In this document: positions 1 to 64,000 of the stretch, one piece after another
How the letters are laid out: each line of letters opens with the position of its first letter
Position numbering within the stretch: the stretch's first letter is position 1
From: Pseudomonadota bacterium
GTDB lineage: Bacteria > Desulfobacterota > Syntrophorhabdia > Syntrophorhabdales > Syntrophorhabdaceae
Assembly (NCBI GenBank): GCA_026388255.1
Contig: JAPLKC010000084.1
Coordinates: 1 to 64,000, forward strand
Reading direction: 5' to 3'
Length of the DNA: 64,000 bases
Position numbers and translations under genes: made by a program
The notes under the pieces: generated by a model
Databases searched by the model: none
Told to the model about the DNA's origin: nothing
What the model saw: the letters and a program-made list of their open reading frames with translations, nothing else

Positions 1-361
1 GAATCCCCTTTGCCTGATCTATGGGATTTAAGTCTTCCCGCTGGAGGTTCTCAGTGAGTTGAAGGGCTATGGTTTCACCCAATTCCTTACCTGCTTCTAT
101 CACCCGCACCGGTACAGATTCCAGTCCGAGTTGTCGGGCTGCAACAAGACGCCTCTCCCCGCAGATAAGTAGATATGTCCCGTCTTCCTGTCCGGTTACA
201 ATAAGAGGTTCCAGGACTCCTTTGTCTTTGATAGACTGCATAAGCGACTTGAATGAATCTGTTTCGACATTAATATTTGATCTAACCTGTTCCAACACCA
301 CGATGTTTGCTACGGGAATGTACAAAAACTCCGGGCTTACACTTGTTTTCTTCGTTGCCAT
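1..361 (-). CDS. ParB-like protein, N-terminal part (runs off left edge)
   Basis: An open frame starts at the ATG at 361 and runs leftward out of the window, so only about 120 residues are visible. They match the ParB/RepB/Spo0J N-terminal nuclease-like domain: a run ending in LEPLIVTGQ, then the GERRLVAARQLG box, then LQLTENLQREDLNPIDQAKGI. The right-hand copy at 52629-53558 differs at only 14 of these 120 residues by my count, and the upstream DNA is also shared. Known family members bind CTP and DNA in plasmid or chromosome segregation, or act as regulators; no ParA is visible beside either copy, so a role in partition is not supported. The C-terminal part is unseen, so intactness is unknown. 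Confidence 0.85.
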   Translation of the reverse strand, partial: MATKKTSVSPEFLYIPVANIVVLEQVRSNINVETDSFKSLMQSIKDKGVLEPLIVTGQEDGTYLLICGERRLVAARQLGLESVPVRVIEAGKELGETIALQLTENLQREDLNPIDQAKGI

Positions 362-382
362 ATTGTTTCCCCCTTATTATTT

Positions 383-470
383 CAGTGAATAGTCGTCAGT
401 AGGCAGTGCATGGTCGTAACCTATTCACCGCTTTCATCACTGTTCACTATCTACTGACGACTATTCACTG
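383..470. repeat. Perfect 20-bp inverted repeat in the parB-like leader
   Basis: CAGTGAATAGTCGTCAGTAG at 383-402 is exactly reverse-complementary to 451-470, with 48 bases between. It lies between the promoter and the start codon of the left parB-like gene, so it would form a long stem in the mRNA leader or serve as a protein-binding site. A related, less perfect structure lies in the leader of the right copy at 52525-52606. Confidence 0.8.
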
Positions 471-498
471 CCTTTAATCCTCCTTGATGTCGCTATTT

Positions 499-527
499 AT
501 TGTAGATATTTAGAAACAATGTGTCAA
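499..527 (-). promoter_or_regulatory. Sigma-70-type promoter of the left parB-like gene
   Basis: On the minus strand, TTGACA (527-522) and TACAAT (504-499) are separated by exactly 17 bases. The same boxes and spacing occur before the right copy at 52449-52477, and conservation in both copies supports function. Confidence 0.8.
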
Positions 528-599
528 GACATTTACGAGCTTCTTGCAGGGAATACTGGCAACCCTGCACTCTTTGCGTCGAGTATTTCAGAACGGGAT

Positions 600-918
600 T
601 TGTTTTATTTGGAATTGGGTAGTGCACCAATCGCGCATAAGGACTTTTGACTTTGATCGTAGGTTACGGGAACAAATGCTGGTTTCATGAACAGCACAAT
701 CGGTGCAAAAAACAAGACCTGACCCCCGAGCCTCTCTGGTGGTCGTGATGGGCCAATGGGCATATCAGCATGACGCCGGAATAGCGCGATGCATAAAAAC
801 GCCTGCTGGGCATACTGCCAAGGCATTTCCCTAACATCAGACACAGTCATCAAACGATAACGCGCCGAACCGCGAAACCAAAAAAGCTAACTAAATAATT
901 CGCGGTTGCCGCCCCCGA
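600..918. other. Intergenic stretch without a supported gene
   Basis: The minus strand has an open frame at 605-853 (82 codons) with no ribosome binding site, no recognisable domain and unremarkable composition. I do not call it a gene. The stretch begins where the similarity to the right-hand repeat ends. Confidence 0.4.
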
Positions 919-1245
919 TCAATCAGCAAATACCTTTTTGCACATATCCTCGCACTGGGCGCGGTCATTCGGGCTAACCTGATCCGGTCGTACGCAAACA
1001 TCACTGCAACCAGTTCTGGCGTTAGCAAACGCTGTTCGGCCCTCCCTCATACAGGATTGCATGAAACTGCCGCTATAATGAGCAATATCACTACCGGAGT
1101 AGGTCCTCAAAGCCGCTTGGCATTTGTTCATTATGAAATCATTTATCTCGGATGACAAGCTCCGCCCCGGCGCAAGGACAACGAAGCTGACTACTACTAA
1201 TAAAATAAAAAACAGTATTTGTACTCTGTGGACTAAATAACGCAT
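919..1245 (-). CDS. Small exported cysteine-containing protein of unknown function
   Basis: This 108-residue product starts at an ATG at 1245 preceded by AGGAGG at good spacing, which supports a real gene. Residues 1-30 form a signal peptide: a basic start, a hydrophobic core rich in I, L, F and V, and a cut near the SLSS stretch. The mature part has six cysteines (KCQAAL, SCMRE, GCSDVC, QCEDMC), a pattern that suggests disulfide bonds in the periplasm. I do not recognise a family. It faces the same way as the larger exported protein at 1524-3842 but is separated from it by about 280 bases, so a shared transcript is only possible. Confidence 0.65.
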   Translation of the reverse strand: MRYLVHRVQILFFILLVVVSFVVLAPGRSLSSEINDFIMNKCQAALRTYSGSDIAHYSGSFMQSCMREGRTAFANARTGCSDVCVRPDQVSPNDRAQCEDMCKKVFAD

Positions 1246-1523
1246 TTCTAACCTCCTGATCGATATTCTGTGCTGAATAAAAAACCGTGGAAAATCAAGA
1301 ATTATAACTTTACTACTTAACTGACTATGTAAATTTAATCATATCAATTTCCTCCACTCTTCATTGAATAATATTACTTAAGAACCTTAAAACATTACAG
1401 GGGGTGCATAAAACCAGTCTGAAGAAAGCGCAACACTCATATTTACCACGAGGCCCTGGGGGTCGTACCCTTCTGCTATTCCTTAACCCGTGCGCTGTCT
1501 GCATCCTTTCTCCTCTCCCGGCA

Positions 1524-3842
1524 TTACTTGCCGGGTGGTATCAACCGTAACAGTCGCCCCACATGACCCAACTGGTTGTCAAATACCCGCCCGGTTTCGT
1601 CAAATCGGAAAACATGGCCCCAAATGCTGAATTCACGGTTCTCCGGTTTTCCGCCAGGATACGTCCATGTGCCTGCTGCTTTTGTTCCTTTATTGTAACC
1701 CGTTGCTTGCCATTGTCCTGACGAAGAGATATACTGGACAGTGTAACGTTCTCCCCCCTTAATCGTTCCAAGAGGCCAGTTTTTTTCATTAGAATCTGTT
1801 ACCGCATCCAAAATAACGCTCACTGGATTCCCTTTGGATAAGATAGATACCCAATCCAGGGACTGAGGCTTGCTGGTGTCGGCAATACGGAAGGAACCGG
1901 CGACGATTTCCTTAGAACCGGATGAGACAACCACTTTATATTCACCCGTTGGCCAGCGTTTTCCGGGCGCCAATGTGTAATTGAACTCTGCCCAATTATT
2001 ATTTGGGTTCAGGTTAATCTCTTCTCCACCCATAAAAAAGGGATCTTTCTGGCTCAGAAAATACCAGGCTGATTTGATCTTTCCCTGTAATCCGGTCCTG
2101 TCCAGACGCACCCACATGTAAATGGGGTTGGTATCCGGCGAAAATGAACCGGCAACACCAACTGGTTTACCGTCACGAACACCCGTTGCAAATACAATCT
2201 CCTTAACAGCAGGCATTGTAAGCGTGGTATCCTGTCGTTTGTCAGTGCCTTCCCACCAGCGGCTTATCTTTATCTCCGATGCTTTGATCGTCCTGCTGAT
2301 TCCAAAGCCGGGGATAGCATATACAACAGACCCTGCAGGTACTTCCCGCTCCGAGCCTGTTACAGATTCTTTCACCCTTGCCTTTCCTTCGAGTACCAGA
2401 AGCCCTGTTTCACCATTGTATCCCACATCCACAACCGCCTTACCTGCAAGTGTCATCTGGGCAGAGGGTGTTAAAATAAACACATACTCCGGAGAACTTG
2501 AAGCTGCAAGGATAATAGGATATTTTATGAAATCAGCCGCTGTCGAGCCGTCATTTGCATTCGAGAACGCCAGGAGGGTCTTTTTATCAGTATTTTTGAT
2601 AAAATCTCCACCGCCGTTTACTTCTCCTTTAACGCTGGAATGCTCGGACGAACAGAATACTGCTTGTGGTCCTAAATATTTAAAATCATAAACATTATCT
2701 TTTATTTTCGCATATTCAGTATCTGATGATTTGCTTTTCCTGTATTTCACCTTTGTTAAGCTCTTTGGGCAAATATTCGGGTATGTCGCTTCGAGGATAA
2801 GTCTGTTCAGTTTGACAATATTTTTTGCTTCAGACTCAGATAGTTGTGAAAAACGTTTTTGACGGTAATTTTGTGTTTCATAGACAAGTTTTTCAGCTTC
2901 AAGGCTTAGCATCTTATTCTTCTCGCGCCAGATATCATAAAAATTGGGCATCTGGAGGAGCTCGTTCAGCCTTTCTATGGAATCGTCCGGCTTTTGCAAT
3001 ACAATTTTATATCCATCTCTTGCTATTGCCTTACTGAGGACTCCAACCACCCCGGCCTGGAATTCATCCATGGAAAAGTAGGTAGCAGCAGTGTAAGTAC
3101 TTATTATTTTACCATAGTTCTCGGGAAAAAGATTCCTGACCGTATTTTCAAAACCCCTTTCCTTTTCCTTAATTTCTTCTTCCGGGGCTTCTGCGGGAAG
3201 CAAAACCGGCAAAAGCGCGGGCTTATTGGAAAAGGCAAGTTTATTACTTAACGATTCAGGGATGTTCATGCTTTTACCCTTATTATTAACTGCATAAAAT
3301 TTCCCTGTATTATCTCTGACCACTAAGAATGCATCCTTGCCGATAATCTCCTGTATGGCCTTTTGGAGCGGAGGTTTAGCTTCCATCAAACGCCTGACGC
3401 TTTCAAAAATGACGCTTTCAAAAAGAAAAGGAGGCGATTCTTTCTGAACGTATGGCTCAACCTTCTGGGAGCCGCACATTGAAACAAGTTTCTCCAGCCG
3501 GGACATGTATTGCGGCCATGAGCATTTTTCATAATCCTGGAATGTGCCTTTGCTCCATACGGTAAGGCATTCGGCAGGTCCCGAATAATTTTGTGCGGCT
3601 TTAGGCAGACCCCCATCAACCGCTTTCCAGACATACTCAAGGTCTTCGGGAATGACCGCATACCATGGGCTTGTCCCGGTGTAGAACCGTCTACTCTTCT
3701 CGCCTGATTGAATCTTTTGGTAGCTTTGTCGTTCGGATTCAATTTGAGACCTCGCTTTTAAGCAATCCTTTTCTGATGGACCTGCGTATACAAAAGTGCT
3801 TAAACCAAATGTTATTATAGTAATAAAGAGAAATAATTGCAT
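1524..3842 (-). CDS. Exported protein with FecR-like domain, unknown function
   Basis: I place the start at the ATG at 3842 because it is preceded by a GGGGGC stretch and opens directly into a signal peptide (residues 1-20, cut after VYA). The frame stays open 27 codons further upstream, but that part looks non-coding. The product has 772 residues. Residues about 25-440 are a low-complexity-poor region with several cysteines and no family I know. Residues about 445-530 resemble a FecR domain, with strands such as GLLVLEGKARV followed by VPAGSVVYA. A C-terminal region of about 200 residues looks beta-rich and ends in a short domain with WGHVFRFDETG and GHVGRLLRLIPPGK. FecR domains often sense or scaffold at the envelope; no sigma factor or TonB receptor lies nearby, so a FecR-type regulatory role is not implied. 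Confidence 0.75.
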   Translation of the reverse strand: MQLFLFITIITFGLSTFVYAGPSEKDCLKARSQIESERQSYQKIQSGEKSRRFYTGTSPWYAVIPEDLEYVWKAVDGGLPKAAQNYSGPAECLTVWSKGTFQDYEKCSWPQYMSRLEKLVSMCGSQKVEPYVQKESPPFLFESVIFESVRRLMEAKPPLQKAIQEIIGKDAFLVVRDNTGKFYAVNNKGKSMNIPESLSNKLAFSNKPALLPVLLPAEAPEEEIKEKERGFENTVRNLFPENYGKIISTYTAATYFSMDEFQAGVVGVLSKAIARDGYKIVLQKPDDSIERLNELLQMPNFYDIWREKNKMLSLEAEKLVYETQNYRQKRFSQLSESEAKNIVKLNRLILEATYPNICPKSLTKVKYRKSKSSDTEYAKIKDNVYDFKYLGPQAVFCSSEHSSVKGEVNGGGDFIKNTDKKTLLAFSNANDGSTAADFIKYPIILAASSSPEYVFILTPSAQMTLAGKAVVDVGYNGETGLLVLEGKARVKESVTGSEREVPAGSVVYAIPGFGISRTIKASEIKISRWWEGTDKRQDTTLTMPAVKEIVFATGVRDGKPVGVAGSFSPDTNPIYMWVRLDRTGLQGKIKSAWYFLSQKDPFFMGGEEINLNPNNNWAEFNYTLAPGKRWPTGEYKVVVSSGSKEIVAGSFRIADTSKPQSLDWVSILSKGNPVSVILDAVTDSNEKNWPLGTIKGGERYTVQYISSSGQWQATGYNKGTKAAGTWTYPGGKPENREFSIWGHVFRFDETGRVFDNQLGHVGRLLRLIPPGK

Positions 3843-4212
3843 AATGCCCCCTATCTTGCAGGTAGTCAGGTTTCTTTGGCAATTGACCCTCCTCAAGTAT
3901 AGCGAATTCACAGAGAATGTCAATTTGCTTTTCGAAACATTGATCTGACAAATCTATCCGGGCCAAAACCGCGCAGCGTGCATTGCAGGAATCTATTCGC
4001 GACTTTTGGTTGCCGACCAACAGGTCGATCACATTGAAGATTCATTCCCGCATTGTTTTTTCACTGAATAAGGCTTATGATTTTGAGTAGAAGACCCGGT
4101 AGGACCCGAATTAATGCTACAGCTCGGAACGGGATCAAAGAAGGCCAGAGCTATAAAGAGTCAGGATTATGGCTGCGGAAGAGACCGATTTTCAGAGACA
4201 AGGAGGATAACG
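3843..4212. other. Divergent intergenic region before the pirin gene
   Basis: The region separates the minus-strand exported protein from the plus-strand pirin gene and probably holds both promoters. A frame collinear with pirin is open from 4114, but the ribosome binding site AGGAGG at 4201-4206 identifies the start at 4213. I see no RNA gene or repeat here. Confidence 0.4.
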
Positions 4213-5079
4213 ATGGCAGAAATCAGAACAATTCGGAAGGTGATAAAGAGCAAACCTACTATCGAGGGGGCGGGCGTTCATCTGAAACGGGCCTTTGGTG
4301 CGAGCGAAGTCCCCGAATTCGATCCGTTTCTGCTGCTCGACGATTTTCGTTCGGATGACCCGCGGTTTTACTCGAAAGGTTTTCCCTGGCACCCGCATCG
4401 TGGAATCGAAACGATTACCTACGTTCTCCGTGGCAATGTCGAGCACGGGGATAGTATGGGAAATGTGGGTGTAATAGCCGATGGCGATGTTCAGTGGATG
4501 ACGGCGGGCAGCGGTATTATCCACCAGGAGATGCCTAAGGGGGATGAATCGGGACGGATGGGCGGTTTTCAGCTCTGGGCAAACCTTCCGGCATCCCACA
4601 AGATGATGGAACCCCGTTATCGTGGGCTGACGAAGGATCAGATACCGGAAATTTCTATTGGGAATGGAGTTAAAATCCGGATTATTTGCGGCGAAATAGA
4701 TGGTACAAAGGGCCCTGTCACCGATATAGTCATTGACCCGGAATACCTCGACGTGACCATCCCGAGCCATTCAGCTTTCACCCGCCAAACCAAGCCGGGC
4801 CACACAGTCCTCGCTTACGTAATAGGAGGAGAAGGCTATTTCGATATGGAAAGAACATTTTCAATCGGCAACAACAATCTTGTGGTCTTCAACGATGGTG
4901 AGCAGGTGGTGGCTTTCACGGATGTGGAAAATATACGCTTCCTGCTTATCTCGGGAAAACCGATAGGTGAGCCGGTGGCCTGGTATGGGCCAATAGTGAT
5001 GAACACCCAGGAGGAATTACAGATCGCCTTCGAAGAATATCGCGCGGGCACCTTCATCAAGCACGGCAAAAAGGAGTAA
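4213..5079 (+). CDS. Pirin family protein
   Basis: The product has 288 residues from an ATG seven bases after AGGAGG. It shows the bicupin pirin pattern: FDPFLLLDDF near the N-terminus, then the metal-binding HPHRGIETITYVL motif, and GSGIIHQEMP about 40 residues later, which supply the His and Glu metal ligands. The second cupin half is more divergent, as is usual. Pirins are iron-binding cytoplasmic proteins; bacterial members include quercetin dioxygenases and regulators of central metabolism. Which of these applies cannot be read from the sequence. The length matches the family. The gene ends 59 bases before acpS. Confidence 0.9.
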   Translation: MAEIRTIRKVIKSKPTIEGAGVHLKRAFGASEVPEFDPFLLLDDFRSDDPRFYSKGFPWHPHRGIETITYVLRGNVEHGDSMGNVGVIADGDVQWMTAGSGIIHQEMPKGDESGRMGGFQLWANLPASHKMMEPRYRGLTKDQIPEISIGNGVKIRIICGEIDGTKGPVTDIVIDPEYLDVTIPSHSAFTRQTKPGHTVLAYVIGGEGYFDMERTFSIGNNNLVVFNDGEQVVAFTDVENIRFLLISGKPIGEPVAWYGPIVMNTQEELQIAFEEYRAGTFIKHGKKE

Positions 5080-5138
5080 AATATCTCCTTTAAAATCAGT
5101 ATATTTTATGTTAATGTGTTTGTCTGTGCGAGTTTACT

Positions 5139-5456
5139 ATGGTCGGTATTGATATTATTGAAATTATAAGGATGCAGAATATGATTGACAGGTACGGTGA
5201 CAGATTCCTCAACAAGGTCTTCACCGATAACGAAATTCAATACGTCAGCAACATGCGCAGAATCTCCGAATCCCTTGCCGGACGGTTTGCTGCCAAAGAG
5301 GCATTCATAAAAGCCCTCGGCAGAAAGGTGCCCTGGAAACTTATCAACGTATTGCAGTCCGGGGGGAAACCGTATATCGAATATCTCGGGGAACGCTATG
5401 ACGGGGTAAGCATCTCACACGAGAGAGCATACGCAGTATCAGTAGTAGTAATTTAG
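5139..5456 (+). CDS. acpS: Holo-[acyl-carrier-protein] synthase
   Basis: AcpS transfers 4'-phosphopantetheine from CoA to the active serine of acyl carrier protein. The 105-residue product carries the GIDI magnesium-binding start (residues 3-6), the RFAAKEAFIKALG motif with the second set of metal-binding residues, and SISHERAYA near the end. It is a little shorter than typical AcpS (about 120-125) through a short C-terminus, with no catalytic element missing. It heads a plus-strand run with nnr 15 bases downstream. In many deltaproteobacteria pdxJ lies directly before acpS; here pdxJ is about 50 kb away at 54895-55608. Confidence 0.93.
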   Translation: MVGIDIIEIIRMQNMIDRYGDRFLNKVFTDNEIQYVSNMRRISESLAGRFAAKEAFIKALGRKVPWKLINVLQSGGKPYIEYLGERYDGVSISHERAYAVSVVVI

Positions 5457-5471
5457 TAGGGGAGTACAGAT

Positions 5472-7046
5472 ATGAAAGTGCTGACGCCTGAACGGATGGC
5501 AAAATACGATGAGTACGCGATAAAAACGTGGGGCATACCCTCGGCTGTGCTCATGGAAAACGCTGGTCGAAATATGTACAGGCTCATTAAAGAACGATAT
5601 CTTGAGGGCAAACACCGCATTGTAATCTTTTGCGGAAGAGGGAACAACGGCGGTGACGGATTTGTAATCGGCCGGTATGCCCTTGAGGCCGGTTACCGTG
5701 TCAGGGTTTTTCTTTTGTGTAAAAAACAGGATCTGAAAGGTGATGCAGCTTTGAATATGGGGTTATATGCGTCTATGGGCGGAGATATCGTCGAGGTGGA
5801 CGACTCATTCGACATGCTACGGAGAGGCATACAACATGCCGACATTATCATAGATGCAATTTTTGGGACAGGACTTTCAAAACCAGTAGAAGGCATAGAA
5901 AAGGCAGTTATAGAGCAGATTAATGAGTCAGGTAAACCTGTTATAGCCGTTGATATCCCATCAGGCATTGACGGAAAAACCGGCATCCCCCTTGGATGCG
6001 CCGTCAAGGCAATCCATACATTTACCTTTGCTTATCCGAAAATCGGACAGATCCTCTGCCCCGGTGCATACCATACAGATAAATTGACGGTTATAGACAT
6101 ATCCATACCATCCTTTGTCGAAGATAAAATAGGGTTTGACGGACATGTTGTTGACGGCACTATGTTGAGAGGTGCTCTGAGGGAAAGAACTCCCTGGTCG
6201 CATAAAGGGACATACGGCCATGTGGCAATAATAGCCGGCTCTCCCGGAAAGACCGGCGCAGCTTATTTGGCTTCACTGGCTGCCTTAAAAATAGGTGCAG
6301 GTCTTGTAACGCTTGTTATCCCTGAAAGCTTGAACAACATCATGGAAGCAAAGCTGACGGAGGTAATGACATATCCTGTGGCAGATAATGGTAAAGGGTA
6401 TTTTACACTTTCTTCTTACGACAGTGTAAAGGCATTTGTGGAAGATAAGGATGTGATAATCGTAGGCCCCGGTCTTTCGCAGAACCAGGCGACAATGGAA
6501 TTTGTAAGAAAACTCTATATGGATATAGATAAGCCCTTTGTCATTGATGCCGACGGCATCAATGCCTTTCAGGGGTACTTTGATATGATAAAGAAGGCAA
6601 AAAGGAATGCTGTTTTTACCCCGCATCCGGGCGAACTTGCACGCCTCACCGGGCTTTCAACAAAGGAGATAAATGAGGACCGGATTGGTGTCGGCAGGAA
6701 ATTCGTTGAAGAGACCGGGGTCAACCTTGTGTTAAAAGGCGCCCGGACTGTTGTTTTCAACCCACAGGGGGATTTTTTTATAAACCCCACAGGCAATCCG
6801 GCCCTGGCAAAAGGCGGAAGCGGCGACATACTGACAGGTTTTATAGGAGGATGCGCTTCCCAGGGCAGTTCCCTCATTGAAGCTTCTTTGGCAGGTGTAT
6901 ACCTCCACGGTTATATAGCGGATGACTGGGTTGAAGCCAAAACGGATATGGACCTCCTTGCCGGCGACCTCCTTTCTGGTCTGAGTAAGGCCATACGGGA
7001 TATACGTGATGGAAGAGAAAGAGTTTATATCGAAAAGTCCCTCTGA
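5472..7046 (+). CDS. nnr: Bifunctional NAD(P)HX epimerase / ADP-dependent dehydratase
   Basis: Nnr repairs hydrated NADH and NADPH. The 524-residue product has the full two-domain layout. The N-terminal epimerase half (about 1-215) has FCGRGNNGGDGFVIGR near residue 55 and VDIPSGIDG near 160. The C-terminal ribokinase-like dehydratase half (about 230-515) has GTYGHVAIIAGSPGKTGAA, the FVIDADGINAF stretch, TPHPGELARL, and the ATP-binding GNPALAKGGSGDILTG motif near residue 450. Every expected motif is present, so I consider it intact. It overlaps the start of tsaE by about 38 bases, which points to translational coupling. Confidence 0.95.
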   Translation: MKVLTPERMAKYDEYAIKTWGIPSAVLMENAGRNMYRLIKERYLEGKHRIVIFCGRGNNGGDGFVIGRYALEAGYRVRVFLLCKKQDLKGDAALNMGLYASMGGDIVEVDDSFDMLRRGIQHADIIIDAIFGTGLSKPVEGIEKAVIEQINESGKPVIAVDIPSGIDGKTGIPLGCAVKAIHTFTFAYPKIGQILCPGAYHTDKLTVIDISIPSFVEDKIGFDGHVVDGTMLRGALRERTPWSHKGTYGHVAIIAGSPGKTGAAYLASLAALKIGAGLVTLVIPESLNNIMEAKLTEVMTYPVADNGKGYFTLSSYDSVKAFVEDKDVIIVGPGLSQNQATMEFVRKLYMDIDKPFVIDADGINAFQGYFDMIKKAKRNAVFTPHPGELARLTGLSTKEINEDRIGVGRKFVEETGVNLVLKGARTVVFNPQGDFFINPTGNPALAKGGSGDILTGFIGGCASQGSSLIEASLAGVYLHGYIADDWVEAKTDMDLLAGDLLSGLSKAIRDIRDGRERVYIEKSL

Positions 7047-7425
7047 TACATGGGATATAGGTGAGCAACTCGGTAAAAATGCAAAACGAGGCGATTTGTA
7101 TACCCTCTATGGTGAGCTTGGCGCAGGGAAGACCCAGCTTGTGAAAGGAATGGCAAGGGGCATCGGGGTAAAAGACTGGCAGTATGTAGTAAGCCCCTCT
7201 TTTACCATTATGAATATTTATGAAGGAGACCTCATCCTTTGCCATGTAGATCTTTACAGGATTGACGGGGGCGAGGTTGAGAGCTTTGCGCTTGAAGAGT
7301 TTCTTGATAACGGTATAGTTGTGGTAGAATGGGCACAAAGGGCAACATGGCAGGATGGAGTGATCAGGATAAAGATTGAAGCAGTAAGCGAGGAAGAAAG
7401 AAAAATTGTGGTAAACAGACCATGA
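7009..7425 (+). CDS. tsaE: tRNA threonylcarbamoyladenosine biosynthesis ATPase TsaE
   Basis: TsaE is the ATPase that works with TsaD and TsaB to make t6A at position 37 of ANN-decoding tRNAs. The product is about 138 residues and carries the Walker A motif YGELGAGKTQLVKG, then SPSFTIMNIYEG, the HVDLYRI motif with the conserved aspartate, and VVVEWAQRA, in the family order and spacing. The ATG at 7009 is directly preceded by an in-frame GTG at 7006, and either could be used. The gene lies largely clear of nnr but starts inside its last 13 codons. No tsaB or tsaD is present in the window. Confidence 0.93.
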   Translation: MEEKEFISKSPSDTWDIGEQLGKNAKRGDLYTLYGELGAGKTQLVKGMARGIGVKDWQYVVSPSFTIMNIYEGDLILCHVDLYRIDGGEVESFALEEFLDNGIVVVEWAQRATWQDGVIRIKIEAVSEEERKIVVNRP

Positions 7426-7568
7426 AGGCTTTTGTGTAGTTTGTAATGTGCAGTTTTAGATTATTTCTACTTTGCAGGGATTGAACCGCAGTTGCTTAAA
7501 TCTTCAATCATGATTTAACCTCTACGGAAAGCGGGACGATCTGCAATTACAAAGGATGGAGGTATAAG

Positions 7569-8801
7569 ATGCTTGTCGTACAGAAGTATGGAGGGACATC
7601 GGTCGCAGACCTTGAAAGAATAAGCAATGTAGCCAAACGTGTTATCGAGTATCGGGAAAAAAATAATGATGTAATTGTTGTTGTTTCCGCTATGTCAGGC
7701 GAGACAGACAAATTGCTCAACCTTGCGCATAGTATCAGCAAAACCCCTGATGAAAGGGAGGTTGATGTACTGATTTCAACAGGCGAACAGGTAGTCTCTG
7801 CGCTTCTTGCCATTACATTGAAAACAATGTTATGTGAAGCTGTTTCAATACTTGGTCACCAGGTAAAAATCCTAACAGACTCAAGTCATACCAGGGCAAG
7901 GATAATGAATATTGAAAAGCATCAAATTATGTCTGAGATCAGTAAAGGAAAGGTTGTTGTTGTTCCGGGATTCCAGGGGGTAGATGAATTGGGGAACATA
8001 ACAACGCTCGGCAGGGGAGGCTCGGATACATCGGCAGTGGCGTTGGCTGCGGCGTTGAATGCCGACCTTTGCGAAATATACACGGATGTTGACGGTGTGT
8101 ACACGGCAGACCCGAATATATGTGATCGCGCAAGAAGGCTTGACAGAATATCCTATGAAGAAATGCTTGAAATGGCAAGCCTTGGGGCTAAAGTCCTGCA
8201 GATAAGATCTGTCGAATTTGCTATGAGATACAACGTGCCAATTCTTGTAAAGTCTTCCTTCACGGACGGCGAGGGAACATTAGTATGTAAGGAGGTATCG
8301 GATATGGAAAAAATGGAAGTTACAGGCGTTACGCATAACAAGAACGAAGCCAAGATAACTGTAAGCAAGGTACCGGATATGCCGGGAGTGGCATCAAAGG
8401 TATTCACCGCCCTCTCTGATGCAGGCGTTGTTGTCGACGTAATAGTCCAGAACGTGAGCAGGGATAATATTACAGACATAACATTTACAGTTGGCAAGGC
8501 CGATGGAAGAAAGGCCTTTAAGCTTATGGAAGAGACAGCAAAAAAGATCGGCGCCGAAAAGGTATCGCTTGACGAAGATATAGCGAAAGTGTCTATTGTC
8601 GGACTTGGCATGAGATCACATGCAGGCGTTGCATCGAAGATGTTCTCTGTCCTTGCAAAAGAGGGAATAAACATTGAGGCAATAACTACATCTGAGATCA
8701 AAATCTCCTGCGTAGTAGAAGGGAAATATGGAGAACTCGCTGTTCGCGCTCTTCATAAAGCATTCGGGCTTGATTCTGAACTGGTGGAGGAAGGGGCTTG
8801 A
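7569..8801 (+). CDS. lysC: Aspartate kinase
   Basis: LysC phosphorylates aspartate, the first step to lysine, threonine, methionine and diaminopimelate. The 410-residue product begins with [12 protein letters not shown], the catalytic lysine motif. It continues with [27 protein letters not shown] and [12 protein letters not shown], which form the amino acid kinase fold (about 1-245). Two ACT domains follow (about 265-335 and 345-405), as in feedback-regulated monofunctional enzymes. A GGAGG ribosome binding site precedes the ATG. The stop overlaps the cimA start by four bases (TTGA), so the two are coupled. A 143-base gap separates it from tsaE, where I see no riboswitch. Confidence 0.96.
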
Positions 8802-10363
8802 AGGTTGAGTTCTACGATACCACATTACGCGATGGGGCACAGTCGGAAGATATAGCGTTCTCCCTGAATGACAAGCTCAGGATTTCCGAGAAGCTTGACG
8901 AATTCGGGATGCATTATATTGAAGGGGGATGGCCGGGCTCAAATCCGAAAGACCTGCAGTATTTTAAAGAGGTTAAGAAGCTTTCTCTTAAGAATTCTAA
9001 GATTGTTGCCTTCAGCAGCACGATAAAGCTCCATACAGATCCTGACAAAGATGATATCGCAAATGCCATTCTTGATGCGGATACAGGATATGTAACAATT
9101 GTCGGCAAAAGCTGGGACCTTCACGTAAAGGACGCGCTAAAAGTTACCCTTGATACAAACCTGAAGATGATTGATAAAACGATAGCGTACTTGAAAGGGC
9201 ATGGTAAAACAGTTTTTTTTGATGCGGAGCATTTTTTTGACGGTTACAAAAAAAACGATGTATATGCAAAAAAGGTCATTAAAACTGCGGAAGATGCCGG
9301 CGCGGATGTAATAGTCCTGTGTGATACAAACGGCGGGAGTATGCCCTATGAGATTTACGACACAGTTCTGGAAGTGCGGAAGTCAACGGGTATACAGCTC
9401 GGCATTCATACCCATAATGACACCGAAATGGCTGTTGCAAATACATTGATGGCAGTTCAGGCAGGATGTACACATATCCAGGGTACAATCAACGGTTATG
9501 GAGAACGTTGCGGGAATGCGAACCTCTGTTCTATTATCCCCAATGTTATCCTGAAGATGGGGCATGTGGGGATTGAAAAGGAAAAAATTGCACATTTAAG
9601 GGATTTGAGCCTCTATGTTGATGAAATGGCAAATTTTAAACCCGATAAGCACAAACCCTATGTGGGTGATAGCGCCTTTGCCCATAAAGGCGGTATTCAT
9701 GTCAGCGCAATAAGGAAAAATGCCGAGACCTATGAACATATAAAACCTGAGTTGGTAGGCAATATCCAGAGGGTCCTTATATCCGACCTCTCCGGAGAAA
9801 GCAGCATCCTGTATAAGGCGAAAGAATTCAACATCGACATAGAACAGGACAGGAGACTTGTTAAAGATGTGGTAAAAAAGGTAAAAGATCTTGAAATGTA
9901 CGGGTACAAATTTGAAGGAGCGGAAGGTTCGCTTGAACTCCTTATGAAAAAGGCCCTTGGTATTCATAAGAAGTTCTTTGAACTTATCAGCTTTAAGGTA
10001 ATAGTTGACAAGAAAGAAAAGGGGCACCCGGTTTCTGAGGCGACTATAATGTTAAAGGTCGGCGACAGGATAGAACATACGGCAGCGCTCGGTAAGGGCC
10101 CTGTAAATGCCCTTGATGCTGCCTTGAGGAAGGCATTGTATAAGTCTTATCCCGGACTGAAACAAATGGAACTTGTAGACTATAAGGTACGGGTATTAAC
10201 AACAAAAAATGGAACCGGGGCAGTGACAAGGGTGCTCATAGAAAGCAGCGACGGGAAACGCACCTGGGGCACCGTGGGCGTATCGGAGAACATTATTGAA
10301 GCAAGCTGGCAAGCCCTCGAGGACAGCATCGATTATAAACTGCTCATAGATGCCCACGAGTAG
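8798..10363 (+). CDS. cimA: (R)-citramalate synthase
   Basis: CimA condenses pyruvate with acetyl-CoA to (R)-citramalate, giving a threonine-independent route to isoleucine. The 521-residue product starts at a TTG that overlaps the lysC stop; a GGAGGAAGGGG stretch just before supports this. It has [15 protein letters not shown] at the N-terminus, the metal-binding [13 protein letters not shown] motif near residue 205, [14 protein letters not shown] near 235, and the HKGGIHVSA motif near 295. The final 130 residues are a LeuA-type regulatory (dimer) domain. The motif set resembles CimA rather than plant-type IPM synthase. A separate copy of the regulatory domain follows at 10557-11012. Confidence 0.93.
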
Positions 10364-10556
10364 GTTCGAGGCACCAGGTTTCCGGGGGATGTAGGATGTA
10401 CAGTCGCCATGCTCCTTCGGACGTAGGACGTGAATGCTTTTACGTCCGAGCGCAAGCGGACGTCCCAGCGAACGTAAGTGAGTGGACACGCCACGTTCAT
10501 ACGGGAAGTAAGGAGGGGGCGACGTGAGCCCCGGTAATAGTAAGGAGAAAGATTAA
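10364..10556. other. Hairpin-rich spacer between cimA and the LeuA-domain gene
   Basis: The spacer is GC-richer than its surroundings and carries several short repeats of the form ACGTAGGACGT and ACGTCC, plus a 6-bp hairpin CGTCCG...CGGACG near 10442-10462. It may be a REP-like intergenic element or a leader structure. AAGGAG at 10541-10546 is the ribosome binding site of the next gene. Confidence 0.4.
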
Positions 10557-11012
10557 ATGAAGAGGCTTCTTGATATCCATGATGCCACAAAGGAACTTAA
10601 TATACTCCGTGCCCTTGAGAACTACAAAAGCCCCTTTGAGATAGTGGGAACATACAGGCTTATTGATGATGGCATCAGGCCTGAAGCAACGGTTATTATA
10701 AAAGCAGACAACAAGCAGATGCATGAAGCTTCAACCGGAGTGGGGCCTGTCGATGCGCTTGCGAAAGTGTTAAAAATATCGTTGTCATCTATCTTCCCAA
10801 CAATCCAGGGTATTAAACTTGTAGATTTTTCTTCAAGAATACACGACTCAAGGTCCGGGACCTCAGCAAAGGTTGAGGTTTCCATCATCTTTACCGATGG
10901 CAAAGACATATGGAGCGTCACAGCAGTTTCTGATAATATCAACATGGCATCTTTTATGGCCCTCATAGACGGGTTCGAATACGCGATCCTTTCGAAAAGC
11001 AGTAATGGATAA
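10557..11012 (+). CDS. Stand-alone LeuA-type allosteric (dimer) domain protein
   Basis: The 151-residue product consists almost wholly of the domain normally found at the C-terminus of isopropylmalate and citramalate synthases. It has a pattern of AxxxGxGPVDAL (here ASTGVGPVDALAKVLK), an IKLVDFSSRIHD strand like the VDYKVRV strand of CimA, and a closing W-S-V-T-A-V-S-DN-N-ASF segment like [14 protein letters not shown]. No catalytic barrel is present. In the parent enzymes this domain binds the end product (leucine or isoleucine). As a separate protein next to a CimA that already has its own copy, it may form mixed complexes or act as an independent amino acid sensor; this is inference. A clear ribosome binding site supports expression. 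Confidence 0.85.
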   Translation: MKRLLDIHDATKELNILRALENYKSPFEIVGTYRLIDDGIRPEATVIIKADNKQMHEASTGVGPVDALAKVLKISLSSIFPTIQGIKLVDFSSRIHDSRSGTSAKVEVSIIFTDGKDIWSVTAVSDNINMASFMALIDGFEYAILSKSSNG

Positions 11013-11145
11013 AACCGGTTTTACTTTATAAGCTAATGGTTTAAGCATCACTAAAAGAAACATTGCCTTGACGATCCGTTATACAAGAGTTATATTACTA
11101 CACAGTTTAAAAGCATTTTTTTGGGAGTTTGGGAGGTAAATAATA

Positions 11146-11475
11146 ATGCCGATATATGAATATGAATGCACAGGCTGTGGTAAAAGGTTCGAAATATTCC
11201 AGAAGATCAGCGATAAACCATTAACAAAGTGTAATTTTTGCAAAGGTCCGCTTAGTAAACTGATTTCAAGCTGCTCTTTCCACCTCAAAGGTACAGGCTG
11301 GTATGCAACTGACTACAAGAAGCCCATCGATTCGGCTGGAAAAAAAGCAAGCTCTGGAAATGGCGAGGACCATGCTGATACAACAGAAACAACTGAAACG
11401 GCTTCAACTGAAACAACGACTGAAACAAAATCTGAAACAAAAACCGAAACAAAAACCGAAAGCACAAGCGCATAA
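11146..11475 (+). CDS. FmdB family zinc ribbon protein with Thr/Glu-rich tail
   Basis: Residues 1-45 match the FmdB regulatory-protein family: MPIYEYECTGCGKRFE followed by KCNFCKGPL, giving two CxxC knuckles for zinc. Members are small proteins of uncertain role, named for a supposed link to formamidase regulation. Residues from about 80 to 107 are a low-complexity tail of T, E, K and S in a repeating ET(K/T)T pattern, encoded by short GAAACA-type DNA repeats, and probably disordered. The ribosome binding site GGGAGG lies before the ATG. A small gene follows after 18 bases. Confidence 0.88.
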   Translation: MPIYEYECTGCGKRFEIFQKISDKPLTKCNFCKGPLSKLISSCSFHLKGTGWYATDYKKPIDSAGKKASSGNGEDHADTTETTETASTETTTETKSETKTETKTESTSA

Positions 11476-11493
11476 TATTGACGGAGGAAGATA

Positions 11494-11649
11494 ATGAATG
11501 TAGGAGATAAGGTGAAATTTACTTTTGCAAAGAAAGAGATGGCGGGGCAGGTAGAAAGGATATTTTCAAAATCTGTCTATATAAAGGCCGACTTCCCAAA
11601 AGACAAAGGGAAGACTGTCAAAAGAAAAATAAAGGACATAAAATCATAA
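11494..11649 (+). CDS. Small basic protein, YkvS/DUF2187-like
   Basis: The frame has 51 codons, with GGAGGAAG just before the ATG at 11494. The product starts MNVGDKVKFTFAKKEMAGQV and contains SVYIKADFPKDKG and a lysine-rich end. It looks like a single small SH3-like barrel of the sort seen in DUF2187 proteins. The similarity is by eye and the function is unknown. It sits 18 bases after the FmdB-like gene and probably shares its transcript. Confidence 0.7.
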   Translation: MNVGDKVKFTFAKKEMAGQVERIFSKSVYIKADFPKDKGKTVKRKIKDIKS

Positions 11650-11709
11650 TCAATTCACAGTGAACCGTGAATCTTTGAGCTTCAGCTTGATGGTTTTTAG
11701 TAAATGTAC

Positions 11710-12384
11710 CTATAAGATCTCTCTGGAGCGCAGCTCTCTTTGAATACTGATTATTTTCTTTCCCAATATATTTTTGAGTTGCATGCTTGTATTTATAAAC
11801 TCTAATGCAACAAATTCCAGACTTTTGACCATCTTTCCTTCTTTAGGATCCCAGGTCCTGACGACAACAGCGTTTAGATCGAAAACAGCGCCGTCAATAG
11901 AAAGCTTTATATCTAATATTCTCCCGGGCTCAAGTTTTAGCTCCCTGTGATGACTGATTTTTGCGCCTCCAATAGAGATATCGAGTATATTGACAGGTTT
12001 TCTGTAAATAGATAAATCAAGACCGCTGTTGCTTGGAGGTTCAGCCCTGAAAAAGAAGCGTAAATTATACTGTACGGGATTTGTTTTGCTCAAAAGAATA
12101 ACAGCCTGTGTAATATTATCGGCCGACAACTCGTAATTATTGACCAGGTCAACGATACTTGCTTCAAAACCATAACGCACATCTTCTTTATTTTCTTTAG
12201 TAAGGTAAGTAAGAATAATGGCTTTATTGATCCTGCTTTTTAAAATAGGCGGTTCGGTCTGTGCTATTAACAGTTTCTTTTCAATAACATCGAAAATTAT
12301 CGAATTTCTCACATCATTGGTTTCTTTGATATGATTTATATCTACTACAATCTTGAGTCGCAGTCCTGGTCTTATTATGTCCAT
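11710..12384 (-). CDS. PilZ domain protein (YcgR-like), probable c-di-GMP receptor
   Basis: The 224-residue product has an N-terminal YcgR-N-like beta domain (about 1-105) and a C-terminal PilZ domain (about 108-215). Both parts of the c-di-GMP signature are visible: RFFFR (RxxxR) at the domain start and DISIGGAKIS ((D/N)xSxxG) about 30 residues later. The closing LEFVALEFINTS strand is also typical. YcgR-type proteins bind c-di-GMP and act on flagellar motors or other outputs. No flagellar or GGDEF gene is in the window. The gene stands alone between convergent or opposing neighbours. Confidence 0.88.
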   Translation of the reverse strand: MDIIRPGLRLKIVVDINHIKETNDVRNSIIFDVIEKKLLIAQTEPPILKSRINKAIILTYLTKENKEDVRYGFEASIVDLVNNYELSADNITQAVILLSKTNPVQYNLRFFFRAEPPSNSGLDLSIYRKPVNILDISIGGAKISHHRELKLEPGRILDIKLSIDGAVFDLNAVVVRTWDPKEGKMVKSLEFVALEFINTSMQLKNILGKKIISIQRELRSREIL

Positions 12385-12571
12385 TATTTTTTGTTAAATT
12401 ATGTTAAGTTAATTTGTTTATAATTACATTTTTTATAGCACGGAAACAATAGAAAAATATTTAGCATATTCCTTTAATTTTAAATGCACTTGCGAAGAGG
12501 GGCGTATATCCGTAGTAAAGATCTGAACATTTTCGGGATGGATATTTCACTTAAAAGAATATCCTTAATCC

Positions 12572-13312
12572 TTAATCCTTTTTCTTTGCTATGCCCTTTA
12601 ATATCTTTGCAGTTCCCATCATGACAAGGGGCTTGTGGGATGGGTCCAACCATTCGAGAATAGTCACAATATCCTCTTCTGACATTGCAATACATCCTGC
12701 CGTAGATTTTTCTTTCCCTCTCCAGACATGAAAGAAAATAGCGCTTCCAAGGCCTCTGTCAACAGGATTTGTATTATACCCGATTACAATGCCGTATTTG
12801 TACATGTTATCATTTCGTCTCATATCTTCAAAGGAGGATGCCTTTGTCTCCCCCCTTTTTAACAATTGGTTATAGTCAACTGAATCAGCATCGTCTACCC
12901 AGACATCGTCTTCAGTTGTCTGAAAATAATTCATTTTTGTATGCATTCCCTGGGGATAGCCAAAGGCAAATTTCAGAGGGTAAACACCGGAGGGCGTTCT
13001 GCCATCCCCTTCCCTCTTTTTATCCGGCAATGCAAAACCGTTCCTTCCCATTGATGCATCAATGGGCTTAAGCATCAAATCCCAATGGCCATTATGCCTT
13101 TCTAAGGGGTATATTTTAGCTGAAAACCCGGGATTGCCGCCTATAACCAAGAGTACCTGATTCGACTCTCCTGCATTTTTTTCAACAAAACTCTTCATCC
13201 AGGGCAAAACGGTCGCCCCGATGGTTTTCTCATGGGCAGCAGCAATTGTGGCGAACCCGGACATGAATAATGCATAGAAAATAATTGTTAAGAGAACAAG
13301 TGAAAGGTTCAC
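12572..13312 (-). CDS. L,D-transpeptidase catalytic domain protein (YkuD family), exported
   Basis: The 246-residue product has an N-terminal signal peptide (about 1-26, ending IAAA) and one YkuD-type domain. The catalytic motif is present: FFHVWRGKEKSTAGCIAMSEED, with His and the catalytic Cys in STAGC. The layout with DGRTPSGVYPL resembles the YafK/YcfS-type murein L,D-transpeptidases that cross-link peptidoglycan or attach lipoproteins. The start codon overlaps the glgP stop by four bases, so it is translationally coupled to a glycogen phosphorylase, an unexpected partner. No substrate-binding LysM or PG-binding domain is seen. Confidence 0.88.
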   Translation of the reverse strand: MNLSLVLLTIIFYALFMSGFATIAAAHEKTIGATVLPWMKSFVEKNAGESNQVLLVIGGNPGFSAKIYPLERHNGHWDLMLKPIDASMGRNGFALPDKKREGDGRTPSGVYPLKFAFGYPQGMHTKMNYFQTTEDDVWVDDADSVDYNQLLKRGETKASSFEDMRRNDNMYKYGIVIGYNTNPVDRGLGSAIFFHVWRGKEKSTAGCIAMSEEDIVTILEWLDPSHKPLVMMGTAKILKGIAKKKD

Positions 13313-15753
13313 GTTTCAAGGGAAGATGACACCGGCACGATATTCCAAATATGTTCTGCGTATTCACGTATAGCCCTGTCGCTTGAGAATTTACCTGAAC
13401 GTGCAACATTCAGAATAGACATTCTTGTCCATAGCGCTTCATCCTGGTAGGCTTTACTCACCTCTTCCTGACATTGGATATATGATGCGTAATCGGCCAG
13501 AACAAAATACGTGTCATGCTCTAAAAGCGGATTAATAACAGGGTGAAACAATTGAGGCATGTCAGGCGAAAAATACCCCCCTTGAATCTGATTTATAGCC
13601 TGTTTAAGTTCTCGATTTTCTTCATAGTATTGACGTGGATTATAGGCGGCACGGAGTGCTAAAAGCTCTTCTGTATCATACCCGAAGAGAAAGAAATTAT
13701 CCTCTCCTACCTCTTCCCTGATCTCTACATTGGCTCCGTCAAGGGTTCCGATGGTCAGGGCGCCGTTTAAGGTAAATTTCATATTGCCTGTTCCCGATGC
13801 CTCGTATCCTGCAGTAGATATCTGTTCGGATAGCTCTGCCGCAGGCATGATACGCTGGGCAAGACTCACATCGTAATTAGGGACAAAAATAACGCGCAAT
13901 TTCTTGCTTACCGCCGGATCGGCTTCACATGCAGCGCTTATGTTATGGATAAGTTTAATAATCAGCTTGCAGATGAAATATCCCGGTGCAGCCTTGCCGG
14001 CAAAAAGCACTGTCCTGGGCGGAAACGCGCCGTCTATTTTCCCTTCCCGGATCCTGTTAAAAAGTGTGATAACATGCAATATGTTTAAAAGCTGCCTTTT
14101 ATATTCATGGAATCGTTTTATCTGGCAGTCAAGAAAATAATCTGAAGGGAGAGACAGCCAGAATGCCTTGTAAAGATAATCGGAAAAAGCTTCTTTGTTC
14201 AATTTTTTTATCCTGCGAAATTCCGCGCAAAAAGTTTTATCATCAACAAGGGGCTCCAGTTTTTTTAACTCTTCGAGGTTTTTTAACCACCCATCCCCTA
14301 TTGCTTCGGTAATCAGACCTGAGAGTAGCGGATTAGACTCAAAGAGCCAGCGTCTCTGAGTAATACCGTTAGTTACATTCCTGAACTTCTCAGGCATCAT
14401 TTCAAAAAATGATTTCAATAAATCATGTTTCAAAATTTCTGTATGGAGGGCTGACACACCATTGACGGCATGGCTACCTGCAATCGCAAGACGAGCCATG
14501 TGTATAACCCGCTCACCGTTACCTGTAATAATGCTCATCCGGCCCTTTCGCTCAGGCTCATCAGGAAACCGCTCTGACACCTGAACAAGAAACCTTCTGT
14601 TTATCTCTTCTATGATCTGAAAGTGGCGGGGGAGAAGATTGGAAAAAAGCCCCTCTGACCAGGTTTCAAGTGCCTCCGGTAAGACTGTATGGTTGGTATA
14701 GCCAAAGGTATTTTTAGTTATGTCCCATGCTTCATCCCAGACAATCCGGTTTTCATCAACAAGGATTCTCATGAGTTCGGCTATTGCAATGGACGGATGG
14801 GTATCGTTGAGCTGGATAGCAACTTGATCGGGAAACTCTTTATAATCCTGGTGGAACTTCTTATACCTCCTTATAATGTCGTTAAGGGTGGCGCACACAA
14901 AGAAATATTGCTGTTTCAGCCGCAGCTCTTTGCCTGCTTCATACTGGTCACTCGGATAGAGCACTTTGGATATGCTTTCGCTATGGCTTTTGTCCTCAAC
15001 AGCTCCAATGTAATCGCCACTGTTGAAATATTCGAGGTTAAAATCCCTGCTGGACTTTGCCGACCATAGACGCAATGTATTTACCGTTTCATTCCTAAAC
15101 CCCGGGACAGGATAATCGTAGGCCATGGCCATAACTTCTTCCCCACCCACCCATTTCATACTGAACTTACCATTTGAGCTGGTGATGGTCTCAACTTCAC
15201 CGTAAAAACGAACCGGGAAGAGAAGCTCCGGCCTCGGCAGTTCCCAGGGATTGCCGTATCTCAGCCAGTTATCCGGCGCTTCAACCTGAAAACCATCTTT
15301 GATCCTTTGAAAAAAAATGCCGTATTCATAGCGAATACCATAGCCATATGCCGGATACTGAAGCGTGGCAAGGGAATCCAGATAACATGCAGCAAGCCTT
15401 CCCAGACCGCCATTGCCCAGTCCTGCATCCCACTCATGATCAAGGGCGTCTTCATAGGCAATTCCCAGGATATCTACAGCCTTTGAATATTCGTCGGATA
15501 AGCCACGATTTAGAATATAATTCCGCAGCAATCTACCCAGAAGAAACTCAAGGGACATGTAATACACTCTCTTTGCATCTACATCGTAGTATTTTTGCTG
15601 GGTCTTAATCCACCGCTCTACCAGCAGGTCCCTTACAGAAAAAACAAGGGAGTTGAATTTATCCCGTGAAGTGGCAGAGTACATGTCCTTTGCAAGACCA
15701 TAGGTAAGATTGTCCAAGAGTGACTGACGCAATACATCAGTGTCTTCTTTCAA
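13309..15753 (-). CDS. glgP: Glycogen/starch phosphorylase
   Basis: GlgP releases glucose 1-phosphate from alpha-1,4-glucans using pyridoxal phosphate. The 814-residue product has the usual length and motifs: YYMSLEFLLGR near residue 65, GNGGLGRLAACYLDSLATL near 112, IAIQLNDTHPSIAIAELMR near 320, KRFHEYKRQLLN near 555, and the PLP-lysine segment EASGTGNMKFTLNGAL near 650. All catalytic elements are present. Its start lies 217 bases from the CMD-family gene upstream. The downstream L,D-transpeptidase gene overlaps its stop. No other glycogen genes are in the window. Confidence 0.96.
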   Translation of the reverse strand: MKEDTDVLRQSLLDNLTYGLAKDMYSATSRDKFNSLVFSVRDLLVERWIKTQQKYYDVDAKRVYYMSLEFLLGRLLRNYILNRGLSDEYSKAVDILGIAYEDALDHEWDAGLGNGGLGRLAACYLDSLATLQYPAYGYGIRYEYGIFFQRIKDGFQVEAPDNWLRYGNPWELPRPELLFPVRFYGEVETITSSNGKFSMKWVGGEEVMAMAYDYPVPGFRNETVNTLRLWSAKSSRDFNLEYFNSGDYIGAVEDKSHSESISKVLYPSDQYEAGKELRLKQQYFFVCATLNDIIRRYKKFHQDYKEFPDQVAIQLNDTHPSIAIAELMRILVDENRIVWDEAWDITKNTFGYTNHTVLPEALETWSEGLFSNLLPRHFQIIEEINRRFLVQVSERFPDEPERKGRMSIITGNGERVIHMARLAIAGSHAVNGVSALHTEILKHDLLKSFFEMMPEKFRNVTNGITQRRWLFESNPLLSGLITEAIGDGWLKNLEELKKLEPLVDDKTFCAEFRRIKKLNKEAFSDYLYKAFWLSLPSDYFLDCQIKRFHEYKRQLLNILHVITLFNRIREGKIDGAFPPRTVLFAGKAAPGYFICKLIIKLIHNISAACEADPAVSKKLRVIFVPNYDVSLAQRIMPAAELSEQISTAGYEASGTGNMKFTLNGALTIGTLDGANVEIREEVGEDNFFLFGYDTEELLALRAAYNPRQYYEENRELKQAINQIQGGYFSPDMPQLFHPVINPLLEHDTYFVLADYASYIQCQEEVSKAYQDEALWTRMSILNVARSGKFSSDRAIREYAEHIWNIVPVSSSLET

Positions 15754-15970
15754 TTAAAACCCCCTTATTTATCGTTTTTACACCATAGCACGGGCAAGCC
15801 CCGGTAACAGATTATAATACCATGTTAACAACATTGGTACAAAAAAAACCGATGGTCTCCTTGTGGCTGTTCATGTCTGTAATTTGATAACCAGGTCAAA
15901 ACCTCATACTTTTTTTAAGTGCACCTGATATCTTCTATAAGATCCTGGAGTTTCGCACCATGCGGATCAT

Positions 15971-16375
15971 TCATGGAGAGCCCTTGAAGCTCTCCCATTC
16001 ACCCCTCTCTCTCAATACTTCCCGATACACCTCCAGGGCATCATTTACTTTTGGCATCCCTCCGTAGGTGGCAAGCTGGAATATGGCTTCCGCAAGCTTT
16101 TTGGGGTCACAACCCACATTCAGAGCGCCATTCAAATGGAGCTTCAATTCCTTTGTTGCTCCCAGGGCGGCAAGCATGGCACATGCAACCAACTGTCTTT
16201 CAGGCAGCGTCAGTACGGTCCTTGAATAAAGGTTGCCGGTAATAAACATGGAAAGGTCATTGGCAAGGTCTCTGTCAAATTCTTTCCACATTAGATATGG
16301 CGGGTCCATTTTTATGCCTTTACCGAAAAGCTTTTTTGCAGTTTCCTGTGTCCTTTTTCTTATTTCGTCATCCAC
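15971..16375 (-). CDS. Carboxymuconolactone decarboxylase (CMD) family protein
   Basis: The 134-residue product is all-helical and matches the CMD/AhpD-like superfamily: TLPERQLVACAMLAALGATKEL followed by HLNGALNVGCDPKKLAEAIFQLATYGGMPK. This is the gamma-carboxymuconolactone decarboxylase type. The CxxC pair of AhpD-type peroxidases is absent, so a disulfide peroxidase role is unlikely. No aromatic-degradation genes lie beside it. It sits 13 bases after the PP2C phosphatase gene and may share its transcript. Confidence 0.85.
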   Translation of the reverse strand: MDDEIRKRTQETAKKLFGKGIKMDPPYLMWKEFDRDLANDLSMFITGNLYSRTVLTLPERQLVACAMLAALGATKELKLHLNGALNVGCDPKKLAEAIFQLATYGGMPKVNDALEVYREVLRERGEWESFKGSP

Positions 16376-16388
16376 GGTTCATATCCTC

Positions 16389-18329
16389 CTATCCTTCTTT
16401 TACGTTTCCTCTGTATTGTATAACCATCATGGTTATGTCATCTGATTGCGGCGTGTCTTGAGCAAAAAGCTCGATTTCGCCCATAATGCCGTCAATGATC
16501 TCCTTGATGGATTTTTCCTTTAGTCTTATTATTCCCTGTTCAAGCCGTTTATCCGAGAAAAGCTCGTTGTTCTTATTCATCGCCTCATTAACACCATCTG
16601 TAAAGAGATATATACTGTCGCCCGGCTCCAGAGTAAGCTTATCTACCGTGTACTTCGCATCATCTATGACGCCTACAACAATCCCCCCCGTGCTTTTGAG
16701 TACGCTTACCTCGCCTGTCTTCCTGATAATCAGCGGAGGATTGTGCCCTCCGTTTGTGTATTCCATTTCCCCTGTGCGGACATCCAGGATAGCGCAAAAA
16801 ACAGTTACGAACATATTATTGTCATTGCCAACGCACAGCTCTTCGTTTACCCTCGAGACAATCCTGTCCGGGGTGAGGCCAACCGCAGCCTTTGCCTTGA
16901 TGAGCGTTTTTGTCACTGCCATGAAAAGAGAAGCAGGGATGCCCTTTCCTGAAACATCTGCCATAACAAAGCACAGGTGGTCATGATCTATCTGAAAGAA
17001 ATCGTAAAAGTCTCCGCCTACTTCCTTTGCAGGCTGTATCATTGCGTAGATATCAAATTCCCTCCTGTCCGGAAATGGAGGGAACATCTTTGGAAGAATG
17101 CTCATCTGTATATCGTGGGCAACCTTTAATTCGCTCTCCATCCTCTCCTTTAAAGCAGTGGTTTCTGTAAGTTGCTCTATATAAGCCTTAAGGGACGCCT
17201 TCATATACCCGAAGGCTTCCGTGAGCTTTCCGACTTCGTCGCCTGATGTTACAACCGGCATTTCTATGTCAAGATTCCCTGCGCCTATACCTTGTGTTGC
17301 CTGCGCCATTGCCCGTAAAGGTCCTGTTATCGACCGGGCAATATATACTACCGCCATAGCAAGAAGAAATATGCCGGTAATTCCAAGAAAAATAACCATC
17401 TTATTGAGCTTGACAATATCCTCCATCAATTCATCCTGCGGAAAAAGGATTGCAAGAGACCAGCCGTTCGATTTGATCGGGACATGCGTCATCCAGCATT
17501 TTTTACCGGTAAGAATACTATCGGCCATGAACGGGGTAAGGCTCGATTCGCCCTTTATCATCTTCCGCCCGATTTCCCTTAAGCTTTTCTTATTACGCGC
17601 CTCGGCAATCGAAAAGATGGTTTCATTCATTATCACATCTTTCATCGGATGGGTAACGTACGTACCGTTTTTAGAGATCAAAAAACCGTATCCGGTCTTA
17701 AGAATTTTTATGGAAGAAACAATTTCTCTCAAGCTTTCAACAGATATGTCAATAACAATAACACCGGCAAGCAGTCTTCTGTCGCCGGTTTTTTTATAGA
17801 AAGGGACTCCGTAAGAGCACATCAGGATACCCCTGCTCTCATCAAAATAGGGCTCTGTCCATTCAGGGTGTTGTAGTTCTTTCGGTATCTGGTACCAGTC
17901 CAAAAGAAAATAATTATATTTCTTATCCAGATGCTTAAAACTGATCCCGCCTTCTTCCTTAAAAAAACATGGCGCAAAAAATTCAACATCTTTTTTAAAA
18001 ACGTAAGGTTCAAAGGCTATTGCAGCCCCGTATATCTCAGGGTTTTTTTTCACAACCGTATAAAGAAGCCGGTAAAGTTCCGTTTCATTGTATGAACTGT
18101 TTTCAAGAAAATAGGATATATTTTCCGGAATTTTCTGGGCAGCGGCAAGGGCAGCCTCAATCTTGTTTGTTGATGCGAGGATAAGGTTTTTTGAGTTTTC
18201 CCCGATCCCTCTTTCAATTGTCTGTCGGGAAACATAATAATTATAGCCGAAAATCAGCGTAAAGATACATGTGCTGCTCAGCGTAAAAAGAAGGACAAGC
18301 TTGAATGCAATACCTTTATTTCTTAACAT
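16389..18329 (-). CDS. Membrane sensor with Cache and HAMP domains and SpoIIE-type PP2C phosphatase
   Basis: The 646-residue product has one transmembrane segment at about 10-30, an extracytoplasmic Cache-type region (about 35-300, with DWYQIPKE and PYFDESRGILMCSYGVPFY, typical of dCache), and a second membrane segment near 308-330. A HAMP domain follows (about 330-385), then a PP2C/SpoIIE phosphatase domain (about 430-640). Phosphatase signatures are IQPAKEVGGDFYDFF, ADVSGKGIPASLFM, YTNGGHNPPLI and LFTDGVNEAMN, carrying the metal-binding aspartates. Such proteins dephosphorylate anti-sigma-factor antagonists; no antagonist or anti-sigma kinase is visible here. Its start overlaps the end of the binding-protein gene at 18316-19317. 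Confidence 0.93.
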   Translation of the reverse strand: MLRNKGIAFKLVLLFTLSSTCIFTLIFGYNYYVSRQTIERGIGENSKNLILASTNKIEAALAAAQKIPENISYFLENSSYNETELYRLLYTVVKKNPEIYGAAIAFEPYVFKKDVEFFAPCFFKEEGGISFKHLDKKYNYFLLDWYQIPKELQHPEWTEPYFDESRGILMCSYGVPFYKKTGDRRLLAGVIVIDISVESLREIVSSIKILKTGYGFLISKNGTYVTHPMKDVIMNETIFSIAEARNKKSLREIGRKMIKGESSLTPFMADSILTGKKCWMTHVPIKSNGWSLAILFPQDELMEDIVKLNKMVIFLGITGIFLLAMAVVYIARSITGPLRAMAQATQGIGAGNLDIEMPVVTSGDEVGKLTEAFGYMKASLKAYIEQLTETTALKERMESELKVAHDIQMSILPKMFPPFPDRREFDIYAMIQPAKEVGGDFYDFFQIDHDHLCFVMADVSGKGIPASLFMAVTKTLIKAKAAVGLTPDRIVSRVNEELCVGNDNNMFVTVFCAILDVRTGEMEYTNGGHNPPLIIRKTGEVSVLKSTGGIVVGVIDDAKYTVDKLTLEPGDSIYLFTDGVNEAMNKNNELFSDKRLEQGIIRLKEKSIKEIIDGIMGEIELFAQDTPQSDDITMMVIQYRGNVKEG

Positions 18330-19317
18330 GGCCTGTAAAATTTACATAGAAAGTATTAAAAACGGGCATTTTCCCTATGATACCGTTTTCTTTAAGGACA
18401 TTGCATACCCTTATAAAATCCGATTCTGTCAATGTACCCATGGGGGGTGACTTGTCGTTTTCAGGCAACACAAGGTCTTTCATTCTGTCGAGCATCCATT
18501 TCTGATGAACCCTGTTTGCCGGGATGTTTGCTCCGGACATATATTTAAGTGCAATATCCAATGCCTCATCCGGATGCGCAAAAGCATAGAGCCAGCCTTC
18601 TATAGAGGCATTTACAAAGGCACGAACAAGCTCCGGGTCTTTCTTTAATGTACTTTCAAGCGTATAAATGCCGTCTTCAGGAAAATTCAACCCGTGTTCA
18701 TAAAAAAAGAAGGTTGTCAACTCGTCGGGGTTTAGTCCGGCGTTGAGGATTGTATGATATTCGTTATACCACATAGCAGATGCTACATCTACGCCATCCC
18801 TGAGAAAGAGGTTTATAGAATATGACTGGGGTACAATGATTGCTTTCAAATTGTACTTTTTTAAAAAAGCCAAAGGTTGCAACTGAAAATCAGCGCTCCA
18901 GATTCCCACTTTCCTGCCGTTTATATCCTCCGGTCTGTAAATACCACTTGCCTTCTTTGCAATAAGCATGAGTGCTGAGCGCTGGATGATTTGTCCGACA
19001 TTGACAAGCTTTATCCCCTGCGAGCTTTTCTGAATAGCGGCAGATAGCCATGCGGTGGCAAAATCCGCCTCACCCTTATCCAGCAAATCCAAAGAAGGTC
19101 TGTTTGGCCCTCCGGGCAGTATGTTGAGGATAATCCCCTGCTTCTTATAAAAACCTTTTTCAAATGCAACAAAATATCCTGCAAATTGTGCTTGAGGGCT
19201 CCATTGCGGTATAAAAGTGGCCCTTTTCAGATTTTCCTGTCCATGAACCGTATCAGGCACCCAGAAAAAAAGGAGGGTACAGGACAACAGGCAACATATA
19301 AAAATATCTTTAGCCAT
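18316..19317 (-). CDS. NMT1/THI5-like periplasmic binding protein
   Basis: The product has about 333 residues from the ATG at 19317 (an in-frame ATG at 19332 is also possible). It has a signal peptide (ends VHGQ), then the ABC-type solute-binding fold of the NMT1/THI5/SsuA group: TFIPQWSPQAQFAGYFVAFEKGFY, the GEADFATAWLSAAIQ segment and DINGRKVGIWSADFQLQ. The family binds pyrimidine precursors, sulfonates, nitrate and similar ligands. No ABC permease or ATPase is adjacent. Instead its 3' end overlaps the start of the PP2C sensor by 14 bases, so it probably delivers a ligand signal to that sensor rather than feeding a transporter (inference). Confidence 0.9.
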   Translation of the reverse strand: MAKDIFICCLLSCTLLFFWVPDTVHGQENLKRATFIPQWSPQAQFAGYFVAFEKGFYKKQGIILNILPGGPNRPSLDLLDKGEADFATAWLSAAIQKSSQGIKLVNVGQIIQRSALMLIAKKASGIYRPEDINGRKVGIWSADFQLQPLAFLKKYNLKAIIVPQSYSINLFLRDGVDVASAMWYNEYHTILNAGLNPDELTTFFFYEHGLNFPEDGIYTLESTLKKDPELVRAFVNASIEGWLYAFAHPDEALDIALKYMSGANIPANRVHQKWMLDRMKDLVLPENDKSPPMGTLTESDFIRVCNVLKENGIIGKMPVFNTFYVNFTGHVKK

Positions 19318-19580
19318 TGTTGAAATATACATATTATGCCGATAAAAATAAAGGGATTATTGTATACCATTGGCACTCAGCGCCTTGAAAAATACTAAAA
19401 TCCAAAAAAAGCACTAAAGCGAATTCGATCTTTGCCGATAACATGGGTAACATCATAAGGGAGATACTAAAAAAGAATGTTTCTTTGTATAATCTTAAGC
19501 TTTTCTCTATTAATAATAAGTAAAACAACATTTTTTAATACTATTAATTCCGATCATATCTTTACAAATGGAGGAAATAA

Positions 19581-21218
19581 ATGAAGCTCTTTACGGACGT
19601 TAAAATTGGTAAAAGACTGGCAATAGGGTTCGGCATTACCCTCGGCCTGATGGTGATCAATGTAGTCACAGGCATTATTTCAATCAACGGGATTAACAGT
19701 GATCTTGATCGGATGGTTGTAGTCAATACAGCCAAGATAAAGCACGCAAATGATATCAGAACCGCCTTTGCCGACATAACATACCTCGTTGGGCAAATCG
19801 TAACTACTCAGGAAAGTAGTGTCAGGGAAGAGGCAAAAAAACAGATTGACGAGAAAAGGGTAAACTATAAAAAGGCTATGGAAGGGCTTGAAAAACTGGA
19901 GATAAATGAGGAAGGTAAAACGCTTATTGCTAAGCTCAAGGAAGATGTTATGCAAGGCAGAGATGCAAATACCAGTACCATTGAGCTTAGCATGGCAGGG
20001 AATACAAAAGAAGCGGCTGAAAAATATGGAACGTTGATAGGGTTTGTTCAAAAATATATTAAAGCCGCTGAAGCGGTTTTAAAATATAACGAAGGCAGAC
20101 TCCAGTACAGATATGAAAAGGCACAGAAAGATGCTTCCACAACACGTCTTATCTTTATACTTCTCGGCATCGTAAATATCGGTATCGGCATGTTTTTCTC
20201 CCGTGCGATCACACGTAGTATTGCCATACCCATCATACGTTCTTCAAGCCATATAGATTTAATGGCAAAGGGTGACTTTTCAATACCTGTTTCCGTGCAT
20301 GCAACCAACAGAAAAGATGAAATGGGTATTTTTGCAAAGTCAATGGATACAATGAATAAGAACCTCGGACAAACGATTAAGGATATGATGACATCGGCAG
20401 CAAGTGTGGCATCTGCAAGCACACAATTGAACGCATCTGCCGAAAAGCTGTCAAAAGGGGCAATGGAACAGGTGGAGATGGCTACCCAGATTGCAACCGC
20501 CTCCACTCAAATGAACCAGTCTTCGGAGGATATTGCCAGAAACTCAAATAGGATAGCGGAATCTGCAAGCGAGACCGTTAATATTTCAAAACAGGGACAG
20601 ATAGTTGTAGACAAGGCAATCCGGGAAGTAAACATAATCGCAGAAACCGTAGAGGCAGCATCAGGATTTGTAAAAGAACTGGGAAACCAATCACTGAGAA
20701 TCGGGGACATAATAACGGTTATTGAAGAGATTGCAGACCAGACAAATCTTCTTGCCCTCAATGCGGCAATCGAAGCAGCCCGTGCCGGGGAACAGGGGAG
20801 AGGTTTTGCAGTAGTTGCCGATGAAGTAAAAAAGCTTGCAGAAAGAACATCTGCCTCCACTACTGAAATAGCCGGCATGATAAGAACAATAAGGGGAGGC
20901 GTGGAAAGAACTGTTGAAACAATGGAGAAAGCAAAAAATAATGTTGTCACAGGAGTACAGTACTCTTCACAGGCTCAGACAGCGCTGCAGGACATTACAA
21001 CAAGCATTGACGGCCTTTATGGCGGTATTCATGAAATAGCAAGCGCCATTGAAGAGATGAGTGCTACTACAGATGAAATTACTCAGGATATGAATCAGAT
21101 TTCAAGTGTCACAAAGGAAACCTTCTCTTCATCAGAGGAGATATCCGAAGCTGCCAGAGGACTGTCCAAACTCGCAAGAAGCCTTGAAAGTGAAGTCCGT
21201 AGCTTTAAAGTTCAGTAA
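19581..21218 (+). CDS. Methyl-accepting chemotaxis protein
   Basis: The 545-residue receptor has a transmembrane segment at about 12-34, a periplasmic four-helix-bundle ligand domain (about 35-188) and a second membrane segment (about 190-212). It then has a HAMP region and a long cytoplasmic coiled coil (about 270-540). The signalling tip is canonical: [20 protein letters not shown] followed by [18 protein letters not shown]. Candidate methylation helices flank it. Chemoreceptors control CheA kinase activity; no che genes lie in the window. It is divergent from the binding-protein/PP2C pair, with GGAGG before the ATG, and is followed by a strong terminator. Confidence 0.95.
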
Positions 21219-21247
21219 GGGATTCACAATAATAACAGCCATATATG

Positions 21248-21282
21248 CAAAACAACCCCATCCAGTTAATGGGGTTGTTTTG
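21248..21282 (+). terminator. Rho-independent terminator after the chemoreceptor gene
   Basis: A perfect 14-bp stem is formed by 21248-21261 (CAAAACAACCCCAT) and 21269-21282, with a 7-base loop. The 3' arm ends in GTTTTG and further T residues follow. It starts 30 bases after the stop codon. The AACAACCCC / GGGGTTGTT symmetry suits termination from either strand. Confidence 0.85.
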
Positions 21283-21735
21283 CTGTTAACTAATCATCGC
21301 TTTTAAAATTCCTTGTCCCATTTATTATTTGTTGTTATCTTAACCTGAACATTTTTCTAAAAGGGAGTTTAAACCATAAACAGGTATTCATAACCTTGTA
21401 TCCTTCCCGGGAATTTTCTTTTTTAATGGAACTGTTTACTATGTAGGGATCATGGAAAAGGTGATAGGCATATTCATCCGGATGTTTACAAAGGTCATGG
21501 GTATCAGCGGCACAGAGTCACTGTGCGCATCAACCTAGATATTCCCCGGTACAAAATCCAACCTCATAGTACGTCCTTATCTCAGAGAGATGGTACAATC
21601 GGAATTAATGGTCGTCATGACAACGGGCACAGTCCAGTTGTTTCCGCATTGTTTCCCATCCGCAAAAATAGTATATTGACTACAAAGCAAAATAAATTGA
21701 AATAACTGACATAATAAACATATCACAGGAAATTT
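21283..21735. other. Intergenic region with possible decayed minus-strand reading frame
   Basis: No intact gene is seen. On the minus strand, 21657-21604 encodes a short piece with a CARCH motif (CxxCH, a heme c attachment pattern) that soon hits a stop. A second stretch at about 21525-21346 is open for nearly 60 codons with CKHPDEYAYHLFHDPYIVN. These may be relics of a cytochrome-like gene or chance. The pgeF promoter must lie near the right end. Confidence 0.3.
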
Positions 21736-22446
21736 ATGAAATTCGAATTAAAACATATAGGCGATTGGTCATATTACTACATACCCAAGCTCGAAGAAAC
21801 AGGCATAGCCCACGGTTTCTTTACAAAAGATTCACCATCGCATATGCTGGAAGGACAGAAAAAAGAAGAGTTTCTCCATGCTTTTTTCCTTAAGGATGCA
21901 ATCGTTATGAATCAGGAGCACGGCGATATGGTCCATATCGTAAGAAACGGTGACAAGCCGGCATCAGGAGACGGCATCATCCTTATAGAAAAAGGCATGG
22001 CAGGCATCATCAAAACGGCCGATTGCCTTCCTGTTATTATCGCAGAGTCCGGTTATCCCATGGTATCCATAATCCATGCAGGGTGGCGCGGCACTGTAAA
22101 GAAAATTGTACAAAAGGCTGTCCATGCAATGACAGAACTCGGCGCAGAAAAAAAACATATGACAGCGCTTCTGGGACCGTCCATAAGTTCATGCTGTTAT
22201 GAAGTCGGACAGGATGTTTACACGGCTTTTCAAAACAAAGGTTTTTCAGGAGGTATCTTTCGTAAACCGGGGGAGTCGCTTTTTCTTAATATCAGGCAGG
22301 CAAACAGGGAAATATTAGAGAATGCGGGCATAAAAAATATATTTGATATTAACCTGTGCACCTTCTGCAGCAAAGATCTTTTTCACTCATATCGTAGAGG
22401 CGAGACAGAAAAAAGGCAGATAAACTTTGTTTCTTTGATGGAATGA
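21736..22446 (+). CDS. pgeF: Peptidoglycan editing factor PgeF (YfiH/DUF152, multicopper oxidoreductase-like)
   Basis: The 236-residue product belongs to the YfiH family: MNQEHGDMVH, the TADCLPV metal-ligand motif near residue 95, IIHAGWRGTVKKI near 115, SCCYEVGQDV near 155, and a closing NLCTFC...FHSYRRG. These carry the His and Cys zinc/copper ligands. Family members have been described as laccases and purine nucleoside phosphorylases; in E. coli YfiH keeps L-serine out of muropeptides. It starts a run of seven plus-strand genes up to 30136. Ribosome binding site CAGGAAA is modest. Confidence 0.92.
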   Translation: MKFELKHIGDWSYYYIPKLEETGIAHGFFTKDSPSHMLEGQKKEEFLHAFFLKDAIVMNQEHGDMVHIVRNGDKPASGDGIILIEKGMAGIIKTADCLPVIIAESGYPMVSIIHAGWRGTVKKIVQKAVHAMTELGAEKKHMTALLGPSISSCCYEVGQDVYTAFQNKGFSGGIFRKPGESLFLNIRQANREILENAGIKNIFDINLCTFCSKDLFHSYRRGETEKRQINFVSLME

Positions 22447-22487
22447 AGTATAATTGAAAAATGTTCTTTAGCTGTGAACCGTAAACT

Positions 22488-24626
22488 GTGAACAATTTTA
22501 ATATGAAATATAAAAAAGAGATATTCTTTACATCCCTCGTTTTTTTAATCTTCGGGTTCTTCTTTTACCTTGAAATACAGCTCCCCTTCTTCAAAAAATT
22601 CCTCCCTATTGAGGAAAACAAATTGATCGTCATTATACTGAATATCAACCTGCTCCTGATCCTGCTCCTGCTCTTCCTTGTCACACGGACACTGGTAAAA
22701 ACATATATTGAAAAAAAACGGGGTATCTGGGGCTCCGGTCTGAAAACCAAGCTCACCCTTACGCTCCTCATCGTCTCCATCATCCCGTCATTTACCCTTT
22801 CGATCCTCGCAACAGGCTTTTTTCACATAAGCATGGACAAGTGGTTCAGCCAGAAGATCGAAGATACACTTGATAGCGCACTTGAACTTTCACAGTTTTA
22901 CTATGGCAACCTGTTCCAGCAATATGAAAAAACAGGAGAAACGCTCGCGTCAACCATTGGTAAGCAAAAACTCTTAGAAGATGAGGAAGGGCTTAATAAA
23001 ACCCTCAAAAAAGATGTAAAGGCAAGGCGTATAGAATACTACTCGATACATGATCTTTATGGAAACTTGATAAAAAGTAATCTCAGTCAGGAAATTGATG
23101 AGAAACTTTCAGGAAAAGCGAATTCATATACAAAAGACGACCTTATCAGGGAAATAATCCCCTTAAAAGAGGGAGAGCTTATTATGACCGGCATAAAGAT
23201 TAACGACGAATATGGTGACCCACAGGCTATACTGTTTATCGGCAATACAATAAAAATGCACGGCACATATAGGATTAAAGAGATCACCTCCACCCGCAAG
23301 GAGTTCAAAGAATCAAGGGCATTCAAAAAAATACTGAAATACAGCTTTTATATACCGCTGTCACTCATAACGATATTGACAATCTTCTTTTCTGTATGGG
23401 TCGGGATAAAAATGGCAACGGAAATCACTACCCCCATAGAAAAAATGAAAGAAGGGGCAGCAATCATTGCAAAAGGAAAATTTGACATTAACCTTGAAGA
23501 CAGGGGCAAGGACGAAATAGGCACTCTGGTGGGCGCATTCAACAGCATGGCAAAGGAATTGAATATTGCCAAGGATGAGATTGAGGCAAAGAAAAAGTAC
23601 ATGGAAGTAATTCTCGACAATGTAGCTACCGGCATTATTTCTACAGATAAAACAGGTGGTATTCAGCTCATAAACAGTGCGGCCAGGAAAATTATCGGGA
23701 TCGAAAAAGAAACACTGACCGGCACGCACCTGAGACAGATTTTCCCTGATGACTTTAAAAAATATATGAAATCTTTTTTAAAGGAGGCAAGGGATGCAAG
23801 CTGGGGGAGTATCACAAAAGATATGAGGCTCAATCTTCAAAACGATATAAAATACATACGGGCTTCTCTCACAACTTTGAAAGATGAAGCGAGCAAAACA
23901 GAGGGGTTTATTATAACCTTCGACGATGTTACACACGTTGTAAGGGCTGAAAAACTTGCTACATGGAGGGAAGTGGCAAAAAAACTTACCCATGAGATAA
24001 AAAATCCCTTAACCCCCATCGTCCTTTCTGCCGAACGCATTCGGAGAAGATTGCTCTCCAATTTTAAGGGTGATGACAAGGAAATACTCGATGAAACCAC
24101 TTCCATCATAATTAAATCGGTTGATGACATAAAAGGTATAGTAAACGAGCTGACAAAACTAACACATATCTCGCAAACAAAAGCTATAGAAGATATTAAC
24201 TCCATAGTCGAAGAAACTATCTCTCTCTACAGGAACCTTTATCATAATATTAGCTTTCAATTCAACCGTACAGAGGTTCCCAAATTCAGAGCAGACCGGG
24301 ACGGCATTAAAAGGACAATCATAAATCTGATCAGCAATTCAGCAAAGGCGATAGACAACAAACAGGGCACAATTGTAATTACAACAAAATACGATGAAAA
24401 TAAGGGGGCTGCCATTTTAGAGGTCGCTGATAACGGCGCAGGTATTCCCGGAGAAAATAAGGAGAGGATTTTTGACCCATATTTTACTACAGACAAGCAC
24501 GGCATGGGTCTCGGGCTTGCAATTGTCCATTCTATCATTCTCGAACATCACGGCAGAATACGCGTAGAAGATAATATGCCTGAAGGCACGAGATTTATTA
24601 TCGAACTGCCTATTATTGAGGCATAA
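22488..24626 (+). CDS. NtrY-like membrane histidine kinase
   Basis: The 712-residue protein has several N-terminal membrane segments (about 15-35, 45-65, 90-112), an extracytoplasmic region (about 115-280), another membrane segment (about 285-308), a HAMP domain (about 310-365) and a PAS domain (about 370-480). A HisKA domain follows with the phospho-acceptor His in THEIKNPLTP near residue 504, then a HATPase domain with NLISNSAKAI, EVADNGAGIPGENKERIFDPYF and GMGLGLAIVHSI. This is the architecture of NtrY, which controls nitrogen and redox responses. No NtrX-type regulator follows; instead a ParB-like gene does. The start could be the GTG at 22488 or the ATG at 22503. Confidence 0.92.
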   Translation: MNNFNMKYKKEIFFTSLVFLIFGFFFYLEIQLPFFKKFLPIEENKLIVIILNINLLLILLLLFLVTRTLVKTYIEKKRGIWGSGLKTKLTLTLLIVSIIPSFTLSILATGFFHISMDKWFSQKIEDTLDSALELSQFYYGNLFQQYEKTGETLASTIGKQKLLEDEEGLNKTLKKDVKARRIEYYSIHDLYGNLIKSNLSQEIDEKLSGKANSYTKDDLIREIIPLKEGELIMTGIKINDEYGDPQAILFIGNTIKMHGTYRIKEITSTRKEFKESRAFKKILKYSFYIPLSLITILTIFFSVWVGIKMATEITTPIEKMKEGAAIIAKGKFDINLEDRGKDEIGTLVGAFNSMAKELNIAKDEIEAKKKYMEVILDNVATGIISTDKTGGIQLINSAARKIIGIEKETLTGTHLRQIFPDDFKKYMKSFLKEARDASWGSITKDMRLNLQNDIKYIRASLTTLKDEASKTEGFIITFDDVTHVVRAEKLATWREVAKKLTHEIKNPLTPIVLSAERIRRRLLSNFKGDDKEILDETTSIIIKSVDDIKGIVNELTKLTHISQTKAIEDINSIVEETISLYRNLYHNISFQFNRTEVPKFRADRDGIKRTIINLISNSAKAIDNKQGTIVITTKYDENKGAAILEVADNGAGIPGENKERIFDPYFTTDKHGMGLGLAIVHSIILEHHGRIRVEDNMPEGTRFIIELPIIEA

Positions 24627-24641
24627 AGCACATTTTAAATT

Positions 24642-25541
24642 ATGAAAACTATCGACATTGACCATATAAACATCAACGACAAGAGGTTCTGCATATCATA
24701 TCCAATGTATGACAATACCCTCCTTTCATCAATTAAAAAAGTCGGTATTATACAACCTGTTATTCTTCTTAGCACAATGCCTTATGTTGTCATAACCGGA
24801 TTTAAAAGGATCCTATCGGCAATGCAGGCAGGTTTTACAAAAATTCCCTCTGTGATTGTCAATATCAGTGAAAAAGACGCCCTTCTTTATGCCATCCACG
24901 ACAATATAAAAAGAGGACTGAATATTGTCGAAAAGGCTCACGGTATTGAAAGGATGCTTCATATGGGATTCTCTTTGACCGAAATTCATGAAGCAATGAT
25001 GCTGTTATCCCTTGATCCGCATGAAAAAATCATGGAAAGGTTGACCGCTATTGCAGACATGGAAGATATCTTTAAAGCATTTATAACTACAAAAGGCGTT
25101 GCAATGAAACAGGTTGAAATGATGATGCGTTTTAACAATGAAGAGAGGGCATGCATTATTGATATACTTACCTCCATTCACACAACGGAAAGCTTTATAA
25201 GGGAAATTCTCGAAATGTTGAATATTGTAAAAATAAAGAGGGGCAACGTAGATTTTGATTCGTTAAAAAACGCGCCGGACGCACAGGAACTAAAGAAAAT
25301 ACTGAAAAAACTCACGAACCCGATTCTCGTATCGCTTGAAGAAGAATTGAAACAAATAAAACTCCGATGTGCGCTCCCCCCTGATATTGACATAAAAGTA
25401 GACCCTTTTTTTGAAAAAGGATATATTGATATGGTGATAAGGGCAAAAACCGAGGATAAGGCAAAAGACGCCATTGAAAGACTCAACAGCATTTTAAGCA
25501 GAGGATACATAAGGAGTATACTTGAACTTACAAGAGGTTAG
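24642..25541 (+). CDS. ParB/Srx-fold domain protein, divergent
   Basis: The 299-residue product has an N-terminal ParB-like domain (about 1-90). It shows a short strand-rich start, LLSSIKKVGIIQPVILLS, then VITGFKRILSAMQAG, which parallels the GERR-box region of ParB but lacks the exact GERR sequence. The KRGLNIVEKAHGIERML segment parallels the ParB helix that follows it. A helical middle and a C-terminal alpha/beta piece follow. It is not closely related to the two parB-like copies flanking the window. Its last 20 bases overlap the SplB-like gene, so the two are coupled and may act together; the role is unknown. Confidence 0.75.
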   Translation: MKTIDIDHININDKRFCISYPMYDNTLLSSIKKVGIIQPVILLSTMPYVVITGFKRILSAMQAGFTKIPSVIVNISEKDALLYAIHDNIKRGLNIVEKAHGIERMLHMGFSLTEIHEAMMLLSLDPHEKIMERLTAIADMEDIFKAFITTKGVAMKQVEMMMRFNNEERACIIDILTSIHTTESFIREILEMLNIVKIKRGNVDFDSLKNAPDAQELKKILKKLTNPILVSLEEELKQIKLRCALPPDIDIKVDPFFEKGYIDMVIRAKTEDKAKDAIERLNSILSRGYIRSILELTRG

Positions 25542-26469
25542 CATTGAAGAGGCAAAGGGAAATATCGTAAGGGATTGCCCGGGCACAAAATATCACATAT
25601 GCTGCGGGTATAAAACGATTGACCTCATCGAAGGCTGTATAATGTCCTGCTCATATTGTATTTTAAAGGCCTATATCAATAACCCTTGTATAAAAATCAA
25701 CAGGGATATCCCTTACATCACATCCCAGATCGCACTCATGATCGATTCTGAAACAAACCATACATTGAGATTCGGCACAGGAGAGCTATCCGACAGTCTC
25801 GCCCTTGACCGGAAACTCGGGCTCAATCGTCCACTCATCGAATTTTTCGGGGAAAAGAGAAAGGCGCTTTTTGAATTAAAATCAAAATGGGCATATATCA
25901 AACATCTTGTTCCATACCTGAACCCATATACGGTAATCTCCTTTTCTCTGGCGCCCCAAAACATAATCAACAAGGAAGAGAAAAGGACAAGTCCTCTTTA
26001 CAAAAGACTTCGGGCAGCAAGAAAGGCTCAGGAGTCGGGATGTTTTGTGGGCCTCCACTTTGATCCGATCATAATCTATGAAGGATTTGAAAAAGATTAT
26101 GAATACCTCATAGATGACATAGGCAGGATACTTGATCTGGAGAAGGTTATCTGGGTCAGTTTGGGGCTGCTCCGTTTCCCGCCAAAACTCCTTGACCGCT
26201 TCATCGAAGAAGGCAGGAAAAACCTGCTCTACGGTGAGTTCATAAGGGGCGAAGACGGAAAATACAGGTATATAAAGCAAGAGAGAATAAAGGTGTACCG
26301 GATGCTTTATAGTCTCTTAAAGGCAAGGGAAGAAGGGCTTTTTATATACCTGTGCATGGAAAGGGAAGATGTATGGCACAAAACAACAGGTTTGACCGTA
26401 GAAGACAACGAAGCCCTCATAGGGCTTTTTGATAAGAGAATAGAAAATCTTTTTGGAGGAAACATATGA
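25522..26469 (+). CDS. Radical SAM protein, spore photoproduct lyase (SplB)-like
   Basis: The start is a TTG at 25522, chosen because AAGGAG lies five bases upstream; it falls inside the ParB-like gene. The 315-residue product has the radical SAM cluster motif CIMSCSYC near residue 38, preceded by CGYKTIDLIEG and followed by FGTGELSDSLALD. These match SplB-type DNA-repair enzymes and their archaeal and deltaproteobacterial relatives. SplB directly reverses the UV spore photoproduct; many non-sporulators carry relatives of unknown substrate. Adjacent coupling with a ParB-like DNA-binding candidate suggests a DNA-related task, which is inference. The stop overlaps the SDR start by four bases. 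Confidence 0.85.
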   Translation: MNLQEVSIEEAKGNIVRDCPGTKYHICCGYKTIDLIEGCIMSCSYCILKAYINNPCIKINRDIPYITSQIALMIDSETNHTLRFGTGELSDSLALDRKLGLNRPLIEFFGEKRKALFELKSKWAYIKHLVPYLNPYTVISFSLAPQNIINKEEKRTSPLYKRLRAARKAQESGCFVGLHFDPIIIYEGFEKDYEYLIDDIGRILDLEKVIWVSLGLLRFPPKLLDRFIEEGRKNLLYGEFIRGEDGKYRYIKQERIKVYRMLYSLLKAREEGLFIYLCMEREDVWHKTTGLTVEDNEALIGLFDKRIENLFGGNI

Positions 26470-27251
26470 AATTCAAAGATAAAGTTATATTTGTTACAGG
26501 GGGGACGAATGGACTGGGTAAGGCAATGGCAAAGGCATTTCTCGAAGAAGGGGCGCTTGTGGGAGTAAACGGAAGAAATAAGGAATCTATCGCAAAATTT
26601 GAAGAAGAGTTCAATGATAAACAGACGATGGTCTTTAATGCAGATATTACAAACTATGATGAGATGGAAGGTGTTGTTGAAAAGGTTTTTGAAACATGGG
26701 GCAGAATTGATGTATTGATAAACAATGCCGGGGTTATCAACCCCCTTACGGTGTCTGAAAAGATGAAAAAAGAGGATTTTGACAGGGTAATCGATGTAAA
26801 CCTGAAAGGTACTTTCTATGTGACACAGATTTTCGGTAGAAAAATGATAGAGCAGAAACAAGGAAGAATTCTATTTATTGCATCACAGGTGGCACACATG
26901 GGGGAAAAGGGTTTCCTGCCTTATTCAATCAGCAAGTCTGCCCTTATGTTAATGACAAAGTCCCTTGCTTATGAGTGGTCAAAATATGGTGTTACCACCT
27001 GTGCAGTTGCGCCCGGTTTTATGAAGGGTGGTATGAATGAGGGTTTAATAAGAAAAGAGGCCTTTGTGGATTACCTCTCAAAAAGAACGCCTATGGGCAG
27101 GATGGGTAATATAGAAGAGCTTGTATCCCTTATACTTTTTCTCGCTTCAAACGATGCCCGATATATAAACGGCGAGACTATAACCATGGATGGCGGCATG
27201 ACCGGCTTTACGCAGGAATCTCTGTTGGATTTCATCATGAAAGGGCGATAA
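26466..27251 (+). CDS. Short-chain dehydrogenase/reductase, FabG-like
   Basis: The 261-residue product is a classical SDR: the cofactor loop TGGTNGLGKAMA (TGxxxGxG type) near residue 10, NNAGVINP near 87, a catalytic Ser in FIASQVAHMG near 140 and YSISK near 156. The end MDGGMTGF is typical. FabG-like enzymes reduce 3-ketoacyl thioesters or sugars and alcohols; the substrate cannot be read here. Lying in the same run as an acyltransferase/acyl-activating fusion makes a lipid role plausible. A GGAGG ribosome binding site precedes the ATG and the gene overlaps splB-like by four bases. Confidence 0.93.
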   Translation: MKFKDKVIFVTGGTNGLGKAMAKAFLEEGALVGVNGRNKESIAKFEEEFNDKQTMVFNADITNYDEMEGVVEKVFETWGRIDVLINNAGVINPLTVSEKMKKEDFDRVIDVNLKGTFYVTQIFGRKMIEQKQGRILFIASQVAHMGEKGFLPYSISKSALMLMTKSLAYEWSKYGVTTCAVAPGFMKGGMNEGLIRKEAFVDYLSKRTPMGRMGNIEELVSLILFLASNDARYINGETITMDGGMTGFTQESLLDFIMKGR

Positions 27252-27252
27252 G

Positions 27253-27912
27253 ATGGAACTCTTTCCCTTCATACAATTTACATTAAATACACAATATTTC
27301 ATGCGTTGGATTTCCGGCGGGATCATCCTCTATATCCCTGTCCTTAATTTTTTCTCACTGGGTTATCTGGCAAAGGCATCGAGGCTTCTTATGATAGGCA
27401 GTGTCGGGCTTCCCACATGGGAAAGGAAAAGTGAGATATGGATGGAAGGGGTAAAACTCCTTTTTATTTTTATACTTTATGAGGCCATACCGTTTTTTCT
27501 TTTTTCTTTCGGGTTTTTTCTTACAACCTTAACCAGTATAACGGCTTTTTTTGGACACATACTTATCAAATTATCTTATCTTGCCCTTTTTCTGTGTTCT
27601 TTTTTCATCCCCTTTGCCTTTGCTGCATTTTCCGAAGTAAGCGATTTTAAAAAAGCGCTTGAATTCGACAAGATTCTCAATGGAATAAAAGAGGTGTTCA
27701 TTCCATACGCAGGAGGGTATATAGGTGCTCTCATTGTCCTTTATATCTGCAAGATAGTCATTCGTATTCCATATCTCGTCGGGTTTATCCTTTCGTCCGC
27801 CCTTACTTATTATACCCTTCTCATTGCAACATATTACTTTACCCGGTTATATATTAAAACGACTCTTTCTGAAGATAAGATAACAGAGAAAGATATTCAG
27901 GGTAGCGAGTGA
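27253..27912 (+). CDS. DUF4013-type membrane protein
   Basis: The 219-residue product has four to six hydrophobic segments (about 20-40, 70-90, 95-120, 155-180, 185-205). It begins with an amphipathic N-terminus and has SLGYLAKASRLLMIG and the LPTWERKSEIWMEGVK segment, which match DUF4013 by eye. Function is unknown. It starts one base after the SDR stop. Confidence 0.75.
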   Translation: MELFPFIQFTLNTQYFMRWISGGIILYIPVLNFFSLGYLAKASRLLMIGSVGLPTWERKSEIWMEGVKLLFIFILYEAIPFFLFSFGFFLTTLTSITAFFGHILIKLSYLALFLCSFFIPFAFAAFSEVSDFKKALEFDKILNGIKEVFIPYAGGYIGALIVLYICKIVIRIPYLVGFILSSALTYYTLLIATYYFTRLYIKTTLSEDKITEKDIQGSE

Positions 27913-27958
27913 TCGAAGGAGGGACAAGGATACCAATTTTCGCCACTCTAAAATCAAC

Positions 27959-30136
27959 TTGACAAACTATCCGGTTACATATATAAACGAAACAAAAATG
28001 AATATTATTTTAGAAAAGAGTGCGAGAGCCTTGTTCAGGTTCTACTTTCGTTTTTTCCATAACATTAAAATTGAAGGTAGCGAAAACATACCGAAGAGCC
28101 CGGGTAAACTGATCATTATTGCAAATCATGAGAGCTTGCTGGACGGTCTGATTATCTGGACATATCTGGATTTGAAATTCAAGATTGTTGTTGACAGGAC
28201 GAGGGCGCAGGAATGGCTGCTGAAGCCCTTTATGCAGAATACATATACCATACAGATAGATTCTATGAACCCCTATTCACTGAAAGGGGTGATAGAAAAG
28301 GTCAATCAAGGCATTCCCCTGCTCATTTTTCCTGAAGGCCGTATCACAAGGACCGGCGGCATTATGAAAATCTATGAAGGCACAGGCTTTGCTGCTTATA
28401 AGGCAGGCGCAAGGATACTCCCTGTATACCTGAAGAATACCTTTTCAACGATCTTTTCAAAAAAACAGGGTAAGAGAAAGATTTTTGCCCCTATAACAAT
28501 GAGCATCGGGAAGGTACATGAACCTATAGATGTTGCGGATCTGCTGCCGCGGAAACGAAAAAAGGAGGCTGCAGCGATCATCTACAAGCTCCTCTGTAAT
28601 GCATCCTATGAGGCCCATAATAAGCCGTCCACATTAGGACATGAATTTATAAGTGCCTGTAAAAAACATCGGAACAAGATACTCTATAAGGATGTCACAA
28701 AGAATGAGATAAGTTATAAAAAGGCGCTGACAGGCGCCTTTATCCTTGGCAGCCATCTTTCACACATCCAGGACCAACATATAGGGATACTGCTTCCAAA
28801 TCTTACGGCAACCGCATTGATTTTCATGGGTTTACAGCTTTTTAGGAAGGTCCCGGTTTTTCTCAATTACTCAAGCGGACCGGGTGCATTAAAACATGCT
28901 ATGGAACTTGGCGATCTGCATGTTATTGTAACGTCACGCAAGTTTATTGAAACCATAAAGATTGATTATGCTGTCTTTGAGGGGAAAAGGCTTGCCTTCA
29001 TAGATGATCTAAGGCAGGAAATCCGTCTTGGAGATAAACTGCTCGGTTTGTGGAGAAGCGCACATCCGGGGTCATTTTCCAGGGTTTTACCTGATGAGCA
29101 TAAAGAAACAGCGGTCATCCTCTACACATCAGGCTCTGAAGGCGTGCCCAAAGGGGTTTGCCTGTCCCATGAAAACATCATTTCCAATATCCATCAGTCA
29201 CTCTCAAGGATAGATCTGAGAGAAACCGATTACTTTTTGAATGCACTCCCCATGTTCCACAGCTTCGGACTGACCGTGGGGACAATTCTTCCTATGTTTG
29301 CCGGAGCAAAGGTTTTTCTCTATGTAAGCCCCCTGCACTACAGGATTGTACCGGAGATCGCCTATGATCAGGGTTGTACCGTCTTAATGGGGACAAACAC
29401 ATTTTTGAACGGCTTCAGTAAAAAAGCTCACCCCTATGACTTCCACGCAATGCGTTACATATTCTGCGGCGCCGAGGCCCTAAGCGACGCAGTCTTTGAA
29501 AGGTATGCGAAGACATACGGCATCCGGATATTGTCCGGCTACGGAGTCACAGAATGTTCGCCAGTCATCAGTATCAATAATGCACTTGAGCATGAGTATG
29601 GAACAGTAGGGAAAATACTGCCTGGCATAGAGCATAAACTCATGCCCGTTGAAGGCGTAGACAACAAAAACGGTCATGTGGGCCGGCTTTATGTGAAGGG
29701 TAAAAATGTGATGAAGGGGTATCTTAAGAATGAGAAGGCAAACCGAAAATACCTCATTGAAAATCAGGGCTGGTATGATACAGGGGATATTGTAGAGATA
29801 ACTGATGAGGGTTTCTCCAGGATTGTAGGCAGATTAAAACGATTCTCTAAGATAAGCGGCGAGATGATATCATTAACCGCCATAGAAGAAGCATTAACAA
29901 GGGAGTTTGGCGATCGTAAAGATATAGCCGTAATGGCAGTTGCAGATGAAAGGAGGGGCGAGAAACTCATTCTTATTACTAATAACCGGCAGATCGAATT
30001 AAAGACCGCAAGGGAAAAATTAAAAACAAGGGGATTCTCAGAGCTTGCCTGTCCAAAAGATATACGGTTTACAAAAGAGATTCCGAAGCTTGGCAGCGGC
30101 AAAGTGGATTATATGAAACTAAAAGAAATGATATGA
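27959..30136 (+). CDS. Acyltransferase / acyl-activating enzyme fusion (Aas-like)
   Basis: The 725-residue product (from a TTG at 27959; an ATG at 27998 is the likelier start, with a weak ribosome site) joins two domains. The N-terminal PlsC-type acyltransferase (about 15-220) has NHESLLDG and LIFPEGRITRTGG. The C-terminal AMP-binding acyl-activating domain (about 225-720) has VILYTSGSEGVPKGVCLSH, SGYGVTECSPV and a GWYDTGD motif. This is the architecture of E. coli Aas, which re-acylates lysophospholipids using acyl-ACP. There are no MFS (LplT-like) membrane segments. It closes the plus-strand run and converges with the histidine kinase gene, whose stop is two bases away. Confidence 0.92.
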   Translation: MTNYPVTYINETKMNIILEKSARALFRFYFRFFHNIKIEGSENIPKSPGKLIIIANHESLLDGLIIWTYLDLKFKIVVDRTRAQEWLLKPFMQNTYTIQIDSMNPYSLKGVIEKVNQGIPLLIFPEGRITRTGGIMKIYEGTGFAAYKAGARILPVYLKNTFSTIFSKKQGKRKIFAPITMSIGKVHEPIDVADLLPRKRKKEAAAIIYKLLCNASYEAHNKPSTLGHEFISACKKHRNKILYKDVTKNEISYKKALTGAFILGSHLSHIQDQHIGILLPNLTATALIFMGLQLFRKVPVFLNYSSGPGALKHAMELGDLHVIVTSRKFIETIKIDYAVFEGKRLAFIDDLRQEIRLGDKLLGLWRSAHPGSFSRVLPDEHKETAVILYTSGSEGVPKGVCLSHENIISNIHQSLSRIDLRETDYFLNALPMFHSFGLTVGTILPMFAGAKVFLYVSPLHYRIVPEIAYDQGCTVLMGTNTFLNGFSKKAHPYDFHAMRYIFCGAEALSDAVFERYAKTYGIRILSGYGVTECSPVISINNALEHEYGTVGKILPGIEHKLMPVEGVDNKNGHVGRLYVKGKNVMKGYLKNEKANRKYLIENQGWYDTGDIVEITDEGFSRIVGRLKRFSKISGEMISLTAIEEALTREFGDRKDIAVMAVADERRGEKLILITNNRQIELKTAREKLKTRGFSELACPKDIRFTKEIPKLGSGKVDYMKLKEMI

Positions 30137-30137
30137 C

Positions 30138-32189
30138 TTATTGCAGCGTTTTTCTTTTATCCAAGGCTTCCCTTATCTTAATTGCGATATCTTCAAAGGA
30201 ATAGGGTTTTTGGAGCACTTCAACGCCCTGTTTGAGGATAAAATCAGTATGGCTGCCGTTTAGGCTGTATCCTGTTACAAAAAGACACGCCACATCGGGT
30301 TTTATTTTTTTTATTTCTTCATAGACTTCGCGTCCGCTAAGCTTGGGCATAACCACATCAAGGATGACAAAGTCAATTTCGTCATGCCTTTCTGTAAAGA
30401 TATTAAGGCCCTCTTCTCCGTCTGAAGCAATAATAATGTTGTACCCAAGGGCCTGGAGAATTTCTGATATAATCTTCCTCATATCTTCATCATCTTCAAC
30501 AATAAATATTGTTTCATATCCTCCTTTTATGGTTTTTTCTGCAAGATCTTCGCTTTCTACAACGGTCTCATCTACTGACGGAATGTATATTTTGAATGTA
30601 GTGCCTTTGCCGGGCTCACTGTAAACATTAATAAAACCTTTATGCTGCTTGACGATACCATATACAACAGAAAGCCCGAGTCCGCTTCCGATATCCTTTG
30701 TTGTAAAAAAGGGCTCATAAATTTTGTTTACAATGTTTCTGGGAATACCATATCCTGTGTCCGTAACAGAAAGCACAACATAATTCCCTGGTTTTAAATC
30801 AGGATAAAAGCTTGAGTATTCCTGGCTTATCTGTGAAGCATATGTTTCTACTGTTAATTTTCCCCCTTCAGACATGGCATCTCTTGCATTTACCACAAGA
30901 TTAAGCAAAACCTGGTTGATCTGTGTAACATCAGCCTTTATTTTAGGGAGTTCGGGGGAAAGAATCATGTTAATATCGATATGCTCTCCTATTACCCTTT
31001 GGATCATTTTTGTAAAGCTTACAAGGACTTCTTCTAAATCGACCACCTTCAGCTCAAGTACCTGACGGCTGCTGAAAGCAAGGAGCTGTTTTACGAAGTC
31101 CGCTGCACGGGAAGTAGCTTTTTCGATTGTGGAACAGTATTCATATATCTTGTTTTCCGGCGATGAATGCAGTTTTGCAAGCTGTGTGTTGCCCAATATT
31201 ACACCAAGCATATTATTGAAATCATGGGCTATACCGCCTGCAAGTCGTCCAACAGTCTCTAATTTCTGCGATTGAAGAAGTTGCTCTTCCAATATCTTCT
31301 CTTTGCTCATATCAAGAAGCGTACCTATAAAGGACAGATTCCCCTGGTATGTTATATAGCTTCCAGTGGCTTTAATAGGTCGTATTTCGCCGGATTTATT
31401 ACGGATTCTAAAATCAAACCTGGCTGTTTCCCATACCTCCTTGATCTTTTTCATTTCATCCTTGACAAGAGGTAAATCTTCCGGCAGCACAAAATCTTTC
31501 GGCCCGAGCTTATCAACAAGCTCATCGTATTTATATCCATAAATCTCACAGAATCTTTTGTTGACAAACCTGAACAACTTGTTTCGAACAATGAAGACAC
31601 CAAAATGAGACTCTTCGACTATGCTTCTATATTTCGCTTCAGACTCAAAAAGCGCCATTTCAGCAAGTTTTCGCTCAGTGACATTCCTTACAATGGCAAT
31701 GATCTGGTTTTCCGGCACCGGTATCAGCCTTGCTTCGTAGTAGTTATCCTTGCCGTCTAAAGTGATGGAATATTCCATATTGACTGCTGATATTGTTTCT
31801 TTTATCCGTTCCAGGGCACTTTTGAAAATGTTCGCAATATTTTCAATGGGAATTTCATATATCTTGTTTCCAATAAGTCTTTCCCTTGCAATATAGAGAT
31901 CGGAAGTATTGCCTGTCTTACAGTCGATGATGGTGCCTTCATAATCCAGGCGGAAAAAAAGGTCCGGTATCGCCTCGAAGATTGCCCTCATTTCAGAATT
32001 TGTCTGGAGAAGTTCATGTGAGCTTAATTCAAGGGAGCGCTCAAGCATATTACGGTCCATATCGAATTCCTGATATGCATCATTAATCGATTCAATAAAT
32101 GCTTGCCATTGAGCTGGAATTACGAATGAGTCACCGAAAGATCTCTTTAGCTGACGCCGAAGCAAGCTATGCATAATTGTTTTATCCAT
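30138..32189 (-). CDS. PAS-containing hybrid histidine kinase with C-terminal receiver
   Basis: From the ATG at 32189 the product has 683 residues (a TTG at 32216 is possible; neither has an ideal ribosome site). It holds two PAS domains (about 65-180 and 185-300), a HisKA domain with GRLAGGIAHDFNNMLG, a HATPase domain with NLVVNARDAM, VTDTGYGIPRNIVNKIYEPFFTT and SGLGLSVVYG, and a receiver (about 560-680) with EDDED, the phospho-acceptor LDVVMPKLSG and LQKPYSFEDI. No membrane segment is present, so it is cytosolic. It begins at the end of the FIST gene, which points to a FIST-sensor/kinase pair. Confidence 0.93.
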   Translation of the reverse strand: MDKTIMHSLLRRQLKRSFGDSFVIPAQWQAFIESINDAYQEFDMDRNMLERSLELSSHELLQTNSEMRAIFEAIPDLFFRLDYEGTIIDCKTGNTSDLYIARERLIGNKIYEIPIENIANIFKSALERIKETISAVNMEYSITLDGKDNYYEARLIPVPENQIIAIVRNVTERKLAEMALFESEAKYRSIVEESHFGVFIVRNKLFRFVNKRFCEIYGYKYDELVDKLGPKDFVLPEDLPLVKDEMKKIKEVWETARFDFRIRNKSGEIRPIKATGSYITYQGNLSFIGTLLDMSKEKILEEQLLQSQKLETVGRLAGGIAHDFNNMLGVILGNTQLAKLHSSPENKIYEYCSTIEKATSRAADFVKQLLAFSSRQVLELKVVDLEEVLVSFTKMIQRVIGEHIDINMILSPELPKIKADVTQINQVLLNLVVNARDAMSEGGKLTVETYASQISQEYSSFYPDLKPGNYVVLSVTDTGYGIPRNIVNKIYEPFFTTKDIGSGLGLSVVYGIVKQHKGFINVYSEPGKGTTFKIYIPSVDETVVESEDLAEKTIKGGYETIFIVEDDEDMRKIISEILQALGYNIIIASDGEEGLNIFTERHDEIDFVILDVVMPKLSGREVYEEIKKIKPDVACLFVTGYSLNGSHTDFILKQGVEVLQKPYSFEDIAIKIREALDKRKTLQ

Positions 32190-32202
32190 AGGCTGTTTTT
32201 TG

Positions 32203-33345
32203 CTATTTCTCCTCAAAAAATGTGGTAATGGTCATGGTCTGATTATGCAGTGAACACTGTGCGCCGGGCATAAAAGGAGATATCTCCCCATAAGAATAAA
32301 ATCCTGTCATTGTAGTATGGTTTCCGAAAATATCACCGGCAATCTCCACCTCTTCTTCTGTCCGCTGTTTGAGCACCAATTTCCTGCCTACACAGCTTAT
32401 AAGAATAGCAAGATCAGGGGAACGGGAATCTATAGCCTCATAGCTCGTTTTTGCTGCACCATGAGCCCCGTCAATGAGTCGTTCGAAATTTGCCTTCATA
32501 AAGCGTGCGTATGCCCCTTCAGGGATATCCCCTGCGAAGGTCATACTCTGGTTTTCATCGTCGACTGAGAGGATTGTCCTCACTATTCCGGCTTGGCCGC
32601 TCTTGGTCCTTATACTCAAAGGGAAGAGCAGTCCTGTGGCCGGCAAACCCTTGGCATGTTCGCCGAGATATAGTTTGTAGGTTTCCAAAGCAGATTTTCC
32701 GTCCAATTCATAAAGTACATTTTCTTTTGATTTTGTTATAAGTCGTTCAGGACCAAAGGGGTCCCAGCCTCCCATAGAACCGAAACCTATTTTAAGTTTA
32801 TTTCCATAAAATCCGACAATGGCGATTGTATTTTGTTTCGGAATATCATCCCAACAAACCAACGTTTTCCCAAAACGTGCACCATCTGCGGCAAGACCGC
32901 CTGTAATGGTAACCCCTTCAGGCAGGCACCCGGTCAACCCCCTTACCAGTTCACTGCCGTTTACATTAAGACCGTCGGAGAGGACAAAGACATGTGTCAG
33001 GTTTTCCTTGTCTATAGAGCGGGCAAGCTGCTCGCCGGCTTCAAAACTGCTCTCGACATTTCCCAATTCGATCTTGGCGCCTTTGAGATGCGTAGATTCA
33101 AACTGGATTGCCGTAACGACAATGGAGTTATCATATACACTGGTGCCGCATATTTCCCCGGCAGTAGAACAACCGAGGATGTGTGCTTCAGGGTATAATT
33201 CTCTGATTTCCTGAAAGACTTTAAAGCCTTCGCAGATTGCCGTTGTTCCGAACACACAAACCAGTTGCGCATTGCTCTTCAAGCTCTCTCCACGTACAGA
33301 CAGCCATCCTGTATCCTCTTTCCAAATAATTTGTTCGGTTTTCAT
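32203..33345 (-). CDS. FIST domain sensor protein
   Basis: The 380-residue product has the FIST N domain (about 25-210, with GCSTAGEICG, FVLSDGLNVNGSELVRGL and ITGGLAADGARF) and the FIST C domain (about 215-370, ending FYSYGEISPF). FIST domains bind small ligands, probably amino acids, and usually sit next to or within signalling proteins. Here the stop lies at the start of a cytosolic hybrid kinase, so the FIST protein probably supplies the kinase with a ligand signal (inference from context). No signal peptide is seen. Confidence 0.92.
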   Translation of the reverse strand: MKTEQIIWKEDTGWLSVRGESLKSNAQLVCVFGTTAICEGFKVFQEIRELYPEAHILGCSTAGEICGTSVYDNSIVVTAIQFESTHLKGAKIELGNVESSFEAGEQLARSIDKENLTHVFVLSDGLNVNGSELVRGLTGCLPEGVTITGGLAADGARFGKTLVCWDDIPKQNTIAIVGFYGNKLKIGFGSMGGWDPFGPERLITKSKENVLYELDGKSALETYKLYLGEHAKGLPATGLLFPLSIRTKSGQAGIVRTILSVDDENQSMTFAGDIPEGAYARFMKANFERLIDGAHGAAKTSYEAIDSRSPDLAILISCVGRKLVLKQRTEEEVEIAGDIFGNHTTMTGFYSYGEISPFMPGAQCSLHNQTMTITTFFEEK

Positions 33346-33417
33346 GCTTAACCCCTCAATAAGCTAAAGATTGCATAACCATGTTCATTACTGTTATCGC
33401 ATAATTATATTATACAC

Positions 33418-34032
33418 TTAATCCTGCTGTACACAACCGTATTTCTTATCAACACATACAAGGTAGATTTCCGAGCTGGCGGTTCTTGATGCAACAGGCT
33501 TGAACACGGTAACCTTTTTAAAAAGTTTTTTCAGATTCAGATTTATGTCGCTAAAGGTGTCTGAGAAAAATGATTTCAAAAAGGCGTCCCCGCCTCTCTT
33601 CAACCCCTCCAGTATGATATCATAAACGGCATAATATAGTTCCTCTATGTTTTTATTGTCCACTTCACGTATACCGGTAAGATTCGGCGCAATATCACAG
33701 GTAATAACATCAAAATGTTTCATGGCATGTTTGCCAAGGAGTTCTTTAATATTGATATCCCTGATATCGCATGTAACGGTTATTGTATTATGAGCTTGGA
33801 ATGGTTTCAGGGGCAGTATATCTATACCGATTACCATACCCTCCTGCCCTACGATGCCGGAAATTACCTGCATAAAGCTGCCGGGTGCACACCCGATGTC
33901 CAGGACTTTATCCCCTTTCCTTATAAAATGAAATTTATCAAGGGCCTCTTTTAACTTATAGGCGCTCCGAGCCCTGTAGCCGTCTTTTTTTGCCTTTTTA
34001 AAAAAGGTGTCTTTGGGAACAAATTTACCCAT
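33418..34032 (-). CDS. rlmE: 23S rRNA 2'-O-methyltransferase RlmE (FtsJ/RrmJ)
   Basis: RlmE methylates U2552 in the ribosomal A loop. The 204-residue product has RSAYKLKEALDKF near residue 20, the SAM-binding DIGCAPGSFMQV near 45, CDIRDI near 89 and DVITCDIAPNLTG near 110 with the catalytic aspartate. It ends with LKSFFSDTF and a final SSEIYLV. The K-D-K-E tetrad is consistent with an active enzyme. The length fits the family. It overlaps the end of the upstream unknown gene by eight bases. Confidence 0.94.
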   Translation of the reverse strand: MGKFVPKDTFFKKAKKDGYRARSAYKLKEALDKFHFIRKGDKVLDIGCAPGSFMQVISGIVGQEGMVIGIDILPLKPFQAHNTITVTCDIRDINIKELLGKHAMKHFDVITCDIAPNLTGIREVDNKNIEELYYAVYDIILEGLKRGGDAFLKSFFSDTFSDINLNLKKLFKKVTVFKPVASRTASSEIYLVCVDKKYGCVQQD

Positions 34033-35104
34033 ACGGGTTTTTAATAAGGCCCGGTTGTTTTACTTCCGATTTGTCAAAGACCTTCTTAGTAAAATGAGTT
34101 AACACATTTTGAGAGACATCCTTATCCTGTAGGCATTCCGTCAGCCCCTTGTAATATGGAAATTCATTGAGGCCGTGAAAAATATACGCATAATCTTCCA
34201 GCAGCCTCTTTATCAATGGGATTTTAGATTTCAGTTCTTCCGATTCAAGAAGCTTTGCTATGAATGCATGTTTTTTTTCTTCAACCATATAAGGCGGCAG
34301 TATAATGGCCGAACCTCCTCCGATATTGTTATACGTCTTTTTATCTTCCTTAAGGTTCTTCCAATCAAGAGAAAAAGGCTCAAATACGGGATGTTGTAAT
34401 ATCTTTTCTATAGGCAGAGACCGTGTTGTTTCCGGAATTATAAGGTTATATATATCCTTTGGTTTTCTGATATTATTTGTTATGGTTGCGATAAATTGGT
34501 TCAATTTGTTTATCTCTTCTTTATGTTTGCCTGATCGGGCAGCAGCCTCTTCCAACAAATAGCCCGCATATACGGGGGATATATCAACCATGGTCATGTT
34601 TCCCTTTGTGTCTCCAGGATGTTCCTTCATGATATTCTTGATTCCGGCTTTATCGACAGGCCCACTCGTCAGTTTAAAAAGTCCATTGGAAAAATGAAGG
34701 GCAGCATTGAAAAATATGAAGTTATTCTTCTTTAACCCATAGGATGCAACTATCAATCTCATATGCTCAATGTCGTAATTTGACATAAGCGCCCTGTGTT
34801 CCCTTACTTCTTCAACCCTCTTCAGAACCGTCCCGGCTGCTACCTTCGGCTCTTCTGTCTTTATTCCTAACGTTTTCAGTGTAAAGAGCAATCGCCTCAT
34901 TTGTTTCTGAATGTCTTTATCCGTCTCACCAGTATATAAAGCATTGAGATAAACCCCTGCAGTTTCATCCTTTATGCCTCTCAAGGATGTTAAAAACATT
35001 ACCTTATCGTTTTTTGATAACTGTTGAAATGCATTGAGGCTGTCATCCATAGTACCTGATACTTTTATGTCGTTAATGACTTTTTCAACCGCAGATTGTT
35101 CCAT
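34025..35104 (-). CDS. Protein of unknown function
   Basis: The 359-residue product is soluble, mostly helical and rich in Lys, Glu and Leu, with no signal peptide or membrane segment. Recognisable stretches such as YNNIGGGSAIILPPYM and EDYAYIFHGLNEFPYYKGL do not match a family I know. Its end overlaps rlmE by eight bases, so the two genes are co-expressed, but that alone does not assign a role in rRNA modification. Coding character and the tight overlap make it a likely real gene. Confidence 0.65.
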   Translation of the reverse strand: MEQSAVEKVINDIKVSGTMDDSLNAFQQLSKNDKVMFLTSLRGIKDETAGVYLNALYTGETDKDIQKQMRRLLFTLKTLGIKTEEPKVAAGTVLKRVEEVREHRALMSNYDIEHMRLIVASYGLKKNNFIFFNAALHFSNGLFKLTSGPVDKAGIKNIMKEHPGDTKGNMTMVDISPVYAGYLLEEAAARSGKHKEEINKLNQFIATITNNIRKPKDIYNLIIPETTRSLPIEKILQHPVFEPFSLDWKNLKEDKKTYNNIGGGSAIILPPYMVEEKKHAFIAKLLESEELKSKIPLIKRLLEDYAYIFHGLNEFPYYKGLTECLQDKDVSQNVLTHFTKKVFDKSEVKQPGLIKNPYG

Positions 35105-35336
35105 ATTTTATAACCTTCTCTTTTATTATTCCGGGCGGTTTATTATAACATGAAACCCCGTGTAGCTCCAAAAGAATATAATGACAGTGGCGGCAGGAAA
35201 AATTACCTTGACCGCGTCATGAACGTCAAAGTAAAATAGCACACTAAAATAATTTTGAATTGTGAATTTTGGATTGCTGATTTTTTAAATCCAACATCTA
35301 AAATCTTAAATCTAAAATCTTTTCATGAGGTGATAC
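35105..35336. other. Divergent intergenic region, nothing specific seen
   Basis: The region separates the minus-strand run from the plus-strand metallo-hydrolase gene and must hold both promoters. AT-rich direct repeats of AAATCTAAAATCTT type occur near 35290-35320. GAGGTGATAC is the ribosome site of the next gene. Confidence 0.35.
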
Positions 35337-36062
35337 ATGGCTAATATAATAAATGGAGTTTATTTTATTCAGGGACAGGATGAATTCCTTCCCGATTCCC
35401 ATGTCTATGTGATAGGCGAGCCATCATCGAATGACCTTTCGATTATTGATGTGGGGCTGACAGGAAAGGGTGCTTATAAAATCCAGTCTATTCAAAATAT
35501 GGGGATTGAGCTTTCGGCAATCAAGCGGATTATCATGACGCATACCCATTTAGACCATATCGGCTGCTTATCCGAGATAAAAAAACATATTCCCCATGCC
35601 GAACTCTGGGTGCATAAACTTGAAGCAGAATTACTGGAAAAAGGCGACGACAGGGGCGTATACGGCATGAATGAGTTTAAAGGCATGTGTCAGATGCAGT
35701 TTGGTCTGAAACCTGACTCATTTACCCTTACAGTAGAGCGCAAGCTTCAAGGCGGTGAAACCCTGGAGATAGGCAACATGATCTGGGAGGTAATCCACAT
35801 TCCAGGGCATTCAATGGGCGGGATAGCCCTTTACAGTCCTTCTTTGGAAGTGCTTATCCCCGGAGATGTAATCTATGCAGATAATGCCATAGGTCGTTTT
35901 GACCTTTTTGGCGCAAATCCGGATGAATTGAAGAAATCCCTTTACCTGCTTGCCGGACTGAAGGTTGACATCCTTCTTCCCGGTCATAATCAGATTGTAA
36001 AGGGACTCCCCGAAGGATATATCAAAAAAGTGGCAAAAACATGGGAACCATACCTGACATAG
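35337..36062 (+). CDS. Metallo-beta-lactamase fold hydrolase
   Basis: The 241-residue product has the full metal-binding set: THTHLDHIG near residue 66, HIPGHSMGG near 150, LIPGDVIY near 173 and LLPGHNQIV near 220. This is the glyoxalase II-like branch. Substrate is unknown; related enzymes hydrolyse thioesters, lactones or phosphodiesters. It stands alone, with GAGG seven bases before the ATG. Confidence 0.92.
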   Translation: MANIINGVYFIQGQDEFLPDSHVYVIGEPSSNDLSIIDVGLTGKGAYKIQSIQNMGIELSAIKRIIMTHTHLDHIGCLSEIKKHIPHAELWVHKLEAELLEKGDDRGVYGMNEFKGMCQMQFGLKPDSFTLTVERKLQGGETLEIGNMIWEVIHIPGHSMGGIALYSPSLEVLIPGDVIYADNAIGRFDLFGANPDELKKSLYLLAGLKVDILLPGHNQIVKGLPEGYIKKVAKTWEPYLT

Positions 36063-36071
36063 GGCATAGCA

Positions 36072-36248
36072 TCAGGGAAAACAACCCAACTGACAGCCGA
36101 AAACCTTGATCTTCAGTTCATTCAGCATCTCCCCCAGTTCCTTTGAGGGGATATTCTCTTCCTCAGCAATATTGAGGGCCTGCTTGCAGGCAATCTTACC
36201 ATCCTTCGTGTGCGCATTAATCTTTTCAATGACCGCCTCTTTATTCAT
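36072..36248 (-). CDS. Small conserved-looking protein with CxxxC end, unknown function
   Basis: The frame has 58 codons from the ATG at 36248, preceded by GAGGAGA at good spacing, and stops at 36072. The product begins MNKEAVIEKINAHTKDGKIA, contains the helical CKQALNIAEEENIPSKELGE stretch and ends in FGCQLGCFP. The composition is protein-like and the helix-turn-helix feel of the central part suggests a small DNA- or protein-binding fold. The GCQLGC end could bind a metal. I do not know the family. It lies convergent with the metallo-hydrolase gene. Confidence 0.65.
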   Translation of the reverse strand: MNKEAVIEKINAHTKDGKIACKQALNIAEEENIPSKELGEMLNELKIKVFGCQLGCFP

Positions 36249-36337
36249 CGTTCTCTCCTCATTTTTAAATCTTTCTTTATTTAATTATCTACCGATATCC
36301 CACCGAAGTCAACTGCCATTGCAAGACAGGATACAAG

Positions 36338-37279
36338 CTATTGCAAGGACAAGATACTGTTTTGCTTGATCCGTTTATGACAGATTTCGGAAAGTTCTCT
36401 CAGCCGTATAAGAGACGTTGCATGTGAAGCCGCACGTTGAAGGTTCATGAGTCCAACAGGAATATAACCAAGGAAGGTTTTTAGCCCCTTTTTCAACCCC
36501 AGAAAGCCATAGGCCCCAAGCGCTTGCATAAGACGCTGCGCCGAAGCCTCCCAGAAGGCATTCTGGAAATCGGGCCAATCAATGATCTGTTTTGACAGCC
36601 GGTAATAAAACAGGAGGAGATTATCAACCTCATCTTCGGAAAACCTTACATAAGGATCACAAAGCAACGAGCCAATATCGTAAAAGGGGCTTCCAAAGCG
36701 CATCCCCTGAAAGTCAATGAGAAAAGGTTCTCCGTCGCGAATCATCACGTTCTGGGATTGCAGGTCGCGGTGAACAAGCGTGCGTCCTTTTTCAACAAGC
36801 CGCCGGGCAAGATCAGAAAGTTCTGCCTCAATTTCATGCCATAGGGGCGTTTCCATGTCAATTCCACAGATACCGTTTACAAAATGTTCCCTGAAGTAGT
36901 TCTGCTCCCAGCGATAGAGTTCAGGATCAAAACCGTCCATGAGCCTCACCTGCTCCCGGGGGAAATCACTTTCAGGAAATAAATGGAGTCTATGTACAAT
37001 CGAAAGTGTCTTCTGATAAAGTCCCTGTCTGGTTTCCCAGGGAGTATCTTTTAGAGACCAGAGATTTGCATCCCCCATGTCTTCCATGAGCATGAGACAG
37101 GCTGCCGGATCATGGCTGATCATTAAAGGCACAGGGATATAGATGCTTCGGAGGAATATCGCAATATCGGCATAGTACACGTTTTCTATGCGATTCGGGT
37201 TGTATTGAATCAGGATAGCCGAATCCTTGTCATTCCATTTCAAGCGAAAAAAATTACGATCCGACCCTCTTATTGCCAA
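36338..37279 (-). CDS. Aminoglycoside phosphotransferase-fold kinase, AmgK-like
   Basis: AmgK phosphorylates N-acetylmuramate or N-acetylglucosamine at the anomeric position in wall recycling. The visible 313 residues have MEDMGDANLWSL, the catalytic LVHRDLQSQNVMI (HxD...N) and the metal-binding FLIDFQGMRFG. The frame stays open upstream of the TTG at 37279 to beyond 37360 and encodes a natural-looking N-terminus (KLTNFARDALGL), yet that stretch has no ATG, GTG or TTG. True initiation may be at a rare codon such as the ATA at 37360, or there may be a small sequence error. It directly follows a MurU-like gene, the partner enzyme in the known pathway. Confidence 0.8.
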   Translation of the reverse strand: MAIRGSDRNFFRLKWNDKDSAILIQYNPNRIENVYYADIAIFLRSIYIPVPLMISHDPAACLMLMEDMGDANLWSLKDTPWETRQGLYQKTLSIVHRLHLFPESDFPREQVRLMDGFDPELYRWEQNYFREHFVNGICGIDMETPLWHEIEAELSDLARRLVEKGRTLVHRDLQSQNVMIRDGEPFLIDFQGMRFGSPFYDIGSLLCDPYVRFSEDEVDNLLLFYYRLSKQIIDWPDFQNAFWEASAQRLMQALGAYGFLGLKKGLKTFLGYIPVGLMNLQRAASHATSLIRLRELSEICHKRIKQNSILSLQ

Positions 37280-37356
37280 AGGAGTAAACTCTATGAAGAC
37301 CGATGTTGAAAGTCCCAGGGCGTCCCGCGCAAAATTGGTCAGCTTTTCATCGGTTT

Positions 37357-38088
37357 TTATAAGTCCTCCCTGCCGGTCTCCATAGCTGCCTTTAAATTTT
37401 CGTATGCCTCAATGGAACCGATATCGTACCACTGGCCTTCGTCTATAATAACCCCCCGGATAGACCCCGGTTCCTCAGCTATTCTTTTAAGAAAGGCAGG
37501 GATGATGGATTCAATTTTACCCGGTTCAAGAAAACGGAGAAATGATGTCTCCAGGGCATAAATGCCGGTAAAAAGACAACTTTGAACACCTTTGTTTTTT
37601 AATTTATGCCGCATATCACAAATCTCGCCAAGCTCATTGATATTTACATTCAACAAAGGGCCGCTGCTTCGCAGTGCAAGCGTCGCCTCAGGTCGTTTTT
37701 CTTCATGGGATTGCAAAAACCTCTGCAAGGAGAAATTGCTCATCACGTCCCCGTTATAGCAAAGGATAGCTTCGTCATCATCAAGGAGGTCTTCAATGTT
37801 TTTTAATCCTCCTGCAGTGTCCAGAAGCACCGGTTCATGACTAAAAACAATGGGTGCACCTTGCCAGAGCCTGTCCGGGAATTTTTCAGCATAGACCTCC
37901 GGACAATGATGGGTATTTATAATGAAACGGTCAACACCGTTTTTCAGGAGGTGATCCATCGTATAGGTAATAACAGGACGTCCTCCGATCTCAAGGAGCG
38001 GCTTCGGACATCGCTCGGTCAGGGGGCGAAGCCGCATACCCAGACCGGCGCCCAGGATAAAGGCCGTCTTAAACCGTCGTCCTTTCAA
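37357..38088 (-). CDS. Sugar-1-phosphate nucleotidyltransferase, MurU-like
   Basis: The 243-residue product has the nucleotidyltransferase signature [29 protein letters not shown] at residues 9-37, with the catalytic G-x-G-x-R-L-x-P-L-T and [11 protein letters not shown] near 115 supplies the metal-binding aspartate, and [10 protein letters not shown] closes the domain. MurU makes UDP-MurNAc from MurNAc-1-phosphate; related enzymes act on glucose, mannose or GlcNAc phosphates. The tight link to an AmgK-like kinase and a SpoIID-type protein favours wall recycling. It overlaps the SpoIID gene by four bases (ATGA). Confidence 0.85.
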
Positions 38089-39503
38089 TAGATCCTCTGT
38101 ATTTCAGTACCCGGGAAATAATGCCTCAGGATTTCCTCTGCTGAAAAACCCTGTGTTGCCATAACAGCAGCGCCGATCTGGCAGAGCCCTACGCCGTGCC
38201 CCCAACCAGCGCCGTGAAATACAAAAGTCTTAACTTCACCGTGAGTGTCATATTCCATAGTTACAATAAAAGCACTGCTATAGAGGTGACTCCTGGAAAG
38301 CCAGCGCCGTATTTCAAGTTCTTTTCCCACAACCATGCTTTTTTTCGAACCGATGATCCTCAGCCTGAAGATACGTCCTGAGGGGCCACGGGACAGAGGC
38401 TGAATCTCCTTTAGCGTCCCGAAATCAATACCCGATTTTTCCAGGAGAATTTCTTCCAATTCCTCCCGCGTATATTCAATCTTCCAGCGGAAAAACGCCT
38501 TTGTTTCTTGGTCAAAGTCGGGAAGGACCTTTGTGAGAATATTCGCATCTTCCGTGTTGCAATAGGCATTTGGTTCCGAAAGGATCCAGCGTGCCGCATC
38601 TTCCTCTGTCACAATCGGGAGACAGGTTGTTGTTGCATCTGAAATACTTGCCAGATATGGGACCTGATTATCGCTCCAGGCTGTTTCAAATGCCTCTGTT
38701 ATTCCCCCGCATGCCTTTGAATACCGGGCATCGCAGATTTCTCCCCGGTAAATAATTGCCAGCCCGCAGGTTTCCAGAACTGATTCTCCGGCATGAGCCG
38801 AGGCAATCTTTGTAACACCCTGATAGCGCTGGCAGTGGTCATCGGCACATACATCATATAGGTCATGGTCTTCCTGTTCATACCAGCGTGTGATCTCATT
38901 GTGCGAGCTGAAGAGGTTATCAGGGGCTTGTCCGTGTGAATCTTTTGTCCCCGGTTCTGCAACGAACACCTTTTTTGTTTTCCTTTTTCGATCCAGTGCT
39001 GCAATAAGCCAGCTTCTGGAAATAATTGCGTGCGCCTTCAGGAATTCCATAGGGGCATTGCTGCTCATCTCAGAAGAAACCACGCTCTTCAGATAATCCT
39101 CCAGAGGTATTTCATCGATTGCCGCTATTGTTCCACCATCACGGTATTTAAGGATCAGGTTCCCCTGAAAGGTCTGATTCTCTTTCCTCTCCCAGTGAAA
39201 CTGTTTTCCGATAGTCACTTGAAATAGTGTAAACGTCGAATCTTTATCGGCTATGAGCCTGATCGCTGAGGCACAGGCAATTTCACGGTTATTATCGCCG
39301 GTCAGTACAATATTACCGGACGTTGCCTTTGCTGAAAATATGCCTGACACAGGGCCAAAACCATCCCCGTAAAAATTACCATTCAGACAACCGCTAACCT
39401 CAACCTGCCCGTCAATAATCCCTACAGTCATTGTCGGTTCATTCAATCCATATATAGAGGATTCAAGGATACCGGGCATAATGGATATGTTTTCTGAAAT
39501 CAT
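38085..39503 (-). CDS. SpoIID/LytB domain protein, probable peptidoglycan-active enzyme
   Basis: SpoIID proteins are lytic transglycosylases that cleave denuded glycan strands. The 472-residue product has the core motif [17 protein letters not shown] near residue 130, with the catalytic Glu, then [27 protein letters not shown] and [12 protein letters not shown] lie mid-domain, and [17 protein letters not shown] near 435 is the conserved end motif. No signal peptide is visible at the N-terminus, which is unusual for a wall enzyme. It opens a three-gene run with MurU-like and AmgK-like genes. It is longer than typical SpoIID (about 340) by an N-terminal beta-rich part. Confidence 0.88.
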
Positions 39504-39922
39504 TTATTTACTCCATTCATTTTCTTCATACGACAGGGATACTTAGCTTCAAGCATCATGGATTGTTTTTAGAAATCATTCCGCTCAATCCCTTGGCCCC
39601 TTTTTATAGATAATTTTAAGAGTATTACTGCCATATATAACAGGATAAAAAAGGAATGAATATTTATAATATATTCAGCACATTATGCAAAATGATAGCA
39701 ACCTCTTTTTTATCCTGTTATATATGGCATTTTATCACAATCCGTTAGAAAATGGTTAGAAGAAAAGCTGAGGTATCAACACACACAAGACCCCGCTTAG
39801 AAATAGGCGGAACTTTCTTTCTTCCTGAACTAAATAAATCACGCTATAATCAGGCATACTCGCTTCCAAATACAAATCTACTCCATACGCATTCGATGGA
39901 GCTTGTTGATAACCGAATGTAA
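39504..39922. other. AT-rich intergenic region, no gene
   Basis: Apart from the inverted repeat at 39629-39729, no coding or RNA feature is supported. A minus-strand open frame at 39756-40061 runs into the group II intron-like stretch and lacks coding character. Confidence 0.4.
39629..39729. repeat. Perfect 24-bp inverted repeat
   Basis: Positions 39629-39652 (TGCCATATATAACAGGATAA...) are exactly complementary to 39706-39729, with 53 AT-rich bases between. The ends TGCC/GGCA lie outermost. It could be a tiny transposable element end pair, a recombinase or operator site, or a strong hairpin. Confidence 0.8.
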
Positions 39923-40210
39923 GTGCGCCACGAGGTTGCATGACAGATAAGGGCGGGCCCCTCGGAGCCAATTTGCAGGAACAGGCTTTAAAACACCTTA
40001 AACTGCATTGGTAAAGAGCCATTGTGGTGAGCGTTTTTATAGACCGAGCGGCACCCGGCATGGAGGCGGCGGGAACTTGATTCAGGCTTTCATGTGCAAC
40101 GTGGGAACCTGTAGTTCGATGATAAGGGAGAAATCAAGTGGACGACCCATAAGGATGAGAGCGCCGACGCATTCAGGATAGCGACCGACCGTTGTCTTAG
40201 GTGCCATTGT
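39923..40210 (+). mobile_element. Probable 5' fragment of a group II intron (no maturase)
   Basis: The stretch starts with GTGCGCCACGAGG, matching the GUGYG 5' end of bacterial group II introns. It continues with structured, GC-rich sequence of the kind seen in intron domain I, including GCATTGGTAAAGAGCC and GCAACGTGGGAACCTG, then AAGTGGACGACCCATAAGG. Similarity is from memory, not a search. No reverse transcriptase frame and no domain V-like hairpin follow before 40260, so this would be a truncated remnant. The orientation would be plus. Another structured RNA is possible. Confidence 0.4.
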
Positions 40211-40267
40211 TTTTTCGTGTGTATCTGGAGAAAATAAACGAGGGTAACAGGCTAGGCGAGTTTGACT

Positions 40268-40479
40268 TAGAATTTTTCTAATATTTAGACAAATTTAATC
40301 ATTAAAAGACATGTCGCAATCAAAATTCATAATTTCCTTTCTTCTGCTTTTTATTTATAACTCACTGAGTTAAAAGAACAATATTCGTACAGGAAGTTTC
40401 AATACAGTTTATCCTCACCATTTGGCACGGGGCTTGCTTATGTAAAGATATCAAATCATTTAAGGAGGAAAAGAAAATG
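40268..40479. repeat. Promoter-leader repeat, copy A
   Basis: About 212 bases here match 48389-48602 in direct orientation, roughly 85 percent by eye, ending at the start codons of the genes that follow. The copies share two small palindromes (TAGAATTTTTCTA at the left end and AACTCACTGAGTT near 40361), a sigma-54 promoter and the ribosome site AAGGAGGAAAAG. The palindromes are candidate activator sites. Confidence 0.85.
40423..40437 (+). promoter_or_regulatory. Sigma-54 promoter A
   Basis: TGGCACGGGGCTTGC matches the -24/-12 consensus TGGCAC-N5-TTGC with the GG and GC pairs separated by exactly ten bases. It lies 40 bases before the ATG of 40477-41124. Sigma-54 promoters need an AAA+ activator; none is encoded in the window. 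Confidence 0.88.
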
Positions 40480-41124
40480 TCTATCTCAGGATATTCAGAA
40501 ACGAAAGGCATCAATGAAGCAACTGCAGAGAGATATTGCCTTGCAAATGATCAACCCGTAACCTCATTCAAGGTAAGGCGACCGCTTGGTCTGATGAAAA
40601 ATGAAGAGTGGTTAGCCAGCATAACACCCAGTTCCGTACAGTTCTTTCTGCCTCAAAGCAACAAGCAAATCACTATTTCAAAGGAAACGGCTAATGCTCA
40701 CATTCAGTTTCCCCGTGAATTTACTTTTTTCCCGAGCGGTATGGTACATATCAGGCATGAAAGGGAACTATACAAATTTATTTTAGATAAAGCCGACTGG
40801 TCAAGATTGTTTGGATGGCTACCCAAGAAGGCAGCTTCTGATTTGAAAAACGAACTTCGGAAGTGGGGTCTCGGGCTTATAGCACTGGGCTTTATCCACC
40901 TTGTGTTGACCAATTTTCTGGATCCTATCTGGGGCGTGCTGATAATAGTTATTGGTGCTTTAAACCTTTTAATTCATAGAAGAGGAATGTTTATAGTTAA
41001 CGGGATAGTACTACTGTTGGCAGGTGTTATGAATATGGCTGCGGGTGGAGGCTGGAAATTCTTTGGGATGATACAGATCGTGTGGGGTGTACAGGAGATC
41101 CGCAAACTGAGGGAATATGAATAA
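40477..41124 (+). CDS. Membrane protein of unknown function under a sigma-54 promoter
   Basis: The 215-residue product starts nine bases after AAGGAGG. Residues 1-130 look cytosolic, with beta-rich segments such as SVQFFLPQSNKQITISKE and FTFFPSGMVHIRHERELYKF. The rest has three or four hydrophobic segments (about 130-150, 150-165, 170-185, 190-205), including WGVLIIVIGALNLLIHRRG and GGGWKFFGMIQIVWG. I do not recognise a family. It lies directly upstream of the kinase-ClpP-kinase cassette, from which it is separated by 134 bases carrying a separate promoter, so it may be an accessory of it. Confidence 0.7.
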   Translation: MSISGYSETKGINEATAERYCLANDQPVTSFKVRRPLGLMKNEEWLASITPSSVQFFLPQSNKQITISKETANAHIQFPREFTFFPSGMVHIRHERELYKFILDKADWSRLFGWLPKKAASDLKNELRKWGLGLIALGFIHLVLTNFLDPIWGVLIIVIGALNLLIHRRGMFIVNGIVLLLAGVMNMAAGGGWKFFGMIQIVWGVQEIRKLREYE

Positions 41125-41165
41125 ATATCAGGAGAATCAAGGACTGTGTCTGATAATTAGTTTTC

Positions 41166-41194
41166 TTGACTTTAAGGGGTGGGTATTTTATAAC
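41166..41194 (+). promoter_or_regulatory. Sigma-70-type promoter of the kinase cassette
   Basis: TTGACT (41166-41171) and TATAAC (41189-41194) are separated by 17 bases, 65 bases before the kinase ATG. This would allow the cassette to be expressed without sigma-54. Confidence 0.6.
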
Positions 41195-41258
41195 ATATCT
41201 AAATCACAGACATATTCTCCAACCAATGAATCTATAAAGAGCATAGGGGAGGCATGCT

Positions 41259-44200
41259 ATGAGTTTATTCTCAAACCTGTTTAGCAAGGGAAGGAATAAG
41301 AAGTTAGACATCCCGATAACTAAGCTGACACCCTTGCTTGCCAAAAAACCTCTGCCTGAAAAAGACAGCACCCAGATAAGAATTCCAGCCTCGCCTGAGA
41401 AAAAAGACCCAGAACCCTGGGTAGCGAAGAACGTACCTGTCTGGGAGCCCGGCGATGTAGTGCTTGACCACTACAAAATAGAATATGTCATCACCTCAGG
41501 CGGCATGGGACTTATCTATATTACCAATCACCAGAACTGGAAGGTTAAGATTGCCATCAAATCCCCAACAGAGGAGATGCTTCAAGACAGAGACTTCTTT
41601 TCACAAGTTCAGAAAGAGGCAGAGGCATGGACAGAGCTTGGATTGCATCCCAATATTGCCTATTGCTACTTTGTCAGAAACATAGAGGAAGTCCCTCATA
41701 TCTTTGTTGAGTATGTAGATGGAGGGAACTTAAAACAGTGGATAGAAGATGGCAAGTGCGCAGACCTGAAGACAGGACTTGACCTTGCAATACAATTCTG
41801 TCATGGCATGGCACATGCCCACAGCAAAGGAATGATACACAGGGATATCAAGCCCGCAAACATCTTAATGACACAGGACGGGACATTAAAAGTAACAGAT
41901 TTTGGGATAGCAAAGTGGTTAAGGATAGATGAATCAGGCAATTTGCATGAACGCTCTGGAGTTGATCTCGGAGGCAAGACAACTGAATATGCTTCACCGG
42001 AGCAGTTCATAGATGAATTTAATGTCGGTCCTGAGACAGATATCTTTTCATTTGGATTATGTCTTTGGGAGATGCTCTGCGGCAAGAAACCTTATGACAA
42101 AGCTGTAGTCAAAGAAGTGATTCCCAATCCGAGGAAATTAAGGCATGACCTCCCGGAAAGCTTACACCAACTTCTTGAAGAGCTTGTTGCATTTGAGAAG
42201 GAAGAAAGACAGAAGCTCGGGGGGTTTGAAGGACTGAGGGAACGATTCAAAACAATCTATCAGGAGCTATTCGACAACAAGCCCTCGCCTCACAGTGAGC
42301 TGGAGAAGATTGATCTTGAGGCTGACGGGTTGAACAACAGGGGAGTGTCTTACTGGGAGATCGGGAAAAAAGACGAAGCATTAAAATGTTTCAGGAAAGC
42401 TCTGGAAAAAGATTCTATTCATCCGCATGCTACTTATAATCTTTCACTAATAGAGTGGAGGAACGGCCAGATAGATGACGCTGAAGTATTAAGAAGGCTC
42501 GCAAACTGCGAAAGCAATACATCAAATAAAGAAATCATTAAAGAACTGACTGCATACATCCATGCAGAGAGGTTTGATCCGGAATCAGCAGAAGAGACAT
42601 TAAGAGACCTGCCCGGAAGATATCAAGCCATGTTCTCAGGAAATAAGCCGAGCCATATAAAGTGCATACGCACCATGGAAGGACATACTGATGATGTCAG
42701 TTCAGTAGTAATCAGCCCTGATAACAGATATGCGATTTCAGGGAGTGGGGATATGACCATAAAGCTCTGGGAAATAGGGACAGGTAGATGTATACGCACT
42801 ATGGAAGGACATACTGGTTCTGTCAGTTCCGTAGCCATCAGCCCTGATGGAAGATATGCACTTTCAGGGAGTTTTGATAAGACCTTAAAGCTCTGGGAAA
42901 TAGGGACAGGTAGATGTATACGCACCATGGAAGGGCATGCTGGAGCTGTCTATTCAGTAGCCATCAGCCCTGATAGCAGGTATGCGCTTTCAGGAAGTGA
43001 AGATAAGACCTTAAAGCTCTGGGATTTAGAGACAGGCAGGTGCATACGCACTATAGAAGGACATACTGGTTCTGTCAGTTCCGTAGCCATCAGCCCTGAT
43101 GGAAGATATGCGCTTTCAGGGAGTAATGACAATACCTTAAAACTATGGGAAATAGAGATAGGCAAGTGTATACGCACCATGGTAGGACATACTAATTATG
43201 TCCGGTCAGTAGCCATCAGCCCTGATAACAGGCATGCGCTTTCAGGAAGTTTAGATATGACCTTGAAGTTCTGGGAAATAGAGACAGGTAAGTGCATACA
43301 CACTATGGAAGGACATACTGATTTTGTCGATTCGGTAGCCATCAGCCCTGATGGCAAGCATGCGCTTTCAGGAAGTAGGGATAAGACCTTGAAGTTGTGG
43401 GATTTAGAGACAGACAGGTGCATACGCACTATGGAAGGACATACTCATTGGGTCGCTTCAGTAACCATCAGCCCCGATAGCAGGTATGCGCTTTCAGGAA
43501 GTTGGGATGAGACCTTAAAGCTCTGGGAGATAAATTATGAGTCTGGCTATACAACAGAGCTCCAGCCTTCAGAGCCCAAGGGATTTAATATCAGGAGGGA
43601 AGAAGAAGAATCACTAAGAAGATCTATCTCAGAGGCAAAGACGCTCTTTGAAAAAGGGGATTACAAGGGGTCTTATTCAGCGCTGTATGAGCAATGGAAA
43701 GGTATCGGGTTTATCAGCAAAGACGATATATTAGAAATCTATTCTATGCTGTCTCAGAAGGCAAGGAGAAGAGGGCTTGGTTTACATTACTGTGAAAAGG
43801 ACTTTAAAGGACATACTCAAAATGTCACTTCAGTAGCCATCAGCCCTGATAACAGGTATGCGCTTTCAGGAAGTGTGGATCGTGTGGATCGTACCTTGAA
43901 GCTCTGGAATATAGAGACAGGCAGGTGCATACGCACCATGGAAGGACATACTCGCTCTGTCCATTCAGTAGCCATCACCTCTGATTGCAGGCATGTGCTT
44001 TCAGGAAGTTGGGATAGTACCATAAAGTTCTGGGATTTAGAGACAGGCGAGTGCATACGCACTATGAAAGGACATACTGATTGGGTCTCTTCAATATCCG
44101 TCAGCCCTGATAACAGATATGCGATTTCAGGGAGTGGGGATATGACCATAAAGCTCTGGGAAATAGGGACAGGTAGATGTATACGCACTATGGAAGGACA

Positions 44201-44903
44201 TACTTCTGCGGTCTTGTCAGTAGCCATCAGCCCTGATAACAGGCATGCGCTTTCAGGGGGTGGGAATATTCTTTCAGAAAGTAGTGACAATACGTTAAAA
44301 CTCTGGGACATAGAGACAGGCATGTGCATACGCACCATGGAAGGACATACTAATGCTGTCTATTCAGTAGCCATCAGCCCTGATAACAGGTATGCGCTTT
44401 CAGGAAGTAGTGATAGTACATTGAAGCTATGGGATTTGGAGACAGTCAGGTGCATACAAGTTATGGAAGGACATGCTGATTCTGTCCGTTCAGTAGCCAT
44501 CAGCCCAGATAGCAGGTATGTGCTTTCAGGGAGTAATGACAATACCTTAAAGCTCTGGGAGATAGAGACAGGAAGGTGTATACGCACCATGGAAGGACAT
44601 ACTCGCTCTGTCAATTCAGTAGCCATCAGCCCTGGTAACAGGTACGCGCTTTCAGGAAGCGGGGATAAGGCATTGAAGCTCTGGTGCCTCATATGGGATC
44701 TGGAATTTCCGGAGCCCGTTGACTGGGATGAAGGCGTCAGGCCATATCTTGTGGTATTCCTCACATTGCATAAAGGCAAATGGAACGAAGCTAATTTCAA
44801 TAAACTGATTCATGAACTCGCATCCATGCGCGGTTATGGATGGGTAAAACCCGAAGGCATACGAAAAGAGCTGGAAAAAATGACAAAGGAATATAAAAAA
44901 TAA
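41259..44903 (+). CDS. Ser/Thr protein kinase with two seven-bladed WD40 propellers
   Basis: The 1214-residue product has a 64-residue N-terminal linker and a Hanks-type kinase domain (about 65-345). The glycine loop ITSGGMGLIY is unusual, but the Lys in KIAIKSP, the catalytic MIHRDIKPANILMT, VTDFGIAKW and ASPEQF are all present, so activity is expected. A TPR-like pair follows (about 365-410). Fourteen WD40 repeats of 42 residues come in two sets of seven (about 468-760 and 848-1145), with consensus GHT..V.SVAISPD.RYALSGS.D.TLKLW. A 90-residue helical linker (about 760-848) and a 70-residue C-terminal domain follow. It lacks membrane segments. The start has GGGGAGG upstream. It leads a run with the ClpP-like and second kinase genes. 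Confidence 0.93.
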   Translation: MSLFSNLFSKGRNKKLDIPITKLTPLLAKKPLPEKDSTQIRIPASPEKKDPEPWVAKNVPVWEPGDVVLDHYKIEYVITSGGMGLIYITNHQNWKVKIAIKSPTEEMLQDRDFFSQVQKEAEAWTELGLHPNIAYCYFVRNIEEVPHIFVEYVDGGNLKQWIEDGKCADLKTGLDLAIQFCHGMAHAHSKGMIHRDIKPANILMTQDGTLKVTDFGIAKWLRIDESGNLHERSGVDLGGKTTEYASPEQFIDEFNVGPETDIFSFGLCLWEMLCGKKPYDKAVVKEVIPNPRKLRHDLPESLHQLLEELVAFEKEERQKLGGFEGLRERFKTIYQELFDNKPSPHSELEKIDLEADGLNNRGVSYWEIGKKDEALKCFRKALEKDSIHPHATYNLSLIEWRNGQIDDAEVLRRLANCESNTSNKEIIKELTAYIHAERFDPESAEETLRDLPGRYQAMFSGNKPSHIKCIRTMEGHTDDVSSVVISPDNRYAISGSGDMTIKLWEIGTGRCIRTMEGHTGSVSSVAISPDGRYALSGSFDKTLKLWEIGTGRCIRTMEGHAGAVYSVAISPDSRYALSGSEDKTLKLWDLETGRCIRTIEGHTGSVSSVAISPDGRYALSGSNDNTLKLWEIEIGKCIRTMVGHTNYVRSVAISPDNRHALSGSLDMTLKFWEIETGKCIHTMEGHTDFVDSVAISPDGKHALSGSRDKTLKLWDLETDRCIRTMEGHTHWVASVTISPDSRYALSGSWDETLKLWEINYESGYTTELQPSEPKGFNIRREEEESLRRSISEAKTLFEKGDYKGSYSALYEQWKGIGFISKDDILEIYSMLSQKARRRGLGLHYCEKDFKGHTQNVTSVAISPDNRYALSGSVDRVDRTLKLWNIETGRCIRTMEGHTRSVHSVAITSDCRHVLSGSWDSTIKFWDLETGECIRTMKGHTDWVSSISVSPDNRYAISGSGDMTIKLWEIGTGRCIRTMEGHTSAVLSVAISPDNRHALSGGGNILSESSDNTLKLWDIETGMCIRTMEGHTNAVYSVAISPDNRYALSGSSDSTLKLWDLETVRCIQVMEGHADSVRSVAISPDSRYVLSGSNDNTLKLWEIETGRCIRTMEGHTRSVNSVAISPGNRYALSGSGDKALKLWCLIWDLEFPEPVDWDEGVRPYLVVFLTLHKGKWNEANFNKLIHELASMRGYGWVKPEGIRKELEKMTKEYKK
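42660..44690 (+). repeat. WD40-coding tandem repeats, 126-bp unit, two arrays of seven
   Basis: The first array fills 42660-43541 at exactly 126 bases per unit, the second about 43797-44690 with two units lengthened by small insertions. A 104-bp segment at 42712-42815 recurs with no mismatch at 44101-44204, linking blade 1 of the first propeller with blade 3 of the second. This points to recent recombination between the arrays. Confidence 0.9.
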
Positions 44904-44921
44904 AACAACGGAGGTTTTATT

Positions 44922-45512
44922 ATGGGAATTTTAAGAATGCCGTATGTTTTAGAACAGACGCCGCAGGGACAGAGGCAGTTGGATATTTATACGAGGCTTT
45001 TGACTGACAGAGTGGTTTTTCTGACAGGTGAGATCAATGATGATGTGGCAGATGTTATTATTGCCCAGTTTTTTTATCTGGAGTCAGCAGAGAGTAAAAA
45101 GGATATTTATTTTTACATCAACAGCCCCGGTGGAGTGGTAACGGCAGGTCTGGCTATTTACGACACCATGCAGTATATCTCCTGCGATGTGGCAACCATC
45201 TGTCTTGGCCAGGCGGCATCCATGGGCGCTGTGCTTTTAGCTGCCGGGGCCAGGGGAAAGAGGATGGCAATGCCCAATGCCAGAGTAATGATTCATCAGC
45301 CTCTTGGCGGAGCGCAGGGGCAGGCGTCTGATGTTGAGATACAGGCAAAGGAAATGGTCAGGATGAAGCAGCGGTTAAATGAAATCCTTGTTGAGCATAC
45401 ATGCCAGTCCATGGAAGTAATCAGAAAGGATACAGATAGAGATTTTTTTCTGACGGCTGAAGAGGCAGTGGAATATGGTCTTATAGATAAAGTGATAAAA
45501 AAGAGAAGCTGA
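44922..45512 (+). CDS. clpP: ClpP-type serine protease subunit within kinase cassette
   Basis: ClpP forms a barrel peptidase that degrades proteins fed by Clp ATPases. The 196-residue product has [20 protein letters not shown] near residue 67, the catalytic Ser in [11 protein letters not shown] near 98, His in VMIHQPLGG near 123, and Asp in KDTDRDFF near 172, so the triad is intact. The N-terminal loop [19 protein letters not shown] is typical for docking a Clp ATPase. No clpX, clpA or tig is nearby, so this is probably an extra paralogue and not the housekeeping copy. It lies 18 bases after the WD40 kinase and 48 before the TPR kinase. Confidence 0.94.
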
Positions 45513-45560
45513 TAGATTCTCACCCCAAATGAAATATAAAGGGCATAAGGAGAACATGTT

Positions 45561-47771
45561 ATGAGCTTTTTCTCGGACATTAAAAAGCTTTTTAAGAAAG
45601 AACAGCCTGCCCATGCAGCAGGAAAAGATGAGGCAGCTATCCCTGCCAAAGCGCCAAACAAGGGTGGAACCGTCTTACGTAAACCGGATGAAGTTGAGCC
45701 AATTGTTGAAAACAGGTCAGATGAGGATGCCGAGGCTTCTCCATGGAAGGTCGATAGAATCATCCTAAATGAGTACATTATTGAGCGTGAATTGGGTCAA
45801 GGCGGTATGGGAACCGTGTATCTGGTTGCAAAAAGAGCATCCGATGGCACCCGCTTTGCGGTAAAGACGCTTCTTTCATCAGTGCTTAAAGATGAGATAT
45901 ATAAGAATCTATTCATGAAAGAACTCAGGACATGGATAGAGCTTCCCGAACATCCTCACATCACAGCCTGCAGGTTTTTCCGCACGGTGGATGACCGGCT
46001 CGCCATCTTTGCGGAATACATAGACGGCGGCACGCTCCGTGACTGGATCAGGGGAAAGAAGCTCAACAGTCTTGAGAAGATACTTGATGCTGCAATTCAA
46101 ACCGCATGGGGTCTTGAGGCAGCGCACACTCAAGGCGTGATTCATCAGGACATGAAGCCTGCCAATGTGCTTATGACCAAAGACGGCACTGCCAAGATTA
46201 CTGATTTTGGCCTTGCCCGTGCGAAAAACACCCTTGGTGTGGACAGGCTGACGGGGGACATACCAAAATCCGCAGGAGTAAGCACCCTCGGCATGACTAA
46301 GGAGTATTGTTCACCTGAGCAGGCAGCCTGGCAGGAACTTGCGCACAAAACAGACATATGGAGCTGGGGGCTTTCAGTATTTGAGATGTTTAAAGGCTCT
46401 GCAACATGGGGGCCTGGAACCATTGCCATGCATGCCCTTGAAGAATACATTAAAAGCAAGCCTGCTCCTGATCTTCCCAGGTTGCCTGAAAGCGTAGCAG
46501 CAGTATTGAGGCGCTGTTTTGAGGATGAGCTTTCAAAGCGCTGGGATAATTTAGGAGAAGCAGCAAAGGAACTTATAGAAATTTACCGAAAGGAAACAGG
46601 CAAGGAATATCATCGCAAGAAACCTGAAATAAAGTCCCGGCAAGGCCTTGAAGATATTACCCATGACCGAAGGACAATAAGAGGTACAAAGTGGGAGGAT
46701 CCGAGGGTGCATCTTGCAGAGGCATTGAAGCTCTCGGGCCGTGATCAGTCTGAGCTTGAGGCTCTACTAAAGGAGCAGAAGGGTTCAAGAAAGGCGCAGG
46801 CGCTTCTGGATCTGGAAGTGTATGAACGGGTTTTGAGTCTACATTCTAACCTAATAGAACAGGGGAGAAAGGAATTCCAAACAACTCTTGCATCGCTTTT
46901 AGTCCACAAGGCATTTGTTCATGAAGACGTAGCTGATGTTCCGGGGGCTATTGCGATGTATGATAAGGCGATACAGATATATGAGAGGCTTGTGAACGAG
47001 GAGGGCAAGACTGAGCCTTCAAATGCCCTTGCTGATGTCTACATCAACAAGGCAAATGCGGTAATGCAGCTTGGAGACAACCGTTTTGCAGCAGAGATAT
47101 CTGATAAGGCGATACAGATATATGAGAGGCTTGTGGACGAGGAGGGTAAGACTGAGTTTTCAAATAATCTTGCCAGGGTCTACATGAACAAGGCAATTGC
47201 CGTAAGTGCCCTTGGAGACAACCGTTTTGCAGCAGAGATATCTGATAAGGCGATACAGATATATGAGAGGCTTGTGGACGAGGAGGGTAAGACTGAGTTT
47301 TCAAATGGTCTTGCCACGGTCTACATGAACAATGCAGTTGCCGTAAGTGCCCTTGGAGACAAGCTTTCTGCGGTAGAGCTATATGAGAAGGCGATACAGA
47401 TATATGAGAGGCTTGTAAACAAGGAGGGTAAGACTGAGTTTTCAAATGGTCTTGCCACGGTCTACATGAACAAAGCAGTTGCGGTAATGCAGCTTGGAGA
47501 CAACCGTTTTGCAGCAGAGATATATGAGAAGGCGATACAGATCAGGGAGAGGCTTGTGAACAAGGAGGGCAGGACTGAGCTGACAGGTGATCTGGCATGG
47601 GTAAAGATATACAAGGCGACTGTTTTAGATATTTTGGGAGAGACACAAAAGGCAAGAGAAGAATTTCAGCAAGCCTTGCCTGCCCTGCGCAAAGAGGTGC
47701 AAAGCACACGCCGGGCTGATCTTGCGAATGTGTTGAAATGGGCAGAGACAAATTTGCAGCACCTTATGTGA
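45561..47771 (+). CDS. Ser/Thr protein kinase with TPR repeats
   Basis: The 736-residue product starts MSFFSDIKKLFKKE, echoing the MSLFSNLFSKGRNKK start of the WD40 kinase. The kinase domain (about 72-340) has ELGQGGMGTVYLV, AVKTLL, VIHQDMKPANVLM and ITDFGLARA. The catalytic Asp and DFG are present, but the HRD arginine is glutamine, a change seen in non-RD kinases. TPR-like repeats (about 440-720) include five units of exactly 47 residues with consensus KAIQIYERLV and FSNGLATVYMNKAVAVSALGD. It has no membrane segment. AAGGAG precedes the ATG. Together with the ClpP-type protease and the other kinase it forms a compact three-gene cassette. Confidence 0.93.
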   Translation: MSFFSDIKKLFKKEQPAHAAGKDEAAIPAKAPNKGGTVLRKPDEVEPIVENRSDEDAEASPWKVDRIILNEYIIERELGQGGMGTVYLVAKRASDGTRFAVKTLLSSVLKDEIYKNLFMKELRTWIELPEHPHITACRFFRTVDDRLAIFAEYIDGGTLRDWIRGKKLNSLEKILDAAIQTAWGLEAAHTQGVIHQDMKPANVLMTKDGTAKITDFGLARAKNTLGVDRLTGDIPKSAGVSTLGMTKEYCSPEQAAWQELAHKTDIWSWGLSVFEMFKGSATWGPGTIAMHALEEYIKSKPAPDLPRLPESVAAVLRRCFEDELSKRWDNLGEAAKELIEIYRKETGKEYHRKKPEIKSRQGLEDITHDRRTIRGTKWEDPRVHLAEALKLSGRDQSELEALLKEQKGSRKAQALLDLEVYERVLSLHSNLIEQGRKEFQTTLASLLVHKAFVHEDVADVPGAIAMYDKAIQIYERLVNEEGKTEPSNALADVYINKANAVMQLGDNRFAAEISDKAIQIYERLVDEEGKTEFSNNLARVYMNKAIAVSALGDNRFAAEISDKAIQIYERLVDEEGKTEFSNGLATVYMNNAVAVSALGDKLSAVELYEKAIQIYERLVNKEGKTEFSNGLATVYMNKAVAVMQLGDNRFAAEIYEKAIQIRERLVNKEGRTELTGDLAWVKIYKATVLDILGETQKAREEFQQALPALRKEVQSTRRADLANVLKWAETNLQHLM
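46962..47666 (+). repeat. TPR-coding tandem repeats, 141-bp unit, five copies
   Basis: Units begin at 46962, 47103, 47244, 47385 and 47526, each exactly 141 bases apart, with GATACAGATATATGAGAGGC near each start. The near identity of units two and three implies recent expansion. They are coding and in frame, not a CRISPR array. Confidence 0.88.
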
Positions 47772-47853
47772 AGTCTCTGATGAGACAAGAAAAACTCTAC
47801 ACAAAAATGGACAGGACAAACATATAGGTGCCCTGGCGACAAGGAGGGAACAT

Positions 47854-48294
47854 ATGCATTTCGTCATAACTGTGCTGGGCATCGCGGCGGGTGTCTGGTT
47901 TGGCATTCGCTCTGAAGTGTATTTTCCAATGATTCTTGTGTGGGCCATGGGCGGAGCTTTCGTGACGATTATGACTGCTACGCTTTCGGTGCCGACCTCG
48001 GTGAATGCCTTTCAGGGTCACCCGGATCCCGACATGAGCCCTGAGCAATATTCCCGGGGCATCGCTGTGTTGTTCTTTGTCGCAGCCGGGTTCTTTATCA
48101 TCTTCACCCCGAGCAATTTGAAGGGACCCTTCCTTGGATGGGCGAATCCTGCGATTCCATCGGCTCTCCAGTGGGGCAGTCTCATGAGTGTGATTCGCCT
48201 TAAGAATCCGCGAGTTAATCTCACTGTCCTTGGAATATTTTTCTGGCTCTCGATTGCCGGGGCATTCTGGGTCTATCCGTTGCAGCAACGGTAG
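47854..48294 (+). CDS. Membrane protein of unknown function
   Basis: The 146-residue product has four hydrophobic segments (about 2-22, 26-46, 68-88, 120-140), with a loop rich in Pro and Asp (HPDPDMSPEQYSRG) between the second and third. AAGGAGGG precedes the ATG. I do not recognise the family. It is 82 bases after the TPR kinase and GC-richer than the kinase genes, so it may be separate in origin. Confidence 0.65.
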   Translation: MHFVITVLGIAAGVWFGIRSEVYFPMILVWAMGGAFVTIMTATLSVPTSVNAFQGHPDPDMSPEQYSRGIAVLFFVAAGFFIIFTPSNLKGPFLGWANPAIPSALQWGSLMSVIRLKNPRVNLTVLGIFFWLSIAGAFWVYPLQQR

Positions 48295-48599
48295 GTAGCG
48301 CGTACGTTTTGCTTACGAATGCCCCATAGTAAAGGGATAGACAGCAGGAAGCGGGATAGGATTAAAGCTCTGCAGCTTCTATGGGATTTAGAATTCTTCT
48401 AAAATTTAGACAAATTCCATCATGAAAATACATCTGCTGCAATCAAGTTCATAATTGCCCTTCTTCTGCTTTGTATATATAACTCACCGAGTTAAAAGAA
48501 CAATATTCGTACAGGAAGTTTCAATACAGTCTATCCTCACCATCTGGCACAGGATTTGCTTAATGTAAAGATATCAAATCATTCAAGGAGGAAAAGAAA
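48295..48599. other. Intergenic region carrying the second promoter-leader repeat
   Basis: From 48389 the sequence is the second copy of the promoter-leader repeat; 48295-48388 shows nothing specific. Confidence 0.5.
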
Positions 48600-48602
48600 A
48601 TG
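48389..48602. repeat. Promoter-leader repeat, copy B
   Basis: The stretch is the direct repeat of 40268-40479. It keeps TAGAATTCTTCTA, AACTCACCGAGTT, the run AACAATATTCGTACAGGAAG and the ribosome site. The two copies bracket about 8 kb that includes the kinase-ClpP-kinase genes. Confidence 0.85.
48545..48559 (+). promoter_or_regulatory. Sigma-54 promoter B
   Basis: TGGCACAGGATTTGC fits the -24/-12 consensus with ten bases between GG and GC. It lies 41 bases before the ATG of 48600-48869. Confidence 0.87.
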
Positions 48603-48869
48603 TCAATGAACAGTATAGTACTTCGTAATATGAAGTGTACGTTACTGTCTTTAGCAATAGTTTTAACGCATGGATGCGGCGGGGTAATTATTCTTATACC
48701 AATTCGCTATCTATTAATAAACATCATTAATATGAAATATCTAATATATCAACATGATGAGTTATGCTTTATTTATCCTATGATGATAGCTAATTGGTAT
48801 CAGTCGCCGAGAACTGATATTGAAACTTGTGCACTTATACAGATCAACGAGAAAATAATAAGCAATTAA
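48600..48869 (+). CDS. Small protein of unknown function under a sigma-54 promoter
   Basis: The 89-residue product starts nine bases after AAGGAGG, directly behind promoter B. Residues 8-35 are hydrophobic with a LTHGCGG stretch that could be a lipoprotein-like or membrane segment. The rest (YLIYQHDELCFIYPMM) has no match I know. Only its first codons resemble the gene after promoter A, so the promoter was copied without its gene or the genes diverged. Confidence 0.5.
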   Translation: MSMNSIVLRNMKCTLLSLAIVLTHGCGGVIILIPIRYLLINIINMKYLIYQHDELCFIYPMMIANWYQSPRTDIETCALIQINEKIISN

Positions 48870-48890
48870 CAGTGAGGCCATAGAAGAAGA

Positions 48891-49688
48891 ATGAATGCCT
48901 GGCTCAAGAGTATACTCAAGCGACCGTTTATCATGATCACAATCGCCTTCCTCGTATTGGTTCATGGTGGTTCTACCTATCTTCAAGTCCCTATAATCGC
49001 GTCAGCGGAGTATAGTCGGAATGCTTTTGACCTCAGCGTTACGGCGAAGTGGAGATATGGCTATGTCGTCGAACACCATGGGGCATTCCTGGTGAAAGCG
49101 CGTAATATACCGGAAACCGTGCCATATCTCGACCCCGGGTTGTCTGAGGACAAAGAGCTTGCTTCTGCAATGTCACGCAAACTTGAGACGTATCCCTTGA
49201 GAGCTGCACTTGAAGCTCTTTTTTACTCATTTCTTGTCGGGTATGCTTTATTCCTGGTGCCATGGCTGAGAAGCAAGTTTGCTGCCAAGAATTCACGTTA
49301 CAGCCATGGGACTCTTTTCGAAGGTGCGGTATGGGCACTGGGCTGGACATTGGCATGTCTGCCGCTTATCTGTTTTGGGTATGGATCATCACTTTTCTCA
49401 ACGTGGGCTGGACCTGGTGCTTCAGGGTACAGCGGTCCTTATCCAGGCCTCATTACGGGGCTATCCGGCGAAACCATCACCTACCGCCCGCTTCTTGAGG
49501 GCGCCAGCATCATTCCGATGATTGCCGTTGAGGCAACCGGTCTGGGCCGGTGTCTTCCCGAGATGACCATGGGACTATTTGTCTGGATCTCTGGTGTTCT
49601 GTTCTATTGTACGGTAGCTTTCCTGGTCTGGGGAGCCGTATGTTTAATTGATGCTCTCGTTGCAAAACACAATGACAGGCAAAATTAA
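48891..49688 (+). CDS. Membrane protein of unknown function
   Basis: The 265-residue product has a membrane segment at about 14-32, an extracytoplasmic part (about 35-100), and further segments at about 105-125, 145-170 and 230-255. Residues in the middle (GYGSSLFSTWAGPGASGYSG) are glycine-rich. No family is recognised. The ribosome site before 48891 is weak (GAAGAAG). It follows the small sigma-54-driven gene after 21 bases and may be its partner. Confidence 0.6.
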   Translation: MNAWLKSILKRPFIMITIAFLVLVHGGSTYLQVPIIASAEYSRNAFDLSVTAKWRYGYVVEHHGAFLVKARNIPETVPYLDPGLSEDKELASAMSRKLETYPLRAALEALFYSFLVGYALFLVPWLRSKFAAKNSRYSHGTLFEGAVWALGWTLACLPLICFGYGSSLFSTWAGPGASGYSGPYPGLITGLSGETITYRPLLEGASIIPMIAVEATGLGRCLPEMTMGLFVWISGVLFYCTVAFLVWGAVCLIDALVAKHNDRQN

Positions 49689-49708
49689 GGTTTGATGAGT
49701 GTGAAACG

Positions 49709-49822
49709 TGTGTCAACCCCCAGATAGACGATTGCTTTTTTGCAACCAGACAAGAGGCTATGAAAGACATTACAGAGTACAACGAGATTTTCTATAACGA
49801 CCACAGCAGTGGACTATCCTAA
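49709..49822 (+). pseudogene. IS3-family transposase C-terminal remnant
   Basis: The plus-strand frame here encodes FFATRQEAMKDITEYNEIFYND, the C-terminal integrase-domain signature of IS3-type OrfB transposases. It lacks all upstream catalytic residues and has no start. It is a relic of an insertion now mostly deleted. Confidence 0.75.
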
Positions 49823-49870
49823 AATATAAGGTTATATGATTTTAACCCTTTTATTTGGCATCAGGAGCTC

Positions 49871-50461
49871 GTGAGATTTATGCTTGGGAAACAGATTTAC
49901 CTCATCCCTGGAAGGGGAGAAAAGTTGGATGACACCCTTGGCCGGATACTTAAGATGCTGGGCTATAATTATGAGGGTATGGCATTGACCCTCGATGTTG
50001 AACATTTATGGTTTTCTGAACAACTGGAATTAGTGAGGTCCGATTTGACACTACAGTTCTGGGATGCGGGTTCTGTCTTAATTGGCCGTTCTTACGGAGC
50101 TTATCTGCTTCTTCATACATTAGCAGATATGCCTCCTTTCCCCGGCCGGGTGCTATTATTTTCACCTGTGCTCGGTGCGGCTTCCAGCAAGGATCATCAC
50201 TACGGGTCTATCCCACCCCGTGCCGAAAAACTTTTCAAACTGGCCAAAAGCAATACCTTCCCTGCACCGGCGTATATGGAAATACATACAGGGGCAGAGG
50301 ATCACGACTGTTCCCCGTTGCTGGCGGAGAATTTTAAGTCAGGCGTCAAGAACACTACATTAGTAATGGTAGAGGGAGCTGGTCATAATTTGAGTGAAAA
50401 TTATCTGCGAGATATTCTTATCCAATTTTTTAAAAGGTCATGTGAAGTAGGGCGAAGATAG
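49871..50461 (+). CDS. Alpha/beta hydrolase-fold protein
   Basis: The 196-residue product starts at a GTG at 49871 with AGGAG four bases upstream. It shows an alpha/beta hydrolase pattern: IYLIPGRGEKLDDT near residue 8, the nucleophile elbow LIGRSYGAYLLL (GxSxG) near 70, a candidate acid in AEDHDCSP near 143 and the catalytic His in EGAGHNLSENY near 170. Substrate is unknown. It is short for the fold (usually 250 or more), so the cap is minimal. IS relics on both sides place it in an accessory zone. Confidence 0.75.
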   Translation: MRFMLGKQIYLIPGRGEKLDDTLGRILKMLGYNYEGMALTLDVEHLWFSEQLELVRSDLTLQFWDAGSVLIGRSYGAYLLLHTLADMPPFPGRVLLFSPVLGAASSKDHHYGSIPPRAEKLFKLAKSNTFPAPAYMEIHTGAEDHDCSPLLAENFKSGVKNTTLVMVEGAGHNLSENYLRDILIQFFKRSCEVGRR

Positions 50462-50599
50462 GATTTATAGATATTGCAGGGTGGGAGGACACAATGGCAT
50501 GCTGGGCTGCCTTTATGATTCCATATTTTGGTTTAGGGACCCTGAGCCTTTTATCTTTGTGCTGAAATGCCTGGATAATGTATGCAGGGTCCGCATCCC
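50462..50599. other. Gap between hydrolase gene and transposase relic
   Basis: No gene is seen. On the minus strand it is open for over 40 codons, including RVPKPKYGIIKAAQHAI, probably chance or further transposon relic. Confidence 0.3.
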
Positions 50600-51139
50600 T
50601 TATGAGTCGCGCTGAAGGTATTTCCGTTGAAAGAGAAGCATCACACCACCGAAGACATTACAGATCTTCTCCAGTTCGGGGAAAGTGCTCTTGAGCATCC
50701 TTTTAATGTCGTTCTTTTCCGATCCAATGAGCTATAAGACAAACTTCCTCTCCCTCGCAATATCCTTCAGGTCCATACACTGGTGGACAAAAAACTGATC
50801 CATGGAATCTTTCTGTGCAAAAAGAAATCGTGCTATAGTATGGGCAACCTTCTTATCAGTTTTTGTCTTTCTCAAAGAAAGCTTACTGAAATTTATGATG
50901 AGTAAGGGATTTACAACAATCGTGCGGATTTCTTCTGAAGTCAAGAAAGAGAAAAGGTTCATATGATACGATCCGGTAGATTCCATAGCAACCACAACGT
51001 CAGAGAGATCATTGCTGTTAGAAGAGATTGCCTTCATGCATTCGGAGAAACCGCTTCTGTCCATACCGGCAATAAGAGAAAATATTACATATTCCTTTCC
51101 GTCAATACCGAATACAGAAAATGAATCCTCTGTATTCAA
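50600..51139 (-). pseudogene. IS110-family transposase, truncated and interrupted
   Basis: The frame from 51139 encodes VVVAMESTGSYHMNLFSFL, VVNPLLIINFSKLSLRKTKTD and KKVAHTIARFL, the N-terminal DEDD transposase domain of IS110 elements. A TAG stop at 50734 interrupts it after KFVL; the same frame then reads LIGSEKNDIKRMLK and ends at 50600. A full IS110 transposase has over 300 residues, so the C-terminal half is missing. The first aspartate region is also degraded. Confidence 0.85.
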
Positions 51140-51313
51140 TTAACTTTCTCGTATTTACTGCTTGAAGTTAATATACAATTGATGGATGATAAATACTCGA
51201 GTAGGAAGTCAGTGAAGCAGGAATGTGAAATATAATTATGTTTTCATGGGGGGTATATTGTTTGATGTTTTTATATTTCAGAAGAATACTATGCAGAATT
51301 TCTGTATACTTAA

Positions 51314-52090
51314 TTGTTCGACCCGATGAGTATTCTCTTGAATAGCGGTGCCAGCCACATGTCCGTCACCACATTTGCTGATGGAAGCGAGATTCAGCTT
51401 CCTGAAAAGAGCCGTCATGTATCAACAAGGGGACATGGGCATTATCTGATGATTGATCGAACCGATGATTTTTTTATCAAGCGTCCAACATCTTATCACT
51501 TTCAGGTTCTGAGCGTCGCCTTCCCTCGTTCATGGGGATTTTTGGGCCGCCTGATGCATCGCTTGTTTGGTGGGGCGAGGATTACCGCTATCCGGGACGC
51601 GTTGTACGAAGAAAGTATTGATAACTTGCCGCAGCTGTGTAAACGATTTCCGGAATTAGCAAACACAAACACGATTGCTGAGTACCGTTACTTTCTTGCA
51701 CTTTACAAACTCCAACATGAGCGCTTGCGGGCACTGTTTGGGAAAGGTATCCCAGATGCTGCATTTGTACTTGTTGTTGGTAATCACAATAGCCGTTCAG
51801 ACCCAGCGGTTGTACAGCAGGCTATTCATGGTCATTCACTGTGGGACATGGTTGACCACCAGTCCGCACTCCTGCTACCCCAATGGAAACACGTCCAACG
51901 ACCGATAGCTGAACAACTGAGTAGTTACATTGAATCAGAGTTCATTGATTGTAACATTGACAACTTTTTCTTTTCAGAGGAGTCCAGTACGTTACATTAC
52001 GTTGACTGCAAGCCAACATTTGTGAGCACCAGACGGGTAAATGAGCACAATAAGAGAATTATGAAGGAATATCTGATTGCCCGTGTATAG
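51314..52090 (+). CDS. Protein of unknown function, possible degenerate kinase fold
   Basis: The product has 258 residues from a TTG at 51314, or 254 from the ATG at 51326. It lacks signal peptide and membrane segments. The segment CNIDNFFFSEESSTLHYVDCKPT loosely resembles the N and D metal-binding motifs of aminoglycoside/lipid kinase folds, and HYLMIDRTDDFFIKRP could be an N-lobe. This is a hint only. The gene lies between the IS110 relic and the right parB-like repeat, and nothing else identifies it. Confidence 0.55.
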   Translation: MFDPMSILLNSGASHMSVTTFADGSEIQLPEKSRHVSTRGHGHYLMIDRTDDFFIKRPTSYHFQVLSVAFPRSWGFLGRLMHRLFGGARITAIRDALYEESIDNLPQLCKRFPELANTNTIAEYRYFLALYKLQHERLRALFGKGIPDAAFVLVVGNHNSRSDPAVVQQAIHGHSLWDMVDHQSALLLPQWKHVQRPIAEQLSSYIESEFIDCNIDNFFFSEESSTLHYVDCKPTFVSTRRVNEHNKRIMKEYLIARV

Positions 52091-52374
52091 CATGCTGGCA
52101 TTACGTCGGTCCGCAAAAGCCGGCCTGAACCAGGTGCAGCTTGGTCGTTACTCTCTTTTATACTACAATGTGAACTAACATAAATGATAAGTAGGAGGTG
52201 GCGTCAACAACCGGCAATTTTAATTTTCCCAATGATACTTTCGTACATTACGAGGTGAAAGGCGCTACAAAAGCTTATCTGTCGTAAATCTCGATTACAA
52301 TAAATAATCATTGGATTCATCAAAATGCCCCTATGCTTGCTTTGTAGGTGAATCTAATAATTTTCATAAAACAC
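52091..52374. other. Spacer with possible hydrolase N-terminal relic
   Basis: A plus-strand frame at 52198-52287 reads NFNFPNDTFVHYEVKGATKA, similar to the N-terminal strands of alpha/beta hydrolases, then stops. It follows AGGAGG closely. It is probably a truncated relic at the edge of the right repeat. Confidence 0.4.
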
Positions 52375-52448
52375 ATCCCGTTCTGAAATACTCGACGCAG
52401 GCGGAGCACAGGGTTGCCGGTATGCCCCGCAGAAAAATCGGAAACATC

Positions 52449-52477
52449 TTGACACATTGTTTCTAAATACCTACAAT
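52449..52477 (+). promoter_or_regulatory. Sigma-70-type promoter of the right parB-like gene
   Basis: TTGACA (52449-52454) and TACAAT (52472-52477) with a 17-base spacer form a near-consensus promoter, conserved in the left copy at 499-527. It predicts a leader of about 145 bases. Confidence 0.82.
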
Positions 52478-52524
52478 AAATAGCGACATCAAGGGGGATT
52501 AAAGGCAGTGAATAGTGAAAAAGG

Positions 52525-52606
52525 CAGTGAATAGTGAATAGTAGATAGTGAACAGTGATTAAAGGCAGTAAACAGATTATGACTATCTACTGACGACTAT
52601 TCACTG
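52525..52606. repeat. Imperfect long hairpin in the parB-like leader
   Basis: CAGTGAATAGTGAATAGTAG (from 52525) can pair with 52582-52606, which contains CTACTGACGACTATTCACTG. Extra GTGAATAGT units at 52507-52520 give alternative pairings. Related units also appear after the gene at 53565-53636. Confidence 0.7.
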
Positions 52607-52628
52607 AAATAATAAGGGGGGGAACAAT

Positions 52629-53558
52629 ATGGTAACAAAGAAAACAACTGTAAATCCTGAATTTCTGTACATCTCCGTAGACAAGATTATAGTGTTGGAA
52701 CAGGTGAGATCGAATATTAACATCGAAACAGATTCATTTAAATCACTCATCCAGTCTATCAAGGACAAAGGCATATTAGAGCCACTTATTGTAACCGGAC
52801 AGGATGACGGAACATATCTACTTATCTGCGGGGAAAGGCGTCTTGTGGCAGCCCGGCAACTTGGATTTGAATCCGTACCAATAAGAGTTATTGAAGCAGG
52901 CAAAGAATTAGGTGATACCATAGCCCTTCAACTTACAGAGAACCTCCAACGGGAGGACTTGAATCCCATAGATCAGGCTAAAGGAATACTCTCATTTATT
53001 CAGGCGAAACATTCTGACAAGGGGTATGGTATGGAAGGGGTTATGAGTGAATTAGCAATGTACAATCGGAGGCCCGAAGACCTACCGGAGGAAATTGCTA
53101 TCACTGTGATAGCAATTTCTGAAATCTCCGGAAAGTCAATAATGACGCTGCATCGCACGATTTCACTTTTAAAACTTTCTCCCGAGATTCAGGCCGAGAT
53201 TCAGGCAGGAACACTCCCCGTTTCTCAGGGTTATCTCTTTGCTGCAAACCTTGATTGTCCCGATAGGATGAAGATATTCACCGACATTATAAAAACACCA
53301 GTGACCTATACAACTTTAGAGAGCAGACTCACAGCATATAAAAAAGTCAAACCTGACCCGAATAATACAAAGCCCAAATCAATGAAGAAACAGGTTAAAA
53401 GTCTTGTATCTATGAAGACAACCTTTGAGACGGGCCTTGGAACTTATGTGAGGGAAGATATTGAAAAGTTTCTTTATGAACTACAGGTTTTCTGTGATTT
53501 TGTACAGCAACAGGCACCAATGGCTCCATACGGCAAGAAAAGACCGCCACAAGTGTGA
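52629..53558 (+). CDS. ParB/RepB/Spo0J family protein
   Basis: The 309-residue product has the ParB N-terminal domain (about 10-105) with LEPLIVTGQDDGTYLLICGE, the GERRLVAARQLG box and TENLQREDLNPIDQAKGI. A helix-turn-helix region follows (about 125-185) with ISEISGKSIMTLHRTISLLK, then PEIQAEIQAGTLPVSQGY. The basic C-terminal part is short and unlike Spo0J dimer domains. ParB-type proteins load on DNA with CTP; plasmid and phage relatives act as nucleases or regulators. No parA is adjacent. The gene has its own promoter and repeats at both sides, which suggests a small mobile unit. Confidence 0.92.
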   Translation: MVTKKTTVNPEFLYISVDKIIVLEQVRSNINIETDSFKSLIQSIKDKGILEPLIVTGQDDGTYLLICGERRLVAARQLGFESVPIRVIEAGKELGDTIALQLTENLQREDLNPIDQAKGILSFIQAKHSDKGYGMEGVMSELAMYNRRPEDLPEEIAITVIAISEISGKSIMTLHRTISLLKLSPEIQAEIQAGTLPVSQGYLFAANLDCPDRMKIFTDIIKTPVTYTTLESRLTAYKKVKPDPNNTKPKSMKKQVKSLVSMKTTFETGLGTYVREDIEKFLYELQVFCDFVQQQAPMAPYGKKRPPQV

Positions 53559-53650
53559 GAGGGGCAGTGAATAATAGATAGCAAATAGAATGTCAAGGTT
53601 TGATCCAGAATTTGTTTTTGACTATTCACTATTCACTAAATTCAGTTATA

Positions 53651-54802
53651 ATGTCGTTACGCCAAATAAACTCGACCATTGAGGTATCGAAATTGCTTAA
53701 GACCATTTGTTTAATTTATTGGATCATCATTACAACCACGGTTCTTCTCCCCGGTGATGCCTTATTCGGGAAGGAAATGGAGATTGCCTTGTTTCGTTCG
53801 GGTAGCCAACGGCTCGGGGATTACCCGGCAAGAGGCGTTGGCGGGTCCATTGAATTAAACTGGAAGTTCAAAACAGAAGGAAAGGTCATTTCTTCTCCTG
53901 TTGTAAGCAATGGAACGATATATTTAGGGAGCATGGATGATAATTTTTATGCCATAAACAGCGCAACCGGTCAGGAACGGTGGCGATTCAAGACCGGGGG
54001 CCGTGTCGCATCTTCGGCTGCCGTAGTGGACGGGATTGTCTATTTCGGAAGCCTTGATGGAAACCTTTACGCCGTGGAGAGTTCCACGGGACGTGAGATG
54101 TGGCATTTTAAGACAGCAGATTGGGTTGGCTCCTCTCCTTTAATAGCAGGGGAAGTGGCGTATTTCGGCAGCGCCGACGGCAACCTCTATGCTGTCGATA
54201 TCAAGACCGGTCAGGAGAAGTGGCGATTCAAAGCAGAAAAGGAGGTCTACTCCTCTCCTTCCATATCTGGTGATATGGTCTACTTTGGTAGTAGAGGAGG
54301 ATATTTTTATGCCGTTGATATCAAAACCGGCCAGGAACGGTGGCGGTTCAAAACCCAATGGAAGGTCTATTCTACCCCTGCCATTGCAAGTGGAGCCGTT
54401 TTTTTCGGCAGCACCGACGGGAATTTATATGCCCTCGATTTGGAGACAGGTAAGGAAAAGTGGAAATTTCAAACAAAAAATAAAGTCTATTCTTCCCCTG
54501 CTATAGCAAATGGTATGGTTTTTTTTGGCAGTAACGATAGGAGCTTTTACGCACTGGATTTGGAGACGGGTAAAGAAAAATGGAGGTTTAAGACAAAGAG
54601 CAAGGTCTATTCGTCCCCCGCTGTGTCAAAGGACATGGTCTATTTTGGCAGCAATGATGGAAATCTATACGTACTCAATATGGAGACAGGTAAGGAAAAG
54701 TCGAGATTCAAAACAGGGGGCTGGATTGTCTCTTCCCCTGCCATCGAAGAAGGAGTAGTCTACTTCGGAAGTCTTGATGGAAATCTCTATGCAATACGAT
54801 GA
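53651..54802 (+). CDS. Exported PQQ-like eight-bladed beta-propeller protein
   Basis: I take the ATG at 53651; the frame is open from 53600 but the extra part is repeat DNA. The 383-residue product has a signal peptide or N-terminal anchor (about 10-38) and eight repeats of 40 residues with consensus (E)KWRFKT...V.SSPA...G.VYFGS.DGNLYA(V/L)D..TG. This is the PQQ-binding-like fold as in BamB. No PQQ-dehydrogenase catalytic residues are seen, so a structural or binding role in the periplasm is likely. It lies convergent with pdxJ. Confidence 0.88.
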   Translation: MSLRQINSTIEVSKLLKTICLIYWIIITTTVLLPGDALFGKEMEIALFRSGSQRLGDYPARGVGGSIELNWKFKTEGKVISSPVVSNGTIYLGSMDDNFYAINSATGQERWRFKTGGRVASSAAVVDGIVYFGSLDGNLYAVESSTGREMWHFKTADWVGSSPLIAGEVAYFGSADGNLYAVDIKTGQEKWRFKAEKEVYSSPSISGDMVYFGSRGGYFYAVDIKTGQERWRFKTQWKVYSTPAIASGAVFFGSTDGNLYALDLETGKEKWKFQTKNKVYSSPAIANGMVFFGSNDRSFYALDLETGKEKWRFKTKSKVYSSPAVSKDMVYFGSNDGNLYVLNMETGKEKSRFKTGGWIVSSPAIEEGVVYFGSLDGNLYAIR

Positions 54803-54894
54803 TTGTTGGTCGATCCTGCCGCAACTGACTTCCCATATCTTATTCATCGACAACACACAAGATGCCCCGCCACAAGATCATGCCATTTGGCAAT

Positions 54895-55608
54895 TCATTG
54901 CATCAATACCAGCATGTCCCGAATGGCCTTATCCAGGCCTGTAAAAACCGCCCTGGCAATAATACTGTGGCCGATACTCAGTTCATCAATATCCCGTATT
55001 GCAACTATTTCCCTTACATTATGATAGTGCAAGCCGTGTCCTGCATTTACGCCCAGTCCTAATTCTTTTCCTCTTCTTGCTGCATTTACTACCTTTTTTA
55101 GTTCCTTCTCCCGTATTGCTTCATTCTTAGCATCGCTGTAAGCGCCGGTATGTATCTCAATCATATCCGCCCCTATTTTATGAGCCTCCAGAATCTGTTC
55201 TTCTTCCGGATCTATAAACAGGCTTACTTTTATTCCCTTTTCTTTTACGCCAGCGATAACAACTTTGAGTTTTTTGGAAAGACCCACCGCATCAAGTCCG
55301 CCTTCTGTCGTCAGCTCTTCCCTTTTCTCCGGAACAAGGGTTATCATATCCGGTTTTACCCCTCTTGCTATGCTTACCATTTCCGCAGTCGCAGCCATTT
55401 CAAGGTTCAGCTTTGTTTTCACTGTCTCTCTTAAAATAGTCAGATCCCTGTCTTTTATATGACGTCTGTCTTCACGCAAATGTATAATAATTCCTGAAGC
55501 GCCTGCCGTTTCCGCTATGCCTGCTGCAAAGACAGGGTCCGGATAATTTGTTCCTCTTGCTTCCCGTAATGTTGCTACGTGATCGATATTCACCATCAGC
55601 TTTTGCAT
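54895..55608 (-). CDS. pdxJ: Pyridoxine 5'-phosphate synthase
   Basis: PdxJ condenses 1-deoxyxylulose 5-phosphate with 3-amino-2-oxopropyl phosphate in vitamin B6 synthesis. The 237-residue product has LMVNIDHVATLREARGTNYP at the start, then HLREDRRHIKDRD near residue 44, TLVPEKREELTTEGGLDA near 94, EIHTGAYSD near 148 and GLGVNAGHGLHYHNV near 185. All hallmark motifs and the length match. It is the last gene of the minus-strand ftsH-folP-cdaA-cdaR-pdxJ run; acpS, its common downstream neighbour, is at 5139. Confidence 0.96.
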   Translation of the reverse strand: MQKLMVNIDHVATLREARGTNYPDPVFAAGIAETAGASGIIIHLREDRRHIKDRDLTILRETVKTKLNLEMAATAEMVSIARGVKPDMITLVPEKREELTTEGGLDAVGLSKKLKVVIAGVKEKGIKVSLFIDPEEEQILEAHKIGADMIEIHTGAYSDAKNEAIREKELKKVVNAARRGKELGLGVNAGHGLHYHNVREIVAIRDIDELSIGHSIIARAVFTGLDKAIRDMLVLMQ

Positions 55609-55672
55609 TTCACTCCTCCGAAAGATATCATTTTTGACTTATGGCCTGTACGGGGCGGTCTTTGCTCGCCTC

Positions 55673-56317
55673 TTAGTTTCTCCTGAGGATGACCTTTATT
55701 GTATCAGGCTTGATTTTCCTTATTATCAAATCTTTAGTATCCAGGGGAACGTCAATTGTTTCTTCTTCAGATATAAAGTTGCCATCAGTAGGAACAGTTT
55801 CAATAACATCAACGTTATTCAGGGCGCCCCTGGAGCCTTCCGCGTTCGCATAATGTGGAGCCCACGATTTTATACTGTACATGCCCATCCATTTTTTTTC
55901 TAATTTTACAATAGTTTTCAATCTCTTTTCTATAGTCCCGTCAATTTCTACAACGACATAGTCCGGTTTGACCTCCTCAATTTGTATGCCTTTAGGTACA
56001 CGGATGTTGTTTTTTTGCAGATCGTAGACATAGCGTCCCTCTTTTACGTTTGACAGGTCAAGCGATACCCCTACATCACGGGCACGAATATCTTTGAGTA
56101 TAGATACCGGACCGTTTAGTGTAACAAGCACCTCTTCGGCGCCTATCTTGCTTACAATAAGATCCCTGCTCAATTTGTCGGCAGAAATCCTTACCGAGAT
56201 GCTCATCCTTGATTCTCCCATATAGGAAACGGCAAGCCACAGCATTGAGGCGAGAACCAGAGAGAGCGCTTTGAGCTTGAAGTCCTTAAATATATATCCG
56301 GTTATGAAGTTCATCAT
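55673..56317 (-). CDS. cdaR: YbbR-domain protein, CdaA regulator
   Basis: The 214-residue product has one N-terminal membrane segment (about 15-32, LKALSLVLASMLWLAV) and two YbbR-like beta domains (about 38-120 and 125-212), for example VTLNGPVSILKDI and KPDTIKVILRR. CdaR sits beside the membrane diadenylate cyclase CdaA and modulates it. It follows cdaA by 59 bases. It is shorter than the four-YbbR Firmicutes form, as in other proteobacteria. Confidence 0.9.
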   Translation of the reverse strand: MMNFITGYIFKDFKLKALSLVLASMLWLAVSYMGESRMSISVRISADKLSRDLIVSKIGAEEVLVTLNGPVSILKDIRARDVGVSLDLSNVKEGRYVYDLQKNNIRVPKGIQIEEVKPDYVVVEIDGTIEKRLKTIVKLEKKWMGMYSIKSWAPHYANAEGSRGALNNVDVIETVPTDGNFISEEETIDVPLDTKDLIIRKIKPDTIKVILRRN

Positions 56318-56376
56318 AGTCTTTTTTTCTGCACCATTGTCAACAGCCTGTCATATGCATCGTAAAAAAACGACAT

Positions 56377-57117
56377 TTATCCCAAAAATTCCTTCAGCAT
56401 CTTCTTTAGGTCATCGCCGCTGATTTTTGTGAATATCTCACCTTTATGGGCATATGAAATCCAGCCCTTCTCTTCCGAAACCACTACAGCAACGGCATCC
56501 GTTATCTCTGTAATGCCGATAGCAGCCCTGTGTCTTGTACCGAATGCCTTATCAAGATCATCCTTTAATGTCAATGGAAGGATACAGCTTGCAGCCCTGA
56601 TCCTCCCCTCTCTGATTATCAGCGCACCGTCATGGAGAGGCGCTGTTTGTTGAAAAATGCTCAATATCAGCTCTGTATTTACGCTTGCATCCATTTTTAT
56701 GCCAACTTCCATGAATTCTTCAAGTCCGATCTCACGTTCAAGAACAATGAGCGCCCCCGTCTTCCTTTTGCCCATAATTATGCATGCATTGGAAAGCTCG
56801 TCGTAAAACATCGTCTCCTCGACATATGTAATCTTTTTAAAAAAAGGGCTTCTACCGAGGGCCAGAAGCATCCTCCGTATGTCGTTTTGAAATATCACTA
56901 CAATAACAAGTATTATTGAACCTACAAAGTTGTTGAAAATCCATCCGAGAGTAAAAAGCTCAAGTTTTTTCGAGAAATAAAAGACAAAAAAGATCATAAT
57001 AAAGCCTATAATGAGCTGTATTGCCCTTGTCCCTTTTATCAGCAGGAACATCCGGTAAAGAATAAAAGAAACTATTAAAATGTCTAAAAGATCCTGCCAA
57101 CGAATGGTTGGTATCAT
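56377..57117 (-). CDS. cdaA: Membrane diadenylate cyclase CdaA
   Basis: CdaA makes c-di-AMP from two ATP. The 246-residue product has three N-terminal membrane segments (about 8-28, 35-55, 60-80) and the DAC domain (about 100-225). The catalytic motifs are intact: LHDGALIIREGRI (DGA) and FGTRHRAAIG (RHR). In bacteria c-di-AMP controls potassium and osmotic balance and wall turnover. It lies between folP and cdaR in the arrangement common to Geobacter-type genomes; glmM, which often follows, is absent. Confidence 0.95.
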   Translation of the reverse strand: MIPTIRWQDLLDILIVSFILYRMFLLIKGTRAIQLIIGFIMIFFVFYFSKKLELFTLGWIFNNFVGSIILVIVVIFQNDIRRMLLALGRSPFFKKITYVEETMFYDELSNACIIMGKRKTGALIVLEREIGLEEFMEVGIKMDASVNTELILSIFQQTAPLHDGALIIREGRIRAASCILPLTLKDDLDKAFGTRHRAAIGITEITDAVAVVVSEEKGWISYAHKGEIFTKISGDDLKKMLKEFLG

Positions 57118-57168
57118 AACTTTATATCCTTTAAACTGCCGGTGATAAAACAGTCAGCATCTTAACGG

Positions 57169-57871
57169 CTATGAATTCATTATAGCAGAAACAAGCTTCA
57201 CAACCTTTTTTGCCTTCTTCACATCATGGACCCTGACAATATTTGCCCCGTTCCAGGCTGATATGGCAATGCTTGCAAGCGTGCCTTCAACCCTTTCCTG
57301 GAGCGGAGAATCCGTAATGTGTCCGATGAAAGACTTCATTGATGTACCCATAAGGATCGGCCTTCCCAGTTCTTTGAAATCACCGAGTTGCCTGATGATT
57401 CTCAGATTATCTTCAACCCTTTTTCCGAAGCCGATGCCAGGGTCAAGTATGATGTGTTCTTCATTAACTCCATGCTTCCGGGCGAATGCCATCCTTTCAA
57501 CAAAGAATGCCTTTATTTCAGATATGACATCTTCATATTGGGGATTTTGCTGCATATCCTTCGGCGTCCCTTTTATGTGCATGATAATCGCATACATGTT
57601 GAGTTCAGCCACAGTTGCCGCCATATCCGGATCAAACATGAATCCGCTTATGTCGTTTATGATAATCATCAACAGAAATAAGTTCCGAAAAAGGTCTTGT
57701 GGATTCTCCCCCAATATCTATAATATCCGCCCCGTCTTCAATCATTTGCAGGGCATATGTCATGGCATCTTCTATTGTGAAATATCTCCCCCCATCATAG
57801 AAGGAATCCGGGGTAATATTCAAAATCCCCATTATGAGAGGACTTCCGTTACACTGTATCTCCCTGACCAT
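57169..57871 (-). pseudogene. folP: Dihydropteroate synthase with internal deletion and frameshift
   Basis: FolP joins p-aminobenzoate to the pterin in folate synthesis. The first frame (57871-57632) gives MGILNITPDSFYDGGRYF and DIIDIGGESTRPFSELISVDD, then runs into a stop. The second frame (57714-57169) resumes with INDISGFMFDPDMA and continues with MHIKGTPKDMQ, ILDPGIGFGKR, GTSMKSFIG and the end. Between SVDD and INDISG a normal enzyme has about 40 more residues, including the SIDT pterin-site segment; here they are missing and the frame shifts. The gene overlaps ftsH by 23 bases. Either folP is dead, another copy exists, or this is a sequence or assembly error. Confidence 0.85.
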
Positions 57872-59693
57872 GTATGCTTTCCTTGATTATTACGTCCAGT
57901 TCCTGTCCGTCAAGGGCTTCCTTTTCTAAAAGGTTGTTGGCAATGTTATTCAAGGCGACAATATTTTTAACAAGCATCCCCTTTGCCCTCTCATGACAAT
58001 TGTTAATAATCCTCCTCAGCTCTTCGTCTATTTCCTGTGCAGTATTTTCACTGAAGTCTCTGTGACGGCCGATCTCTTTACCGAGAAAAATGTGCTCCTC
58101 TTCCTTCCCGTAACTTAATGGTCCGAGCTTTTCACTCATACCCCATTCGCATACCATCTTTCTTGCTATCTTCGTTGCACGCTCTATGTCATTCCCTGCG
58201 CCTGTCGTAGAATGATTGAGAACAATCTCCTCCGCTACCCTTCCGCCAAGCAGGATCGTAATATTATCGAGCAGATATTCCTTTGAGTATGTATGCCTTT
58301 CGTCTATGGGCAACTGCTGTGTGAGACCCAGCGCTCTGCCCCTTGGAATAATCGTTACTTTGTGTATAGGATCTGAGTTCGGGATCATCTTTGCTACAAG
58401 GGCATGTCCAGCCTCATGAAATGCAGTGTTTCTCCTCTCCTGTAAAGGTATTATCATGCTTCTTCTTTCAACGCCCATGAGCACTTTATCTTTTGCATGT
58501 TCAAAATCATCCATTTCTATGTCTTTCTTATTTTTCCGTGCAGCAACAAGGGCAGCTTCATTCACGAGATTTTCAAGGTCGGCCCCGGTAAAACCCGGTG
58601 TTCCCCTTGCGATAATGGAAAGGTCAACATTGGCGGCGAGTACAGTCTTCCGCGAATGCACTTTAAGGATCGCCTCTCTTCCCTTAACATCGGGGATGGA
58701 TACGACAATCTGTCTGTCAAACCTTCCGGGCCTCAAAAGTGCGGGGTCAAGTACATCAGGTCTGTTTGTTGCAGACATTACGATTACCCCTTCATTCGAT
58801 TCAAAACCATCCATCTCCACAAGGAGCTGGTTCAATGTCTGCTCCCTTTCATCGTGTCCCCCGCCAAGACCAGCGCCCCTGTGTCTGCCGACTGCATCTA
58901 TCTCATCAATGAATATGATACAGGGTGCATTCTTTTTTCCTTGATTAAATAGATCGCGCACACGTGAGGCGCCAACGCCGACAAACATCTCGACAAAATC
59001 AGAACCGCTTATGCTGAAAAACGGCACATTTGCCTCTCCTGCTATTGCCCTTGCAAGGAGTGTCTTTCCGGTGCCGGGAGAGCCGACAAGCAACACACCT
59101 TTGGGGATCCGCCCGCCGAGTTTTGTAAATTTTTTAGGATCAACCAGAAATTCTATGATCTCCTGAAGTTCTTCCTTTGCTTCTTCTACCCCTGCAACAT
59201 CCTGAAACGTTACCTTATTTCCTTTATTTGTAAACAACCTTGCCTTGCTTTTGCCAAAGGCCATTGCCTTGCCGCCGCCGGCCTGCATCTGTCTCATAAA
59301 AAAGATCCAGACGCCTATGAGCAGGAGCATGGGGAACCAGGATATTAATATATTCTGCCACATGCCTGATTCCTCATCCGGTTTTGCATTGATTTTGACG
59401 CTGTGTTGTCTCAGGATTTTTACAAGTTCAGGGTCATCAGGGGCATAACTTTTAAACTCTTTTCCATCCTTATAAGTACCGAGAATGTTCTTTCCCTGAA
59501 TTGTCACGGAAATGATGTTGTTTGACTGGACAGCTTCTACAAAGTCACTGAAGATGACCGTATCGTAGGCCTTTTTTGGTTTATAATAGATATTAAAAAT
59601 AAAAAGCCCCAGCAGCACGATAAATAACCATATAAAAATATTTTTATTCACAGGATTCATGTTCACATTTTTCGACATGCATTTTTTTAACAT
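57849..59693 (-). CDS. ftsH: ATP-dependent zinc metalloprotease FtsH
   Basis: FtsH degrades membrane and short-lived cytosolic proteins. The 614-residue product has membrane segments at about 18-36 and 117-135 around a periplasmic domain. The AAA+ domain has [20 protein letters not shown] near residue 200, [15 protein letters not shown] near 255 and the [23 protein letters not shown] near 310. The zinc site is [12 protein letters not shown] near 430. The start may be the ATG at 59693 or a downstream ATG (59678 or 59660). It is divergent from rplM. Confidence 0.96.
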
Positions 59694-59750
59694 AAAACCC
59701 CTATACTATCAATCAATTTAACGATTATTTGAGGGATAATGAAGTTTTGC

Positions 59751-59779
59751 TTGACTTAAACAGCTTAATATATTAATTT
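59751..59779 (+). promoter_or_regulatory. Candidate promoter of rplM-rpsI
   Basis: TTGACT (59751-59756) and TAATTT (59774-59779) are 17 bases apart, 28 bases before the rplM ATG. The -10 box is imperfect. Confidence 0.5.
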
Positions 59780-59806
59780 AGACAAATTCTTTGCAGGATA
59801 ATAACT

Positions 59807-60253
59807 ATGAAAACATTTTTTCCAAAAACTGATGAGATTTTAAGAAACTGGTATCTGGTAAATGCAGAAGACCTTACTTTGGGCAGACTTGCAGTAAAGC
59901 TGGCAACAATCCTCAGAGGGAAAGACAAACCAAACTTTACTCCGCACACGGACACAGGCGATTTTATCGTTGTCATAAATGCAGAAAAAGTCAAGCTCAC
60001 AGGGAATAAGTTGTCTCAAAAAATGTACGCAAGACACAGCGGTTACCCGGGTGGTTTGAAGGTTGTAAATGCAAGGACAATGCTGAGCAAGAAGCCTGAA
60101 GATGTTATAACCCTGGCCGTAAAAGGCATGCTCCCGAAAAACATTCTCGGAAGACAGATGCTGAAAAAGCTGAAGGTTTACAAGGGTAATGTGCATCCCC
60201 ACAAAGCTCAGATGCCAAAGGAATTAGAATTAAAGGAGGTAAAAGGTGCCTGA
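59807..60253 (+). CDS. rplM: 50S ribosomal protein L13
   Basis: The 148-residue product is L13: [20 protein letters not shown] near residue 16, [15 protein letters not shown] near 46, [14 protein letters not shown] near 74 and [21 protein letters not shown] near 105. L13 is an early assembly protein of the large subunit. It overlaps rpsI by eight bases, the usual coupled pair. Ribosome site GCAGGA precedes the ATG. Confidence 0.97.
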
Positions 60254-60638
60254 AAAAAGGTACTACGCTACCGGCAAAAGAAAGACCGCTGTTGCAAGAG
60301 TGTGGTTGAAACAAGGTGCAGGCAACTTTATCATAAACGGGAGAACAATTGATAACTATTTTCCCGTTGAAGGTCTGAGGATCATGGTAAATAAACCATT
60401 GGTGATAACAGGCCATATCGGGAAATTCGATGTTGTTGCAAATATATACGGCGGAGGTATCCCTGCTCAGGCTTGGGCTTTAGGCCATGGAATTGCAAAG
60501 GCCTTGCTGGAATTCAACAGCAATCTTAGAGCGACCCTGAAGAAACAGGGGCTCATCACAAGAGACCCAAGGGCAAAAGAGAGAAAGAAGTACGGTAAAA
60601 AGGCAGCAAGGGCAAGCTTCCAATTCTCGAAGAGATAA
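60246..60638 (+). CDS. rpsI: 30S ribosomal protein S9
   Basis: The 130-residue product starts at GTG 60246 after AAAGGAGG and is S9: [16 protein letters not shown] at the start, [21 protein letters not shown] in the middle, and the basic tail [24 protein letters not shown], which reaches the P-site tRNA. Length is typical. argC follows after nine bases. Confidence 0.97.
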
Positions 60639-60647
60639 TAATCTTCC

Positions 60648-61670
60648 ATGTTGAAAGTCGGTATTATAGGCGCCACTGGATATACAGGGGCAACTCTTAT
60701 ATCACTGCTTCTGACCCACCCTGATGTAAAAATTTCGCTTATTACCTCAAATACGTACAAAGGGGAAAAACTATCCGATGTTTTCCCTGTCTTTAAAGGG
60801 GTGTTTGAGGAAACACTCGTTTCCACCAATGAAGATCATCGCGGCACATGCGATGTCTATTTTCTGGGTCTGCCCCATGGTACATCCATGGAGACTGCAG
60901 CACGCCTTTACGACGACAAAGCTGTTATTATTGACTTGAGCGCTGATTTCAGATTTGAAGATGTCGATATCTATGAAAGCGCATATGTGAAACATACTGC
61001 AAAAGAACTCATCCAACGGGCTGTCTTCGGCCTTCCTGAGATTTACCGGGATAAAATAAAGGGCGCTAAAATCATTGGCAACCCCGGTTGTTATCCGACT
61101 TCTGCCATCCTTGCGCTTTACCCCCTTTTAAAAAGAGGCCTGCTGACCGGTGACATTTTTATTGACTCAAAGTCGGGTGTGAGCGGAGCCGGCAGAGACA
61201 CAAAACCCGGTAGCCTTTTTTGCGAGGTATCGGAAGGCTTCAGGGCTTATAACTTAGGAACACATCGTCATGAGCCGGAGATACAGAAGGAAGTAAGCAA
61301 GTTTCAGCCATTAAAAGTCATGTTTACACCGCACCTCCTGCCGATGAACAGGGGCATTCTTTCAACAACATACAGCAGGCTTAAAATGCCTGCGACAACA
61401 AAAGATATATTGGAACTATATAGGGAAACATACGAGAGAGAGCCTTTCATGCGTATCATGGATGAAGGGCAATATCCGGATACACGTTTTACCAGATATT
61501 CAAACTACTGCGACATAGGACTCAAGGCCTTTGATGACGGAAGAATTGTCATTATCTCCACAATAGACAATCTTATTAAAGGGGCATCAGGCCAGGCAGT
61601 CCAGAACATGAATATTGCTCTTGGTATAGACGAAGCCACTGCACTGAGGGGTATCCCCCAGTATCCATAG
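60648..61670 (+). CDS. argC: N-acetyl-gamma-glutamyl-phosphate reductase
   Basis: ArgC is the third step of arginine synthesis. The 340-residue product has the NADP loop VGIIGATGYTGATLISLL, the GLPHGTSMETA segment, the catalytic Cys in GNPGCYPTSAIL near residue 146, SGVSGAGRDTK near 180 and HRHEPEI near 204. All are intact. The L13-S9-ArgC order is common in deltaproteobacteria and links translation with amino acid synthesis genes. Confidence 0.96.
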   Translation: MLKVGIIGATGYTGATLISLLLTHPDVKISLITSNTYKGEKLSDVFPVFKGVFEETLVSTNEDHRGTCDVYFLGLPHGTSMETAARLYDDKAVIIDLSADFRFEDVDIYESAYVKHTAKELIQRAVFGLPEIYRDKIKGAKIIGNPGCYPTSAILALYPLLKRGLLTGDIFIDSKSGVSGAGRDTKPGSLFCEVSEGFRAYNLGTHRHEPEIQKEVSKFQPLKVMFTPHLLPMNRGILSTTYSRLKMPATTKDILELYRETYEREPFMRIMDEGQYPDTRFTRYSNYCDIGLKAFDDGRIVIISTIDNLIKGASGQAVQNMNIALGIDEATALRGIPQYP

Positions 61671-61833
61671 TCGTTGACCACAAAAAATATCAAGTTGATA
61701 ATCGGAAGGAAATATTTCCCGCGATGCATCTATGTATTTTTCTCCAATAGCTGATGTTTTGATTTCAAGACTTTACAAATAAATTTATTTCTGAGATACT
61801 GTTTGTATACTTCTTTTTAGAAGGGATGATTGT

Positions 61834-62319
61834 ATGGTTTCAAAAAAGATTAAAACAGGTAGGGAGACCATGTCTGATAAGCTGGATGTGATTATCGTAG
61901 ATGATGACACGAATGTATGTAGTGTCATCAAGGAAATTGTAGAAAGATTTTATACCTGGGGTGATGTTATTGCCTTTACGGATAGCGATGAGGCAATCGC
62001 CTATTGTCGAAATATGAAGGCAGGGGTTGCGATATTCATACTGGATGTCTTTATGGGACATGAGACCGGATTCGGTTTCCTGGATGAGATTATCGATAAG
62101 TTTCCCATGGCATATGAGGACACCATTATCATGACCGGGAATGCCAGCAACGATGTGGTAAATATGTGCGTTGCATCCGATATAACCTATCTCATAGAAA
62201 AACCCATAAAGGCCTATACCTTGCAACTGGCAATCAGGGCAATTATTGCAAAATATCTGCGATTCGCTAAGAGACTTCTTCAGGACCCTGCATTAGCCGA
62301 AAGTATTGCAGGATTTTGA
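61834..62319 (+). CDS. Stand-alone response regulator receiver
   Basis: The 161-residue product is a single receiver domain (about 17-135) with VDDDT, the phospho-acceptor Asp in FILDVFMGHETG near residue 69, IMTGNAS (conserved Thr) and IEKPIK (conserved Lys), followed by a short helical C-terminus. There is no output domain. AAGGGA lies before the ATG at 61834; an internal ATG at 61870 is also possible. The cognate kinase is not adjacent. Confidence 0.9.
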   Translation: MVSKKIKTGRETMSDKLDVIIVDDDTNVCSVIKEIVERFYTWGDVIAFTDSDEAIAYCRNMKAGVAIFILDVFMGHETGFGFLDEIIDKFPMAYEDTIIMTGNASNDVVNMCVASDITYLIEKPIKAYTLQLAIRAIIAKYLRFAKRLLQDPALAESIAGF

Positions 62320-62798
62320 TACCACAAAGCATTGCGGGAACCTGTAGTAACTATATTTCAAAGCTCCCGGATGACCCATTGGGTTTCGGATAATTGCCTT
62401 TTTAAAGGTCGAACACATACCAATCTCCTCAATATGTAATCAGCAAAAATAGTGCCATATAACATACTGCGGCGGGGGATGCTCTGTAAAACATTGCTGG
62501 TTGGACGAACTCAAGTGAAGTTATATATCAGTAGTATCATGAATTTACCTTCGGAAATACGTAGCTTTCTAAGTTATGTTTACAGGTAAATAAGGCTTTT
62601 TGACATGCTAAAGACAGAATCTTGACGTAAGATTAGAATTTTTATCCATACCATGTTATCCGGTAGGGACATCCTGAATAATTTAATTCAAAATTTTATA
62701 TCATCATGCATTACATAGAAGGTTCAAATATAGAATTAATTACTAACCGGCGACAAAGATATTGAAGTGTTTCTGTACAGGTGCTGTTATTTCATTCT
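62320..62798. other. Intergenic region, no gene or RNA recognised
   Basis: AT-rich sequence between the receiver gene and the minus-strand radical SAM gene; the two genes converge here. I see no open frame of interest, no tRNA and no clear terminator. Confidence 0.4.
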
Positions 62799-63821
62799 TT
62801 AAAATCCGAGAATCTTGTGACAAGTCATGCAGAACTGAGGTGGGTGCTGTTTTTTGGTAAAGCAGTCCCTGAAGTCAGTGTATTCTTTTTTGTTCCATAT
62901 TGATTCAAAAGGTTCACGAAAAATATTACCAAAACTTACCTTTTCTGCAATGCACTCTTTATCACAGAATATCTTTTTGAATTTTCCGGGTACAGGCGGG
63001 TAAAGATACACACAAGGCGACACATTGCCTTCAACAGATATATAAAGATTTTTAAGAGGATTTTCGCTGCATACTGTTGTTTTGCAAGGAGTAAGATTGG
63101 GTATAGTAAGCCTGATATTCAACTGTCCGGCTCTTTTCATAACTTTTTTCAGTAATTCCTTATAGGGTTTCTCGTTTTTACAGGTAAAAACTTTTTTCTG
63201 GTTTTGAAATGAATTTGAAATCTGGATTATATTTAAAAGAATAATTTCTTGAATGCCCATTTCTTCAGCAAGATCTATAAGAACCGGCAACTCACCGATA
63301 TTTTCTTTCAGCATCAGATAAACTATGTGTAATGCCGGCTTGCGGGAAAAATTATTTTTGTCGGCCAGCTTCCCTAAAAACTTAATCGAGTTAATCAATG
63401 TATGAAAATCAGAATTTACCCTTATGGCATTGTGTGTTTGAGGGGTAGCCCCCGACAGTGAAAATCCGATAAAGTCTATTTCTGCGCTTATAAGCTTTGC
63501 AGCATATTCATCAGTGAGACCCATACCGCTTGTGACAAATCCCGCCCTTGCACCTTCCTGTTTTACAAGACGTATACACTCTATTAAATCTTTATGAAGC
63601 AATGATTCCCCCCATCTTTCAAGCACTACGTTTTCCACATCTTTTAAATAAGGGAGAATCTTTTTGAAGTCATCAATATTCATGTCCCTGTGATGATCAA
63701 TTTTATACTCTTCTTTTATACACATTGTGCATAGCAGAGAGCATCGCGTTGTAAGCTCAATCTGCCATGCTGAAAATTTCTGTTTTTCCCCTTGATTAAG
63801 AAGTGTCTGTAAGATGTCCAT
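62799..63821 (-). CDS. Radical SAM protein with SPASM-type C-terminal domain
   Basis: The 340-residue product has the radical SAM motif CSLLCTMC near residue 27, ENVVLERWGESLLHKD near 65, and a C-terminal cysteine cluster (VCSENPLKNLYISVEGNVSPCVYLYP, then FCDKEC and FCMTCHKIL) typical of SPASM or twitch auxiliary iron-sulfur clusters. Members modify peptides or small molecules; no peptide precursor is seen nearby. The substrate is unknown. AGGTTA before the ATG is a weak ribosome site. Confidence 0.88.
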   Translation of the reverse strand: MDILQTLLNQGEKQKFSAWQIELTTRCSLLCTMCIKEEYKIDHHRDMNIDDFKKILPYLKDVENVVLERWGESLLHKDLIECIRLVKQEGARAGFVTSGMGLTDEYAAKLISAEIDFIGFSLSGATPQTHNAIRVNSDFHTLINSIKFLGKLADKNNFSRKPALHIVYLMLKENIGELPVLIDLAEEMGIQEIILLNIIQISNSFQNQKKVFTCKNEKPYKELLKKVMKRAGQLNIRLTIPNLTPCKTTVCSENPLKNLYISVEGNVSPCVYLYPPVPGKFKKIFCDKECIAEKVSFGNIFREPFESIWNKKEYTDFRDCFTKKQHPPQFCMTCHKILGF

Positions 63822-64000
63822 GTTTATCGTAACCTTCTTAAGTACTTCAGCTTTTCACATTTTAGCATAAGCGCAGATAATTTAAGCAATGTAATTTTTG
63901 AACGGTTTTTATACGTGATGGGGGGCTGCAAAAATATTGTCTGCCGGAGTTCCCCCGGTCCCGGATTCACCTTGACAACATACCAGAGTTGCAGGACAAT
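63822..64000. other. Right edge, nothing recognised
   Basis: No gene, repeat or RNA feature is supported in the last 179 bases. Confidence 0.3.

Follow-up and report, generated by a model that had tools for sequence, protein, structure and literature searches.

In the fungus Podospora anserina, the WD40 units of the het-d/het-e (HNWD) genes undergo concerted evolution (PMC1805685). In the sections of that paper drawn on here, Paoletti et al. (PMC1805685) describe codons 7, 9, 25 and 27 of the repeat unit as positively selected around the constrained codons 8 and 26, and excerpts of a second paper report a possible 88-nt conversion tract between WD40 repeats in a mutant Podospora allele (PMC2873952). 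In prokaryotes, highly repetitive WD40 proteins consist of recently amplified blades and fusions of a kinase to WD40 repeats occur (PMC5587647), with the number of blades peaking at 7 and 14 (PMC9218822), as stated in the portions of these papers used here. Those portions describe amplification and low dS, whereas selection on face codons and exchange across a spacer do not appear in them. Blade amplification and kinase-WD40 fusion have precedents; what is newer in the present work is that a bacterial kinase shows the signal of selection. Among the papers listed by our literature searches, none reported diversifying selection on the face codons of a bacterial WD40 array, nor a bacterial kinase that combines cross-propeller conversion with selection on the codons selected in the fungal units.

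The window, the 64-kb stretch of DNA analysed here, encodes on its forward strand, which also carries all features written below in the form start..end, a Ser/Thr kinase with two WD40 propellers (P0001, 1214 aa, 41259..44903), recognised as an open reading frame with 14 Pfam WD40 stretches and kinase matches over residues 65-333. Its parts follow the order kinase, linker, seven WD40 blades, spacer, seven WD40 blades and helical C-terminus. The kinase domain (residues 66-333; 41454..42257) was placed by profile matches and carries the HRD and DFG motifs in translation. The first propeller (blades B1-B7, 42 aa each; 42663..43544) and the second (C1-C7; 43791..44702) were delimited by blade alignment, from which in-frame insertions were omitted (3 aa in C1, 7 aa in C4 and, in the homolog described below, 9 aa in gB1 and 5 aa in gB6). 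Between them lies a spacer (43545..43790) that is partly helical in the AlphaFold2 model, which also supports the helical C-terminal region (44703..44900). The model spans residues 440-1214 and contains two 28-strand groups, each of seven blades with four strands, connected by helices, with pLDDT of at least 90 at 453 of 775 residues; the relative placement of the propellers is not trusted, because the pTM is just 0.47.

The 14 blades are 68.3% identical on average, with a median of 66.7% (91 pairs) that is above the 60% median blade identity used by Pereira 2022 to delimit highly repetitive WD40 proteins. Complete seven-bladed propellers, another mark of that class, are found here as 14 blades in two sevens, in agreement with the two 28-strand groups of the model. 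A Foldseek search with the model returned 2ymu, a "highly repetitive propeller", as the top match and Apaf-1 as the fifth. In its amplified similar blades, kinase fusion, 7/14 blade number and top match to 2ymu, P0001 is like the highly repetitive prokaryotic proteins, as far as the excerpts above describe them. PkwA of Thermomonospora curvata, reportedly a Ser/Thr kinase in part, also joins a WD40 propeller to a kinase in the partial account drawn on here, whereas P0001 has two propellers, a spacer and a helical C-terminal region. The fungal HNWD proteins differ in carrying a NACHT (STAND) domain; in bacterial P0001 no NACHT domain was seen among the 25 of 53 Pfam families listed for it and its neighbours, and a kinase domain is present instead.

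An earlier note on this DNA had claimed an exact 104-bp duplication between the two propellers, lying within otherwise differing blades and produced by gene conversion or by a recent shuffling of units from one array to the other. Direct comparison of the window sequence bears out the duplication: 42712..42815, running from B1 into B2, and 44101..44204, from C3 into C4, are identical base for base, and the tract is maximal, the adjoining base differing at each end. The copies are offset by 1389 bp (463 codons), in frame, within the single 1214-aa gene. Its first base is the second of blade codon 17 in B1 (and C3), and it runs through codon 9 of the following blade, stopping immediately ahead of the first hypervariable codon. 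Among exact direct repeats, to which our ranking was confined, it is the longest of the window, with runners-up of 96 bp (in the neighbouring TPR gene) and 56 bp. Over the 77 tract columns that fall inside the blade, the 91 blade pairs show a mean of 17.4 differences, B1/C3 none and the next-lowest pair 9. The surrounding blades do differ, as the note had stated: outside the tract, 12 of 49 sites differ between B1 and C3 (all-pair mean 10.2), and beyond it 27 of 99 between B2 and C4 (mean 23.7). The tract flanks diverge at the background level.

A full-length, collinear homolog of P0001, 40% identical and with 7+7 blades, was found in a genome of another family (G245). By part, identity is 39% in the kinase, 42% in the linker and 29% in the C-terminus; alignment places a spacer at the matching position, but it gives no significant BLAST match. 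Nine genomes of that family contain no more copies, the only one positive being G245 itself, and across the phylum 3 of 395 genomes match the C-terminal peptide of P0001, its own genome counted and G245 being another. In its own draft genome, all 14 WD40 matches lie inside the P0001 gene, and no further blade-like DNA was found beyond the gene itself. A tree of the 28 blades of P0001 and the G245 homolog splits perfectly by gene (support 0.93 for protein, 0.96 for DNA). Between the two genes, blades at the same position are 47.4% identical and blades at different positions 47.1%, while mean identity within a gene is 68.3% for P0001 and 46.3% for the homolog. Because the G245 blades are mutually no closer than they are to those of P0001, the homogenisation is confined to the window gene. 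There, blade similarity is independent of the propeller (within minus between, -0.003; permutation p 0.65); array membership is without effect, and therefore the spacer is no bar to exchange. The least similar blades are C7, C1 and B7, three of the four blades at array edges. By these comparisons the 14 blades evolve in concert inside one gene, clustering by gene and in this respect like the HNWD units, although exchange takes place among a ten-gene family there and inside one gene here. The 7+7 arrangement in both the homolog and the model favours replacement over insertion.

A recent amplification of one blade that built both propellers, with B1/C3 as the least diverged pair and no later conversion, is unlikely to be the source of the identity, even though such amplification is documented for WD40 proteins in the parts of the two surveys used here (PMC9218822, PMC5587647) and would fit blades that are 68% identical on average. 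Since the G245 blades are unhomogenised, the same picture would also result if a new amplification had filled an old 7+7 frame. However, 12/49 differences on the left, 27/99 on the right and 0/104 inside would make a single unit young and old at once, which requires that a piece of it was copied, and the collinear homolog already has the 7+spacer+7 plan, so that this plan is old. We regard an assembly artefact as very unlikely. The draft genome is in 147 contigs and short-read assembly can go wrong at repeats near 100 bp in length, but the gene sits inside a 90-kb contig, and a collapsed repeat would not be expected to yield copies that keep frame between differing flanks.

Conserved WD40 codons might also make long identical stretches likely by chance, given that 49 of 126 blade columns are invariant, but the permutations make this highly improbable. 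In a GENECONV-style global permutation of variable sites, the B1/C3 run of 47 variable columns was reached in 0 of 2000 permutations, and on permuting whole codons in 80 of 20,000 (p = 0.004, global). B1 and C3 also have zero silent differences across 25 codons, against a pair mean of 3.7; silent differences are absent from five other blade pairs too, but over 11-16 shared codons. One further tract reached global significance, a 56-bp exact repeat of 43056-43111 at 42804..42859 (B2/B4, p 0.019). A 46-bp exact repeat of 44363-44408 at 43829..43874 (C1/C5) did not, nor did any other tract in the global permutation test. We therefore rejected the exact-repeat list as a catalogue of conversion events, with only B1/C3 and B2/B4 globally significant. 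The permutations, the by-gene blade tree and the absence of an array effect on similarity support the earlier proposal that the arrays have exchanged sequence by gene conversion or unit shuffling. Under gene conversion, the 104-bp identity would go back to a recent, non-reciprocal exchange of a short tract between two blades; we infer conversion rather than crossing-over. The B1/C3 exchange would then be one event of an ongoing concerted evolution inside the gene, through which the 14 blades on both sides of the spacer stay similar.

Variation within the blades is concentrated at a few codons. V12 and D30 are constant in the window array, and codons 11, 13, 29 and 31 are within the five most variable columns. 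In the AlphaFold2-modelled blades B1 and C3, a strand begins at codon 12; codons 10 and 11 belong to the loop ahead of it, and codon 13 supplies its second residue. Codons 29 and 31 occupy the turn between one strand ending at 28 and another starting at 32. The selected Podospora codons, as given in the sections cited above, fall on 11, 13, 29 and 31 around V12 and D30 with an offset of 4, which was chosen by pattern, rather than by alignment to a fungal sequence, after the variable columns were seen. To allow for this choice, the fungal pattern was scored in each of its 42 possible registers: the best by far was offset 4 (2dL 59.6; next 12.3), and omega exceeded 1 in 6 of 42. In a scan of single columns, omega was above 1 with 2dL over 3 at codons 10, 11, 13, 29 and 31 only.

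Codon likelihood on the blade tree, which models the blades as a tree although they recombine, gave omega 5.2 at codons 11, 13, 29 and 31 versus 0.42 elsewhere (2dL 41). With the neighbouring columns alone as reference, omega was 5.7. On their own synonymous rate, a test that handles age differences between columns though not all bias, the four columns gave omega 9.8 (p 0.0003); control columns gave 0.68. The observed value was reached in 0 of 1000 bootstrap replicates under omega = 1, and the face columns average 7.75 different residues per column where 3.74 are expected (bootstrap maximum 6.0). The end columns of B7, C1 and C7 were treated as missing in the blade-tree likelihood, in its neighbouring-column, own-rate and control versions and in the 42-register scan, and retained for column variability, the bootstrap and the comparison-array tests; with another kappa and no missing cells, omega was 4.1 in the window array and 7.3 on the own rate (p 0.0009). 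When the tree was built from the 37 other columns, face columns excluded, the free omega of the own-rate test was unbounded and hence unidentifiable, so we relied there on the likelihood ratio and the bootstrap. The suggestion in the earlier note that the propeller surfaces may be diversifying is thus supported by the codon test, with omega about 5 at four face codons in the best of 42 registers; the comparison of synonymous with non-synonymous change that it had proposed for these positions, made among the 14 blades of one gene, gives a strong non-synonymous excess. P0001 shares this excess with the HNWD proteins, whose allorecognition role is established, whereas P0001 is known here from sequence alone. 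With the face codons under diversifying selection, each blade would present contact residues unlike those of the others; at the four face positions, 14 of 14 blades have distinct residue sets.

Three further arrays were used for comparison: the G245 homolog blades and two arrays of a Planctomycetota MAG (L033), of which only regularly spaced units were used (19 and 11). Entropy was higher at the four face columns than in the rest in all three (2.57 vs 1.34, 2.13 vs 0.75 and 2.37 vs 0.73), with codon 13 outside the top nine variable columns in the G245 array. Yet omega at the face columns was 0.78, 0.88 and 1.42, in no array significantly above 1. On the own rate it was 0.17, 0.75 and 0.75, with only the first value differing significantly from 1, on the low side. 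This indicates that WD40 loops ordinarily show much of this variability: the comparison arrays share it, but they do not share the non-synonymous excess. The older array is probably nearer silent saturation, which would lower the power of the test. Targeted mutagenesis by a diversity-generating retroelement (DGR), which diversifies sensors of bacterial conflict systems according to the excerpt of PMC10907252 used here, is a very improbable source of the face variability, since the draft genome offers no second copy of blade DNA as a template, only the gene itself matching, and the variable codons are present in all 14 blades.

Among the matches listed from 59 other genomes, none spanned both the kinase and the propellers of P0001, which were covered separately. 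In the sole same-genus genome (G001), P0001 was matched in its kinase only. Window positions 36076-39767 and 54897-60499 align to G001 at 81-89%, on different contigs and in one case near a contig end; the stretch between these flanks, and 33001-36075, had no blastn match in the two G001 pieces compared. The G001 match breaks off at both borders of the 15-kb stretch 39767-54897, whose flanks are on separate G001 contigs. Of the further relatives L033-L036, L033 and L034 were compared piecewise, using rows above 60 bits: L033 matches P0001 from residue 421 onward, chiefly in the WD40 repeats, and L034 (Nostoc) matches the kinase plus a propeller at about 26-27% identity. Neither the G052 nor the G051 frames gave a significant match to the kinase piece.

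A PADLOC scan of four cassette proteins gave strong matches to defence kinases such as PD-T4-6, confined to the kinase domain. The PD-T4-6 matches reach E-values down to 3e-52 and nearly cover some of the short models (5-259 of 292), but they involve the kinase domain alone and these models have no curated cut-off; any kinase of this type may match them. HEAT-ARM_XIII was the one PADLOC model matching the blades. The NCBIfam defence kinase MAD6 scored 127 bits, far below its curated cut-off of 460, and no defence gene stood out among the neighbouring genes scanned with Pfam.

P0001 is preceded by a probable membrane protein (40477..41124; judged by eye from its hydrophobic stretches, lacking a Pfam match and any relative among the 59 other genomes searched) and followed by an extra, complete ClpP (44922..45512; Pfam), which lies between two kinase genes and is 56% identical to a second clpP on a different contig. 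The second Ser/Thr kinase (45561..47771; open reading frame, Pfam, repeat list) carries a TPR array of 141-bp units, up to 131/141 bases identical, with a 96-bp exact repeat (47070-47165 / 47211-47306) between adjacent units. The gaps of 134, 18 and 48 bp, together with ribosome-binding-like sequences, suggest that the genes for the membrane protein, P0001, ClpP and the TPR kinase form one putative operon. Upstream of it, 40323..40484 is a near-copy (91-96%) of 48445-48607 and contains a sigma-54-like promoter (40423-40438). The second copy, 8122 bp away, also has one (48545-48560). These near-copies of about 160 bp precede two different genes, and their 42-bp upstream element is the same in both; 35 bases of this element, searched with up to 3 mismatches allowed, occur at only these two sites in the draft genome. 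Sigma54_DBD has one match in the genome. The neighbourhood is consistent with a putative regulated signalling cassette. A third repeat-built gene of the same stretch, at 53600-54802, encodes a PQQ/BamB-like propeller of 120-bp tandem units.

Taken together, we consider it probable that gene conversion, continuing concerted evolution and face diversification shaped this array, in what is likely an intracellular receptor kinase. Diversifying selection would act on face codons 11 and 13, 29 and 31, and also 10, over a homogenised framework. The double propeller would bind a variable protein partner and the kinase would relay the signal, perhaps jointly with ClpP and the TPR kinase encoded next to it and expressed from a sigma-54 promoter. 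By analogy with the described systems, a role for P0001 in conflict is plausible. We raise as a possibility, though a rather doubtful one, that this bacterial receptor kinase renews its recognition surface by intragenic conversion among its 14 blades, with the four face codons driven to differ convergently with those of fungal allorecognition NLRs, and that this surface is aimed at phage proteins or rival cells.

What is known of highly repetitive WD40 proteins in bacteria is mainly that their arrays were amplified recently. The codon pattern of P0001 points to selection for differing binding faces within one molecule, at the positions described for fungal self/non-self receptors. If strains confirm this pattern, the variable residues could guide a search for the binding partner, and kinase-WD40 fusions would join the candidate bacterial recognition systems.
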